A stretch of DNA of 44,057 nt from Geminicoccaceae bacterium. GTDB lineage: Bacteria; Pseudomonadota; Alphaproteobacteria; Geminicoccales; Geminicoccaceae. Within the stretch, counting starts at the first letter, position 1. The number at the start of each line of letters is the position of its first letter. The notes beneath the pieces are model-generated. The model searched no databases and had not been told where the DNA came from. It saw only the letters and a list, made by a program, of their open reading frames with translations. The stretch is taken from assembly GCA_011390475.1 (NCBI GenBank), contig JAABSG010000002.1:1-44057 (forward strand), given 5' to 3'. This document shows, piece after piece, positions 1-44,057 of this stretch. The position numbers and the translations under genes were made by a program.

Positions 1-2
1 GA

Positions 3-434
3 GAAACGGACGCCCGCGCTAGGCTCGAGCGCCACCTCGCCGACGGCAGCGCCGCCGAACGCTTCGCGCGAATGGTGGCCGCCCAGGGCGGTCCCAGCGA
101 TGTTCTCGCGTGGGCTGCCCCGCCGGCACCGGTGGTGGTCCCGGTCCCGGCCGCCGCCAGCGGCTGGATCACCGAGATCGCCACCCGCAGTCTCGGACTT
201 GCGGTGATCGAGCTCGGCGGCGGGCGGACGCGGCCCGAGCAGACGATCGACCATACGGTCGGCCTCGCCGATGTCCGAGGCCTCGGCGAGCGGGTCGAGG
301 CGGGCCAGCCATTGGCCTTCGTCCACGGGCGCAACGACGATGCGGCTCGCACCATCGCCACCCGCCTCGCCGCCGCCTTCACGATCGCCGAGACAGCACC
401 CGCGCCTGCACCCGTGATCGTCGAGCGGCTCTAA
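3..434 (+). CDS. deoA: Thymidine phosphorylase, C-terminal part (5' end outside window)
   Basis: The reading frame is open from base 3 and ends at TAA 432-434, so only the last ~143 residues are present. Thymidine phosphorylase splits thymidine with phosphate to thymine and deoxyribose-1-phosphate in the cytosolic nucleoside salvage pathway. Visible family features are the run before MVAAQGGP (alpha/beta-domain tail) and the C-terminal barrel-sandwich domain with GWITEIATRSLG, an IDHTVGL segment and a PLAFVHGRND segment, all typical of pyrimidine-nucleoside phosphorylases. The active site lies upstream of the window, so thymidine versus general pyrimidine nucleoside specificity cannot be settled. 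The stop overlaps the stop of the convergent exonuclease III gene by 3 bases, leaving no room for a separate terminator. Confidence 0.85.
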   Translation, partial: ETDARARLERHLADGSAAERFARMVAAQGGPSDVLAWAAPPAPVVVPVPAAASGWITEIATRSLGLAVIELGGGRTRPEQTIDHTVGLADVRGLGERVEAGQPLAFVHGRNDDAARTIATRLAAAFTIAETAPAPAPVIVERL

Positions 435-1228
435 ATCTCGAGCTCGACCGTGACCGGCACATGGTCGCTCGGCTGCTCCCAGCCCCGCGCCTCGCGCTTG
501 ACCGCCGCGTCGCGCAAGGCTGGGGCGAGGGCAGGGGTCAGCCAGATATGATCGAGCCTGCGGCCGCGATCCGAGGCGTTCCAGTCGCGGTTGCGATAGC
601 TCCACCAGCTGAAGAGTTTTTGCTCGGGTGGGATGATCTCGCGCACTGCATCGACCCAGCCGTGGCTCGCCTGCAGCCGGCCGAGCCTTTCGACTTCGAC
701 GGGCGTGTGGCTGACCACGGACAAGAGCTGCTTGTGGCTCCAGACATCGGTCTCCAAGGGGGCGATGTTGAGATCGCCCAACAGCACCGCCCGCCGGCGG
801 TCATCGCGATTGTCGGCGAACCAGTCGCTGAGCTCGTCCAGCATCTGCAGCTTGTGGCGAAATTTCGGGTTCTCGTCCGGATCGGGCACGTCGCCGCCGG
901 CCGGGATGTAGAGATTGTGCAGCTCGATCCCGCCCGCTAGTTCGCACACCGCATGCCGGCTATCTTCGATGCCGCACCATTTGTGCGTCCGACAGTTGGC
1001 GAGCGGCAGCTTCGAGAAGACCGCGACGCCGTGATAGCCCTTCTGCCCGTGGACAAAACGGTGCTCGAAGCCGAGCTCGGTCACCAGCCCGTGCGGGAAC
1101 TTGCCGTCCTCGACCTTGGTCTCCTGCAGGCAGAGCACGTCGGGGTCGATCTCGGCTACGATCCGGCGCAACGGCGGTTCCCGCAGGCGCACGGAGTTGG
1201 CGTTCCAGGTGGTGATCGAGAGGCGCAA
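431..1228 (-). CDS. xthA: Exodeoxyribonuclease III (AP endonuclease, EEP family)
   Basis: Protein of 265 residues, close to E. coli XthA (268). It removes nucleotides 3'-5' from duplex DNA and incises at abasic sites in base-excision repair. The metal and catalytic motifs of the exonuclease-endonuclease-phosphatase fold are all present: TTWNANSVR near residue 6, LQETK with the metal-binding Glu36, GDLNIAP, and the C-terminal SDHVPV. RRLDHIWL, just before the end, is also typical. The frame is open far upstream, but homology starts only at LRLSITTWN. I therefore chose the TTG at 1228, which has a GGAGA ribosome site about 8 bases ahead. It is convergent with deoA, and an MFS gene is transcribed divergently. 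Confidence 0.93.
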   Translation of the reverse strand: MRLSITTWNANSVRLREPPLRRIVAEIDPDVLCLQETKVEDGKFPHGLVTELGFEHRFVHGQKGYHGVAVFSKLPLANCRTHKWCGIEDSRHAVCELAGGIELHNLYIPAGGDVPDPDENPKFRHKLQMLDELSDWFADNRDDRRRAVLLGDLNIAPLETDVWSHKQLLSVVSHTPVEVERLGRLQASHGWVDAVREIIPPEQKLFSWWSYRNRDWNASDRGRRLDHIWLTPALAPALRDAAVKREARGWEQPSDHVPVTVELEI

Positions 1229-1303
1229 GGCTGGGTCTCCGGGCGGCGATCGCGGCTCGCGGAACCTGCCGAGGCCCGACCGCCATGGCAATCGCTTTCG
1301 GCA

Positions 1304-2647
1304 ATGGTGGCCCCTGGTCAACGGCGGTGGGCGCGTGCATACCGGCCGGCACCTCGAGCAGGAGAGTTGGGCTGTGCGGTTGACGGGTGGTGGGATCGGC
1401 TTCGGGCGGCAACCTTGCCCGTAGGCCTGGGACCGATCCGGGCAGCGCTGCGGGAGCCCGCTTTTCGCGCCTACATGTCGGTCAATGCGGTGTCGGTGAT
1501 CGGCACCTGGATGCAGCGGACCGCCGTCGGTTGGTATGCCTGGGAGCTCACGGCGTCGCCCTTTTGGCTCGGCATGGTGGCCTTCGCCGATCTCTTCCCG
1601 GCCGTTCTCGTCGGGCCGCTGGCGGGCGTGCTGGCCGACCGCTTCGACCGACGGCGGATCATGGTCTGGACGCAGACCGCCCTGGCGCTGGTGACCCTGG
1701 CCTTGGCGCTCTTGATCATGGCAGGAGCGATCGGCATCCTGGGGCTGGTCGGCATGGTCGGCGTGATGGGGGCCATCATCGGCATCAACCAGCCGGCCCG
1801 CCTCGCTCTCGTGCCCTCCCTGGTCAGCCGCGAGCACCTGCCGACGGCGATCGCCTTGAACAGCGTCGTCTTCAACGGCGCCCGCTTCGTGGGTCCGGCC
1901 CTCGCCGGTTTCGCCATCGTCCTCTCGGGCGTGCCGGCGGCGCTCTTGGTCAACGCGCTCAGCTACGTTCCGATCATCATCGTCCTGCCCGGGCTCGTGC
2001 TGACGGAGGCGGTGAAGCCGGGCCAATGGCAAGGGGCGGGACGGGCGCTCAAGGACGGCTTTCTCTACATCGCCAAAAGCCCCGTCCTGGGCCCGATCTT
2101 CGCGTTCTTCATCGCGCTCTCGCTCTCTGTTCGGCCCTTGGGCGACCTCTTGCCGGGCTTTGCCGAGGGGGTCTTCGGCGCCGGCGTCGAGGGCCTGGCC
2201 ACCTTGAGCGCCGCCATGGGCCTGGGCGCCGTCCTGGGGGGGCTCTGGGTCGCCTGGCGGGCGGCCAGCCTCGGCCTCGAGACCGCGCTGCGACTGCAGA
2301 TCGCGGTTGCCCTGACCGCCGCGGCTTTTGCGCTGAGCCCGACCATCTGGTTCGCCATCCCGGCGATCGCCGCCTTCGGCTTCGTGCTCGTCGCCTGCGG
2401 CGTTGCCCTCCACACGGCGATCCAGATGGGCGTGGAACCGGCGCTGCGCGGCCGGGTGATGAGCTTTTTCGGCCTCGTCTTCAGAAGCGTGCCGGCGCTG
2501 GGCGCTCTGGCCTTGGGTGCCCTGGCGGAGGTCGTCGGGCTCAGGACCGCGATGCTGGCAGCGGCCCTCGTCTTCCTCGTCGTCTATGTCTGGCTGCAGT
2601 GGCGGGTCATGAGGCGGCCGACCGGCGAGCAGGCGGGGGGCGAATGA
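1304..2647 (+). CDS. MFS transporter, EntS/MFS_3-like exporter
   Basis: About 447 residues with roughly 12 hydrophobic segments, so an inner-membrane major-facilitator protein. The first helix region (NAVSVIGTWMQRTAVGW) and the loop with GVLADRFDRRRIM are hallmarks of the MFS_3 group, which includes the enterobactin exporter EntS. Substrate cannot be told from sequence, and no siderophore genes are nearby. The start is uncertain: ATG 1304 gives an N-terminal tail that does not look conserved, and TTG 1415, just before GLGPIRAALREPAFR where family similarity begins, is a plausible alternative. It is divergent from xthA, with a short (~75 bp) or ~190 bp gap depending on the start. The ribosomal L13 promoter begins directly after its stop codon. 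Confidence 0.8.
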   Translation: MVAPGQRRWARAYRPAPRAGELGCAVDGWWDRLRAATLPVGLGPIRAALREPAFRAYMSVNAVSVIGTWMQRTAVGWYAWELTASPFWLGMVAFADLFPAVLVGPLAGVLADRFDRRRIMVWTQTALALVTLALALLIMAGAIGILGLVGMVGVMGAIIGINQPARLALVPSLVSREHLPTAIALNSVVFNGARFVGPALAGFAIVLSGVPAALLVNALSYVPIIIVLPGLVLTEAVKPGQWQGAGRALKDGFLYIAKSPVLGPIFAFFIALSLSVRPLGDLLPGFAEGVFGAGVEGLATLSAAMGLGAVLGGLWVAWRAASLGLETALRLQIAVALTAAAFALSPTIWFAIPAIAAFGFVLVACGVALHTAIQMGVEPALRGRVMSFFGLVFRSVPALGALALGALAEVVGLRTAMLAAALVFLVVYVWLQWRVMRRPTGEQAGGE

Positions 2648-2650
2648 CGA

Positions 2651-2679
2651 TTGACACGGGCCGGCTCTTTGCCCTACAT
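2651..2679 (+). promoter_or_regulatory. Probable sigma-70-type promoter of rplM-rpsI
   Basis: TTGACA (2651-2656), 17 bases, then CTACAT (2674-2679), close to the alphaproteobacterial housekeeping consensus CTTGAC-N17-CTATAT. It starts right after the MFS stop codon and predicts a leader of about 135 nt before rplM. Within the leader, a GCAGC/GCTGC hairpin (2697-2710) is followed six bases later by six T residues (2717-2722). This could be a weak terminator or attenuator. Confidence 0.55.
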
Positions 2680-2821
2680 CCCCGGGTCACCGGCGGGCAG
2701 CAACGGCTGCTCGCTCTTTTTTGTCGTCCGCCAGCCTTCGCCGCCCGACATCGCGCAGCCCCGCGCCGCGCCTCGATGTCGTCGTGGTGAAGCCGGCTGC
2801 AGCAGATGAGCAGTTGAACCG

Positions 2822-3298
2822 ATGAAAACCTATTCCGCCAAGCCCGGCGACATCAAGCGGGACTGGTACGTGATCGACGCCGAAGGCCTGGTCCTGGGAA
2901 GGCTCGCGGCCATCGTCGCCAACCGTCTGCGCGGCAAACACAAGGCGATGTTCACGCCGCACATGGATTGCGGCGACCACATCGTCGTCCTCAATGCCGA
3001 GAAGGTGGCATTGACCGGCAACAAGCGGACGCAGAAAACCTATTACCGTCATAGTGGTTTTCCGGGCGGGATCAAGGAAACCACGGCCGACAAGGTGCTC
3101 GACGGCCGCTTTCCCGATCGGGTGATCGAACTGGCGGTCAAGCGCATGGTACCGAGTGGGCCCCTGGGTCGACAGGTGATGCGCAAGCTGCATATCTACG
3201 CCGGCACCGAGCACCCGCACGCAGGCCAGTCGCCGCAGCAGCTCGACATCGCCGCCCTCAACGCCAAGAACAGCAAGCTCGGATCTGCGCATGGCTGA
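2822..3298 (+). CDS. rplM: 50S ribosomal protein L13
   Basis: 158 residues from ATG 2822. L13 is an early assembly protein of the large subunit, binding 23S rRNA. The sequence is a full-length match to the family: KTYSAKP at the N terminus, [15 protein letters not shown], the [15 protein letters not shown] block, [18 protein letters not shown] and the conserved [15 protein letters not shown]. About 15 extra C-terminal residues beyond E. coli L13 (142) are common in alphaproteobacteria. It overlaps rpsI by 8 bases in another frame, which suggests translational coupling. The pair follows a sigma-70-like promoter with a long leader. Confidence 0.98.
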
Positions 3299-3776
3299 AA
3301 CCGTCACCTCCCTTCAGGACCTCGACAAGCTCAAGCCTGGTCTCGCCAGCGAGCCCGACGTCGAGACCGTCCAGCCAAAGATCGACAAGTTCGGTCGCGC
3401 TTATGCCACCGGCCGCCGCAAGGAATCGGCGGCTCGTGTCTGGGTCAAGCCCGGTAGTGGCCGCTTCACCGTCAACGGCAAGGAAATGCCCGCTTATTTC
3501 GCGCGGCCGACCCAGCAGATGGTGATCAACCAGCCGCTCGTCGCGATCAACCGGTTGCAGCAATACGACATCGTCTGCACCGTCGCCGGTGGTGGCCTCT
3601 CGGGTCAGGCCGGTGCCGTCCGGCACGGCGTCGCCCGGGCTCTCATCAACTACGAGCCGACCTTGCGTCCCGCCTTGAAGCACGGCGGCTACCTGACCCG
3701 CGATGCGCGCCAGGTCGAGCGCAAGAAGTACGGCAAGGCCAAGGCGCGGCGGAGCTTCCAGTTCTCCAAGCGCTGA
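3291..3776 (+). CDS. rpsI: 30S ribosomal protein S9
   Basis: 161 residues. S9 sits in the head of the small subunit, and its C-terminal tail reaches the P-site tRNA. The globular part begins around [20 protein letters not shown] and runs through the [19 protein letters not shown] block. The basic tail [11 protein letters not shown] ends in the family's Lys-Arg. About 35 additional N-terminal residues precede the conserved core, as is usual in alphaproteobacteria. The start codon lies inside the end of rplM (8-base overlap). A strong intrinsic terminator follows about 25 bases after the stop, so the operon ends here. Confidence 0.98.
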
Positions 3777-3801
3777 TCCATCGCGATCGACATTGTCTGA
3801 G

Positions 3802-3832
3802 CGGGCACCGGAGCATCTCCGGTGCCCGTTTT
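3802..3832 (+). terminator. Rho-independent terminator of rplM-rpsI
   Basis: A perfect 12-bp stem (CGGGCACCGGAG / CTCCGGTGCCCG) with a CAT loop is followed directly by TTTT and then GCTTT. It lies 25 bases past the rpsI stop in the operon's sense. It is the clearest intrinsic terminator in the window. Confidence 0.92.
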
Positions 3833-3951
3833 GCTTTGCGGCTGTCGGGCGCAAATTCAGAGTAGAACGACAGGGCTTTATTTTGCCGCCTGTAGCTAAT
3901 AATGTGGTGATGTTCGATAGCAGGTAATTAAACTTCTGGTAGAGCACTCTG

Positions 3952-5622
3952 TTGCGAATTTCGCGCGGAAACCATGGGGTTCGGTCTCGTTGGCGCCGCG
4001 TCGTAGCGCTTGTTCTCTTCGTGTTCCTCTCTGGTCAGCTGCCTGCGTCGGCCCAGGAGGGCGTCTGGCGCTACAGCGTCCGACCGGGCGACAACATTTG
4101 GGACCTGTCCCGCCGCTACCTCACCGACTGGCGCAACTGGACGGTGATTCAGGAACTCAACGGGATCGACGAGCCGCGCCGCATTCCGCCGGGCACCAGG
4201 CTCGATATTCCGCTCCGTTTGTTGCGTCTCGACCCGGCATTGGCCACGTTGGCCGATGTCAGCGGCCCCTTCACCCTCGTCCGTGACGGCGCCGAGCACG
4301 CTGTGGCCCCGGGCGCCGAGCTGCGGCTCGGCGATCGCCTGATTACCGGTGGCGACGGGAGTGCGCTCGTTCGCTTCGCCGATCGCTCGACGGTGGTCCT
4401 CGGCAGCGACAGCGAGCTCGTTCTCGACCGCCTGGGCCAGTATCGCGGCACCGGCATGGTCGATACCCGCCTCAGGCTCGAGCGCGGCCGGCTGGAAACC
4501 GCGGTCCAGCCGGCCGTCGGCAGCGGCTCGCATTTCGAGGTCTGGACGCCGCCGGCGGTCAGCTCGGTGCGCGGCACCGATCTTCGCGTCGGCCTCGACG
4601 AGGTTGGCGCGCGGAGTGCAACCGAAGTTTTGAACGGCACGGTCGAGGTGGCGGCCCTCGCCACCGCGCGGCGCGTCCTGGGCGGCTTCGGTACCGTGAC
4701 CCGGCAAGGCGAGCCGCCGCCGCCACCGCGACCGCTCCTCGAGCCGCCGGCGGCAGCGGATTTGCCGCTCAGCCTCGAGCGGCTGCCCTTGCGCTTGCCG
4801 ATGCCGCCTTTGGTCGGCGCCGAGCGCTTCCGTCTGGCCTTGGCCGAAGATGCCAGTTTTCAGCGGCTGTTGTTCGACGAGGTGGTGGCGGCGGGCAGCG
4901 CCGCCCGGCTCGACCTTCCCGATGGCAGCTATGTGGCCCGCATGCGCGGCATCGAGGCGGACGGGCTCGAGGGCCGAGACCAGGTCTGGCAGCTCGAGAT
5001 CTTCGCCCGGCCCGAGCCGCCGACGCCGCTCGCCCCGCAGCGCGACGGCCGCCTGCGTGACCCGCTGCCGCAATTCGGCTGGAGCGAGCCCTTGGATGCC
5101 CGCGGCTATCGCTTCGCGCTGGCTACCGATCCCGACTTCACAGCACCCCTCGTCGAGACCGACACGCTGACCAGCCCCGGCTTCACCCCCGCGGCGCAGC
5201 TACCGCTCGGCACTTATTACTGGCGGGTCGGGACCATCGATGCGGACGGTCGGCGCGGACCCTGGGGCGACGTGCTGCGCTTCGAGATCCTGGCCCCGCC
5301 GGCCGAGCCCACGATCGACGAGACGCAACGCGACGGCGGCCGCTTCACCATTCGCCTCGCCGCCCTCGAGCCCGGCCAGCGCGTGCGCTTCCAGATCGCG
5401 AGCGACGCCGCGTTCGACGACATCCTCTCGGACCAGACCGTGGACGAGCCGGAGCTGGTCGTGCCCGGCTTGTTGCCCGACGATTACTGGTTCCGCGCCC
5501 AGATCATCGAGGCCGACGGCTACGTCGCCGACTTCAGCACGCCACAGCGGATCACCGTGCCGCCGGTGTCCTGGTGGCCCTATTTGCTGATCCCCTTCGC
5601 CCTCCTCATTATCCTTCTCTAG
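3952..5622 (+). CDS. Exported LysM-FecR domain protein with three Fn3-like repeats
   Basis: 556 residues from TTG 3952. No better in-frame start precedes the signal peptide, which spans about residues 1-35 and ends in LPASAQ. A LysM domain (about 39-88, YSVRPGDNIWDLSRRYL) should bind peptidoglycan. A FecR domain follows (about 125-235, with GDRLITGGDGSALVRFADRS and the SSVRGTDLRVG signature). Three repeats of about 85 residues then each carry an F/Y-R-x-A-x-x-x-x-F strand and a Y-W-F/R-R-x-x-x-D-x-D-G turn, resembling fibronectin type III modules. The chain ends in a hydrophobic helix (SWWPYLLIPFALLIILL) with nothing after it. The next gene starts 1 base after the stop. LysM-FecR proteins paired with CHASE2 enzymes are a recurrent arrangement, so it is probably the periplasmic sensor partner of that enzyme. 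The ligand is unknown. Confidence 0.85.
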   Translation: MRISRGNHGVRSRWRRVVALVLFVFLSGQLPASAQEGVWRYSVRPGDNIWDLSRRYLTDWRNWTVIQELNGIDEPRRIPPGTRLDIPLRLLRLDPALATLADVSGPFTLVRDGAEHAVAPGAELRLGDRLITGGDGSALVRFADRSTVVLGSDSELVLDRLGQYRGTGMVDTRLRLERGRLETAVQPAVGSGSHFEVWTPPAVSSVRGTDLRVGLDEVGARSATEVLNGTVEVAALATARRVLGGFGTVTRQGEPPPPPRPLLEPPAAADLPLSLERLPLRLPMPPLVGAERFRLALAEDASFQRLLFDEVVAAGSAARLDLPDGSYVARMRGIEADGLEGRDQVWQLEIFARPEPPTPLAPQRDGRLRDPLPQFGWSEPLDARGYRFALATDPDFTAPLVETDTLTSPGFTPAAQLPLGTYYWRVGTIDADGRRGPWGDVLRFEILAPPAEPTIDETQRDGGRFTIRLAALEPGQRVRFQIASDAAFDDILSDQTVDEPELVVPGLLPDDYWFRAQIIEADGYVADFSTPQRITVPPVSWWPYLLIPFALLIILL

Positions 5623-5623
5623 C

Positions 5624-8461
5624 ATGCCATTCGGGCCGGTGCCGTCGATCCGCGCGGGTTTCGCCCTCATGCTGCTGGCGGTCGTCGTCACCGGTGGTCT
5701 GCAGCGGACCGGGCTCGCGGAGCGCATCGATCTCTTGCTTTTCGACTGCTGGGCGCCTTGGTTCGCCGCTGCCGACAGCCATCGGCTGGTCGTCGTCGAG
5801 ATCGACCAGCAAAGCCTCGAGCGGCTCGGCCGCTGGCCCTGGCCGCGTCACCTGCATGCCAAACTGATCGACCGGTTGGCGGCGGCAGGAGCTCGGGTCA
5901 TCGGCTACGACGTGCTGTTCGCCGAGCCCGCGAGCGGCGAGCTGGACGGCGATGCGGCGCTCGGCTCGGCCATCGCACGAGCCGGCAATGTCGTCCTGCC
6001 GTTGATCGCCGAGCCGCCGGCGCGCGGCTTGCCGCCCTTGGAAATCCTGCCGTTCGGCGAGCTGCCGCGATTGGCCGCCGCCCTCGGCCACAGCCATCTC
6101 GCGACCGACGCGGACGGCCGGCTGCGGCGACTGCATCTGCGGGCCGGGGTCGGCGACGCCTACTGGCCCGCCTTGGCGCGTGCGGTCCAGCGTGTCGCCG
6201 AGCAGGCAATGCCAGCGGCCGGGACCGCCGCCGGCCCAGGAGCATCGGCCGCCGCCGATTTTCTCGGTTGGACCAGCGCCGACGAAGTCCTCGTGCCGAT
6301 TCCGGCCGCACCGCTGCAGTTGCGGCATTATTCCGCCCTCGACGTGCTGAACCGCCAGCTGGCGAGCGAACTCGCCGATACCGTGGTCATCGTCGGTGCG
6401 ACCGCTCGCGGTCTGAAGGCCTGGGTCGATGTCGGCCCGGCCAACGCCGCGACCCGAATTCCCGCAGTCTATTTCAACGCTTTCGCGATCGAGGCCCTCC
6501 TCGCCGGCAAGATGCTGACCCCGATCCGCCGGCCGGGACCCATGGCGGCGCTGCTGGCAGCCGGGGCTTTCATGCCGTGGCTATGGAGCGCCTTTTTCCG
6601 CCGCCGCGCGCCGTTGGCGCTAGTGGCGCTGACACCCGCCGTCCCGCTCGCGGTCGGTCTCGCGGCCCTCGTCGGCTTGCGGGTCGTCCTGCCCTTCGGC
6701 AGCGTGGTGGTGACCATCCTTCTGGTTTTCGCGGTGGCCTTGCTGCTCTCGTTGGGCCAACGCCTGCGCCAGGCGCGGCTGGAGCGCGGCCTGGCGCACG
6801 CCGCCTTGACCAACGTCGCCGACGCGGTCCTGACGACCGATGCGGCCAAGGTCGTCGACTATGCCAATCCGGCGGCGGAACGCCTGCTGGCGGCCGATCA
6901 CGGCAAGCTGATCGGGTGCTCGGTGGATGCCGTGGCTCCGGCGATCGCAGCACTGCTCGAGCGGCAAGCCGAGGGACCGGCGCCGAGCCGGCAGTCCGCC
7001 GAACGAAACCCCGACCCGACGAACGACTGGCGCACGTTGCAGCTCGATGGGGTGGGCGGGCGGGCGCGAATCGTCAAGGCCGCGGTCCGTCGGCTCGGGC
7101 GGTCGCAGCAAAGTGGTTATGTGATCGCGCTCAACGATGTGACCGAAGAGCAGCGGCTGCTCGACGAGGTGGCGTTCCGCGCTACCCACGACGGGCTCAC
7201 CAAGCTGCCCAACCGGCATCTCCTGATCGACCGGTTGAGCAGCGCGATCGAGCGTGGCCGCCGCCGCGATCGACTTGTGGCCGTGGCCTTTCTCGATGTC
7301 GATCGCCTGAAGAGCATCAACGACGCGCTCGGCCACGCGGTGGGCGATGCCGTGTTGGTCGAGCTGGCCGGCCGGCTCGGCAGCCTCGGTCGTGCCAGCG
7401 ACACGGTGGCCAGGCTCGGCGGCGATGAATTCGTGCTGTTGCTCGACGATCTGCGCTGTCGCGGCGAGGTCGAGGCCGCCGTGGCGCGGTATCGGCGCTC
7501 GCTGACCGAGCCCGTCGTGGTCGACGGCCGACGGTTTCACATCAAGGCGAGCATCGGCGTCGCCTGCTTTCCGCATGACGGTCAAAGCCCGGACGAACTC
7601 TTGCGCCGCGCCGATAGCGCGATGTACCGGGCCAAGAGCGGCGGCCGCGACCAGGTGGTGTTCTTCGATGCCACGCTGCATGGCGACGAAAGCGGCGGCC
7701 TGCTCCTCGATGCGGCCCTGCGCCAGGGCATCGACCGCGACGAGCTGGAGCTGCACTACCAGCCGCGGATCGATCTCGTCCACCGGCGTCCGGCCGGGGT
7801 CGAATCGCTGGTCCGCTGGCACCACCCGGAGCAGGGCTTCCTGCCGCCCGCGCGCTTCATCGGGCTTGCCGAGGAAACCGGCTCGATCGTCGAACTCGGC
7901 CGCTGGGTGGTGTCCCGGGCCTGCGCCGACCTCGCCGGTGCCAAGTTGCGCGACACCGACCTCAGGCTCTCGATCAACCTCTCGGTGGTGCAGCTCAAGC
8001 GCGACCATGGCTTCGTCGATTTCGTCCGCGCTACCCTGGCCCGCCACCGACTGGCACCGGATCGGCTCGAGCTCGAGGTCACCGAAAGCCTGTTCTTGGA
8101 CCCGTCGCTGCCGATGCTCGGCCGCAGGCTCGCCGAACTCGCTTCCCTCGGCGTCCATCTCTCGATCGACGATTTCGGCACCGGCTACTCGTCACTCGCC
8201 TACATCAACCGCTTTCCCTTCGATCGCATCAAGATCGACCGCTCCTTCGTCCACGCGGTGGGCCGGGACAAGAGCGCGCAGGCCATCGTCCGGGCCATCG
8301 TCGGCCTGAGCGAGGCTTTGGCCAAGAAGACCACGGCCGAGGGGGTCGAAGCAGCCGATCAGCTGGCCTTTCTCGACGAGCTCCACTGCAACGAGGCGCA
8401 AGGCTACTTCTTCGGCCGGCCGGTGCCGCTGCCGCAATTGCTCGACCAGCTCGCCGCCTGA
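5624..8461 (+). CDS. CHASE2-PAS-GGDEF-EAL cyclic-di-GMP enzyme
   Basis: 945 residues. One N-terminal helix (about 10-28) leads to a periplasmic CHASE2 domain (about 35-290, FDCWAPWFA and GRWPWPRHLHAKLID). Three close helices (about 305-375), a PAS domain (about 390-505), a GGDEF domain (about 515-685) and an EAL domain (about 700-945) follow. The GGDEF motif is intact (599-603), and an RxxD inhibitory site (RASD) lies five residues before it, so product-inhibited diguanylate cyclase activity is possible. In the EAL domain the signature reads ESL (727-729), but the catalytic Glu, the Arg of ExLxR, and DDFGTGYSSL are kept, so phosphodiesterase activity is also plausible. Net activity cannot be predicted. 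It is one base from the LysM-FecR gene and surely co-transcribed with it. Confidence 0.93.
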   Translation: MPFGPVPSIRAGFALMLLAVVVTGGLQRTGLAERIDLLLFDCWAPWFAAADSHRLVVVEIDQQSLERLGRWPWPRHLHAKLIDRLAAAGARVIGYDVLFAEPASGELDGDAALGSAIARAGNVVLPLIAEPPARGLPPLEILPFGELPRLAAALGHSHLATDADGRLRRLHLRAGVGDAYWPALARAVQRVAEQAMPAAGTAAGPGASAAADFLGWTSADEVLVPIPAAPLQLRHYSALDVLNRQLASELADTVVIVGATARGLKAWVDVGPANAATRIPAVYFNAFAIEALLAGKMLTPIRRPGPMAALLAAGAFMPWLWSAFFRRRAPLALVALTPAVPLAVGLAALVGLRVVLPFGSVVVTILLVFAVALLLSLGQRLRQARLERGLAHAALTNVADAVLTTDAAKVVDYANPAAERLLAADHGKLIGCSVDAVAPAIAALLERQAEGPAPSRQSAERNPDPTNDWRTLQLDGVGGRARIVKAAVRRLGRSQQSGYVIALNDVTEEQRLLDEVAFRATHDGLTKLPNRHLLIDRLSSAIERGRRRDRLVAVAFLDVDRLKSINDALGHAVGDAVLVELAGRLGSLGRASDTVARLGGDEFVLLLDDLRCRGEVEAAVARYRRSLTEPVVVDGRRFHIKASIGVACFPHDGQSPDELLRRADSAMYRAKSGGRDQVVFFDATLHGDESGGLLLDAALRQGIDRDELELHYQPRIDLVHRRPAGVESLVRWHHPEQGFLPPARFIGLAEETGSIVELGRWVVSRACADLAGAKLRDTDLRLSINLSVVQLKRDHGFVDFVRATLARHRLAPDRLELEVTESLFLDPSLPMLGRRLAELASLGVHLSIDDFGTGYSSLAYINRFPFDRIKIDRSFVHAVGRDKSAQAIVRAIVGLSEALAKKTTAEGVEAADQLAFLDELHCNEAQGYFFGRPVPLPQLLDQLAA

Positions 8462-8548
8462 CGGTGCCGGCACGCGTCGTCTGGACAGGCCCGGATCCAG
8501 ACCGCATACCGGCCGACGAAACGCGCTGTGGTCGGGGAGGAAACGCAG

Positions 8549-9463
8549 ATGCTGGTGATCCTGGGCTCGGTGAACGCCGATCTTCTCTTCAAGGTGCAAA
8601 AGCTGCCGGCACCGGGTGAGACCGTGCTCTGCGCGGGCTATGCGATGGCGCCTGGCGGCAAGGGCTCGAATCAAGCCGCGGCCGCGGCCAAGGCGGGTGC
8701 GGATACCCGCTTCATCGGCCATTTGGGTGACGACGCCTACGGGCCCGTCGTGCGCCAGTTGCTGGTCGACGCCGGGATCGACTGCGAACGCCTGGCCGTC
8801 TCGAAGCGGCCTACGGCGATCGCCGTTATCGGCGTCGACGAGGCCGGCGAAAACGCCATCATCGTCGCCAGCGGCGCCAATCTCGATACCGCGAGCGATC
8901 AGGTCCCGGACGATCTCCTGGGGCCTCTGACCACGGTCCTCTGCCAGAACGAAATCCGCATGGCCGAAACGGCGGCCATCCTCGCCCGGGGCAAGGCGGC
9001 CGGCGGCCGAACGATCCTCAACCTCGCCCCCGCCGGCCCGCTCGGCGCCGAGGTGCTGGGTAGCCTCGATGTCCTCGTCGTCAACGAGATCGAGGCCCGG
9101 ATGGCGGCGGGCACCGACACCGGCGAGCCGCTCGATCTCGCCCGCCGGCTGGCGCGAGCGCACGACCTGACTTGTGTCGTCACGCTGGGGGCGCAAGGGG
9201 CGGTCGCGGTGGGCCCGGATGGCGGGTGGCGGGTCGGCAGCCTGGCGATCGAGCCGGTGGACACGACGGGCGCGGGCGATGCCTTCGTCGGCGTGCTGGC
9301 GGCAGCGCTCGATGCCGAAAAGCCGATGGCCGAGGCCCTGCACCGCGCCAGCCTCGCCGCCGGGCTCGCCTGTCTCGCCATGGGTGCGCAATCGTCGCAG
9401 CCCAGGGCCGCCGAGATCGATGCCCGCCTGCACGAGCTGGCAGCGCCGGTTCCGCTCGATTGA
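8549..9463 (+). CDS. rbsK: Ribokinase (PfkB family)
   Basis: 304 residues. It phosphorylates D-ribose to ribose-5-phosphate with ATP in the cytosol. Both PfkB signatures are present: GGKGSNQAAAAAKAG near residue 42 and the C-terminal DTTGAGDAF with the catalytic Asp. GSVNADLLFKVQKLPAPGET at the N terminus is typical of ribokinase rather than of other PfkB sugar kinases. I chose ATG 8549 because a GGGGAGGAA ribosome site (8534-8542) lies 6 bases ahead; an upstream GTG in frame is unlikely. No ribose transporter is adjacent, so it may serve nucleoside-derived ribose. The stop codon TGA forms the first three bases of a putative ECF promoter for the next operon. Confidence 0.92.
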   Translation: MLVILGSVNADLLFKVQKLPAPGETVLCAGYAMAPGGKGSNQAAAAAKAGADTRFIGHLGDDAYGPVVRQLLVDAGIDCERLAVSKRPTAIAVIGVDEAGENAIIVASGANLDTASDQVPDDLLGPLTTVLCQNEIRMAETAAILARGKAAGGRTILNLAPAGPLGAEVLGSLDVLVVNEIEARMAAGTDTGEPLDLARRLARAHDLTCVVTLGAQGAVAVGPDGGWRVGSLAIEPVDTTGAGDAFVGVLAAALDAEKPMAEALHRASLAAGLACLAMGAQSSQPRAAEIDARLHELAAPVPLD

Positions 9464-9486
9464 TCCCTGAAGGGCCACCTTGCGTA
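9461..9486 (+). promoter_or_regulatory. Putative ECF (RpoE/ChrR-type) promoter of the photolyase operon
   Basis: TGATCC (9461-9466), 16 bases, then CGTA (9483-9486), running on as CGTACGTC. Counted the other way it is TGATCC-N18-TACGT, which fits the TGATCC-N18-TAAGA consensus described for Rhodobacter sphaeroides RpoE. It overlaps the rbsK stop codon and predicts transcription starting about 20 nt ahead of the DUF6134 gene at 9518. The same element, with identical spacing, precedes the minus-strand arm of the island. Confidence 0.65.
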
Positions 9487-9517
9487 CGTCATTGAAACCG
9501 AACAGGAGTGGTGGATC

Positions 9518-10222
9518 ATGCTGCGGCGGCAGTTTCTGCGGCAGAGCGTTGGACTATTGGTAGGAATGGGCATGGTTGGTGCGCGCGGGACCCCGGCGGG
9601 TGCGAGCAGCGGTGATTTGCGCTTCGAGGTGTTCCGCGACGGCAGCGAGATTGGCTATCACGTCTTGAGCTTCGCCCAGGACGGCGATCGCCTGACCGTC
9701 GACATCGACATCGAGCTTCGCGTCCGCTTCGCCTTCATCACCGCCTATCGCTACGAGCATCGCAACCGCGAGGAGTGGGACGCTGGTGCATTGATCGGGT
9801 TCAAGAGCCGGACGAACGACAACGGCACGCGGCATGCGGTCGAGGCTCGGCGCGAGGGCGATCAGCTGTTGATCCAGGGCACCGACGGCAGACTGACGGG
9901 CCCGGTCTCGCTGCTGCCGACGACCTATTGGCACCGGAACTTCATGGATCGCGAGCGCTGGATCGACACGCAAAACGGCCGCATCGTCGAGAGTTCGGTC
10001 GAGGCTGCCGGCATCGAGACGATCGAGTCGGCCGGCAAGATGGTCGACGCCCAACGTTTCAAGGTCCGCGGCGATCTCGACGTCGATCTCTGGTACCACG
10101 ACGAGCGCTGGGTGAAGCTCGCCTTCGACGTCTCCGACGGCTCGCGCATCGACTACCGCCTGACCAACGCCGAGGCCTACCGCTTCCTCTCCTTCCGGCC
10201 GGGCGAGTCGAGCAGCACTTGA
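9518..10222 (+). CDS. Exported DUF6134 family protein
   Basis: 234 residues. The N terminus LRRQFLRQSVGLLVG, followed by an Ala/Gly-rich stretch to about residue 31, looks like a twin-arginine signal (RRQFLR), so export of a folded protein to the periplasm is likely. The rest is beta-rich, with a pattern F-x-V-F-R-D-G-S-E-I-G-Y-H near residue 37 and a final V-x-Y-D/S-x-x-R-I-D-Y-x-L region. This matches my memory of DUF6134 proteins, whose function is unknown. It is the first gene after the putative ECF promoter. Its stop overlaps the TTG start of the photolyase (TTGA), so it appears to belong to the photo-oxidative stress operon. Confidence 0.75.
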   Translation: MLRRQFLRQSVGLLVGMGMVGARGTPAGASSGDLRFEVFRDGSEIGYHVLSFAQDGDRLTVDIDIELRVRFAFITAYRYEHRNREEWDAGALIGFKSRTNDNGTRHAVEARREGDQLLIQGTDGRLTGPVSLLPTTYWHRNFMDRERWIDTQNGRIVESSVEAAGIETIESAGKMVDAQRFKVRGDLDVDLWYHDERWVKLAFDVSDGSRIDYRLTNAEAYRFLSFRPGESSST

Positions 10223-11769
10223 CCGGCACGCTGCGCTTCGTCTTCGCCGATCAGCTCAGCCACGAGCTGTCGGCTCTCGACGACATGTCGGAGGGCGATG
10301 TGGTGTTGATGGCCGAGGTGGCGGCCGAGACCGACCACGTGCCGCACCACCCCAAGAAGATCGCTTTCCTGTTCGCCGCGATGCGCCACTTTGCGGCCGA
10401 GCTCGAGGCCGAGGGCAACACCGTCCGCTACGTCACCCTCGACGACGCGGCCAACAGCGGCAGCTTCGAGGGCGAGGTCGAGCGCGCCATCCGTGCGCTG
10501 AAGCCCGACCGCGTCATCGTCACCGAGCCGGGCGAGTACCGGGTCCTCGACGACATCGAAAGCTGGCAGAAGACATTCGGCGTCGAGGTGGAAATCCGCG
10601 CCGACGATCGTTTCTTGTGTTCGATCGACGAGTTTCGCGACTGGGCCGACGGCAAGAAGCAGCTCCGCATGGAGCTTTTCTATCGCTGGATGCGCGAGCG
10701 GACCGGTTGGCTGATGGGCGAAGAAGGCGAGCCCGAGGGCGGCAAGTGGAACTACGACGCGGAAAACCGCAAGGCGGTGGATCCCGAGACGGCTTTTCCC
10801 CGGCCGATGCGCTTCACGCCGGACGAGACGACCCGGGCGGTGCTGGAGCTGGTCGGCCGGCGGTTCGGCAACCGCTTCGGCGACATCGAGCCCTTCTGGT
10901 TCGCCGTCAGTCGCGCCGATGCCAGGCGGGCGCTGGCGCATTTCATCAACACCGCGCTCGCGGATTTCGGCGATTTCCAGGATGCGATGGTCGATGGTGA
11001 GGACTGGCTTTTCCACTCCAGCCTGTCGCAATATCTCAATTGCGGTCTCTTGACCCCGCGCGAGGTCTGCGAGGCGGTGCTGGACGCGCACCGCGAGCGT
11101 CGCCTGCCCCTCAACAGCGTCGAGGGCTTCGTCCGCCAGATCCTCGGCTGGCGCGAGTTCGTGCGCGGCATCTACTGGCTGAAAATGCCGGACTACGCGA
11201 CACTGAATGGGCTCGGCAACCAGCGGCATCTGCCCGCTTTCTACTGGACCGGCGAGACCGACATGCGCTGCATGGCGCACAGCCTCGGCCAAACCAAGCG
11301 CGAGGCGCTCTCGCACCACATCCAGCGATTGATGGTCACCGGCAATTTCGCGCTCCTCGCCGGGGTCATCCCGGAGGAGATCTGCGCCTGGTACTTGGCC
11401 GTCTATGCCGATGCGTTCGAGTGGGTCGAACTCCCGAACACGCTCGGCATGGTGATGCACGCCGACGGCGGCTATCTCGGCTCGAAACCTTATGCCGCCT
11501 CCGGCAATTATATCGACAAGATGTCGAATTTCTGCGGTTCCTGCCGCTACAAGGTCAAGGAGAAGCTCGGGCCCGATGCCTGTCCCTTCAACTATCTCTA
11601 CTGGAACTTCATGATCGAGAACCGCGAGAAGCTGCGCCGCAACCCGCGCATGGGGCCGATCTTCAAGACCCTGGAGCGCATGAAGGACGACCGCCGCGAG
11701 GCTATCGTCGCGGACGCCGAGCGCTTTCTCGCCGGGCTCGAGCCCTGGCAGCGCGAGGGCGCCGAATGA
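10219..11769 (+). CDS. FeS-containing bacterial cryptochrome/(6-4) photolyase (PhrB/CryB type)
   Basis: 516 residues. FeS-BCP proteins bind FAD, a lumazine antenna and a [4Fe-4S] cluster, and repair (6-4) photoproducts or act in light signalling. The four cluster cysteines are visible at 351, 439, 442 and 455, which is exactly one residue offset from the 350/438/441/454 set of Agrobacterium PhrB. Flanking signatures include GTLRFVFADQLS, LNSVEGFVRQILGWREFVRG, and the NYIDKMSNFCGSCRYKV segment. I chose TTG 10219 because it aligns with the family N terminus and overlaps the previous stop. The stop also overlaps the next start (ATGA). Whether it is a repair enzyme or a cryptochrome cannot be decided from sequence. 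Confidence 0.92.
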   Translation: MTGTLRFVFADQLSHELSALDDMSEGDVVLMAEVAAETDHVPHHPKKIAFLFAAMRHFAAELEAEGNTVRYVTLDDAANSGSFEGEVERAIRALKPDRVIVTEPGEYRVLDDIESWQKTFGVEVEIRADDRFLCSIDEFRDWADGKKQLRMELFYRWMRERTGWLMGEEGEPEGGKWNYDAENRKAVDPETAFPRPMRFTPDETTRAVLELVGRRFGNRFGDIEPFWFAVSRADARRALAHFINTALADFGDFQDAMVDGEDWLFHSSLSQYLNCGLLTPREVCEAVLDAHRERRLPLNSVEGFVRQILGWREFVRGIYWLKMPDYATLNGLGNQRHLPAFYWTGETDMRCMAHSLGQTKREALSHHIQRLMVTGNFALLAGVIPEEICAWYLAVYADAFEWVELPNTLGMVMHADGGYLGSKPYAASGNYIDKMSNFCGSCRYKVKEKLGPDACPFNYLYWNFMIENREKLRRNPRMGPIFKTLERMKDDRREAIVADAERFLAGLEPWQREGAE

Positions 11770-12512
11770 GCCAGCGCGTCTGGATCATCGGGGCCAGCTA
11801 CGGCATCGGTGCTGCCCTGGCCGAGCGGCTGGCCCGGGACGGCAAGGAGGTCTGGGCCAGTGCGCGCAGCCGAGACAAGCTCGAGGCTTTGGCGGCGAAG
11901 CATGCGGGCCGGATGCACGCCTTGCCGCTCGACGTCACCGACAAGGCGGCGGTGGCCACAGCCTTGGCCGAAATCGAAGCCGAAGGCGGGCCGCCCGACA
12001 TCGTCGTATTGAACGCCGGCAGCCATCACCCGGTGGCAGCGAAGGACTTCAAGGCCGACGACCTGCGGAAGCTCATGGAGCTCAACGTCATGGGCGTGGC
12101 CAACGGCATCGAGGCGGTGTTGCCCGGCATGTTGCAGCGTGATGCCGGCAGGCTCGCGGTCGTGGCCTCGGTCGCCGGCTATGCGGGCCTGCCGACCAGC
12201 GCCTATTACGGCTGCACCAAGGGCGGGGTGATCAACATGGTCGAATCCCTGGCCTTCGATTTGCGCAAGACCGGGGTCAAGCTGCAGTTGATCAATCCGG
12301 GCTTCGTCAAGACGCCGCTCACCGACAAGAACGAGTTCGAGATGCCGTTCCTGGTGACGGCCGCGCATGCAGCTGACGTGATTGCCGAGGGGCTTGCTGG
12401 CAACAAGTTCGAAATCGCGTTTCCGACGACGTTCGTTCTCATCCTCAAATTTCTGCGGATGCTGCCCTATCGGCTCTATTTCCCGCTCGTCGGGCGCAGC
12501 ACGGGCAAATGA
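11766..12512 (+). CDS. Short-chain dehydrogenase/reductase
   Basis: 248 residues of a classical SDR: the NAD(P)-binding GASYGIGAALAERLA near residue 8, VLNAGS for the NAG motif, VVASVAGYAG with the catalytic Ser, and the YxxxK pair in YGCTKGG. A final hydrophobic stretch (FPTTFVLILKFLRMLPYRLYFPLV) may touch the membrane. Substrate is unknown; the company of a photolyase and lipid-modifying genes suggests a lipid or aldehyde product of oxidative damage, but that is inference. The start overlaps the photolyase stop by 4 bases and the stop overlaps the next start by 4 bases (both ATGA), so translation is coupled. Similar SDR/NTF2-like pairs lie beside RpoE-regulated genes in Rhodobacter, as I recall. 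Confidence 0.85.
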   Translation: MSQRVWIIGASYGIGAALAERLARDGKEVWASARSRDKLEALAAKHAGRMHALPLDVTDKAAVATALAEIEAEGGPPDIVVLNAGSHHPVAAKDFKADDLRKLMELNVMGVANGIEAVLPGMLQRDAGRLAVVASVAGYAGLPTSAYYGCTKGGVINMVESLAFDLRKTGVKLQLINPGFVKTPLTDKNEFEMPFLVTAAHAADVIAEGLAGNKFEIAFPTTFVLILKFLRMLPYRLYFPLVGRSTGK

Positions 12513-12949
12513 CGACCCTCGACAGGGCGAAGGCCTATGCCCGCTATTTCGACGAGCTGTCGCCGGCGAGCAAGGCCGACCTGATACGGCTCGCCCACCC
12601 GGACGTCCATTTCGTCGATCCGTTCAATGACGTACGCGGCATCGATAAGCTCCTGGCCGTCTTCGACCACATGTTCGAAACGACCAGAGAGCCGAGATTC
12701 GTCACCGAACCGCCGATCGTCGCGGGCGACACCGCCTTCATCAAATGGCGCTTCACATGCACCATCAACAGTCGGTTCTACGCCAAGCCGATGACCATCG
12801 ACGGGGTGACGGAGGTGCGTTTCGACGATGCTGGGCTGATCACGGCGCATATCGACTACTGGGACGCCGCCGGACAGCTCTACGAAAAGCTGCCTCTACT
12901 CGGCGGCCTGCTCCGCATGATACGCCATCGTCTTGCCGTCCCAGGCTGA
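12509..12949 (+). CDS. SnoaL/NTF2-like protein
   Basis: 146 residues with the cone-shaped NTF2-like fold pattern: an N-terminal helix ending in LIRLAHPDVHFVDPFND, the HPDVxFxDPF element, and strands through TFIxWRF-like FIKWRFTC and ITAHIDYWDAAGQLYEKLPLLG. Members bind small hydrophobic ligands or act as isomerases/cyclases; the role here is unknown. It is the last gene of the photolyase arm and starts inside the SDR stop (ATGA). Its last 54 bases overlap the 3' end of the convergent DUF3833 gene, so the two arms have antisense 3' ends. Confidence 0.8.
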   Translation: MTTLDRAKAYARYFDELSPASKADLIRLAHPDVHFVDPFNDVRGIDKLLAVFDHMFETTREPRFVTEPPIVAGDTAFIKWRFTCTINSRFYAKPMTIDGVTEVRFDDAGLITAHIDYWDAAGQLYEKLPLLGGLLRMIRHRLAVPG

Positions 12950-13510
12950 CGCCTCGTCGGCATCGGAGCCGACCGCCTCGTCGGGTTGTCGCTGGAAGAA
13001 GATGTAGATTTCGCCGAGCGTGAAGCCCCATTTCGAGACTGTCGTCCGGTTGATCATGACGTCTTCGTCCTGGAGCAGCATCCAGTCGTCGAAGGTCACG
13101 CGCCAAGTCCGGTCGCCGACCTCCAGGTCGAAATCGTAGCCCCAGCGCAACGCCTTGCCGCGCCGCTCGCCCTTGGCGGTGCCGATGATGTCGTCGGCCT
13201 CACCCTCGTAGCGGCCATCGCCGAGGTAGCGGATACGCCAGACGCGCTTGTCGATCTCGCCGTCGGCATAGACGAAGTCTTCGTCGAGGACGAGAACGCC
13301 GTCCTCGAGGTGGCCATGGATGTCGACCACGAATTCGCGCCGCACCGTGCCGAAGCGGTCTTGAAAGAAGCCCCAGGCCTTGGTCCGCCCGACGAAGTAC
13401 TCCTCGGGAACGAACTCGGGACCGGTATCGGTGAAGTCATCGATCTTCATGGCAGAACAACCCGTTATCAACACTAGGGTTACGGCCATGAGGAGAGTGC
13501 GGATCATCAT
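12896..13510 (-). CDS. DUF3833 family lipoprotein
   Basis: 204 residues. The N terminus MMIRTLLMAVTLVLITGCSAM is a lipoprotein signal with the lipobox LITGC, so the mature protein begins at Cys18 and is membrane anchored. The body (FVGRTKAWGFFQDRFGTVRREF, then WRIRYLGDGRYEGEADDIIGTA) fits DUF3833, a family of unknown function regularly found with cyclopropane-synthase-type genes. ATG 13510 starts one base after the stop of the GPH transporter. The end overlaps the convergent NTF2-like gene by 54 bases. A TGATCC-N16-CGTA sequence sits across its first codons (13506-13481); because it is inside the gene, I do not call it a promoter. Confidence 0.85.
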   Translation of the reverse strand: MMIRTLLMAVTLVLITGCSAMKIDDFTDTGPEFVPEEYFVGRTKAWGFFQDRFGTVRREFVVDIHGHLEDGVLVLDEDFVYADGEIDKRVWRIRYLGDGRYEGEADDIIGTAKGERRGKALRWGYDFDLEVGDRTWRVTFDDWMLLQDEDVMINRTTVSKWGFTLGEIYIFFQRQPDEAVGSDADEASAWDGKTMAYHAEQAAE

Positions 13511-13511
13511 G

Positions 13512-14882
13512 TCAGGTCGTTCCTTGGGCAGCAGCCAATTTTTTCCGCAGTTCGCCGTAGCGGGCCGCGTCGATCTCGAAATTCCAGACGAGACCGATCG
13601 AGGCGAGCTTCATGACGAGCGGCAGCAAGGCGTAGAGCGAGACGAGGGCGAAGAGCGAGACGTCGTCGTTGCTGGCGGCATCGGCGACGAAGCCGACCTG
13701 CTCGAGGGCGACGAAGGCGATGCCGACGGCGAGCGCGAAGGAGAGCTTGGTGGCCATGCTCCAGAGCGCGAAATAGAAACCGGCGCGTTTGTTGCCCGTC
13801 TCGACGCTGTCGGCATCGACCACGTCCGCCTGCATGGCCGTCGGCAGCGCCAGATCGGCGCCGAGGCTGATCCCGCTGAACAGGCAGACGAGCGCGAACC
13901 ACCAGACGTCGCCCTCGCCCAAGAACGGCACGAAAACGAAGATGCAGCAAACCCAGAGCATCGAAAGCGACCACGCCCGGTGCTTGCCGATCCGCGAGCT
14001 GACCTTGAGCCAGAACGGGATGGCGACCAGCCCGCTCGCGAAATAGAGCAGCAACAACGGTCCGCCGGCATCCGGGGCGACGATGACGTGCTGAACGAAG
14101 AGCAGAAAGAGCGTCGCCGGCAGGCCATTGGCGACGCCGTTGAGGAGATAGGCGCCGATCAACTGGCGAAACGAGCGGTTGGCGAGTGCGGTGCGCAACC
14201 CCACGACGAAGGGAATGGCGTGCGCTTCGGTGTAGGGCCGCTCGTGTATCCGCGTGAACAAGACGACCGTCGCGATCGGCAAGGCGATGGCCATCATCCA
14301 AAAGATCGAGGCCATGGTGGCACGGCTGCCGGGATCGCTGCCGATCAGCGTCGGCAAGGCCGCGGCGACCAGAATGCCGAGAATGACGAAGCTCTCACGC
14401 GCCCCGAAAATGCGCGAGCGCTCGTTGTAGTCCGCCGACAGCTCGGCGCCCCAGGCGCTGTAGGCCAAGAGGATCATCGTCCAGGCGAGATAAGCGAGGC
14501 TGCTCCAGAAAAAGAGGTAGAAGCCGCCGGCACCCTCGGGCGGCAGGAACAGCCGCCAGCTCGCAAACAGCAGGAGCGGTATCGAGGCCAGCACCCACGG
14601 CCGGCGGCGGCCGAAGCGGGTGCTGGTGCGATCACCCAGCGTGCCGACGATGGGGTCGGTGAAGACGTCGAGCACCCGGGCAAGAAGGAGAATGACGCCG
14701 ACCGTGCCGAGCTCGACGCCCAGATCGCGTGCATAGAAGGTCGGGAGATACACATAAAATGGCAGGTTGAGGGCCGCCAGCGGCAGCGCCAGCCCGCCGA
14801 ACGCCACGAGGTCGGCGAACCCCAGTCGCTTCTCATGCGCGCCGACCTCGTTCATGCGTCTCTGTGCTGCATGTGACGCCAC
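13512..14882 (-). CDS. GPH-family MFS transporter (sugar/cation symporter type)
   Basis: 456 residues and about 12 membrane helices. The GPH group signature is clear: ARVLDVFTDPIVGTLGDRTSTRFGRRRPWVL near residue 70, and a second-half FSGISLGADLALPTAMQADVVDADS with TGNKRAGFYFALWSMATKLSFAL. Classic members move melibiose or xylosides with cations, but this subfamily travels with cyclopropane-synthase and flavin amine oxidase genes and its cargo is unknown. A lipid-linked substrate is only a guess. The GTG at 14882 directly follows the preceding stop (TGAGTG); ATG 14855 is an alternative nine codons in. It is in the middle of the minus-strand operon. Confidence 0.85.
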   Translation of the reverse strand: MASHAAQRRMNEVGAHEKRLGFADLVAFGGLALPLAALNLPFYVYLPTFYARDLGVELGTVGVILLLARVLDVFTDPIVGTLGDRTSTRFGRRRPWVLASIPLLLFASWRLFLPPEGAGGFYLFFWSSLAYLAWTMILLAYSAWGAELSADYNERSRIFGARESFVILGILVAAALPTLIGSDPGSRATMASIFWMMAIALPIATVVLFTRIHERPYTEAHAIPFVVGLRTALANRSFRQLIGAYLLNGVANGLPATLFLLFVQHVIVAPDAGGPLLLLYFASGLVAIPFWLKVSSRIGKHRAWSLSMLWVCCIFVFVPFLGEGDVWWFALVCLFSGISLGADLALPTAMQADVVDADSVETGNKRAGFYFALWSMATKLSFALAVGIAFVALEQVGFVADAASNDDVSLFALVSLYALLPLVMKLASIGLVWNFEIDAARYGELRKKLAAAQGTT

Positions 14883-16124
14883 TCAGCTCCGCTTGAGCGC
14901 CAGTTGCAGCACATCGGTGCTGCCGGTCCGAAAACCGGCCTCACAGTAGCCCAGATAGTAGCGCCAGAGGCGACGGAAGCGTTCGTCGTACCCGAGTCCC
15001 TTGAGCCGGTCCCACGCACCATCGAAGCGATCGCCCCAGAGCCCCAGCGTGCGCGCATAGTCGCGGCCGAAGGCGATGCTCTGGGTGATCTCGAGGCCGA
15101 CCCGCCTCGTCTGCTCGGCCAGAGCCGTGCTCGACGGCAGCATGCCGCCCGGGAAGATGTATTGCTGGATGAAGTCGGCGCCCCGCCGGTAGCTGTCGAA
15201 ATAGGCATCCTGGATGGTGATGATCTGCAGACCGGCCATGCCGCCGGGCTTCAACACACCTCGCACCTTGCCGAAATAAGTCGGCCAGTAGCGCTCGCCC
15301 ACCGCCTCGAACATCTCGATCGAGGCCACCCGATCGTAGGTGCCGGCGACGTCGCGATAGTCCTCGAGCCGGATCTCCACCTTGTCCTGCAAGCCCGCCT
15401 CGGCGACGCGTTTGGACGCCAGCTCGTGTTGGGCCTCGGAGATGGTGATGCTGGTCACTTCGGCGCCGAAATCCCGGGCCGCGGTCATCGCGAAGCCGCC
15501 CCAGCCGCTGCCGATCTCGAGCAGGCGATGGCCCGGCTGCAGATCGATCATCCGACAGAGATTGTGGTACTTCGCCCGCTGGGCAGCCTCCAGATCGGCT
15601 ACGGAGGTCCCCGGCTGCTCACCGAAAAGGGCCGCCGAATAGGTCATCGAGGGATCGAGCCAAGCCGCGAAGAACTCGTTGCCGAGGTCATAGTGGGCGT
15701 GAATGTTGCGCTTCGCACCCATCTTCGAGTTGTGCCGAAACCAATGCTGCAACCGGGCTACCACGCGGGCCAGAACCGGACCGAAATAGCCCTCGCTCCA
15801 GGCATCGTAATTGCGGTCGAGCAATTCCAGCAGATTGGCCAGATCGGGTGTCTCCCACTCGCCGGCGATGTAGCTTTCGGCAAAGCCGACGCTGCCGTGC
15901 TTGAGGTAGCGATCGACGACACGTGCATCACGAATGTGCAGGGCCGCCACGGGGCCGCTGTCGTCACCATCGATCACTTCGGTCGTGCCGTCGGGCAAGC
16001 CGAGCTCGAGGGTGCCGTGCCGCAGCCGCCTGAATATTCGCGTGATGGTGTCGATGCGTAGTCGATCGGCTGCCGTGCTCCGGTCGGGCAAAGCGGTGCC
16101 GAGGTGATCCTGGCTCGTGCCCAT
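14883..16124 (-). CDS. cfa: Cyclopropane-fatty-acyl-phospholipid synthase-family SAM methyltransferase
   Basis: 413 residues. The family transfers a methylene or methyl group from S-adenosylmethionine to the double bond of membrane phospholipid acyl chains. Seen here: YDLGNEFFAAWLDPSMTYS (substrate cap), the SAM site LLEIGSGWGGFA, VASIEMFEAVGERYWPTYF, and FPGGMLPS near the C-terminal third, plus the family's GYCEAGF end. I chose ATG 16124, which has a GGAGG ribosome site nine bases ahead; the open frame upstream lies inside the DUF1365 gene. It may make cyclopropane fatty acids. Alternatively, it could be the methylase of a furan fatty acid pathway such as that described in Rhodobacter, since the flavin and DUF1365 partners are present. 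Confidence 0.9.
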   Translation of the reverse strand: MGTSQDHLGTALPDRSTAADRLRIDTITRIFRRLRHGTLELGLPDGTTEVIDGDDSGPVAALHIRDARVVDRYLKHGSVGFAESYIAGEWETPDLANLLELLDRNYDAWSEGYFGPVLARVVARLQHWFRHNSKMGAKRNIHAHYDLGNEFFAAWLDPSMTYSAALFGEQPGTSVADLEAAQRAKYHNLCRMIDLQPGHRLLEIGSGWGGFAMTAARDFGAEVTSITISEAQHELASKRVAEAGLQDKVEIRLEDYRDVAGTYDRVASIEMFEAVGERYWPTYFGKVRGVLKPGGMAGLQIITIQDAYFDSYRRGADFIQQYIFPGGMLPSSTALAEQTRRVGLEITQSIAFGRDYARTLGLWGDRFDGAWDRLKGLGYDERFRRLWRYYLGYCEAGFRTGSTDVLQLALKRS

Positions 16125-16171
16125 TTTGCGTTTTCCTCCGTCGATTTGCCGCTTTTTGCGGGCCGCGACGG

Positions 16172-17002
16172 CTAGCCGTCGATATGTCCAGCGGCCTTCG
16201 GGTGGTACGGTGCCCCCTTCAGCCAGAGGCGAAGGGCCTCGACATGAATGCCACCAATCACCTTGAACGTCATCGCGAGATTTCGCGCGAGGCAGGCGGC
16301 GAGTCGGCGGTCGGTCAGCGGCCGCCTTCGGCCGGTCTGACTGGCGGTGAAGAAGACCCCGTCGCGATCCGTCTCGCGAATGATCAACGCCAACGTTTCG
16401 CCCGGTGGCTCGACGACGAAGTTGTAGGCGGCGGCCATGTCGATGAAGGGCGAGACGTAGAACGATTTGTCCACGCTGTGCCGGATGCGCCCATCGGTGC
16501 CGCGCTTGTCCGCGTCGGCCGGCAGGACATAGGCATGCTGGCCGCCGAAGGTGTTCTTGACCTCGTAGAGCATGCCCAAGAGCGTGCCTGCGGCGTCGTA
16601 GGCGAAGTAGACACTCAAGGGATTGAAGACGAAGCCCCAGAGCCGGGGGAAGCACAAGAGCTCGATGCGGGCGATGCCGTCGATACCGGCGACGGCGAAC
16701 TGCGCCTCGGCCCAAGGTTTCAACGGTGAGCCGTCGCGGGCCCCGTGATCCCTGGCGCGAAACGACAGGATGCCCGGCCGCTCGATGCGCAACAGTCGCG
16801 AGGTCTGGGCGATATCGGTCAGCTCGTCGAGATCGAGCATGAGCGAAAACACCCGATACCGAAAGGCGTGCCGCACCGGTCGTAGCCGCTGGTGCATAAC
16901 GACGCCCTCGTAGATCCGGGAGCGCAGCCTGTCCGCCGGGTCGTTTGCGGTCACGAGGTTCGGCCGATCGTTCGAACCGTCATGCCGATTGCGCCGCGGC
17001 AT
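16172..17002 (-). CDS. DUF1365 family protein
   Basis: 276 residues from ATG 17002, overlapping the previous gene by 23 bases. A GTG at 16954 (260 residues) is a real alternative because similarity begins near SRIYEGVVMHQRLRPVRHAFRYRVF. Other family blocks are RLWGFVFNPLSVYFAYD, LYEVKNTFGGQHAYV and KSFYVSPFIDM. DUF1365 (COG3496) is almost always sandwiched between a flavin amine oxidase-like gene and a cyclopropane-synthase-type gene, as here. In Rhodobacter such a protein belongs to the RpoE/ChrR singlet-oxygen regulon and affects fatty acid modification. The reaction is not established by this sequence. Confidence 0.9.
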   Translation of the reverse strand: MPRRNRHDGSNDRPNLVTANDPADRLRSRIYEGVVMHQRLRPVRHAFRYRVFSLMLDLDELTDIAQTSRLLRIERPGILSFRARDHGARDGSPLKPWAEAQFAVAGIDGIARIELLCFPRLWGFVFNPLSVYFAYDAAGTLLGMLYEVKNTFGGQHAYVLPADADKRGTDGRIRHSVDKSFYVSPFIDMAAAYNFVVEPPGETLALIIRETDRDGVFFTASQTGRRRPLTDRRLAACLARNLAMTFKVIGGIHVEALRLWLKGAPYHPKAAGHIDG

Positions 17003-18320
17003 GCTCGGGAATGCCGAGCGATGCCGCCGCGGGCAGCTGGCGCAACGCGTCGGTCGGCGTCTTCCAGGGGGCCGCTACACCGAGCCGTGCCGCAGCCTCC
17101 AAGCCGGAGCGCAGACCGTCCTCGTGAAAGCCGTAGCCGAGCCAAGCGCCGGCATAGTAGACGCCGCCGCGGCCCTGGATGCGCGCCATTGCCGATTGCG
17201 CCCTGATCGCCGCCGCGTCGAAGACTGGGTGATCATAAGCGTACTCACCGTGCACCAGAGCCGGATCGGGCTCCTCGATCGGGTTCATCGAGACGAAAAG
17301 GGGCAGGCGCTCGTCGATATTCTGCAGGCGGTTCATCCAGTAGGTCACGGCGACCCGGGCGCCGGGTTCGAGCAGATCCCCGGCACTATAGTTCCAGGCG
17401 GCCCAGGCAGCACGACGTTTCGGCATCAGGGACGGATCGCTGTGCAGCACGGCGCGGTTGGGCTGGAACTGAAAAGCGCCCAGGATGCCCCTTTCCTCCG
17501 CGTCGGCATCGAGCAGCACGGCCGTCGTCTGGTCGGCATGCGCGGCCATGACCACCGCATCGAAGCGAAAGTGGCCGCCGCGCCCGTCGACGATCTCGAC
17601 ACCACCGTTCACCCGTTCGACAGCGACCACAGGCGCGGCATTGCGGACATTCGGCCCGAGCGAACGGCGAATGGTCGCGACATAATCGCGCGAGCGATGC
17701 GTCAAGGTGCGCCAGGCCGGCTGGTCGGCCACGGTCAACAAACCGTGATTGGCGAAGAAGCGGAGAAAACTGGTCGCCGGGAAATGCAGCATGGTGGCGG
17801 TCGGGCAGGACCAGATGGCGGCGGCCATCGGTAGGAGATAGGCGCCGGTGAAAGCCTTGCCGAACTGGTGCGCCTCGAGAAAGCGGCCGAGGGTCCAATC
17901 GTGACGTTCGGCTGCGTCCAAGTGCGCCATACCGAGCTTGTTGAAGCGCACGACGTCGGCCAGCATGCGATAGAAGCTCGGCCGCAAAAGATTGCGCTTC
18001 TGCGCGAAGAGAGCGCCGAGCGAGGCACCGCAGTACTCCAGTCGCCCACCGTCGATGCTCGCCGAAAACGACATGTTGCTCGGTTCGGTCGCCACATCGA
18101 GATGCTGGAAGAAGGCCGTCAGCTCGGGATAATTGCGCTCGTTGTAGACGATGAAGCCGGTGTCGACATCGACGGTTTCACCAGCGACGGTCGCCTGTAC
18201 CGTATTGCTGTGACCGCCGAGACGCGCCTCCTTTTCGAAGACCGTGACCCGATGCTGTCGGCCGAGCAGCCACGCAGCCGAAAGGCCGGCAATGCCGGTG
18301 CCGACGATGCCGATGTGCAA
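16980..18320 (-). CDS. FAD-dependent amine oxidase-like oxidoreductase (cyclopropane/furan fatty acid cluster type)
   Basis: 446 residues. The N terminus HIGIVGTGIAGLSAAWLLG is the FAD dinucleotide-binding motif, followed by FEKEARLGGHSNTV and DTGFIVYNERNYPEL, typical of the NAD(P)-binding Rossmann/flavin amine oxidase proteins (COG2907) beside DUF1365 genes. The C-terminal GGVYYAGAWLGYGFHEDGLRSGLEAA completes the FAD site. The probable substrate is an acyl chain or lipid, not an amine. I chose TTG 18320 because homology starts at its second codon and GGAGA lies 7 bases ahead; a TTG seven codons upstream is less likely. It is the first gene of the five-gene minus-strand operon, with a leader of about 190 nt behind a putative ECF promoter. 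Confidence 0.88.
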   Translation of the reverse strand: MHIGIVGTGIAGLSAAWLLGRQHRVTVFEKEARLGGHSNTVQATVAGETVDVDTGFIVYNERNYPELTAFFQHLDVATEPSNMSFSASIDGGRLEYCGASLGALFAQKRNLLRPSFYRMLADVVRFNKLGMAHLDAAERHDWTLGRFLEAHQFGKAFTGAYLLPMAAAIWSCPTATMLHFPATSFLRFFANHGLLTVADQPAWRTLTHRSRDYVATIRRSLGPNVRNAAPVVAVERVNGGVEIVDGRGGHFRFDAVVMAAHADQTTAVLLDADAEERGILGAFQFQPNRAVLHSDPSLMPKRRAAWAAWNYSAGDLLEPGARVAVTYWMNRLQNIDERLPLFVSMNPIEEPDPALVHGEYAYDHPVFDAAAIRAQSAMARIQGRGGVYYAGAWLGYGFHEDGLRSGLEAAARLGVAAPWKTPTDALRQLPAAASLGIPEHAAAQSA

Positions 18321-18440
18321 GCGCTGTCTCCGTGGAAGCAAAATGGGAGGGGGGTCTGAACGCTGGCACCATCGAGCGTAAAAATATCCGAGCCGCCGTC
18401 GCGTCGTTGCCGGGCCCAGCCTTCTTGATCGAGTGGCGGG

Positions 18441-18475
18441 GCCCGCCGGTCCCGGGGGAGGAAAGACCGGCGGGC
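18441..18475 (-). repeat. Perfect 11-bp inverted repeat in the leader of the lipid operon
   Basis: GCCCGCCGGTC (18441-18451) pairs with GACCGGCGGGC (18465-18475) around a 13-base loop that contains GGGGGAGGAAA on the plus strand. It lies between the putative ECF promoter (18515-18540) and the flavin oxidoreductase start (18320). There is no T-run in the minus direction, so it does not look like an intrinsic terminator. A role as a leader structure or operator is possible. Confidence 0.6.
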
Positions 18476-18514
18476 TATTGCCACTGGCTTTTCAGCCGGC
18501 TGGCTATGCGAGTT

Positions 18515-18540
18515 TACGCCGGCGGTGCAACGGCGGATCA
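18515..18540 (-). promoter_or_regulatory. Putative ECF (RpoE/ChrR-type) promoter of the lipid-modification operon
   Basis: On the minus strand, TGATCC (18540-18535), 16 bases, then CGTA (18518-18515), running on as CGTAAACT; this is equivalent to TGATCC-N18-TAAAC. The -35 hexamer, spacing and CGTA are identical to the element at 9461-9486 ahead of the photolyase operon. It lies in non-coding DNA 195 bases upstream of the flavin oxidoreductase start and about 65 bases past the stop of the HHH protein gene. Confidence 0.65.
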
Positions 18541-18604
18541 CGAGGCAGCGCACGAAGGGCAAAGTTTTTTTCGAAAATGAACAGCCGGCCCGGCGACGCG
18601 CCCC

Positions 18605-19312
18605 TCAGGCCCGATCGTTCAGCGCCTTCGCCTGCTCGACCCAGCCCTCGCGAGCGATCCGCCCCTTGAAATCGAGCACCTCGTCGAGCCGCGCCAGATC
18701 CGCCTCGGTAAAGGCCGCGATCTGGGCGAACGTGGTGATGCCGAGCTTGTTCAAGCGCTGCCGCAAGACCGGGCCGACGCCGCGAATCCGCTCGAGATCA
18801 TCGGGCGCCTCGGGCGGTGGCGTGAACAGCTGCGGCTCGGCGCCCGGCTCGGAACCACCGGCAGCGGGCGCCGCCGACTTGTCGAGCGCAGCCCGTTCGG
18901 CCATCAGCCGCTGGCGGGCCGACGAGCCTGCTGGCAACTGCGCCAGCTTCGCATCGATCCGCCGCTTGGCCTGGGCGATCCGCTCGGCCTCGCTGGTCGC
19001 CGGCTCGACTGCCGGCGACGGCTTTGCCGACTGGCTCGCCGGCGGCGTTGGTGCCGGCGACGCGGGGGCGGGCGTCGCGGGTTTTTCGCTCGCGGGTGGC
19101 GGCAGTTGCTCCTGCTGCAATCGGCGCAGTCGCTCTTTGGTTTCGTCGTGCGCCGCGTCGGCCCGCTTCACCTCGGCCTCGACATGCTCCAGCTTCTTCT
19201 TCCAGCCGGCCTCCATCGTCTCGCGACTCGCGGCATCACGCCGCTCGAAGAACCACCAGGCGGCGACCACACCCACCATGACGCCCAACACGAAGCTCAA
19301 CACCGGACCCAT
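18605..19312 (-). CDS. Membrane-anchored helix-hairpin-helix protein
   Basis: 235 residues. One membrane helix at the N terminus (about 3-22, LSFVLGVMVGVVAAWWFF) is followed by a charged, probably coiled-coil stretch (about 24-72) and a Pro/Ala-rich linker (about 72-105). A second helical part and a C-terminal helix-hairpin-helix domain (about 170-235) follow, with LERIRGVGPVLRQRLNKLGI and FAQIAAFTEADLARLDEVL. This C-terminal module is the 'predicted flap endonuclease-like' HHH domain often fused to membrane anchors. It may bind DNA or protein, but no nuclease residues are visible. The function is unknown. It ends about 65 bases before the ECF promoter of the next operon. Confidence 0.75.
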   Translation of the reverse strand: MGPVLSFVLGVMVGVVAAWWFFERRDAASRETMEAGWKKKLEHVEAEVKRADAAHDETKERLRRLQQEQLPPPASEKPATPAPASPAPTPPASQSAKPSPAVEPATSEAERIAQAKRRIDAKLAQLPAGSSARQRLMAERAALDKSAAPAAGGSEPGAEPQLFTPPPEAPDDLERIRGVGPVLRQRLNKLGITTFAQIAAFTEADLARLDEVLDFKGRIAREGWVEQAKALNDRA

Positions 19313-19414
19313 TGCGTGCCTCCTCCAGACTCTTCTAGCGAGCCTTCGGGTACCGCATTAGCGCCGACCACGCCAGCAGCCTCACCCGGCAGCCGCGCAC
19401 ATCCTCCAGGATCA

Positions 19415-21016
19415 TCATCGGGCATCCCCGAGGATCAGGGCCGCCGCCTTCTCGGCGATCATGACGACCGGCGAATTGGTGTTGCCCGAGGTGATGGTGG
19501 GCATCACCGACGCGTCGACCACCCGCAGGCCGTCCAGCCCGTGCACCCTCAGCCGGGCGTCGACCACGGCCTGTCGATCCTCGGGCGGGCCCATCTTGCA
19601 GGTGCCGACGGGATGAAAAATGGTCGTGCCGAGCTCGCCCGCGGCCCGCACCAGATCCGCCTTCTCGGTGACCGTCGGACCCGGCCGGTACTCCTCGGGG
19701 GCAAAGGGCGCCAAGGCCGAAGCGCTCATGATCCGCCGGGTCAGGCGGATGGCGTCGGCCGCCACTTGCCGGTCCTCGTCGGTGCCGAGGTAGTTGGGGG
19801 CGATCGCCGGTGCTGCCTTGGGGTCCGAGGATTTCAGGCGCACCGTGCCGCGGCTGGTCGGCCGGAGATTGCAGACCGAGGCGGTGATCGCCGGGAAGGG
19901 ATGCAAGGGCTCGCCGAAGCGGTCGAGGCTCAGTGGCTGGACATGGTATTCGACATTGGGCGTGGCGAAGCTCGGATCGGTCTTGGCGAACGCGCCCATC
20001 GTCGAGGGCGCCATGCTCAAGGGGCCGGAGCGATAGAGCGCGTATTCCAGCGCCATCCTGGCCCTGCCGACGAGGCTCGAGGCCTGCTGGTTCAAGGTCA
20101 GCGTGTTCGCGACCTTGAAGACCGTGCGGATCTGCAGGTGGTCCTGCAGATTGCCGCCGACGCCCGGCAACGCGTGGCGAATCTCGATGTCGTGCTCGGC
20201 CAGCACGTCCGTTGGGCCGATCCCGGCGAGCTGCAGCAGCTGCGGCGAGCCGATCGCACCGCTGGCGAGAATGACCTCACGCGCCGCACTGGCCGATTTT
20301 GCCACTGTGTTCTCGACATAGTCGACCCCGGTGCAGCGTTTGCCCGCGAAGCGCAGCCCGGTCACCCGGGCACCGGTGACGACCAGGAGATTCTTTCTCG
20401 AGCGGGCGGGCTTGAGGAACGCCTTGGCGGTCGACCAGCGCACGCCTCTCTTCTGATTGACGTGGAAGTAGCCGCAGCCCTCGTTGCTGCCGCGGTTGAA
20501 GTCGGCGGTCGCCGGGATGCCGACCTCGGCCGCCGCCTCGCGGAAGGCATCGAGAATCGGCCATGCGACCCTGGGCTCCTCGACCCGCCACTCGCCGCCG
20601 GCACCGTGCAGGTCGTCCGCCCCGTGCACGAAATCCTCGGATTTCTTGAAGAACGGCAGGACATCGTCCCAGCTCCAGCCGGGATTGCCGAGCTGGCGCC
20701 AGTGGTCGTAGTCGGCGGCCTGGCCGCGCATGTAGATCATGCCGTTGATCGAGGAACAGCCGCCCAGCACCCGGCCGCGCGGATAGTGCAAGGCGCGCCC
20801 GCCGAGGCCGGGCTCGGGTTCGGTCTTGAAGCACCAGTCGGTCTTCGGATTGTTCTGGGTGTAGAGGTAGCCGATCGGCACATGAATCCAGAACCGCCGG
20901 TCGTGACCGCCGGCCTCGAGCAGCAGAACGCGGTTCCTCGGATCGGTCGACAGCCGGTTGGCCAGCACACAGCCGGCGCTGCCCGCGCCGATGACGATAT
21001 AGTCGAACCCGTCCAC
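19415..21016 (-). CDS. GMC-family oxidoreductase, choline dehydrogenase-like
   Basis: 533 residues, normal for the glucose-methanol-choline family. The FAD site is at the N terminus (YIVIGAGSAGCVLANRLS), the first GMC signature is near HYPRGRVLGGCSSINGMIYMRG, the second signature is SGAIGSPQLLQLAGIG, and the catalytic His is in FHPVGTCKMG. GNTNSPVVMIAEKAA closes the FAD site. Choline dehydrogenase (BetA) is the nearest named relative, but many paralogues oxidise other alcohols. No betB or betI is adjacent, so I leave the symbol empty. A choline-sulfatase gene at 37544-39061 makes a choline link possible. The start is GTG 21016, with GGGGG four bases ahead. Confidence 0.88.
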   Translation of the reverse strand: MDGFDYIVIGAGSAGCVLANRLSTDPRNRVLLLEAGGHDRRFWIHVPIGYLYTQNNPKTDWCFKTEPEPGLGGRALHYPRGRVLGGCSSINGMIYMRGQAADYDHWRQLGNPGWSWDDVLPFFKKSEDFVHGADDLHGAGGEWRVEEPRVAWPILDAFREAAAEVGIPATADFNRGSNEGCGYFHVNQKRGVRWSTAKAFLKPARSRKNLLVVTGARVTGLRFAGKRCTGVDYVENTVAKSASAAREVILASGAIGSPQLLQLAGIGPTDVLAEHDIEIRHALPGVGGNLQDHLQIRTVFKVANTLTLNQQASSLVGRARMALEYALYRSGPLSMAPSTMGAFAKTDPSFATPNVEYHVQPLSLDRFGEPLHPFPAITASVCNLRPTSRGTVRLKSSDPKAAPAIAPNYLGTDEDRQVAADAIRLTRRIMSASALAPFAPEEYRPGPTVTEKADLVRAAGELGTTIFHPVGTCKMGPPEDRQAVVDARLRVHGLDGLRVVDASVMPTITSGNTNSPVVMIAEKAAALILGDAR

Positions 21017-21151
21017 GCTACCCCCGCTCTCGATCCCCGGAGCGGCCCGAAACCACCCTCATGCTGGACGTTAGCCATCCACTCGACAGCCGGCAACCAC
21101 GACCGGTCACATCCCGCCGGCCGAGACCTGTCCCAGCTTTCGGAAAGGCTC

Positions 21152-22288
21152 TCAACCGGCCGAAGCGCTGCCGGCATAGGGGGGTGATGCGCCTCTCGCC
21201 TGTTCGCGAGCACGCTGCTGGCGCCAGCGATCGATCGGCGCCTCGACCAGGAGATAGAGGCCGATGGCGCCGAGAACGGAGAGGCTGCCGACGATCAGGA
21301 AGGTCGGCAACGGCGTGAACTCGCCGAGGAAGAAAACCAGGATCGGGTAATGGACCACATAGGTGCCGTAGGACAATTCACCGATGAACCGGTCGACACG
21401 GTTGCGCTCGGTGAGGCCGAAGAGGATCGGGACGAGCGGTGCCAGGATCAGGGCACTGAACAGGCTGGACGCTGGCAGCAAGTTCCAGATCAAGAGATGC
21501 GCCGGCAGGCTGAAGCCGATCAGAACGCCGAGCAGGGTCAATGGTCGCTTCTCGAACGCGGTGCGCAAGGCGGATGTCCGATACCAGCGGAAAGCGTGGT
21601 AGGTGAAGGCACCGAGGAAAAAGAAGTAGGCGGCGCCCGGGAAGAAAAAGTAGCTCCAGTAAGGGTAGGAGAGCGGGCTCAACACGATGGTGACGTGGAC
21701 CAAACCACCGATGACAACGAGGGCTGCCGCCACCCAAGGACCGCGCCGCAAGAGAAACGGCGACACGAGATAGTAGAGCGCCTCGACGGCGATGGTCCAC
21801 AGTGGATGATTGAGGACCAGGCTCGCTGCACTGTAGTCGAACGTGCCGCGGCGCGAAAAACCCATGCCGGTCTCGGGCGTGATGCCGACGAACCAGATAC
21901 TGTCCATCCCGACGATGAACAGGTTGATGAAGCCGAGATAGGCGATTGTCAGGCCATCGAGCGAGCGCAAGAGGTCCATGAACTCGCCGAGCCCCATGGT
22001 CAGCCCGAACAGCAACACCTCGCCATAGACGAGAAAGCTGATGATCACCAAAATATTGACGATGAACGCCGGTGGCCAAAGGCGCAGTACGCGGTTGCTG
22101 TAGAACACCCAGTTGCTGTCGGGGGAGGTATATTTTTCGTTGAGCACCAGCGCCATGTAGAAGCCGGAAATCATGAAAAACATCTGCACGGCAAGCCAGC
22201 CGTCGGGCACGGGCACGCCAAATAAGGTGCTGGCACCAGCATGATAATAAACAACCATAAGGGCAAGAAAACAGCGTAGTGTGCCCAA
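21152..22288 (-). CDS. Acyltransferase 3 family membrane protein
   Basis: 378 residues with about ten hydrophobic helices. The acyltransferase-3 fold shows its key N-terminal features: RCFLALMVVYYHAG with His16, the FFMISGFYMAL helix, and FYSNRVLRLWPPAF with the conserved Arg residues. Such inner-membrane enzymes put acetyl or other acyl groups on extracellular polysaccharides, lipid A or peptidoglycan. No polysaccharide genes are near, so the acceptor is unknown. I use TTG 22288, with GGAGAG five bases ahead. Base composition near the start (about 22000-22300) is clearly richer in A+T than its neighbours, which may hint at transfer. Confidence 0.88.
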   Translation of the reverse strand: MGTLRCFLALMVVYYHAGASTLFGVPVPDGWLAVQMFFMISGFYMALVLNEKYTSPDSNWVFYSNRVLRLWPPAFIVNILVIISFLVYGEVLLFGLTMGLGEFMDLLRSLDGLTIAYLGFINLFIVGMDSIWFVGITPETGMGFSRRGTFDYSAASLVLNHPLWTIAVEALYYLVSPFLLRRGPWVAAALVVIGGLVHVTIVLSPLSYPYWSYFFFPGAAYFFFLGAFTYHAFRWYRTSALRTAFEKRPLTLLGVLIGFSLPAHLLIWNLLPASSLFSALILAPLVPILFGLTERNRVDRFIGELSYGTYVVHYPILVFFLGEFTPLPTFLIVGSLSVLGAIGLYLLVEAPIDRWRQQRAREQARGASPPYAGSASAG

Positions 22289-22340
22289 AATTACTCTCCA
22301 AGTTGCGCCCTGTATCGACTGCTCGGGGGTGCGCTAGTCC

Positions 22341-22380
22341 CGCTGCTGACGACGCGTGAATTCAGGCACGGTCAGCAGCG
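22341..22380. repeat. Perfect 10-bp inverted repeat ahead of the acyltransferase gene
   Basis: CGCTGCTGAC (22341-22350) and GTCAGCAGCG (22371-22380) are exact inverted copies separated by 20 bases. The element lies between the HAD gene stop (22404) and the acyltransferase start (22288), both read on the minus strand. No T-run follows in that direction. It could be an operator or a transcript hairpin. Confidence 0.6.
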
Positions 22381-22403
22381 CCGCGATGCATGACGAAGTC
22401 GCC

Positions 22404-23096
22404 CTACATCGAACCGACGCGCAACGTCGACGCCAGCGCGGCATAGTCACTCACCGTCCCGTCGCCCGCCTTCCCGCCCCAAATCTTGCGCAGATACGGC
22501 ATGCCGACCCGCCGCGCCGCCTCGCCGTCACGGTCGTCGCGATCGCCGATCATCACACAGGTCTCGGCCGGCAGGTCGAGACGCTCGAGGATCCGCTCGA
22601 GCCCTCGGGCATTGGGCTTGAGGCGGTCGACGTCCGGGTCGAGCGCCGACACGCACAAATCGGCCTCGAGGCTCAGCGCCGCGAGCTTGTCTTCGATCGA
22701 ATAGTCCGAGAATACCGCGATGCGGCGCCCGGTCGCTTGCAGCACCGCGAACAGGGTGTCGATGCCGGGGGCCCGACAGGCCGGCAGATGGGCAAGCGGC
22801 CGTTCGCCGAGCCAGTACTCGGCGATCCGCTGCACGTTTTCCGGGGGAATGTTCAGCCGCTCGGCCGGCCGGGTGTATTGCAGCGTCGCGATGTCGCCCA
22901 CCTCCTCCTCGCCCAATGCCTCGCGAATCTGGCGGAAGGCCTGGACGGTGCGCAGGAGTCCGAAGTCACGGGGATGTCGCAGGCAGTGGAGCAGCAGGGC
23001 CGTCGCCATGCGCCGACGCATGCTCCCCTGATCATAGAGGGTGCCGTCGACATCGAAGACGACGGCCCTGATCGCTTCCCAGCGAACGGGCGGCAT
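22404..23096 (-). CDS. HAD-family hydrolase
   Basis: 230 residues. HAD motif I is FDVDGTLYD, with nucleophile Asp15 and acid/base Asp17. Motif II is FSDYS, motif III is the Lys in DRLKPNARGLERIL, and motif IV is GDRDDRDGEAARRVGMP. An inserted helical cap lies between motifs I and II (about residues 25-100). This suits a small-molecule phosphatase (phosphoglycolate-phosphatase-like). The substrate cannot be assigned. It is preceded on the same strand by the EmrE-like gene about 200 bases away and followed by the acyltransferase, but with an intervening inverted repeat, so co-transcription is uncertain. Confidence 0.87.
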   Translation of the reverse strand: MPPVRWEAIRAVVFDVDGTLYDQGSMRRRMATALLLHCLRHPRDFGLLRTVQAFRQIREALGEEEVGDIATLQYTRPAERLNIPPENVQRIAEYWLGERPLAHLPACRAPGIDTLFAVLQATGRRIAVFSDYSIEDKLAALSLEADLCVSALDPDVDRLKPNARGLERILERLDLPAETCVMIGDRDDRDGEAARRVGMPYLRKIWGGKAGDGTVSDYAALASTLRVGSM

Positions 23097-23298
23097 TGCG
23101 GACTCCTTAGCTGAACATCGGGTCGATGATGACGAATGACCTATGCGGTGCCGAGTGCCCGTTGCGCCGCGGTGGGCTGATCATCCGACGAGGTGGAGAA
23201 GCGTTGCCATGGCACGGTGGTTTCACGCGCATGGACTACGCCCGCTGAAGAGTGTCCCGTTCACCTCGATCATCGAGCGGCTCGGGCGCTTCATGTCG

Positions 23299-23631
23299 TT
23301 AGCGATGCAACAAATAGAGACCGATTGCGATAAACCCGAAGGCGGTGAGCTGGCGCAAGCCGAACGGCTCGTCCCAGACCAGATGCGCGATCAGGGCGGT
23401 CATCAAGAAACCCGCGACCAAGCTCGGCATGGCGACGCTGAGCGGCAAGGTGCGCAGCGCCGCGACATAGACGACGGCCGAGCCACCGAGTGCCCCGATG
23501 CCGAGAATCGTCTTGAAATGGAGGAGGGCGCGGAGCAAGTCCGCCCCCGCCAAGGCGCCGCCCTTGAGCAGCAAATGACCGGCAGCGTTCGATGCGATCG
23601 CTAGGGCGAGGAAGATATAGGCCTGGGTCAC
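23299..23631 (-). CDS. EmrE/SMR-like small membrane protein
   Basis: About 110 residues and four predicted helices: IFLALAIASNAAGHLLLKG, the second helix around LGIGALGGSAVVYVAAL, the third around VAMPSLVAGFLMTALIAHLVW, and LTAFGFIAIGLYLLHR. Size and pattern (including a GHxLLK end of helix 1 and a final G-I-x-L) fit the small multidrug resistance/EamA-like half-transporters. The EmrE glutamate of helix 1 is not seen in its usual place; an Asn-Ala-Ala-Gly stretch is there instead, so proton-coupled drug export is doubtful. I chose GTG 23631 because the helix begins at once; GTG 23700 would add 23 polar residues. It may work in lipid-linked sugar flipping like ArnE/ArnF, but this is only a guess. 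Confidence 0.7.
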   Translation of the reverse strand: MTQAYIFLALAIASNAAGHLLLKGGALAGADLLRALLHFKTILGIGALGGSAVVYVAALRTLPLSVAMPSLVAGFLMTALIAHLVWDEPFGLRQLTAFGFIAIGLYLLHR

Positions 23632-24101
23632 GCGGTGGCTCGAGCCTCCAGCCGGCGTTCCGGCGACGGACGGGAACGTTTCTCGATCGACATTCTTCAC
23701 CCCGTTGCTCGGTTACAACAGCTACCACGCGCAGCCACAGGCAAATCCGCGGAGCCGGCAGCCGAATTTTCGGCACCATCCACATCGCACCGATCACCCC
23801 GGACCAGGGGGCCTCGAGTCCGGTTCGAGCATCCCCGTCTGGCTGTCGTCGGCTCTGCATGATATCATTTTCGCTGGTTGCCTAGCGCATGGTCGGTGGG
23901 AATCATAGCGCTCCACCACAAGTCTCGACGCGGGGTCGGTATAGAGCCGCCCTCGGGTACGCTCGACGACGGTTGCGGGCATCGATCGGCGTGGACATAA
24001 CAGAGGCCCGCGTGATGGCGCCACGGCGTAGGCTCCATCGTCGACGAGCCTGCGACCTGCGTCGCCCGTCGGCCTCGCTTTGCCTGGAGAAATCAGCGCC
24101 C
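23632..24101. other. Divergent intergenic region, no gene seen
   Basis: 470 bases between the EmrE-like gene (minus) and the small GMC-partner gene (plus). Open frames exist on both strands, but their products are Arg-rich and low-complexity with no family resemblance, so I take them as chance. Composition is slightly richer in A+T around 23690-23930, as expected for divergent promoters. I could not identify a convincing -35/-10 pair. Confidence 0.5.
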
Positions 24102-24461
24102 ATGCTGCCGAGCTTCGACCGGACGGTGTTCGCCTTGGCGGAGTCGATCGCGCAGGAACGCTGCGCCAATACCCCGGATGGTGGGCAGGAGGCGCGCCAA
24201 TCGGTGGGCCGGTTCCTGCTCGAGCAGCAGCGCCGGATGCCCGACTATTTGCGTCTGCCGATGCGCTGCTTGACGCTGGCCTTCGATGCCTGGGCGTTGC
24301 CGTTTACCGGCAGAAGTTTTCACAGCCTGCCGCACGAGGCGCGGCTGCGGCAAATTCGAGCATGGCGCGGCTCCCGACTCGGGGTACGTCGCGACCTCAT
24401 TCGCTTTTACGAAGGGCTGACTATTTTTGCTTGGTACGCCGAAGCCTACGGCGAGGAGTGA
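24102..24461 (+). CDS. Small protein, probable partner subunit of the adjacent GMC oxidoreductase
   Basis: 119 residues from ATG 24102, with GGAGA about 11 bases ahead. It is mostly helical and has no signal peptide or membrane helix. The segment LPHEARLRQIRAWRGSRLGVRRDLIRFYEGLTIFAWY resembles the small helical domain that precedes the GMC part in long-chain alcohol oxidases, and the gluconate-dehydrogenase subunit-3 type partners. The GMC gene starts 55 bases downstream. I infer that the two form a complex, with this protein acting as a small subunit or chaperone. This rests on pattern and position, not on a clear family match. Confidence 0.6.
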   Translation: MLPSFDRTVFALAESIAQERCANTPDGGQEARQSVGRFLLEQQRRMPDYLRLPMRCLTLAFDAWALPFTGRSFHSLPHEARLRQIRAWRGSRLGVRRDLIRFYEGLTIFAWYAEAYGEE

Positions 24462-24516
24462 GCGTGAGCCCAGCCGCGGAATGCTCGGGCCGAGCCCACC
24501 GACACGAGGATTTTTC

Positions 24517-26037
24517 ATGACCGACAATGCCGGCTCGACCAGCGACCGCCTCGAGGCCGAGATCGCGATCATCGGCTCCGGACCGGGTGGGGCGGTAACC
24601 GCCACCCTGCTCGCCGAGGCCGGCTACGACGTCTTGATGATCGAGGAAGGCGGCCATCTCGGCCTCGACTCGGCCCCGCACTTCTCTCGCGACGAGATCA
24701 CGCAGAAATATCGCGGCGGCGGGATCGGTGTCGCCATGGGCAAGGCCAAGGTCACCTATGTCGAGGGTCGCGTGGTCGGCGGCGGCAGTGAGATCAATCG
24801 CGGCCTCTACCACCGCATCCCCGACACGGTGCTCGATAACTGGCGCCGCGAGTACAAGGTGGACGCGCTGCGCTACGAAGACCTCGAGCCGGGTTTCGAC
24901 GCCTGCGAAGCGACGGCGAAAGTCTCCTATCTGCCGGGCCCCGCCGCCAAGCTGTCGTTGAAACTGCACGAAGGCGCCGAAAGCCTGGGCTGGCAATCGG
25001 TCGAGGTGCCGCGGCTCTTCACCTATGCCGCGAACCCCGAGCCCGGCGCTTTCGGCAAGAAGCAGTCGATGAGCGAGACCTTCGTGCCGCGCTTTCTCGC
25101 CGCCGGCGGCAGGCTGCGGGCCGATTGCCGAATCGAGCGGCTCAGGCGCGAGGCTGGCGGCTGGCGGCTGGCGGGCCGGCAGCAGGATGCCGACGGACGC
25201 GAGCGGACACTGGAGATCAGGGCTAGCCGGGTTTTCGTCGCCTGTGGCGCCGTCCAGACCCCGGCCCTGCTGCGCCGCTCCGGCATTCGCCGCAACGTCG
25301 GCGACAACCTACGCTTTCACACGATGATCAAGATGGTCGCGCGCTTCGACGAGGTGGTCAACGTCCCGGGCCAGTTCGATCCGGTGCACCAGATCAAGGA
25401 GTTCGATCCGCGCTTCAGCATGGGCTGCTCGATGAGCAGCCGGGCGGTCTTGGCGCTCACCTTGGCCGACCGGCCGGAGCGCATCGCCGAGATCGATCGC
25501 GACTGGCAGCGCATGGGCATTTACTATGCCCAGATCACCGGCGGACAGGCGTCGGTGCGGACGCTGCCCGGCTTCGCCGATCCGCTCGTTCGGGTGCGCT
25601 ACACGCCCGCCGATCTGCAGCAGCTCGCCCTCGGGCTGCGCCGCTTGGCGGAATGCCTTTTGGCCGCAGGGGCGACGACCCTGGATCCCGGAATCGGTGG
25701 TGCTCCCGCCTTGCACAACACGGCGGATCTCGCCAACCTGCCGCAGGTGTTGCCGAGCGATCGGTCGGGCCTTTCCGCCCTGCATCTCTTCTCGAGTTGC
25801 CCGATGGGCGAGGACGAGGATCGCAGTGCCGCGGACTCCTTCGGCCGGGTGCACGGGGTGGACGGCCTGCATATCGCCGATTCCTCGCTCTTGTGCGGCC
25901 CGACCGTGGTCAACCCGCAAGGCACGGTGATGGCGCTCGCTTGGCGCAATGCCATGCACTTTATCGAGCGGGACCGTCGCGGTAGCCGGAGCGCCGCGCC
26001 GGCGTCGAGCGCCGAGCGGGCGCTGGCCGAGCCCTAG
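24517..26037 (+). CDS. GMC-family oxidoreductase (long-chain alcohol/cholesterol oxidase-like)
   Basis: 506 residues. The FAD site is at residues 14-40 (IAIIGSGPGGAVTATLLAEAG). The GMC signature VEGRVVGGGSEINRGLYHRIP, then SRVFVACGAVQTPALLRRSG, and the C-terminal HLFSSCPMGEDEDRSAADSFGRVHG with a late PTVVNPQGTVMALAWRNA make this the branch that includes fatty-alcohol oxidases and cholesterol-oxidase-like dehydrogenases. ATG 24517 has GAGG eight bases ahead. It follows the small helical protein and precedes an NAD-dependent epimerase/3-beta-HSD-like gene by 79 bases, so the set may oxidise a lipid or sterol-like alcohol in two steps. The substrate is inference. Confidence 0.85.
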   Translation: MTDNAGSTSDRLEAEIAIIGSGPGGAVTATLLAEAGYDVLMIEEGGHLGLDSAPHFSRDEITQKYRGGGIGVAMGKAKVTYVEGRVVGGGSEINRGLYHRIPDTVLDNWRREYKVDALRYEDLEPGFDACEATAKVSYLPGPAAKLSLKLHEGAESLGWQSVEVPRLFTYAANPEPGAFGKKQSMSETFVPRFLAAGGRLRADCRIERLRREAGGWRLAGRQQDADGRERTLEIRASRVFVACGAVQTPALLRRSGIRRNVGDNLRFHTMIKMVARFDEVVNVPGQFDPVHQIKEFDPRFSMGCSMSSRAVLALTLADRPERIAEIDRDWQRMGIYYAQITGGQASVRTLPGFADPLVRVRYTPADLQQLALGLRRLAECLLAAGATTLDPGIGGAPALHNTADLANLPQVLPSDRSGLSALHLFSSCPMGEDEDRSAADSFGRVHGVDGLHIADSSLLCGPTVVNPQGTVMALAWRNAMHFIERDRRGSRSAAPASSAERALAEP

Positions 26038-26116
26038 GTGACGGGCACGCGCGACATCGTTGGATAGATGAACGCCCGTTGGCCTCGGGCAACGGACTGG
26101 CAAGGACGAGGGACGA

Positions 26117-27145
26117 ATGAAGCATCTGGTCACCGGCGGCTCCGGCTTCGTCGGCAATCTGGTCGCCCGGCGACTGTTGGAGCGGGGCGAGGATGTGCGC
26201 ATCCTCGATATCTGGGAGGACCCGTCGCGGCCCAGGGAGATCGAGTACATCGAGGCCAGCGTTACCGATCGCGAGCGGGTGCGCGAGGCGATGCAGGGCG
26301 TCGACGTCGTCCACCACAATGCTGCCCTCGTGGCGCAGACCGCCGCCGGCAAGAGATATTTCGAGGTCAATGTCGAGGGCTCGAGGGTCGTCACCGAGGC
26401 AGCGGCCAAGGCCGGCGTCCAGGCGCTGATCCACACCAGCTCGACCTCGATCTTCGGCGCGCCCGACAAGATGCCGATCACCAACGACACGCCGACCTTG
26501 CCCTTCGAGCCCTACGGTCGCTCGAAGCTCGAGGGCGAGCACGTCGTCGACGAGATCTGTGCCGAGCACGGCATTCCGCTGATCACCATCCGGCCCCGTG
26601 CCACCCTGGGCGCCGGCCGGCTCGGCATCTTTCAGGTGCTGTTCGAGTGGATCAGGGACAATCGCAACGTCTACGTGATCGGCAGCGGCGATATCGGCTT
26701 TCAGTTCATCCACGCGGCCGATCTCATGGATTTCTACATGACCGCCCTCGATCTCGGGCGGAGCGGCACTTACAATGTCGGCACCGACGAGTTCGGCACG
26801 CTGCGTGGCGATCTCGAGAAGCTGATCGCTTATGCCGGCAGCACGTCCAAGGTGGTGAGCTTGCCGGTATGGCCAGCGGTCAATGCGCTTCGGGTCCTCT
26901 ATTACATGGGCCTCTCGCCGCTCGTGCCCTGGCACTACATGACCTACCACAAGGCCTGTTATTTCGATGTGCAGCCACTGCTCGACCTCGGCTGGAAACC
27001 GCGCTACTCCAACGACGCGATGTTGCGCGAAAGCTACGACTGGTTCGTCGCCAATCGCGACCAGCAGGGCGGGCAGAGCTCGGCCTCGCCGCACCGGGCA
27101 CCACTGCGCCAGCAGGTGCTGCGGCTGGTCAAGCGGTTCTCCTGA
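26117..27145 (+). CDS. NAD-dependent epimerase/dehydratase-family protein (extended SDR)
   Basis: 342 residues. The N terminus KHLVTGGSGFVGNLVARRLLERG is the extended-SDR nucleotide site, HTSSTSIFG carries the catalytic Ser/Thr, and YGRSKLEGE is the YxxxK pair. The later TIRPRATLGAGRLGIFQ and HAADLMDFYMTALDLG regions resemble 3-beta-hydroxysteroid dehydrogenase/isomerase-like members as much as sugar epimerases. No sugar nucleotide operon is near. Together with the preceding GMC enzyme it may act on hydrophobic alcohols or ketones. The ribosome site GAGGGACGA is just ahead of the ATG. The next gene, a membrane protein, begins 136 bases later on the same strand. Confidence 0.82.
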   Translation: MKHLVTGGSGFVGNLVARRLLERGEDVRILDIWEDPSRPREIEYIEASVTDRERVREAMQGVDVVHHNAALVAQTAAGKRYFEVNVEGSRVVTEAAAKAGVQALIHTSSTSIFGAPDKMPITNDTPTLPFEPYGRSKLEGEHVVDEICAEHGIPLITIRPRATLGAGRLGIFQVLFEWIRDNRNVYVIGSGDIGFQFIHAADLMDFYMTALDLGRSGTYNVGTDEFGTLRGDLEKLIAYAGSTSKVVSLPVWPAVNALRVLYYMGLSPLVPWHYMTYHKACYFDVQPLLDLGWKPRYSNDAMLRESYDWFVANRDQQGGQSSASPHRAPLRQQVLRLVKRFS

Positions 27146-27281
27146 ACGACGACCGGGGCTGTCTCGGTCGACCTGACGCAGCCGCGCGGCAACGGCGCGG
27201 TCGCGTTCCCGATCGATCATTGCAAAGGTATCCGAGGGCTCGAATGGAACGTCTGATGCAGGCTGGCCGGAACCCGCGGCG

Positions 27282-28670
27282 ATGAACGACGCCTTGGCAG
27301 GGTTGGGCAGGCTGCGCCCGTGGCTCCTGGTGGTGCTCGTCACCTTGATCGCCAACACGGCCTTCTTGGCCTTCAACCTCGTCGGCGCTTCGGTCGCCCC
27401 GGCGCATATGGCGGATCGGGTGAAGGAGGCCTTCGCTTCGGGCGATCTCACCGACAGTGACTACCACTGGTGGGATACCAGACTGGGCTTTCACCACTAT
27501 GCCGATTGCTCGATCCTGCAGATGCTGGTCAACGACGAGCAGGGTCTGCTCGCGCAGGCGACCGGCCCGCTGCTCTACTACGCCGACGAAGGCCGGGAGG
27601 GGATGTGCCCCCTGCTCCGCGACATCGTCGAGACCGGCGGCGATCCAGCCTCCTATGTCCCGGACATCTATGTCCGTCACTGGCACGGCTACAACCCGGT
27701 AACTGCGGTCTTGCTGCATGGCCTCGAGCTCGGCCAAGTCCGCACGACGCTCGCCATCGGCGTCTATCTCAGCCTCGGCCTGCTTGCCGTCGGCGCCATC
27801 CTCCGGCGGCGTCTCGTCGCCGTCACCGGCTGCATGCTGGCCGTGATGCTGGTCTTCTGGGCGCTTCCCTTCTTCGCCCCGTCGCTCAGCCACGCCCCCG
27901 GCGAGGCCTGGCTGTTGCTCGGCCTGGCCAGCGTCCTGCTGTTCGGCGAACGGCTGCGCCGGCCAGCGCTGCTGCTGCCGTTTTGCGCCGTGTTCGCTGC
28001 CGGCCTCGTCTATTTCGAGTACTTCATCGGTCTCCTGCCGACTGCCGCGGGCTTCCTCTTTCCCCTGGTCTACCTGACCGTGGTGACCGGTGCCGCGCAA
28101 TCGGATCGGCACCGCAACGCCTGGCTGCTCGCGATCGCCAGCTGGATCGCGTTCGTGATCGGCGGGGCGATGACGGTCGTCATCAACCAGCTCTTGGGCG
28201 CCCTCTTCGCCGATCCGCAGGCGCTCGGCGTCTTCTCGACCTTTCTCCTTCACTATCTCGGCAGTGGCAGCGAAACTGCGGGTGCAGCAGCACCGGTGCC
28301 GGCACCCACCTTCACCTTCGTCGAGCTCTTCGTCACGCTGCTGATGCGCGGCGTCACGCTCACCTATGGCAGCAGGCTCGGTGCTGCGGCCTTGTGGCTG
28401 ATCGGCGGGATCGGCTGGCTCATCGCCTTCTGGCTCACCTGGCGGCGGCGCACGGCCGAGGCCTGGAGCGATTTTCTCGCCTTCACTTCCGGTCCTCTGG
28501 CCGTTCTCGCCTGGGTCGTGTTGTTTTCCACCCACACCTACATCCACGCCGACTTCATCGTGCGCATCATGATCGTGCCCCTGGCGCTCGGCTGGGGTGC
28601 TGCGCTCTGGCAGTACCAGGCGACCCGTGCCGCATCGTCGGCGGCATCGGCGCTGCCGCAGCAGGGCTGA
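27282..28670 (+). CDS. Multi-pass membrane protein of unknown function
   Basis: 462 residues. One helix (about 13-35) is followed by a long hydrophilic loop (about 36-150) containing DSDYHWWDTRLGFHHYADC and PDIYVRHWHGYNPVTA. About nine further helices run to the end. A long first extracytoplasmic loop with acidic residues is the layout of GT-C glycosyltransferases, but I see no firm signature and do not assign that function. I do not recognise the family. It is on the same strand as the GMC and epimerase genes, so it may be co-transcribed. The stop lies one base from the stop of the convergent amidase. Confidence 0.75.
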   Translation: MNDALAGLGRLRPWLLVVLVTLIANTAFLAFNLVGASVAPAHMADRVKEAFASGDLTDSDYHWWDTRLGFHHYADCSILQMLVNDEQGLLAQATGPLLYYADEGREGMCPLLRDIVETGGDPASYVPDIYVRHWHGYNPVTAVLLHGLELGQVRTTLAIGVYLSLGLLAVGAILRRRLVAVTGCMLAVMLVFWALPFFAPSLSHAPGEAWLLLGLASVLLFGERLRRPALLLPFCAVFAAGLVYFEYFIGLLPTAAGFLFPLVYLTVVTGAAQSDRHRNAWLLAIASWIAFVIGGAMTVVINQLLGALFADPQALGVFSTFLLHYLGSGSETAGAAAPVPAPTFTFVELFVTLLMRGVTLTYGSRLGAAALWLIGGIGWLIAFWLTWRRRTAEAWSDFLAFTSGPLAVLAWVVLFSTHTYIHADFIVRIMIVPLALGWGAALWQYQATRAASSAASALPQQG

Positions 28671-28671
28671 G

Positions 28672-30102
28672 CTACGCCGGCTCCGGCGGCACCCGATCGA
28701 ACCATGGATGCGCCCGCTCGAGCTGGCCCGCCACCTCGAGCAGCAGGTCCTCACGGCCGAGCGGCCCGCCCAGCATCACGCCCAACGGCAAGCCGTCGGG
28801 GGCGTGCTCCAAGGGCAGGCTGATCGCCGGGCAGCCGGTGATGTTGTAGAGCGGCGTAAAGGGGATCAGCGCGGCGTTGAGCTCGAGGAACCGGTCGAGA
28901 TCGGCCATGTTCTGATCCAGCACGCCCAAGGGCGGCGGCGGGGCCGCGAGGGTTGGGCTCAGCACGAGATCGGCGGTGGCGAACAGGCGTGCGAACCGCC
29001 GTGCGGTCTGGTGCAGGCCGGAGACCGCCTTGGCGTAGTCCGTGGCCGGGATGGCCCGGCCGCGCTCGGCCAAGAGCCGGGTGCAGGTCTCGACCGTCGT
29101 AGCGTCGGCCCGGCGCCCGAGCACCTGCTGCCAGGTCAGGAGATCGTTGGCGGCGTTGACCGCGACGATGGTCGCCATGAGCTCTGCCACCGCCGCCCCG
29201 TCGATGGCGAAGCGGGCCGGCGTGACGTGGTGGCCGAGCCGCTGCAGCTTCAGGGCTACGGCCTCGGTCGCGGCAATGCAGGCCGGATCGACCGGATAAT
29301 CGCCCGGGGCCTCGGTGACGAGTGCTATCCGCAAGGGCTGCGGGTCGCGGTCGGCAGCCTCGAGGAAAGTCCCCTGGATCGGCGGGCAGGCATAGGGATC
29401 ACCGGGCTCGGGCCCGGCCGTGACGTCGAGGAAGGCTGCCGTATCGCGCACCGACCGGCTGATGACGTGGCCAGTGGCGAGCCCGTTCCAGGCCTCGCCG
29501 ACGGCAGGCCCCACGGGATTGCGCGACCGGCTGGGCTTGAGGCCGACGAGGCCGCAGGCCGAAGCCGGGATGCGAATCGACCCGCCACCGTCCGAGGCGT
29601 GCGCCGCCGGCAGGATTCCCGAGGCCACGGCAACAGCGGCCCCGCCCGAGCTGCCGCCGGCACTCCGGCTCGGATCCCAGGGGTTGCGTACCGGCCCGTG
29701 CAGCACCGATTCGGTGGTCACGTTGATGCCGAATTCGGGACTCGCGGTCTTGCCGAAGACGACGAGGCCGGCCCGACGAAACCGGGCGATCAACGTCGTC
29801 TCGAAGGTGCATTCCATTCTCTCCATCAGCCGGCTGCCATTGGTGAGCCGGGTTCCGGGCAGAAAGGCGAAGAGATCCTTCAAGAGAAACGGCACGCCCT
29901 TGAAGGGGCCGTCCGGCAGCCCGGCCCCGAGGGTGGCCTCGGCGAAATCGGTCTCGATCAGGGTGAGCGGTCGCAGCAGTGGCTGCACCACCGCGAGCCG
30001 GTCGAGGGCCGCTTGCAAAAGCTCGGCCGGCGTCACGTCGCCGGCCGCGACCAGGCCTGCGAGGCCCATCGCGTCGTGCCGGCGGTAGTTGGAGAAATCC
30101 AT
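28672..30102 (-). CDS. Amidase-signature family hydrolase
   Basis: 476 residues. The Ser-cisSer-Lys triad of the amidase signature family is visible: Lys in [12 protein letters not shown], the [14 protein letters not shown] stretch, and [20 protein letters not shown] with the nucleophilic Ser. Length is normal. GatA of the tRNA amidotransferase is unlikely, because gatB and gatC are absent and the N terminus differs. Substrate is probably a small amide. ATG 30102 fits the family N terminus ([16 protein letters not shown]); a GTG six codons earlier is possible. A perfect CtrA-type box lies 25 bases upstream, shared with the divergent small gene. Confidence 0.88.
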
Positions 30103-30126
30103 GGCAAGGCGCCTTTTCACGTCGTC

Positions 30127-30143
30127 GTTAAGCGGTTCTTAAC
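30127..30143. promoter_or_regulatory. Perfect CtrA-type box (TTAA-N7-TTAAC)
   Basis: GTTAAG-CGGTT-CTTAAC is palindromic, so TTAA-N7-TTAAC reads on both strands (plus strand 30128-30143). This is the full consensus for the alphaproteobacterial cell-cycle regulator CtrA. A further GTTAAG half-site lies at 30153-30158. The element sits in the 138-base gap between the divergent amidase and the 135-residue unknown gene, in DNA where TTAA is otherwise rare. Confidence 0.6.
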
Positions 30144-30240
30144 CCTGCCGCGGTTAAGTTTCGGGCAAGGCGATGCTCCATCCGAGGGTCGAGAGCCATT
30201 CGGAGCAGCGCCCGCAACTGATGGAGAAGGTAGCCGATCG

Positions 30241-30648
30241 ATGGCCCATTTCACGACGATCAAGGCGCGCGGCGTCGGTCTTGTCGAGATTTTTCGCAAC
30301 CCCGCCAGCCGCGAGTGGCACGATCTCGTGCGCCTGGCCGATCCGATCGACGGACTGCGCGCCTACCACATCGACGGCGCCCTTTACGTCTGGGGCTCGC
30401 TGCCGCTGCACCAAGACCTGCGGCCGTGGCTCATGGCCGAAATCGGCAGCTCGACCGGCAGCTGGATCGGCCTGCAGCTCGCACCCTTACTCAACACGGT
30501 GACGGTGACCGAAGTCACCTCGCCCCAGGGCGAGCCGCTCGAGATCGCCGGTGTGCGCGGCACGCTGCAACGCTCGCTGCCGCTCACCCGCCTGCTCGGC
30601 CGCGACGTCGTCATCCGCCGCATCGAGCGCGATCGGGCTACCGTCTGA
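30241..30648 (+). CDS. Hypothetical 135-residue protein
   Basis: I do not recognise this family. ATG 30241 has a good ribosome site (GGAGAAGG, about 10 bases ahead). The protein has no signal peptide or membrane helix. It has an N-terminal mixed alpha/beta part with LRAYHIDGALYVWGSLPLHQDLRPWL and a basic C-terminal tail ending in VVIRRIERDRATV. Codon composition matches neighbours, and homologous-looking secondary structure supports a real gene. It is divergent from the amidase behind the CtrA-type box, so control by the cell cycle is possible, but that is inference. Confidence 0.65.
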   Translation: MAHFTTIKARGVGLVEIFRNPASREWHDLVRLADPIDGLRAYHIDGALYVWGSLPLHQDLRPWLMAEIGSSTGSWIGLQLAPLLNTVTVTEVTSPQGEPLEIAGVRGTLQRSLPLTRLLGRDVVIRRIERDRATV

Positions 30649-31101
30649 GGCTGACCGGGCAATCGCGACGCTGGTCGATCGACAGCATCGGCGGATTGGC
30701 CGTTGCCGTCGATCCATGTCGGGCGAGCTTCGCCGTCCATGACCGTGCTCGAAAGCGTCGCGATCAGGGGCTGATTTGGTCGGTCGGGTCTTGCCTCCCG
30801 CCCAGATCAGCGTCGGCGACACGACGCGTCTGTTGCATGAACTGAACGATGATGCGCGGGTTACCGTGGGCGAGCACGGCATGAGCGCGATGACGAAGGT
30901 CGAGCTGGCGGCCCTGGCCCATCTGATCGACCTGCAGGACAGAGCAGACCTGGGCAGCATCAGCCGCGACGTCGACCAGCGCGTCATCGGTGCCATGACC
31001 ACTCGGCACACCGACTCCGATGCCACTGAAAACGCTTGCGTCGCGGGGGCACTCCGGCTTCGATCGCTGTCGCAACCGCCGCCACGGGGAGAGCAGTCGG
31101 C
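30649..31101. other. Intergenic region ahead of the carnitine island, no confident gene
   Basis: 453 bases. A plus-strand frame from about 30776 includes a plausible segment (around HGMSAMTKVELAALAHLIDLQD) but has no clear ribosome site, no known family, and degrades into Arg/Pro/Ser-rich sequence that runs into the next gene's frame shadow. It could be a decayed gene. The carnitine operon promoter must lie here, but I saw no convincing motif. Confidence 0.45.
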
Positions 31102-32010
31102 ATGGGACTCGAGGTCAACCGCGAGGTCTTCGTCACCTGCGCCGTCACCGGTGCCGGCGACAGCACCGGCCGCTCGGACAAGGTGCCGGTGACACCCGAG
31201 GCGATCGCCGCCGCCGCCATCGAGGCGGCCGAAGCCGGGGCCGCCATCGCCCATCTCCACGTCCGCGACCCCGCCACCGGCAAGCCCGCCCGCGACCCCG
31301 CGCTCTACCGCGCCGCTGTCGACGAGATCCGCAAAGCCGGCGTCGACGTCGTCTTGAACCTCACCGCCGGCATGGGCGGCGACCTGACGCTGGGCTCGGT
31401 CGAGCATCCACTGCCGCCCGCCGAGGACGGCACCGACATGGCCGGCGCCACCGAGCGTCTGGCCCACGTGGCCGAGCTCCTGCCCGAAATCTGCACCCTC
31501 GACTGCGGCTCGATGAATTTCGGCGGCGGCAACTACGTGATGACCAACACGCCCGAGATGCTGGAGGCCATGGCCCGGCAGATCCAAACCCTGGGCGTCC
31601 GTCCGGAGATCGAGGTCTTCGATACCGGCCATCTTCGCCTCGCCGAGTGGCTGCACGAGATCGGCGCAATCGATGATCCGGTGCTGGTCCAGCTCTGCAT
31701 GGGCATCCCCTGGGGCGCACCGGACGATCTGGCGACCCTGGCCGCGATGACCAGCAACCTGCCCGAGGGCTGGACCTTCTCGGCCTTTTCGATCGCCCGC
31801 AACCAGCTGCCCTACGTGGCCTTGGCGGCCCTTGCCGGCGGCAACGCCCGGGTCGGCCTCGAGGACAACATCTGGCTGGAGAAGGGTGTGCTCGCCACCA
31901 ACGGCCAGCTGGTCGAGCGCGCGGTCGCCATCCTCCGGAACATGGGCTGCCGCATCCTCGGCCCGGCCGAGGTTCGCGAGCGCCTCCGCCTAGAGAAGCG
32001 CTGGGCCTGA
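31102..32010 (+). CDS. BKACE-family beta-keto acid cleavage enzyme, probably 3-dehydrocarnitine cleavage
   Basis: 302 residues. BKACE (COG3246) enzymes bind zinc and convert a beta-keto acid plus acetyl-CoA to acetoacetate plus a new CoA ester. The metal-binding HLHVRDP (His51, His53) is present, as are [28 protein letters not shown] and the C-terminal [20 protein letters not shown]. Its stop overlaps the start of the fused L-carnitine dehydrogenase. This pair is known as CdhC/CdhA(B)-like in carnitine-degrading pseudomonads and rhizobia. On that basis I infer the reaction 3-dehydrocarnitine + acetyl-CoA to betainyl-CoA + acetoacetate. ATG 31102 has GGGGAGAG close upstream. Confidence 0.88.
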
Positions 32011-33497
32011 TGGCCGACGCCGCATTCGAGGAAATCCGCACGGCGGCCGTCATCGGTGGCGGGGTGATCGGCGCCGGCTGGGCCGTGCGGCTGGCCCTCA
32101 ACGGCATCGACGTGCACCTCCACGACCCGGCACAGGGCATCGCCGCCAGGGTCGAGACCGTCATCGCCAACGCCGAGCGCGCCTGGGCGAAGCTCACCAT
32201 GGCCCCCCCTCGACGCCGCGGCCGCATCATCTATTCGTCGACCATCGGCGAAGCGGCCGACAATGCCGACTGGCTGTTCGAGGCCGTGCCCGAGCGTCTC
32301 GAGCTCAAGCACGCGGTCTACGCCGAGATCGAGGCCGCAGCCGCCCCCGACCTGCCGATCGCCTCTTCCACCTCGGGCATTCTGCCGTCCGACCTCCAGG
32401 CGCCGCTACGACACCCCGAGCGTCTCCTCGTCAGCCACCCCTTCAACCCCGTCTACCTGCTGCCGCTCGTCGAGATCGTGCCCGGCAAGCAGACAGCACC
32501 CGACCTGCTCGACCGCGCCATCGCCTTCCACGAAGCGCTCGGCATGCACCCCCTCCACGTCCGCCGTGAGATCCCGGCCTTCATCGCCGACCGGCTGCTC
32601 GAAGCCCTCTGGCGCGAGTCGCTTTGGCTGATCGAGGACGGCATCTGCACCACCGCGGAGCTGGATGATGCCGTCCGCTTCGGCTTCGGGCTGCGCTATG
32701 CCCAGATGGGCGTCTTCGAGACCTACCGGATCGCCGGCGGCGAGGCCGGCATGCGCCATTTCCTCGCCCAGTTCGGCCCCTGCCTGAACTGGCCCTGGAC
32801 CCGTCTCACCGACGTCCCCGACCTCGACCTGGACCTGATCGAGACGATCGCCGGCCAGTCCGACGCCCAGTCCGGTGCTCACAGCATCGCCGAACTCGAG
32901 CGCATTCGCGACGACAACCTCGTCGGCATCCTCCAGGCCTTGAAGGCCAATGACTGGGGTGCTGGCCGGACACTTCGCCGCCACGAGCGCCGTCTCTACG
33001 ACGCCGCCGCACCGACGAGGGAGCCCGACCTCACGCAACCGATCCGGACCCTCGAACGCCGCGTCCCGCCCGAATGGGCCGATTACAACAACCACATGAA
33101 CGAGGCCCACTATCTGACCTGTTTCTGCGACGCCTCGGACACTCTCATGCGCCTGATCGGCGTCGACGCGGACTACCTCGCCAATGGTGGCTCCTACTTC
33201 ACCGTCGAAACCCACATCCGCCATCTCGCCGAAGCGCGGGTCGGCGAGCCCATCCACGCGCTCACCCGCGTAATCGACGGCAGCGGCAAGCGCCTCCACC
33301 TCTTCCACGAGCTTTTCGACGGCAACGGTCAGTGCCTCGCCACGGGCGAGCACCTGCTGCTCCACGTCTCGCTCGAGACACGTCGTGTTAGCGAGCCCGG
33401 CCCTCCAGTCCGCCGGCGCCTCGACGAGATCGCCACCCACCACGCCCGCTTGGCAAGGCCTGAAGGCCTCGGCCGCGCGGTCGGCGATCCGCGCTAG
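32010..33497 (+). CDS. L-carnitine dehydrogenase fused to a betainyl-CoA thioesterase-like domain
   Basis: 495 residues. The N-terminal part (1 to ~320) is a 3-hydroxyacyl-CoA-dehydrogenase-fold enzyme: VIGGGVIGAGWAVRLALNGIDV for NAD, SSTSGILPSDLQ, and SHPFNPVYLLPLVE with the catalytic His-Glu pair, all L-carnitine dehydrogenase features. The C-terminal part (about 345-460) is a hot-dog 4HBT-type thioesterase (PPEWADYNNHMNEAHYL). Separate genes make these activities in Pseudomonas (cdhA, cdhB), while a fused form is known from rhizobia. It oxidises carnitine to 3-dehydrocarnitine, and the thioesterase probably releases glycine betaine from betainyl-CoA. ATG 32010 overlaps the BKACE stop (TGATG). 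Confidence 0.9.
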   Translation: MADAAFEEIRTAAVIGGGVIGAGWAVRLALNGIDVHLHDPAQGIAARVETVIANAERAWAKLTMAPPRRRGRIIYSSTIGEAADNADWLFEAVPERLELKHAVYAEIEAAAAPDLPIASSTSGILPSDLQAPLRHPERLLVSHPFNPVYLLPLVEIVPGKQTAPDLLDRAIAFHEALGMHPLHVRREIPAFIADRLLEALWRESLWLIEDGICTTAELDDAVRFGFGLRYAQMGVFETYRIAGGEAGMRHFLAQFGPCLNWPWTRLTDVPDLDLDLIETIAGQSDAQSGAHSIAELERIRDDNLVGILQALKANDWGAGRTLRRHERRLYDAAAPTREPDLTQPIRTLERRVPPEWADYNNHMNEAHYLTCFCDASDTLMRLIGVDADYLANGGSYFTVETHIRHLAEARVGEPIHALTRVIDGSGKRLHLFHELFDGNGQCLATGEHLLLHVSLETRRVSEPGPPVRRRLDEIATHHARLARPEGLGRAVGDPR

Positions 33498-33507
33498 GGA
33501 GCGGGCC

Positions 33508-34671
33508 TTGGACTTCGGGCTCACGGACGAGCAGCGCCTGATCGTCGAGACGACGCGCGCCTTCGTCGAGAACGAGCTCTACCCCCACGAGGCCGAGGTC
33601 GAGCGCACGGGCGTCCTCCGCCGCGAGCTCGTCGAAGAAGTGAAAGCCAAGGCGATCCGGGCCGGCCTCTACGCCGCCAACATGCCCGAGGCGGTCGGTG
33701 GCGCCGGGCTCGATACTCTCACTTGGCTGCTCTACGAGAAGGAGCTCGGCCGCGCCAACTACGCGCTGCATTGGACCTGCGTCGCCCGGCCCTCGAACAT
33801 CCTCCTCGCCGGCACGCCAGAGCAGCGCGAACGCTACCTCTACCCCTGCGTGCGTGGCGAGAAATGGGACTGCCTCGCCATGACCGAGCCCGGCGCCGGT
33901 TCGGATCTCCGCGGCATGAAGGCCACGGCCCGAAGAGACGGCGCCGACTGGGTGCTCAACGGCACAAAGCACTTCATCTCCCACGCGGACATCGCCGATT
34001 TCGCCGTCACCTTCATGGCCTCGGGCGAAGAGCCGGGCCCGCGCGCTCCGAGAAAGCTGATCACCGCCTTCTTCGTCGACAAGGGCACACCCGGCTTCAC
34101 CGTTCGCCCCGGCTACGGCAACGTCTCGCACCGCGGCTACACGAACGCCATCCTGGAGTTCGACGATTGCCGCCTGCCGGCCGAAGCCGTCCTCGGCGAG
34201 GTGCACCGAGGCTTCGAGGTCGCCAACAACTGGCTCGGCGCCACCCGCCTCCAGGTCGGGGCGACCTGCCTCGGAAGAGCCGAGCGCGCCTTCGCCCACG
34301 CGCTGGACTGGGCCTCTACCCGCGAGCAGTTCGGCCAGAAGATCGGCAGGTTCCAGGGGATTTCCTTCAAGCTCGCCGACATGGCGGTCGAGATGAAGGC
34401 CGCCGAGCTGATGATCTTCGAGGCCGGCTGGGCCTACGATCGGGGCACCGCCACCGACGCGCAGATGGCGATGGCCAAGCTCAAGGCCACCGAGATGCTG
34501 GCGATGGTGGCCGATGAGGCGATCCAGATCCACGGCGGCATGGGCCTCATGGACGAGCTACCGCTCGAGCGTATCTGGCGCGACGCCAGGGTCGAGCGCA
34601 TCTGGGAGGGCACGAGCGAGATCCAGCGCCACATCATCTCCCGGGCATTGCTCAGACCACTCGGCGCCTGA
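33508..34671 (+). CDS. Acyl-CoA dehydrogenase (possible gamma-butyrobetainyl/crotonobetainyl-CoA enzyme)
   Basis: 387 residues with all three ACAD regions: the N-terminal LTDEQRLIVETTRAFVENEL, the FAD segment MTEPGAGSDLRGMKATA, and the C-terminal HGGMGLMDELPLERIWRDARVERIWEGTSEIQRH. The Glu in IWEGTSEIQ is the usual catalytic base position, so it should be active. It transfers electrons to ETF. In this operon the logical substrate is gamma-butyrobetainyl-CoA, giving crotonobetainyl-CoA for the CaiD-like gene; this is inferred from neighbours, as the sequence itself is a generic ACAD. TTG 33508 has GGGAG ahead and is 11 bases from the previous stop. Confidence 0.85.
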   Translation: MDFGLTDEQRLIVETTRAFVENELYPHEAEVERTGVLRRELVEEVKAKAIRAGLYAANMPEAVGGAGLDTLTWLLYEKELGRANYALHWTCVARPSNILLAGTPEQRERYLYPCVRGEKWDCLAMTEPGAGSDLRGMKATARRDGADWVLNGTKHFISHADIADFAVTFMASGEEPGPRAPRKLITAFFVDKGTPGFTVRPGYGNVSHRGYTNAILEFDDCRLPAEAVLGEVHRGFEVANNWLGATRLQVGATCLGRAERAFAHALDWASTREQFGQKIGRFQGISFKLADMAVEMKAAELMIFEAGWAYDRGTATDAQMAMAKLKATEMLAMVADEAIQIHGGMGLMDELPLERIWRDARVERIWEGTSEIQRHIISRALLRPLGA

Positions 34672-34675
34672 CCAC

Positions 34676-36742
34676 TTGCCCGACCTCGCCCGCCTCCTGC
34701 GCCCCCGCTCGATCGCCGTCCTCGGCGGCAGTTGGGCCATGAACGTCGTCGAGCAGTGCCTGAAGGCCGGCTATGCGGGGTCCATCTGGCCGGTTCATCC
34801 GACCCGGACCGAACTCCACGGCCTCGCTTGCTACCGCGGCATCGAGGCGCTGCCCGACGCCCCCGATGCCGCCTTCATCGGCGTCAACAGCGAGCGCAGC
34901 ATCGAGATCGTGGCGGCACTCGCCTCGCGGCGGGCCGGCGGCGCCGTCTGCTTCGCCTCGGGTTACCTCGAAAGCGAGACCGAGGGCACGGGCGGTCGCG
35001 ATCTTCAGGCCCGGCTGCTCGCCGCCGCAGGCGGCATGCCGATCCTCGGTCCCAACTGCTACGGCTTCATCAACTATCTCGACGGCGCCCCCCTCTGGCC
35101 CGACCAGCACGGCGGCACGGCTTGCGCATGCGGGGTCGCCATCTTGACGCAATCGTCGAACATCGCGCTCAACCTCACCATGCAGCGCCGCGGCCTGCCC
35201 ATCGCCTATGTCGTCACGCTCGGCAACCAGGCGCAGCTCGATGCCGCCGAGGTCGCGTCCGCCCTGCTCGACGACCCGCGGGTGACCGCCATCGGCCTCC
35301 ACCTCGAGGGCATCAGCAGGATACGTGCCTTCGAGGCCATGGCCGAAAAGGCGCGCGTGCTGGCCAAGCCGGTCATCGCCCTCAAGGTTGGCAAGAGTGC
35401 CGAAGCCCGCGCCCAGACACTCTCGCACACCGCCTCGCTGGCCGGCTCGGCCGCCGGCAGCACCGCCTTTCTCGACCGGCAAGGCATCCCCGCCGTCGGC
35501 ACGCTGCCGGTCTTTCTCGAAACCCTGAAGCTGCTGCACGTTCACGGCCCGCTGGCCGGCGACCGCCTGCTTTCCGTCAGCTGCTCGGGCGGCGAGGCGA
35601 GCCTGATGGCCGACTTGGCGATGGATCATCGGGTCGGCTTTCCGCCCTTCCCACCCGGCCAGAGGAAGCGCCTCGGCGCCATCCTCGGCCCCAGGGTCAA
35701 GCTCGCCAACCCGCTGGACTACCACACCTATATCTGGGGCGATGGCAAGGCGATGACCCGCGCCTTCACGACCGCCCTCGACGGGCCCTTCGACCTCGCC
35801 CTCTTCATCCTCGACTGGCCACGGGCGGACCGCTGCACCGCTCCCGGCTGGGAGATCGCGCTCGACGCGATCACCGATGCCGCAAGAGCGACCGGCAAGC
35901 CCACCGCCATCGTCGCCTCCCTGCCCGAGAACCTCCCCGAAACGCTCGCCATCCGGCTGATCGAGCTCGGCATCGTTCCGCTCGTCGGCATGCAGGAAGC
36001 CCTGCTCGCCATCGCGGCAGCAAGCCGGGCCGGGCAGAACATGGGCAGGCCGTCGCCGATGCCCGTGGCCCTCGCGGGCGAGGCGGGCGAGGATGCCGTG
36101 GTGCTCACCGAGGTCGAAGCGAAGGCGGCGCTCGAGGCCTACGGCCTGCCGACCCCCGAACGGGCCCTCGCCCGGAGTGCCGATGCGGTCGTGCGAGCCG
36201 CTGCCGCCCTCCGCTACCCCCTGGCCCTCAAGGGTCTCGGCATCGCCCACAAGAGCGACGTCGGCGCTGTCGCCCTCGGCCTTCGCGATCCGGACGAACT
36301 CGGTCGGGCGGCCGAGCGCATGGCCGGCGTCACCAGCGGCTTTCTCGTCGAGGAGATGATCGAGGGTGCCGTCCTGGAGCTCATCCTCGGCATCGTCGCC
36401 GACCCGCCCTACGGCTTTGTCCTGACCATCGGCGCCGGCGGCCTCTTGACCGAGCTCTGGCAGGACAGCGTCACTCTCCTTTTGCCGGCGAGCGACCTCG
36501 AGATCGAGCGCGCCCTCGAAGGCCTGCGCCTCTACGCCGTGCTGCAAGGCTATCGCGGCCGCCCCGGCGGCGACATCCGGGCCATCGTCCGGGCCGTCCA
36601 GGCGATCGCGGCCTATGCGGGCGACCACCACGACCGCCTCCTGGAGCTCGACATCAACCCCTTGATCGTCCGCCGCGAGGGGGCGATTGCCGCCGACGCG
36701 CTGATCCGCCTCGCCGCCCCGAAGGAGGCCGCCACGCCATGA
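34676..36742 (+). CDS. ADP-forming acyl-CoA ligase (acetate-CoA ligase/Acd family)
   Basis: 688 residues. Domain order: CoA-binding Rossmann domain (1 to ~125, LLRPRSIAVLGGS), two succinyl-CoA-ligase-like domains (to ~440), and a C-terminal ATP-grasp domain (from ~470, TEVEAKAALEAYGLPTPE). The phosphohistidine region LSHTASLAGSAAG carries His251, and GPNCYGF and LELDINPLIV are family blocks. It would make acyl-CoA from acid, CoA and ATP, giving ADP. In the carnitine context it may activate gamma-butyrobetaine or crotonobetaine, a job done by an AMP-forming ligase (CaiC) in E. coli; that is inference. TTG 34676 starts 4 bases after the ACAD stop. The stop overlaps the next start (ATGA). Confidence 0.85.
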   Translation: MPDLARLLRPRSIAVLGGSWAMNVVEQCLKAGYAGSIWPVHPTRTELHGLACYRGIEALPDAPDAAFIGVNSERSIEIVAALASRRAGGAVCFASGYLESETEGTGGRDLQARLLAAAGGMPILGPNCYGFINYLDGAPLWPDQHGGTACACGVAILTQSSNIALNLTMQRRGLPIAYVVTLGNQAQLDAAEVASALLDDPRVTAIGLHLEGISRIRAFEAMAEKARVLAKPVIALKVGKSAEARAQTLSHTASLAGSAAGSTAFLDRQGIPAVGTLPVFLETLKLLHVHGPLAGDRLLSVSCSGGEASLMADLAMDHRVGFPPFPPGQRKRLGAILGPRVKLANPLDYHTYIWGDGKAMTRAFTTALDGPFDLALFILDWPRADRCTAPGWEIALDAITDAARATGKPTAIVASLPENLPETLAIRLIELGIVPLVGMQEALLAIAAASRAGQNMGRPSPMPVALAGEAGEDAVVLTEVEAKAALEAYGLPTPERALARSADAVVRAAAALRYPLALKGLGIAHKSDVGAVALGLRDPDELGRAAERMAGVTSGFLVEEMIEGAVLELILGIVADPPYGFVLTIGAGGLLTELWQDSVTLLLPASDLEIERALEGLRLYAVLQGYRGRPGGDIRAIVRAVQAIAAYAGDHHDRLLELDINPLIVRREGAIAADALIRLAAPKEAATP

Positions 36743-37536
36743 GCGAACCCACCCGCACCGAACCCGTCCGCACCGAACGACGGGGCCATGTCCTCGAGGT
36801 CACCCTCGACCGACCCAAAGCCAATGCCATCGACCTCGCCACCAGCCGCCGCATGGGCGAGGTCTTCAAGGTCTTCCGTGACGACCCGGAACTGCGCTGC
36901 GCCCTGCTCACCGCCGCCGGCCCCAAGTTCTTCTGCCCCGGCTGGGACCTCAAGGCCGCGGCCGAGGGCGATGCCGTCGATGGCGACTACGGGGTCGGTG
37001 GATTCGGCGGGTTGCAGGAGCTGCCCGACATGAACAAGCCGGTGGTCTGTGCCGTGAACGGCATCTGCTGCGGCGGCGGGCTCGAGCTCGCCCTTGCCTG
37101 CGACATCATCCTCGCCGCCGAGCACGCCACCTTCGCGCTTCCCGAAATCCGCTCCGGCACCGTGGCCGACGCCGCCTCGATCAAGCTGCCCAAGCGCATT
37201 CCCTACCACATCGCCATGGAGATGCTGCTCACCGGTCGCTGGCTCGATGCCGCCGAGGCGCATCGCTGGGGCTTCGTGAACCATGTCCTGCCCGCCGACC
37301 GACTGCTCGCCGAGGCCCGTGCCATGGCCGAGCACATCGCGGCGGGGCCACCCTTGGTCATGGCCGCGATCAAGGAGATCGTCCGCGAGGCCGAGGCCAT
37401 GCGGTTCCAAGACGCGCTCAATCGCATCACCAAACGCCAGTTCCGCACCGTCGACACCCTCTACGGCAGCGAGGACCTGCACGAAGGCTTCCGCGCCTTC
37501 ACCGAGAAGCGTGATCCGGTCTGGAAAGGCCGCTGA
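36739..37536 (+). CDS. caiD: Carnitinyl-CoA dehydratase-like enoyl-CoA hydratase
   Basis: 265 residues (E. coli CaiD has 261). The match is unusually specific: LEVTLDRPKANAIDL, MGEVFKVFRDDPELR, GWDLKAAAEG, and the C-terminal FTEKRDPVWKGR are near-identical to CaiD. The two catalytic acids are kept, Glu116 in GGGLELALA and Glu136 in FALPEIRSG, spaced 20 residues as in CaiD. It hydrates crotonobetainyl-CoA to L-carnitinyl-CoA or the reverse. ATG 36739 overlaps the stop of the CoA ligase. The stop lies 7 bases from the stop of the convergent choline sulfatase. Confidence 0.9.
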   Translation: MSEPTRTEPVRTERRGHVLEVTLDRPKANAIDLATSRRMGEVFKVFRDDPELRCALLTAAGPKFFCPGWDLKAAAEGDAVDGDYGVGGFGGLQELPDMNKPVVCAVNGICCGGGLELALACDIILAAEHATFALPEIRSGTVADAASIKLPKRIPYHIAMEMLLTGRWLDAAEAHRWGFVNHVLPADRLLAEARAMAEHIAAGPPLVMAAIKEIVREAEAMRFQDALNRITKRQFRTVDTLYGSEDLHEGFRAFTEKRDPVWKGR

Positions 37537-37543
37537 CGGTCAC

Positions 37544-39061
37544 TCATTCGCCTCTGGGATACCGTTTCTCCTCCTCGAGAACATTGAGATCCATGTGGTT
37601 CCTCATATACCGCTCGGACGCCCGCTGCAGTGGCTGGTAGTCCCAGGGATAGTAGGCCCCGTTCCTTAAACTGCGGTAAACGACCAGCCGCCGCGCCTGG
37701 CTTTGACGTACCTCGATATCGTAGCTCGGCATGTCCCAAAACGTGTTGGCGAGGCTCGAAAGCCGTTCGAAATCATCAGCATAGGCGGGATCGCCGGCAC
37801 AATTCACAAGCTCGTCCGGGTCGGAAGCAAGGTCGAAGAGCTGGGGTGGGTCGGCGGGGGAGACCACGAGCTTGTAGCGGCTGTCTCTGAGCGCGGCCAT
37901 GGGCGCTATCGACCCCTCGGCCGCGTATTCCATCATCACTGGCCCACTGCGTGCGGCACCTTGGGCAACGGGCAAGAGGCTCTCGCCGTCGGTCCAGGGG
38001 GCGATCTCGGCGAGATCGATGCCGGCCAAATCGGCCAGGGTCGGCAGCACGTCGAGCGTGCTGACCGGCGTTTCGATCGTCGCCGCCGGCAAGCCCGGGG
38101 CCACCAGGAGCAGCGGCACGCGGACCGAACCCTCGAAAAAGCTCATTTTGAACCAGAGCCCGCGCTCACCGAGCATGTCGCCGTGATCGCTGAGGAACAG
38201 CACGATCGTCCGTTCGGCCTGCCGCGTCCGCTCGAGCACGCCGAGTAGCTCGCCGATCTTCTCGTCTAGGTAGCTGATATTGGCGAAATAGGCCCGCCTC
38301 GAGCGGCGGATATGCTCGTCCGTGATCGCAAAGCGCCGCCAGTCCGAGGCATCGAGCAGGCGCCGCGAATGCTGGTCGTGATCCGCATAAGCGATCGCTG
38401 GCACGCGCGGCTCGAGTTGGTCGCAATCGGCGTAGAGGTCCCAGAACCGCCGTCGCGCCACATAAGGGTCGTGCGGGTGGGTGAAGCTGACAGTCAGGCA
38501 CCAGGGCCGCGCGTCGGCACCCCGCGCGAGGTCGTAGAGCTTCTGCGTCGCGAAGAACGCCACCTCGTCGTCGTATTCGAGCTGGTTGGTGATCTCGGCC
38601 GTCCCGGCACCCGTCACCGAGCCCAGATTGTGGTACCACCAGTCGATCCGCTCATCGGGCCTGGTCCAATCCGGCGTCCAGCCGAAGTCGGCTGGATAAA
38701 CGTCCGTCGTCAGCCGCTCCTCGAATCCGTGCAGCTGGTCGGGGCCGACGAAATGCATCTTGCCCGAGAGGCAAGTGGCATAGCCCGCCGCCCGCAAGTG
38801 ATGGGCGAAGGTGGGAATCTCGGCCGAGAACTCGGCGGCGTTGTCGTAGACCCGCGTTCGCCTGGGCAGCTGCCCCGACATGAAGGAAGCACGCCCCGGC
38901 GCGCACAAGGGACTGGCCGTGTAGCAGTTCGTGAAGCGCACCGATCGATCCGCCAGGGCCCGCAGATGCGGTGTGTGCAGGAAGCCCGCCGGCCCGTCCG
39001 GAAAGAAGGTGCCATTGAGCTGATCGACCATGAAGATCAGGATGTTCGGCCGCTCCGTCAT
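37544..39061 (-). CDS. betC: Choline-sulfatase
   Basis: 505 residues (about 510 in Sinorhizobium). It hydrolyses choline-O-sulfate to choline and sulfate. The sulfatase formylglycine motif CxPxR is SPLCAPGRASFMSGQ with Cys53; other BetC-specific blocks are RPNILIFMVDQLNG, FAHHLRAAGYATCLSGKMHFVGPDQLHGFEERL and WYHNLGSVTGAG, plus the metal site LSDHGDMLGERGLW. No signal peptide is present, so it is cytoplasmic as expected. ATG 39061 is preceded by GGCGGAAA. It is divergent from the dimethylglycine-dehydrogenase-like gene (82-base gap) and convergent with caiD. The choline would feed the betaine route. Confidence 0.93.
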   Translation of the reverse strand: MTERPNILIFMVDQLNGTFFPDGPAGFLHTPHLRALADRSVRFTNCYTASPLCAPGRASFMSGQLPRRTRVYDNAAEFSAEIPTFAHHLRAAGYATCLSGKMHFVGPDQLHGFEERLTTDVYPADFGWTPDWTRPDERIDWWYHNLGSVTGAGTAEITNQLEYDDEVAFFATQKLYDLARGADARPWCLTVSFTHPHDPYVARRRFWDLYADCDQLEPRVPAIAYADHDQHSRRLLDASDWRRFAITDEHIRRSRRAYFANISYLDEKIGELLGVLERTRQAERTIVLFLSDHGDMLGERGLWFKMSFFEGSVRVPLLLVAPGLPAATIETPVSTLDVLPTLADLAGIDLAEIAPWTDGESLLPVAQGAARSGPVMMEYAAEGSIAPMAALRDSRYKLVVSPADPPQLFDLASDPDELVNCAGDPAYADDFERLSSLANTFWDMPSYDIEVRQSQARRLVVYRSLRNGAYYPWDYQPLQRASERYMRNHMDLNVLEEEKRYPRGE

Positions 39062-39143
39062 TTTCCGCCGCCCTCGAAAAAAGCCACTGCCCTGTCGGCT
39101 GCTAGCCTTGTATGCCTGAAGCGAGAGAAAAGGGAGGTGAGCC

Positions 39144-41585
39144 TTGAGCGAACTGCCTAGCCACGCCCGGGTCGTCATCATCGGCGGTGGGGCCGTCGGC
39201 GTCTCCGCCCTCTACCACCTGGCCCTGGCCGGCTGGACCGATTGTGTACTGCTGGAGAAAAACGAGCTCACCGCCGGCTCCACCTGGCACGCCGCAGGCA
39301 ACGTGCCGACCTTCTCGGCCTCCTGGTCGATCATGAACATGCAGCGTTACTCGGCCGAACTCTATCGCGGGCTCGCGGACGCCACCGGCTACCCGATGAA
39401 CTACCACGTCACCGGCTCGGTCCGCCTCGGCCATTCCAAGGAGCGCCTGCGGGAGTTCCAGCGGGTGGTCGGTATGGGCCGCTACCAGGGCATGGAGCTC
39501 GACATCCTCTCACCCGACGAGCTCGAGACACGCTACCCCTTCGCCGAGACCCACGACCTCACCGGCGCCCTCTACGACCCCTATGACGGTGACATCGACC
39601 CGGCCCAGCTGACCCAGGCCATGGCCAAGGGTGCCCGCGACCTGGGTGCCCGGATCATCCGCTTCTGCCCGATGACCGGCGCCGTCCGTGAGGGTGACCA
39701 ATGGCGCATCCGAACACCCCAGGGCGACATCCGATGCGAGAGCGTGGTCAACGCCGCCGGCTACTACGCAAGCGAGGTCGGCCGTCACTTCGGCCGCGAC
39801 GTGCCGATGATGGTGATGAGCCACCAATACATCCTCTTCGAGACGATCCCCGAGCTCGAGGCCTGGTCGAAGGAAGTCGGCCACAAGCTGCCGCTGCTCC
39901 GTGATGTCGACAGCTCCTACTACCTCAGGCAGGAGAAGTTCGGGATGAATCTCGGCCCTTACGAGCGCAACTGCCGGGCGCACTGGGCCACACCCGACGA
40001 CCCGATGCCCGACGACTTCTCCTTCCAGCTCTTCCCCGACGACCTCGACCGGCTCGAATGGTACCTCGAGGACGCCGTCGCCCGCGTCCCCATCCTCGGC
40101 ACCGCCGGGCTGTCGCGCGTCATCAACGGTCCGATCCCCTACACCCCCGACGGCAACCCGCTGATCGGCCCGATGCCGGGTGTACCCAATGCCTACGAGG
40201 CCTGCGTCTTCACCTTCGGCATCTGTCAGGCCGGTGGCGCCGGCAAGGTCTTGGCCGAATGGGTGATCCACGGCGAGACCGAGTGGGACATGTGGTCCTG
40301 CGACCCCAGGCGGTTCACCAGCTTCTGCGATGAGTCCTACTGCATCGCCAAGGGGATGGAGGTCTACGGCCACGAATACGCCATGCACTTCCCCCGCCAT
40401 GCCTGGCCCGCGGGCAGGCCCCAGAAGCTCTCCGCCGTCCACGACCGGACGACGGCCATGGGTGCCCAGTACGGTGCGGCCAACGGCTGGGAGCGGGCCA
40501 ACTGGTACGCTCTGCCCGGCGACGACATCTCCGAAGAAGCGACCCAAACCTGGTCGCGCGAAGGCCCCTGGCACCAGCGCATGCGCGAGGAATGCCTGGC
40601 CGTCCGTGACGCGGCAGGTCTCCTCGACCTCCCCGGCTTCTCCCGCTTCAGGCTCGAAGGCGAGGGGGCCCGCGACTGGCTCGATCAGCTGGTCACCGGC
40701 CGCGTCCCGAAACCCGGCCGGCTCGGTCTCGGCTATTTCGCCGATGACGCGGGCCGGATCGTCACCGAGATGTCGATCCTCGCCATGGACGACGGCAACT
40801 TTCGCCTGATCACCGCCGCCGCCGCCCAATGGCACGACCGCGACTGGCTCCTGAAGCACCTCGCACCGGGCCTGGAGCTGACCGACGAGACCGAGGCCCT
40901 GACCTGCCTCTTGCTCACCGGCCCGCTGAGCCGCGCCATCCTGGCCCTGCTCACCACCGCCGACCTCGCTCGCCCCTGGCTCAGCCATCAGGCAGCCGAG
41001 GTCGCGGGCCAACCCTGCCACCTCGTGCGCGTCTCCTTCGCGGGCGAACTCGGCTGGGAGATCCACTGCGCGCCCGCAGCCGCCCCCGCCATCTGGGACG
41101 CGCTGATGCGCTATGGTGAGCCGCACGGGCTCCGACCCTTCGGCATGTTAGCCCTCGACTCGCTCCGTCTGGAGAAGGGCTACCGCGCCTGGAAGGGCGA
41201 TCTCTCGACCGACTACACGGTGCTGCAGGCTGGCCTGGAGCGCTTCGTCGACTGGACCAAGCCCGCCTTCAAAGGCCGTGCCGCCCTCCTGGCCGAACGC
41301 GAAGCCGGTCCAAAGCGCGGCTTTGCCACGCTGATCGTCGAGGCCGGCGATTGCGATGCGCCCTATATGTCGACCCTCTGGCATGACGGCCAAGTCGTCG
41401 GCGAGACGACCTCCGGCGGCTGGGGCCACCGCATCGACCGCTCGATCGCGCTTGCCGTCGTCCAGGCCGACCTTGCCCGACCCGGCACCAGCCTCGAGGT
41501 CGAGATCTTCGGCGAGCGCTTTCCCGCGACCGTCCAGCCGGAAGGCCCGCTTTGGGACCCCACAAACGCCCGCATCCGGGCCTGA
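39144..41585 (+). CDS. Dimethylglycine/sarcosine dehydrogenase-like flavoprotein with GcvT domain
   Basis: 813 residues in two halves. Residues 1 to ~390 are a DAO-type FAD domain (VVIIGGGAVGVSALYHLALAG; STWHAAG with His49, the usual site of covalent FAD). The rest, from ~420, is a GcvT/folate-binding part (LLDLPGFSRFRLEGEGARDWLDQL, SFAGELGWEIHCAP, LRLEKGYRAWKGDLSTDYTVLQAGL). This is the layout of dimethylglycine and sarcosine dehydrogenases, which oxidise an N-methyl group and pass the one-carbon unit to tetrahydrofolate. The exact N-methyl substrate is not fixed. TTG 39144 has GGGAGGTGAG just ahead. It is followed 11 bases later by the MttB-like gene. Confidence 0.9.
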   Translation: MSELPSHARVVIIGGGAVGVSALYHLALAGWTDCVLLEKNELTAGSTWHAAGNVPTFSASWSIMNMQRYSAELYRGLADATGYPMNYHVTGSVRLGHSKERLREFQRVVGMGRYQGMELDILSPDELETRYPFAETHDLTGALYDPYDGDIDPAQLTQAMAKGARDLGARIIRFCPMTGAVREGDQWRIRTPQGDIRCESVVNAAGYYASEVGRHFGRDVPMMVMSHQYILFETIPELEAWSKEVGHKLPLLRDVDSSYYLRQEKFGMNLGPYERNCRAHWATPDDPMPDDFSFQLFPDDLDRLEWYLEDAVARVPILGTAGLSRVINGPIPYTPDGNPLIGPMPGVPNAYEACVFTFGICQAGGAGKVLAEWVIHGETEWDMWSCDPRRFTSFCDESYCIAKGMEVYGHEYAMHFPRHAWPAGRPQKLSAVHDRTTAMGAQYGAANGWERANWYALPGDDISEEATQTWSREGPWHQRMREECLAVRDAAGLLDLPGFSRFRLEGEGARDWLDQLVTGRVPKPGRLGLGYFADDAGRIVTEMSILAMDDGNFRLITAAAAQWHDRDWLLKHLAPGLELTDETEALTCLLLTGPLSRAILALLTTADLARPWLSHQAAEVAGQPCHLVRVSFAGELGWEIHCAPAAAPAIWDALMRYGEPHGLRPFGMLALDSLRLEKGYRAWKGDLSTDYTVLQAGLERFVDWTKPAFKGRAALLAEREAGPKRGFATLIVEAGDCDAPYMSTLWHDGQVVGETTSGGWGHRIDRSIALAVVQADLARPGTSLEVEIFGERFPATVQPEGPLWDPTNARIRA

Positions 41586-41596
41586 GGAGCCGACGC

Positions 41597-43159
41597 ATGG
41601 CCGAGACCGTCCTCGACGAGCCCACTTCCCAGGAGCCTCGGGGCCGCCGCTCGGGCGGGAGGGCTGCCCGCCACGCGCTCCGGGCATCCCCATTGGCGCA
41701 GAACCTCCGCCCGGTCCGCCCGGGGCTCGAAGGCGGCCAATACCGCCCGCTCTCGGACGATGGCGTGCAGCGCATCCACGGAGCAGCCCTCGATGCGCTC
41801 GAAAAGATCGGCCTCGCCGACGCCCCGCCGTCGGGGGTCGAGATTTTGACCGGCGCAGGTGCGGTGCAGGGCGAGGACGGCCGCATCCGCTTCCCGCGTG
41901 CCCTCGTCGAGGACATGCTGGCCATCGCCGCCCGCGACATCATGCTTTTTGCCCGCGATCCCGCCTTCGACCTCGACCTCACCGGCAGCCGCGTCCACTA
42001 CGGCACCGCTGGCGCCGCGGTCCATGTGGTCGATGTCGAAACCCGGGAATACCGCCAGAGCACGGCGCAGGACCTCTACGACGCGGCCAAGCTCGCCCAG
42101 GCACTCGACAACATCCACTTCTTCCAGCGGCCGATGGTGTGCCGCGACATCGCCGACAATTACGAGATGGACGTCAACACGCTCTACGGGGCTTGTGCCG
42201 GGACCACCAAGCATGTCGGCACCAGCTTCTCCGACCCCGCCCACGTCCAGGGCTGCTTCGAGCTTCTCCACCTGATCGCGGGCTCCGAGGTGGCCTGGCG
42301 CGAGCGGCCCTTCGTCTCGAACTCCAACTGCTTCGTCGTCCCGCCGATGAAATTCGCGACCGAGAGTTGCCTCACCATGGAGGCCTGCATTCGGGGCGGC
42401 ATGCCGATGCTGCTCCTCTCCGCGGGCCAGGCCGGCGCCACGGCCCCGGCGCCTTTGGCCGCCGCCATCGTCCAGGCCGTGGCCGAGTGCCTGGCCGGCG
42501 TCGTCTACGTCAACGCCATGGCCCCCGGCCACCCTGCGGTCTTCGGCACCTGGCCCTTCGTTTCGGACTTGCGCACCGGCGCCATGTCCGGCGGCTCCGG
42601 CGAGCAGGCCCTTCTGACCGCCGGCTGCGCCCAAATGCATCGCTTCTACGGCCTGCCGGGCGGGGCTGCTGCGGGCATCGCGGACGCCAAGCTGCCCGAC
42701 ATGCAGGCCGGCTGGGAACAGGCGATCTCCAACGTCATGGCCGGCCTCTCCGGCCTCAACCTCGTCTACGAGGCCGCCGGCATGCACGCCTCGCTCCTCG
42801 GCTTCTGCCACGAGAGCCTGATCCTCGGCGACGACCTCCTGGGCCAGGTGCTCCGCTGCGTGCGCGGCATCGAGGTCACCGAGGACAGCGTCTCGCTGGA
42901 TGCCATGCGCGCCGTCTGCCTGGGTGGTCCCGGCCACTATCTCGGCCACCCGCAAACCCTGGGCCTGATGCAATCCGAATACGTCTATCCCCTGACCGCC
43001 GACCGCACGAGCCCGAAGGAATGGGTCGAACTCGGCCGCCCCGACCTCGTGGCCAACGCCACCCGGCGCAAGCACGAGATCCTGGCGGCATCCAAGGCAC
43101 CGCTGATCGAGCCTGTGACCGACGCCCGTATTCGGGCAGCCTTCAAAATCCACGTCTGA
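41597..43159 (+). CDS. MttB-superfamily methyltransferase (non-pyrrolysine)
   Basis: 520 residues, the length of trimethylamine methyltransferase MttB homologues. Family blocks: LDALEKIGL near residue 60, GVEILTGAGAVQGEDGRIRFP, HYGTAGAAVHVVD, NSNCFVVPPMKF, and GGSGEQALLTAGCAQMHRFYGLPGG. There is no in-frame TAG, so no pyrrolysine; such MttB-like proteins include the glycine betaine methyltransferase MtgB. They move a methyl group from a quaternary amine to a corrinoid protein. No corrinoid protein gene is in the window. The position, between a DMGDH-like enzyme and after a carnitine-to-betaine operon, points to betaine or a related quaternary amine. ATG 41597 follows the DMGDH-like stop by 11 bases. 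Confidence 0.87.
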   Translation: MAETVLDEPTSQEPRGRRSGGRAARHALRASPLAQNLRPVRPGLEGGQYRPLSDDGVQRIHGAALDALEKIGLADAPPSGVEILTGAGAVQGEDGRIRFPRALVEDMLAIAARDIMLFARDPAFDLDLTGSRVHYGTAGAAVHVVDVETREYRQSTAQDLYDAAKLAQALDNIHFFQRPMVCRDIADNYEMDVNTLYGACAGTTKHVGTSFSDPAHVQGCFELLHLIAGSEVAWRERPFVSNSNCFVVPPMKFATESCLTMEACIRGGMPMLLLSAGQAGATAPAPLAAAIVQAVAECLAGVVYVNAMAPGHPAVFGTWPFVSDLRTGAMSGGSGEQALLTAGCAQMHRFYGLPGGAAAGIADAKLPDMQAGWEQAISNVMAGLSGLNLVYEAAGMHASLLGFCHESLILGDDLLGQVLRCVRGIEVTEDSVSLDAMRAVCLGGPGHYLGHPQTLGLMQSEYVYPLTADRTSPKEWVELGRPDLVANATRRKHEILAASKAPLIEPVTDARIRAAFKIHV

Positions 43160-43172
43160 ACGGAGCCAGCTC

Positions 43173-44057
43173 ATGCGTCTCGGATTCGTCGGCCTCGGCG
43201 AACTCGGTGGCCATCTCGCGGCCAACCTCGCCCAGGCCGGCTTCGACCTCGTCGTCCACGATCGAGACATGGGTCGTGCCGACCGGCACCTAGCCCTTGG
43301 CGCGCATGGTGCCGAGAGCCCGCGTGAGCTCGCCCGCGACCGCGATGTGGTCCTCACCTGCCTGCCCTCGCCGAACGCGTCGCGCGCGGTTCTGGCCGAG
43401 CTCCTCGAAACGCTGCCCGAGGGTGCCACCTGGATCGAGCTTTCGACCCTGGGACCCGACGACGTCCGAAGCCTGGCCGCTCACGCCGAGGCTAGAGGCA
43501 TCCGGACCCTCGAAGCGCCGGTCACCGGCGGCGTGCATCTGGCGGCAAGGGGTGAGATCACCGTGCTCACCGGCGGCGACGCGGATCTGGTCGCCCGCTT
43601 CGCCCCGGTCTTCGCGGCCATCGGCAACAAGGTCATCCACATGGGTCCCTTGGGCTCGGCCGCCGTCATCAAGGTCATCACCAACATGCTGGCCTTCGTC
43701 CACCTCGTGGCCGACGGCGAGGCCCTGATGCTCGCCAAACGCTCGGGCCTCGATCTCGCCAAGTCGTGGCAGGCCATCACCGCCAGCTCCGGTACCAGCT
43801 TCGTCCACGAGACCGAGGGCCAGCTCGTCTTGAACGGCAGCTACGACATCGGCTTCTCGATGGACTTGGCGCTGAAGGACCTGGGCTTTGCGGCACAGCT
43901 CGGCGCCGAGACCGGCGTTCCGCTCGACCTCGCGGCCCTCACCCGCGCCACCTTCGAGCGTGGCAAGGCCGCCTATGGGGGCAGCGCTCCCTCCACCCAG
44001 ATCGTCAAGCTCTTGGAAGACATGCTGCAGACCGACCTCCGCGCCCCGGGCTTTCCG
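43173..44057 (+). CDS. 3-hydroxyisobutyrate dehydrogenase-like (beta-hydroxyacid dehydrogenase), 3' end outside window
   Basis: 295 codons from ATG 43173 run open to the window edge, so the stop is missing but the protein is almost complete for this family (about 290-300). The NAD(P) site is RLGFVGLGELGGHLAANLAQAG; the substrate-binding APVTGGVHLAARGEITVLTGGD and the catalytic Lys region GPLGSAAVIKVITNML follow. These enzymes oxidise beta-hydroxyacids or reduce semialdehydes. It starts 13 bases after the MttB-like stop and is probably co-transcribed. A role in metabolising the aldehyde or acid product of the pathway is inference. Confidence 0.87.
   Translation, partial: MRLGFVGLGELGGHLAANLAQAGFDLVVHDRDMGRADRHLALGAHGAESPRELARDRDVVLTCLPSPNASRAVLAELLETLPEGATWIELSTLGPDDVRSLAAHAEARGIRTLEAPVTGGVHLAARGEITVLTGGDADLVARFAPVFAAIGNKVIHMGPLGSAAVIKVITNMLAFVHLVADGEALMLAKRSGLDLAKSWQAITASSGTSFVHETEGQLVLNGSYDIGFSMDLALKDLGFAAQLGAETGVPLDLAALTRATFERGKAAYGGSAPSTQIVKLLEDMLQTDLRAPGFP

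Follow-up and report, generated by a model that had tools for sequence, protein, structure and literature searches.

What does a pyrrolysine-free homologue of the methyltransferase MttB do when it is encoded directly behind a folate-linked N-demethylase, and to which acceptor would it pass its methyl group? We have addressed this question for a Geminicoccaceae contig (C115), the entire 44,057 nucleotides of which make up the window analysed here. Domains, gene order, co-occurrence, the exchange with a Rieske enzyme, and genes for MtgD and RamA in the same genome and for MtgC in its relatives together indicate that the protein (hereafter MttBw) probably removes, in a corrinoid-dependent manner, an N-methyl group from a quaternary ammonium compound, i.e. 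a betaine; its partner MtgC would be encoded elsewhere. The sequence-only reading had considered this a little-described route; however, MtgBCD-dependent glycine betaine demethylation in an aerobe, Ruegeria pomeroyi, was published in 2025 in PNAS (PMC12478193). The corrinoid route is thus already known in aerobes, and MttBw is a separate branch with its own conserved DMGDH operon.

Organization of the locus

The DMGDH-type FAD/tetrahydrofolate oxidoreductase, DMGDH-A, is encoded on the forward strand at 39144–41585, starting at a TTG that has a strong GGGAGGTGA upstream. It is followed by an 11-base spacer, GGAGCCGACGC (forward strand, 41586–41596), in which a ribosome-binding-like GGAG can be read directly, and then by the MttBw gene at 41597–43159 on the same strand, coding for 520 amino acids. 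The MttBw reading frame opens at a TTG at 41552; the ATG at 41597, preceded by the GGAG and exactly 11 bases past the TGA of DMGDH-A (last base 41585), is the likely start. The spacer with its GGAG suggests that the two genes would be co-transcribed and their translation coupled. On the far side, again on the forward strand, an open reading frame of the HIBADH/beta-hydroxyacid dehydrogenase family (43173–44057; PF03446 and PF14833) runs off the contig end. The gene order given by the sequence-only reading, an MttB homologue 11 bases behind a DMGDH-like enzyme and in front of a beta-hydroxyacid dehydrogenase, is therefore correct.

Upstream of the DMGDH-A/MttBw pair lies a set of genes for converting carnitine to betaine, together with a choline sulfatase gene, in agreement with the betaine-producing operon proposed earlier. 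On the forward strand, the set comprises a probable dehydrocarnitine cleavage enzyme of the BKACE family (31036–32010; PF05853, E=2.5e-97), a fusion of L-carnitine 3-dehydrogenase with a probable betainyl-CoA thioesterase (32010–33497; PRK07531, 724 bits, cut-off 592), an acyl-CoA dehydrogenase (33385–34671; recognised with Pfam) belonging to the carnitine/gamma-butyrobetaine set, an ADP-forming acyl-CoA ligase (34514–36742; PF13549, PF13607, PF13380) and a CaiD-like crotonobetainyl-CoA hydratase (36742–37536; PRK03580, 314 bits, below the cut-off of 500). The choline sulfatase gene (37544–39061; TIGR03417, 849 bits, cut-off 433) lies on the reverse strand, divergent from DMGDH-A; its open reading frame begins at 39181, with the likely start, MTERPNIL, at 39061.

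DMGDH-A has the layout of a dimethylglycine dehydrogenase (DAO, FAO_M, GCV_T and GCV_T_C) and retains the STWHAAG motif containing the FAD-linking His, together with the HQY, SYYLRQ and NGPI-Y-PD motifs. It scores 580 bits against mammalian (rat) DMGDH (4PAB), and is nearer to that enzyme than are DMGDH-B, a second DMGDH-like protein of related operons, or the MtgB-adjacent flavoprotein. Domain layout and active-site motifs are thus common to DMGDH-A and the mammalian enzyme, although the identity is 36% and the substrate of DMGDH-A is only predicted.

MttBw lies in a clade apart from MtgB

The assignment of MttBw to a distinct clade of the MttB superfamily draws on alignments to MtgB (2QNE/9YCE) and to MttB (7XCL), clade placement, pocket positions and a full-length match to PF06253 (E=3e-107, 359 bits against a cut-off of 25, profile positions 1–490 of 500). 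A deep split with support of 100/99 places MttBw in clade II, and MtgB, the Sinorhizobium meliloti protein 4YYC and a second gene of the same genome, on contig C263, in clade I. The latter gene scores 597 bits to 4YYC and 388 bits to Desulfitobacterium hafniense MtgB, to which MttBw scores only 192 bits. Judged by sequence, it is the C263 gene, not MttBw, that represents the MtgB orthologue of this genome. The pockets differ at several positions as well, including Ala280 and Tyr395 of MttBw, both of which are Leu in MtgB.

Two features could recall a pyrrolysine-containing trimethylamine methyltransferase: Gly110 and Tyr364 of MttB are retained as Gly143 and Tyr395, and the Rfam model PYLIS_3 (mttB pyrrolysine insertion sequence) has an above-threshold match at 42678–42776. 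This identity is nevertheless practically excluded by the sequence, since the pyrrolysine position is occupied by Ile365, the frame contains neither an amber codon nor any other stop ahead of the final TGA, and the TIGR02369 score of 320 bits falls below the cut-off of 525. With no UAG in frame, the PYLIS_3 match was rejected as a sign of pyrrolysine and is due to homologous coding sequence. It is also very improbable that MttBw is degenerate or non-catalytic, with betaine being used by other means, as the better MtgB orthologue on C263 might suggest; the frame is intact and 81% identical to a Pelagibius homologue, 77 columns are conserved to at least 97% among 130 homologues, and the operon is conserved.

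Corrinoid partners in the genome and across Alphaproteobacteria

With no corrinoid protein in the window, the sequence-only reading had called for either a partner elsewhere or a direct folate acceptor, and for a genome search for a corrinoid protein, RamA and GbcAB. On contig C235 of the same genome, an MtgD-like gene (2399–3301; PRK07535, 371 bits, cut-off 259) lies beside a RamA/RACo gene (376–2511). MtgC itself was not found in this 86.65%-complete assembly when searched with PF02607 and a congener's MtgC, which matched MetH, an AerR-like protein encoded next to bch genes and one weak candidate, and nothing else; both congeners, however, encode a small MtgC-type protein. Among 386 other alphaproteobacterial genomes (counts uncorrected for shared ancestry), MtgC is present in 43 of the 45 that carry MttBw (the exceptions being G195 and G256), in 36/38 with other MttB proteins, and in none of the 303 without any MttB. 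All 24 named isolates with MttBw have it; one relative (G010) has five MttB matches and zero B12-binding_2 matches. The absence of GbcAB from the window extends to GbcA in the genome, as far as this incomplete assembly goes: the sole Rieske alpha protein, on contig C6, reaches 120 bits against a cut-off of 670 and was rejected as GbcA on score.

Since MtgD and RamA are encoded in the genome, MtgC co-occurs with MttBw and no GbcA was found, corrinoid-dependent demethylation is well supported, and the option of a partner encoded elsewhere is the one that stands. The predicted reaction would begin with the transfer of one methyl group from a betaine to Co(I) of MtgC, the small corrinoid protein predicted for this organism. 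MtgD would then hand the methyl group to tetrahydrofolate, while RamA and DUF1638 would keep the MtgC cobalt reduced. The leftover tertiary amine would pass to the presumably co-transcribed DMGDH-A, which would remove the next methyl group oxidatively as methylene-tetrahydrofolate, and in many relatives the third could be taken by DMGDH-B. That MttBw instead methylates tetrahydrofolate on DMGDH-A directly, without a corrinoid protein, would fit only with the lack of such a protein in the window and the folate domain of its neighbour. Given that MtgC co-occurs almost without exception, that MtgD and RamA are encoded, and that a corrinoid protein is used by those members of the superfamily whose characterisation the consulted papers describe, we consider such a direct transfer exceedingly improbable.

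A conserved operon with an exchangeable slot

Genes of the MttBw type have a DMGDH-like neighbour no more than 300 bp away in 47 of 80 named loci and, in a class-wide sample, in 26 of 40. The pairing is hence not due to chance, and the proposed coupling of MttBw to a DMGDH step is supported. The operon conserved in relatives consists of a LysR gene beside DMGDH-A, DMGDH-B and MttBw, often followed by ALDH and HIBADH, with HIBADH orthologues found within 10 kb of MttBw in 36/80 named loci and being operon members in many relatives.

On plasmids of Neorhizobium NCHU2750 and Rhizobium CC-CFT758, the MttBw slot after DMGDH-A/B is taken by a Rieske oxygenase, while in three rhizobia MttBw and the Rieske enzyme stand side by side. 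The two slot proteins match the GbcA family best, over the full length but with 257 and 256 bits against a cut-off of 670, and their PDB relatives include the demethylase 4qup/3vca. A quaternary-amine substrate for MttBw is supported by this occupation of its slot by a GbcA/Stc2-like Rieske demethylase, although GbcAB and Stc2 are O2-dependent iron enzymes of unrelated fold. Also in favour of a corrinoid-type betaine demethylase, a 44% relative in Mesorhizobium is encoded near a glycine-betaine-type ABC transporter. If the two enzymes do replace each other at this slot, they would neatly illustrate how the same task can be fulfilled by two chemistries, a Rieske oxygenase and a B12 methyltransferase, that differ in their need for oxygen and cobalt.

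Which betaine could be the substrate?

The earlier proposal of glycine betaine is weakened by the better MtgB orthologue on C263 and by the position of MttBw in another deep clade, but it is still a live option in view of the carnitine genes and the well-conserved DMGDH; we rate it at somewhat below even. Another betaine (beta-alanine betaine, gamma-butyrobetaine, carnitine or other) has about an even chance. In the specific form of this option, MttBw would demethylate glycine betaine alongside the MtgB orthologue on C263, with dimethylglycine going to DMGDH-A and sarcosine to DMGDH-B to end in glycine. This is plausible, yet clearly short of even. It would agree with the closeness of DMGDH-A to mammalian DMGDH and its retained active-site motifs, and with the carnitine and choline-sulfate genes of the window, the products of which converge on betaine. 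Carnitine genes also adjoin the operon in L138 and the DMGDH-A–MttBw pair in Pacificoceanicola L163 and in G390 (L269), and a choline sulfatase adjoins MttBw in L147. Further, the slot Rieske proteins are nearest to GbcA, and a hydroxypyruvate reductase (Neorhizobium) or glycerate kinase (Rhizobium CC-CFT758), expected downstream of glycine and serine, is found near the rhizobial operons. Against it, a gene of the MtgB clade scoring more than 490 bits accompanies MttBw in all 24 named isolates, the slot Rieske proteins stay under the GbcA cut-off, and the MttBw pocket is unlike that of MtgB.

An omega-betaine, for instance beta-alanine betaine or gamma-butyrobetaine, is a possible but rather unlikely substrate. 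In this case, the action of DMGDH-A and DMGDH-B would leave the unmethylated omega-amino acid, and the semialdehyde would be handled by an aminotransferase or by ALDH plus HIBADH. In R. leguminosarum, R. ruizarguesonis, Agrobacterium and NGR234, orthologous DMGDH-A/B pairs are followed by the omega-aminotransferase AptA (715 and 718 bits in two scored cases, cut-off 500), a family that acts well on beta-alanine (PMC3281772). Since these operons are without MttBw, the argument runs through DMGDH-A. SAR116 L158 and L279 do have AptA at a distance of about 3 kb from MttBw, but the two are close in only 2 of 120 loci overall; likewise, HIBADH and ALDH would fit a semialdehyde such as malonate semialdehyde, but NCBIfam and PDB scans gave no substrate assignment for either. 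Tentatively, and with more doubt than confidence, MttBw might be the founder of a second branch of aerobic betaine demethylases that depend on B12, a branch acting specifically not on glycine betaine but on a different betaine, e.g. beta-alanine betaine. Its gene would be part of a DMGDH-A/B operon whose O2-dependent Rieske and O2-independent B12 enzymes are exchanged between species.

Relation to known systems

MtgB of D. hafniense (2QNE/9YCE) and 4YYC share with MttBw the PF06253 fold, the lack of pyrrolysine and the MtgC/MtgD/RamA companions, in spite of the clade and pocket differences above. Closest in setting is R. pomeroyi, an aerobic alphaproteobacterium with a corrinoid route through MtgC and MtgD such as we propose; there, mutants were used to test MtgC and MtgD, the betaine-active MttB paralogue was inferred from proteomics, and several MttB paralogues per genome are predicted to serve other compounds (PMC12478193). 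MtcB, MtyB, MtpB and MthB of Eubacterium limosum are likewise non-pyrrolysine members, each serving one quaternary amine via a corrinoid protein, although this organism is an anaerobic acetogen and the likeness is by description rather than sequence. Pyrrolysine MttB of Methanosarcina barkeri (7XCL) shares the fold and the Gly110/Tyr364 equivalents; in contrast to it, MttBw is expected to act on a quaternary substrate.

A single alphaproteobacterial genome can contain as many as ten MttB paralogues, which are thought to decide how methylated osmolytes feed the C1 pool, and the present case is a warning that mtgB is not a safe name for every PF06253 gene of an aerobe. Because its flavoprotein partner is fixed and its corrinoid system mapped, MttBw lends itself to a direct test of its predicted substrate.

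Gene layout of the MttB module

The MttB module at the end of the window is real, functionally coherent and partly known already; it is a new branch within a known kind. All genes named in the sequence-only reading were found where it had placed them. The flavoprotein gene (39144-41585, plus strand), here called DMGDH-A, encodes the four domains of dimethylglycine dehydrogenase, scores 580 bits against the rat enzyme and retains the FAD-linking His motif STWHAAG, as well as the HQY, SYYLRQ and NGPI-Y-PD motifs. Eleven bases past its stop, as had been claimed, lies the ATG at 41597, which, with GGAG ahead of it, is most likely the start of the 520-residue MttB homologue (41597-43159, plus strand), here called MttBw. 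This protein matches PF06253 (E = 3e-107), has Ile365 at the pyrrolysine position, and its reading frame contains no internal stop. A HIBADH-family gene follows 13 bases further on and is open at the contig end, the window spanning all of contig C115. Since a complete-looking gamma-butyrobetaine/carnitine-to-betaine set (31036-37536, plus strand) lies upstream, together with a choline sulfatase on the opposite strand, the module is a transcription unit separate from the carnitine genes.

The Rfam model PYLIS_3 (mttB pyrrolysine insertion sequence) was also found above threshold at 42678-42776 (plus strand), despite the lack of a UAG. It was rejected as a sign of pyrrolysine, being a coding-homology match that could misdirect automatic annotation. 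About 18 kb from the module, a GMC oxidoreductase (19415-21016, minus strand) falls just short of the choline dehydrogenase cut-off (587 bits against 605) and scores 497 against 732 for betA.

Relation to glycine betaine methyltransferase

MttBw scores 192 bits against the glycine betaine methyltransferase MtgB, whereas another gene of the same genome (contig C263) reaches 388 bits against D. hafniense MtgB and 597 against S. meliloti 4YYC; MttBw is not the MtgB orthologue. The maximum-likelihood tree, whose root is unsure given the long branch of the Methanosarcina row, places MtgB, 4YYC, the genes on C263 and C450 and the mtgC-adjacent genes in one clade, and MttBw with its Pelagibius, Hoeflea, Sinorhizobium and Rhodobacter homologues in another; pocket positions differ between the two. 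An MtgB-clade gene (>490 bits) is also present in 24/24 named MttBw isolates, and in Rhizobiaceae it directly adjoins mtgC.

Aerobic Ruegeria pomeroyi needs MtgC (small corrinoid protein) and MtgD (methyl-THF:corrinoid methyltransferase) for glycine betaine use, as shown by mutants (Mausz et al. 2025, PMC12478193). Thus the route that the sequence-only reading had considered little described was already on record. The authors also counted as many as seven pfam06253 paralogues in a genome and suggested that they serve other methylated compounds; in the text consulted, the mutants did not settle the division of labour (PMC12478193).

Corrinoid partner and methyl acceptor

The genome assembly (458 contigs, 86.65% complete) holds three PF06253 genes and one RamA/RACo protein, which would keep cobalt reduced, adjoined by an MtgD-like pterin-binding protein passing the methyl-THF:corrinoid methyltransferase cut-off. 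Of the partners sought genome-wide, RamA was recovered, and MtgC was not found in this incomplete assembly. Both congeners carry MtgC, the copy in one (G002) with B12-binding and B12-binding_2 domains. Using profiles built from nine (MttBw) and three (MtgC) relatives on 386 other genomes of the class, we detected MtgC in 43/45 genomes with MttBw, 36/38 with other MttBs only and 0/303 without MttB (MtgC-MttBw co-occurrence, Fisher p ~5e-53, uncorrected for ancestry), and also in 24/24 named MttBw isolates tested. A direct folate acceptor, raised earlier as an option, is thus unlikely.

One relative (G010, 95% complete) has five MttB matches and zero B12-binding_2 domains, neither MetH nor MtgC. 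On contig C415 of the host genome, an AerR-like B12-binding protein lies beside apparent bacteriochlorophyll genes (chlorophyll synthase and geranylgeranyl reductase, by reading), which suggests a photosynthetic alphaproteobacterium as host.

Operon neighbourhood and the Rieske exchange

Across 80 named loci, the usual order is a divergent LysR, DMGDH-A, a second DMGDH-like enzyme (DMGDH-B) and MttBw, often followed by a BADH-like ALDH and HIBADH. The relatives' DMGDH-A is orthologous to that of the window (mostly 60-78% identity) and their DMGDH-B is ~33% identical to it. MttBw has a DMGDH-like gene less than or equal to 10 kb away at 57/80 named and 28/40 class loci, and a Pelagibius locus (L121) matches the window, with MttBw immediately behind DMGDH-A. 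Links to carnitine genes are few (4/120 loci), yet recur in different families: they adjoin DMGDH-A-MttBw in Pacificoceanicola (L163) and in G390 (L269), and lie next to the MttBw operon at L138. At L147 a choline sulfatase adjoins MttBw.

The Rieske demethylase GbcAB had been noted as missing from the window; the sole Rieske alpha subunit found in the genome scores 120 bits against a GbcA cut-off of 670, so GbcA is absent from the 86.65%-complete assembly. In Neorhizobium NCHU2750 and Rhizobium CC-CFT758, a Rieske oxygenase occupies the usual MttBw slot behind LysR, DMGDH-A and DMGDH-B, and is followed by carnitine-type genes. Its best family is GbcA, matched at full length and under the equivalog cut-off, and its PDB relatives include 4qup/3vca, the stachydrine demethylase Stc2. 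Three rhizobia have both enzymes, and on a Leisingera caerulea plasmid (L362, 8971-11813) a 43% Rieske homologue directly precedes a 38% MttBw homologue, with an ABC transporter upstream. This exchange is the best evidence that MttBw would attack a quaternary ammonium compound.

Candidate substrates

Since neither slot enzyme is a glycine betaine equivalog, the comparison suggests that the betaine of the operon need not be glycine betaine. That substrate is a serious candidate, with somewhat less than an even chance. In its favour are the true-looking DMGDH beside MttBw, the nearby genes for carnitine and choline sulfate, and an ABC transporter of betaine type in the vicinity of a 44% relative. 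Other betaines together have about an even chance. An omega-betaine is favoured by the omega-aminotransferase AptA, which is good with beta-alanine (PMC3281772): in R. leguminosarum, Agrobacterium and NGR234 it is found above cut-off behind DMGDH-A/B pairs orthologous to those of the MttBw loci, in operons that also carry EtfAB, FolD and PurU, fitting folate-linked demethylation.

Five loci on rhizobial plasmids (L354, L355, L356, L360, L361) combine DMGDH-A/B with EtfBA, a polyamine-like ABC transporter, AptA, FolD and PurU and lack a first demethylase; they look like a self-contained module for the catabolism of N-methyl amino acids. The Ruegeria pomeroyi megaplasmid (L351, 9929-19249) carries, in this order, an MttB homologue (45%), a class III aminotransferase, two DMGDH-like enzymes and a TPP enzyme resembling Xsc (401 bits against a cut-off of 620); the set may serve to break down a different betaine, such as taurine betaine.
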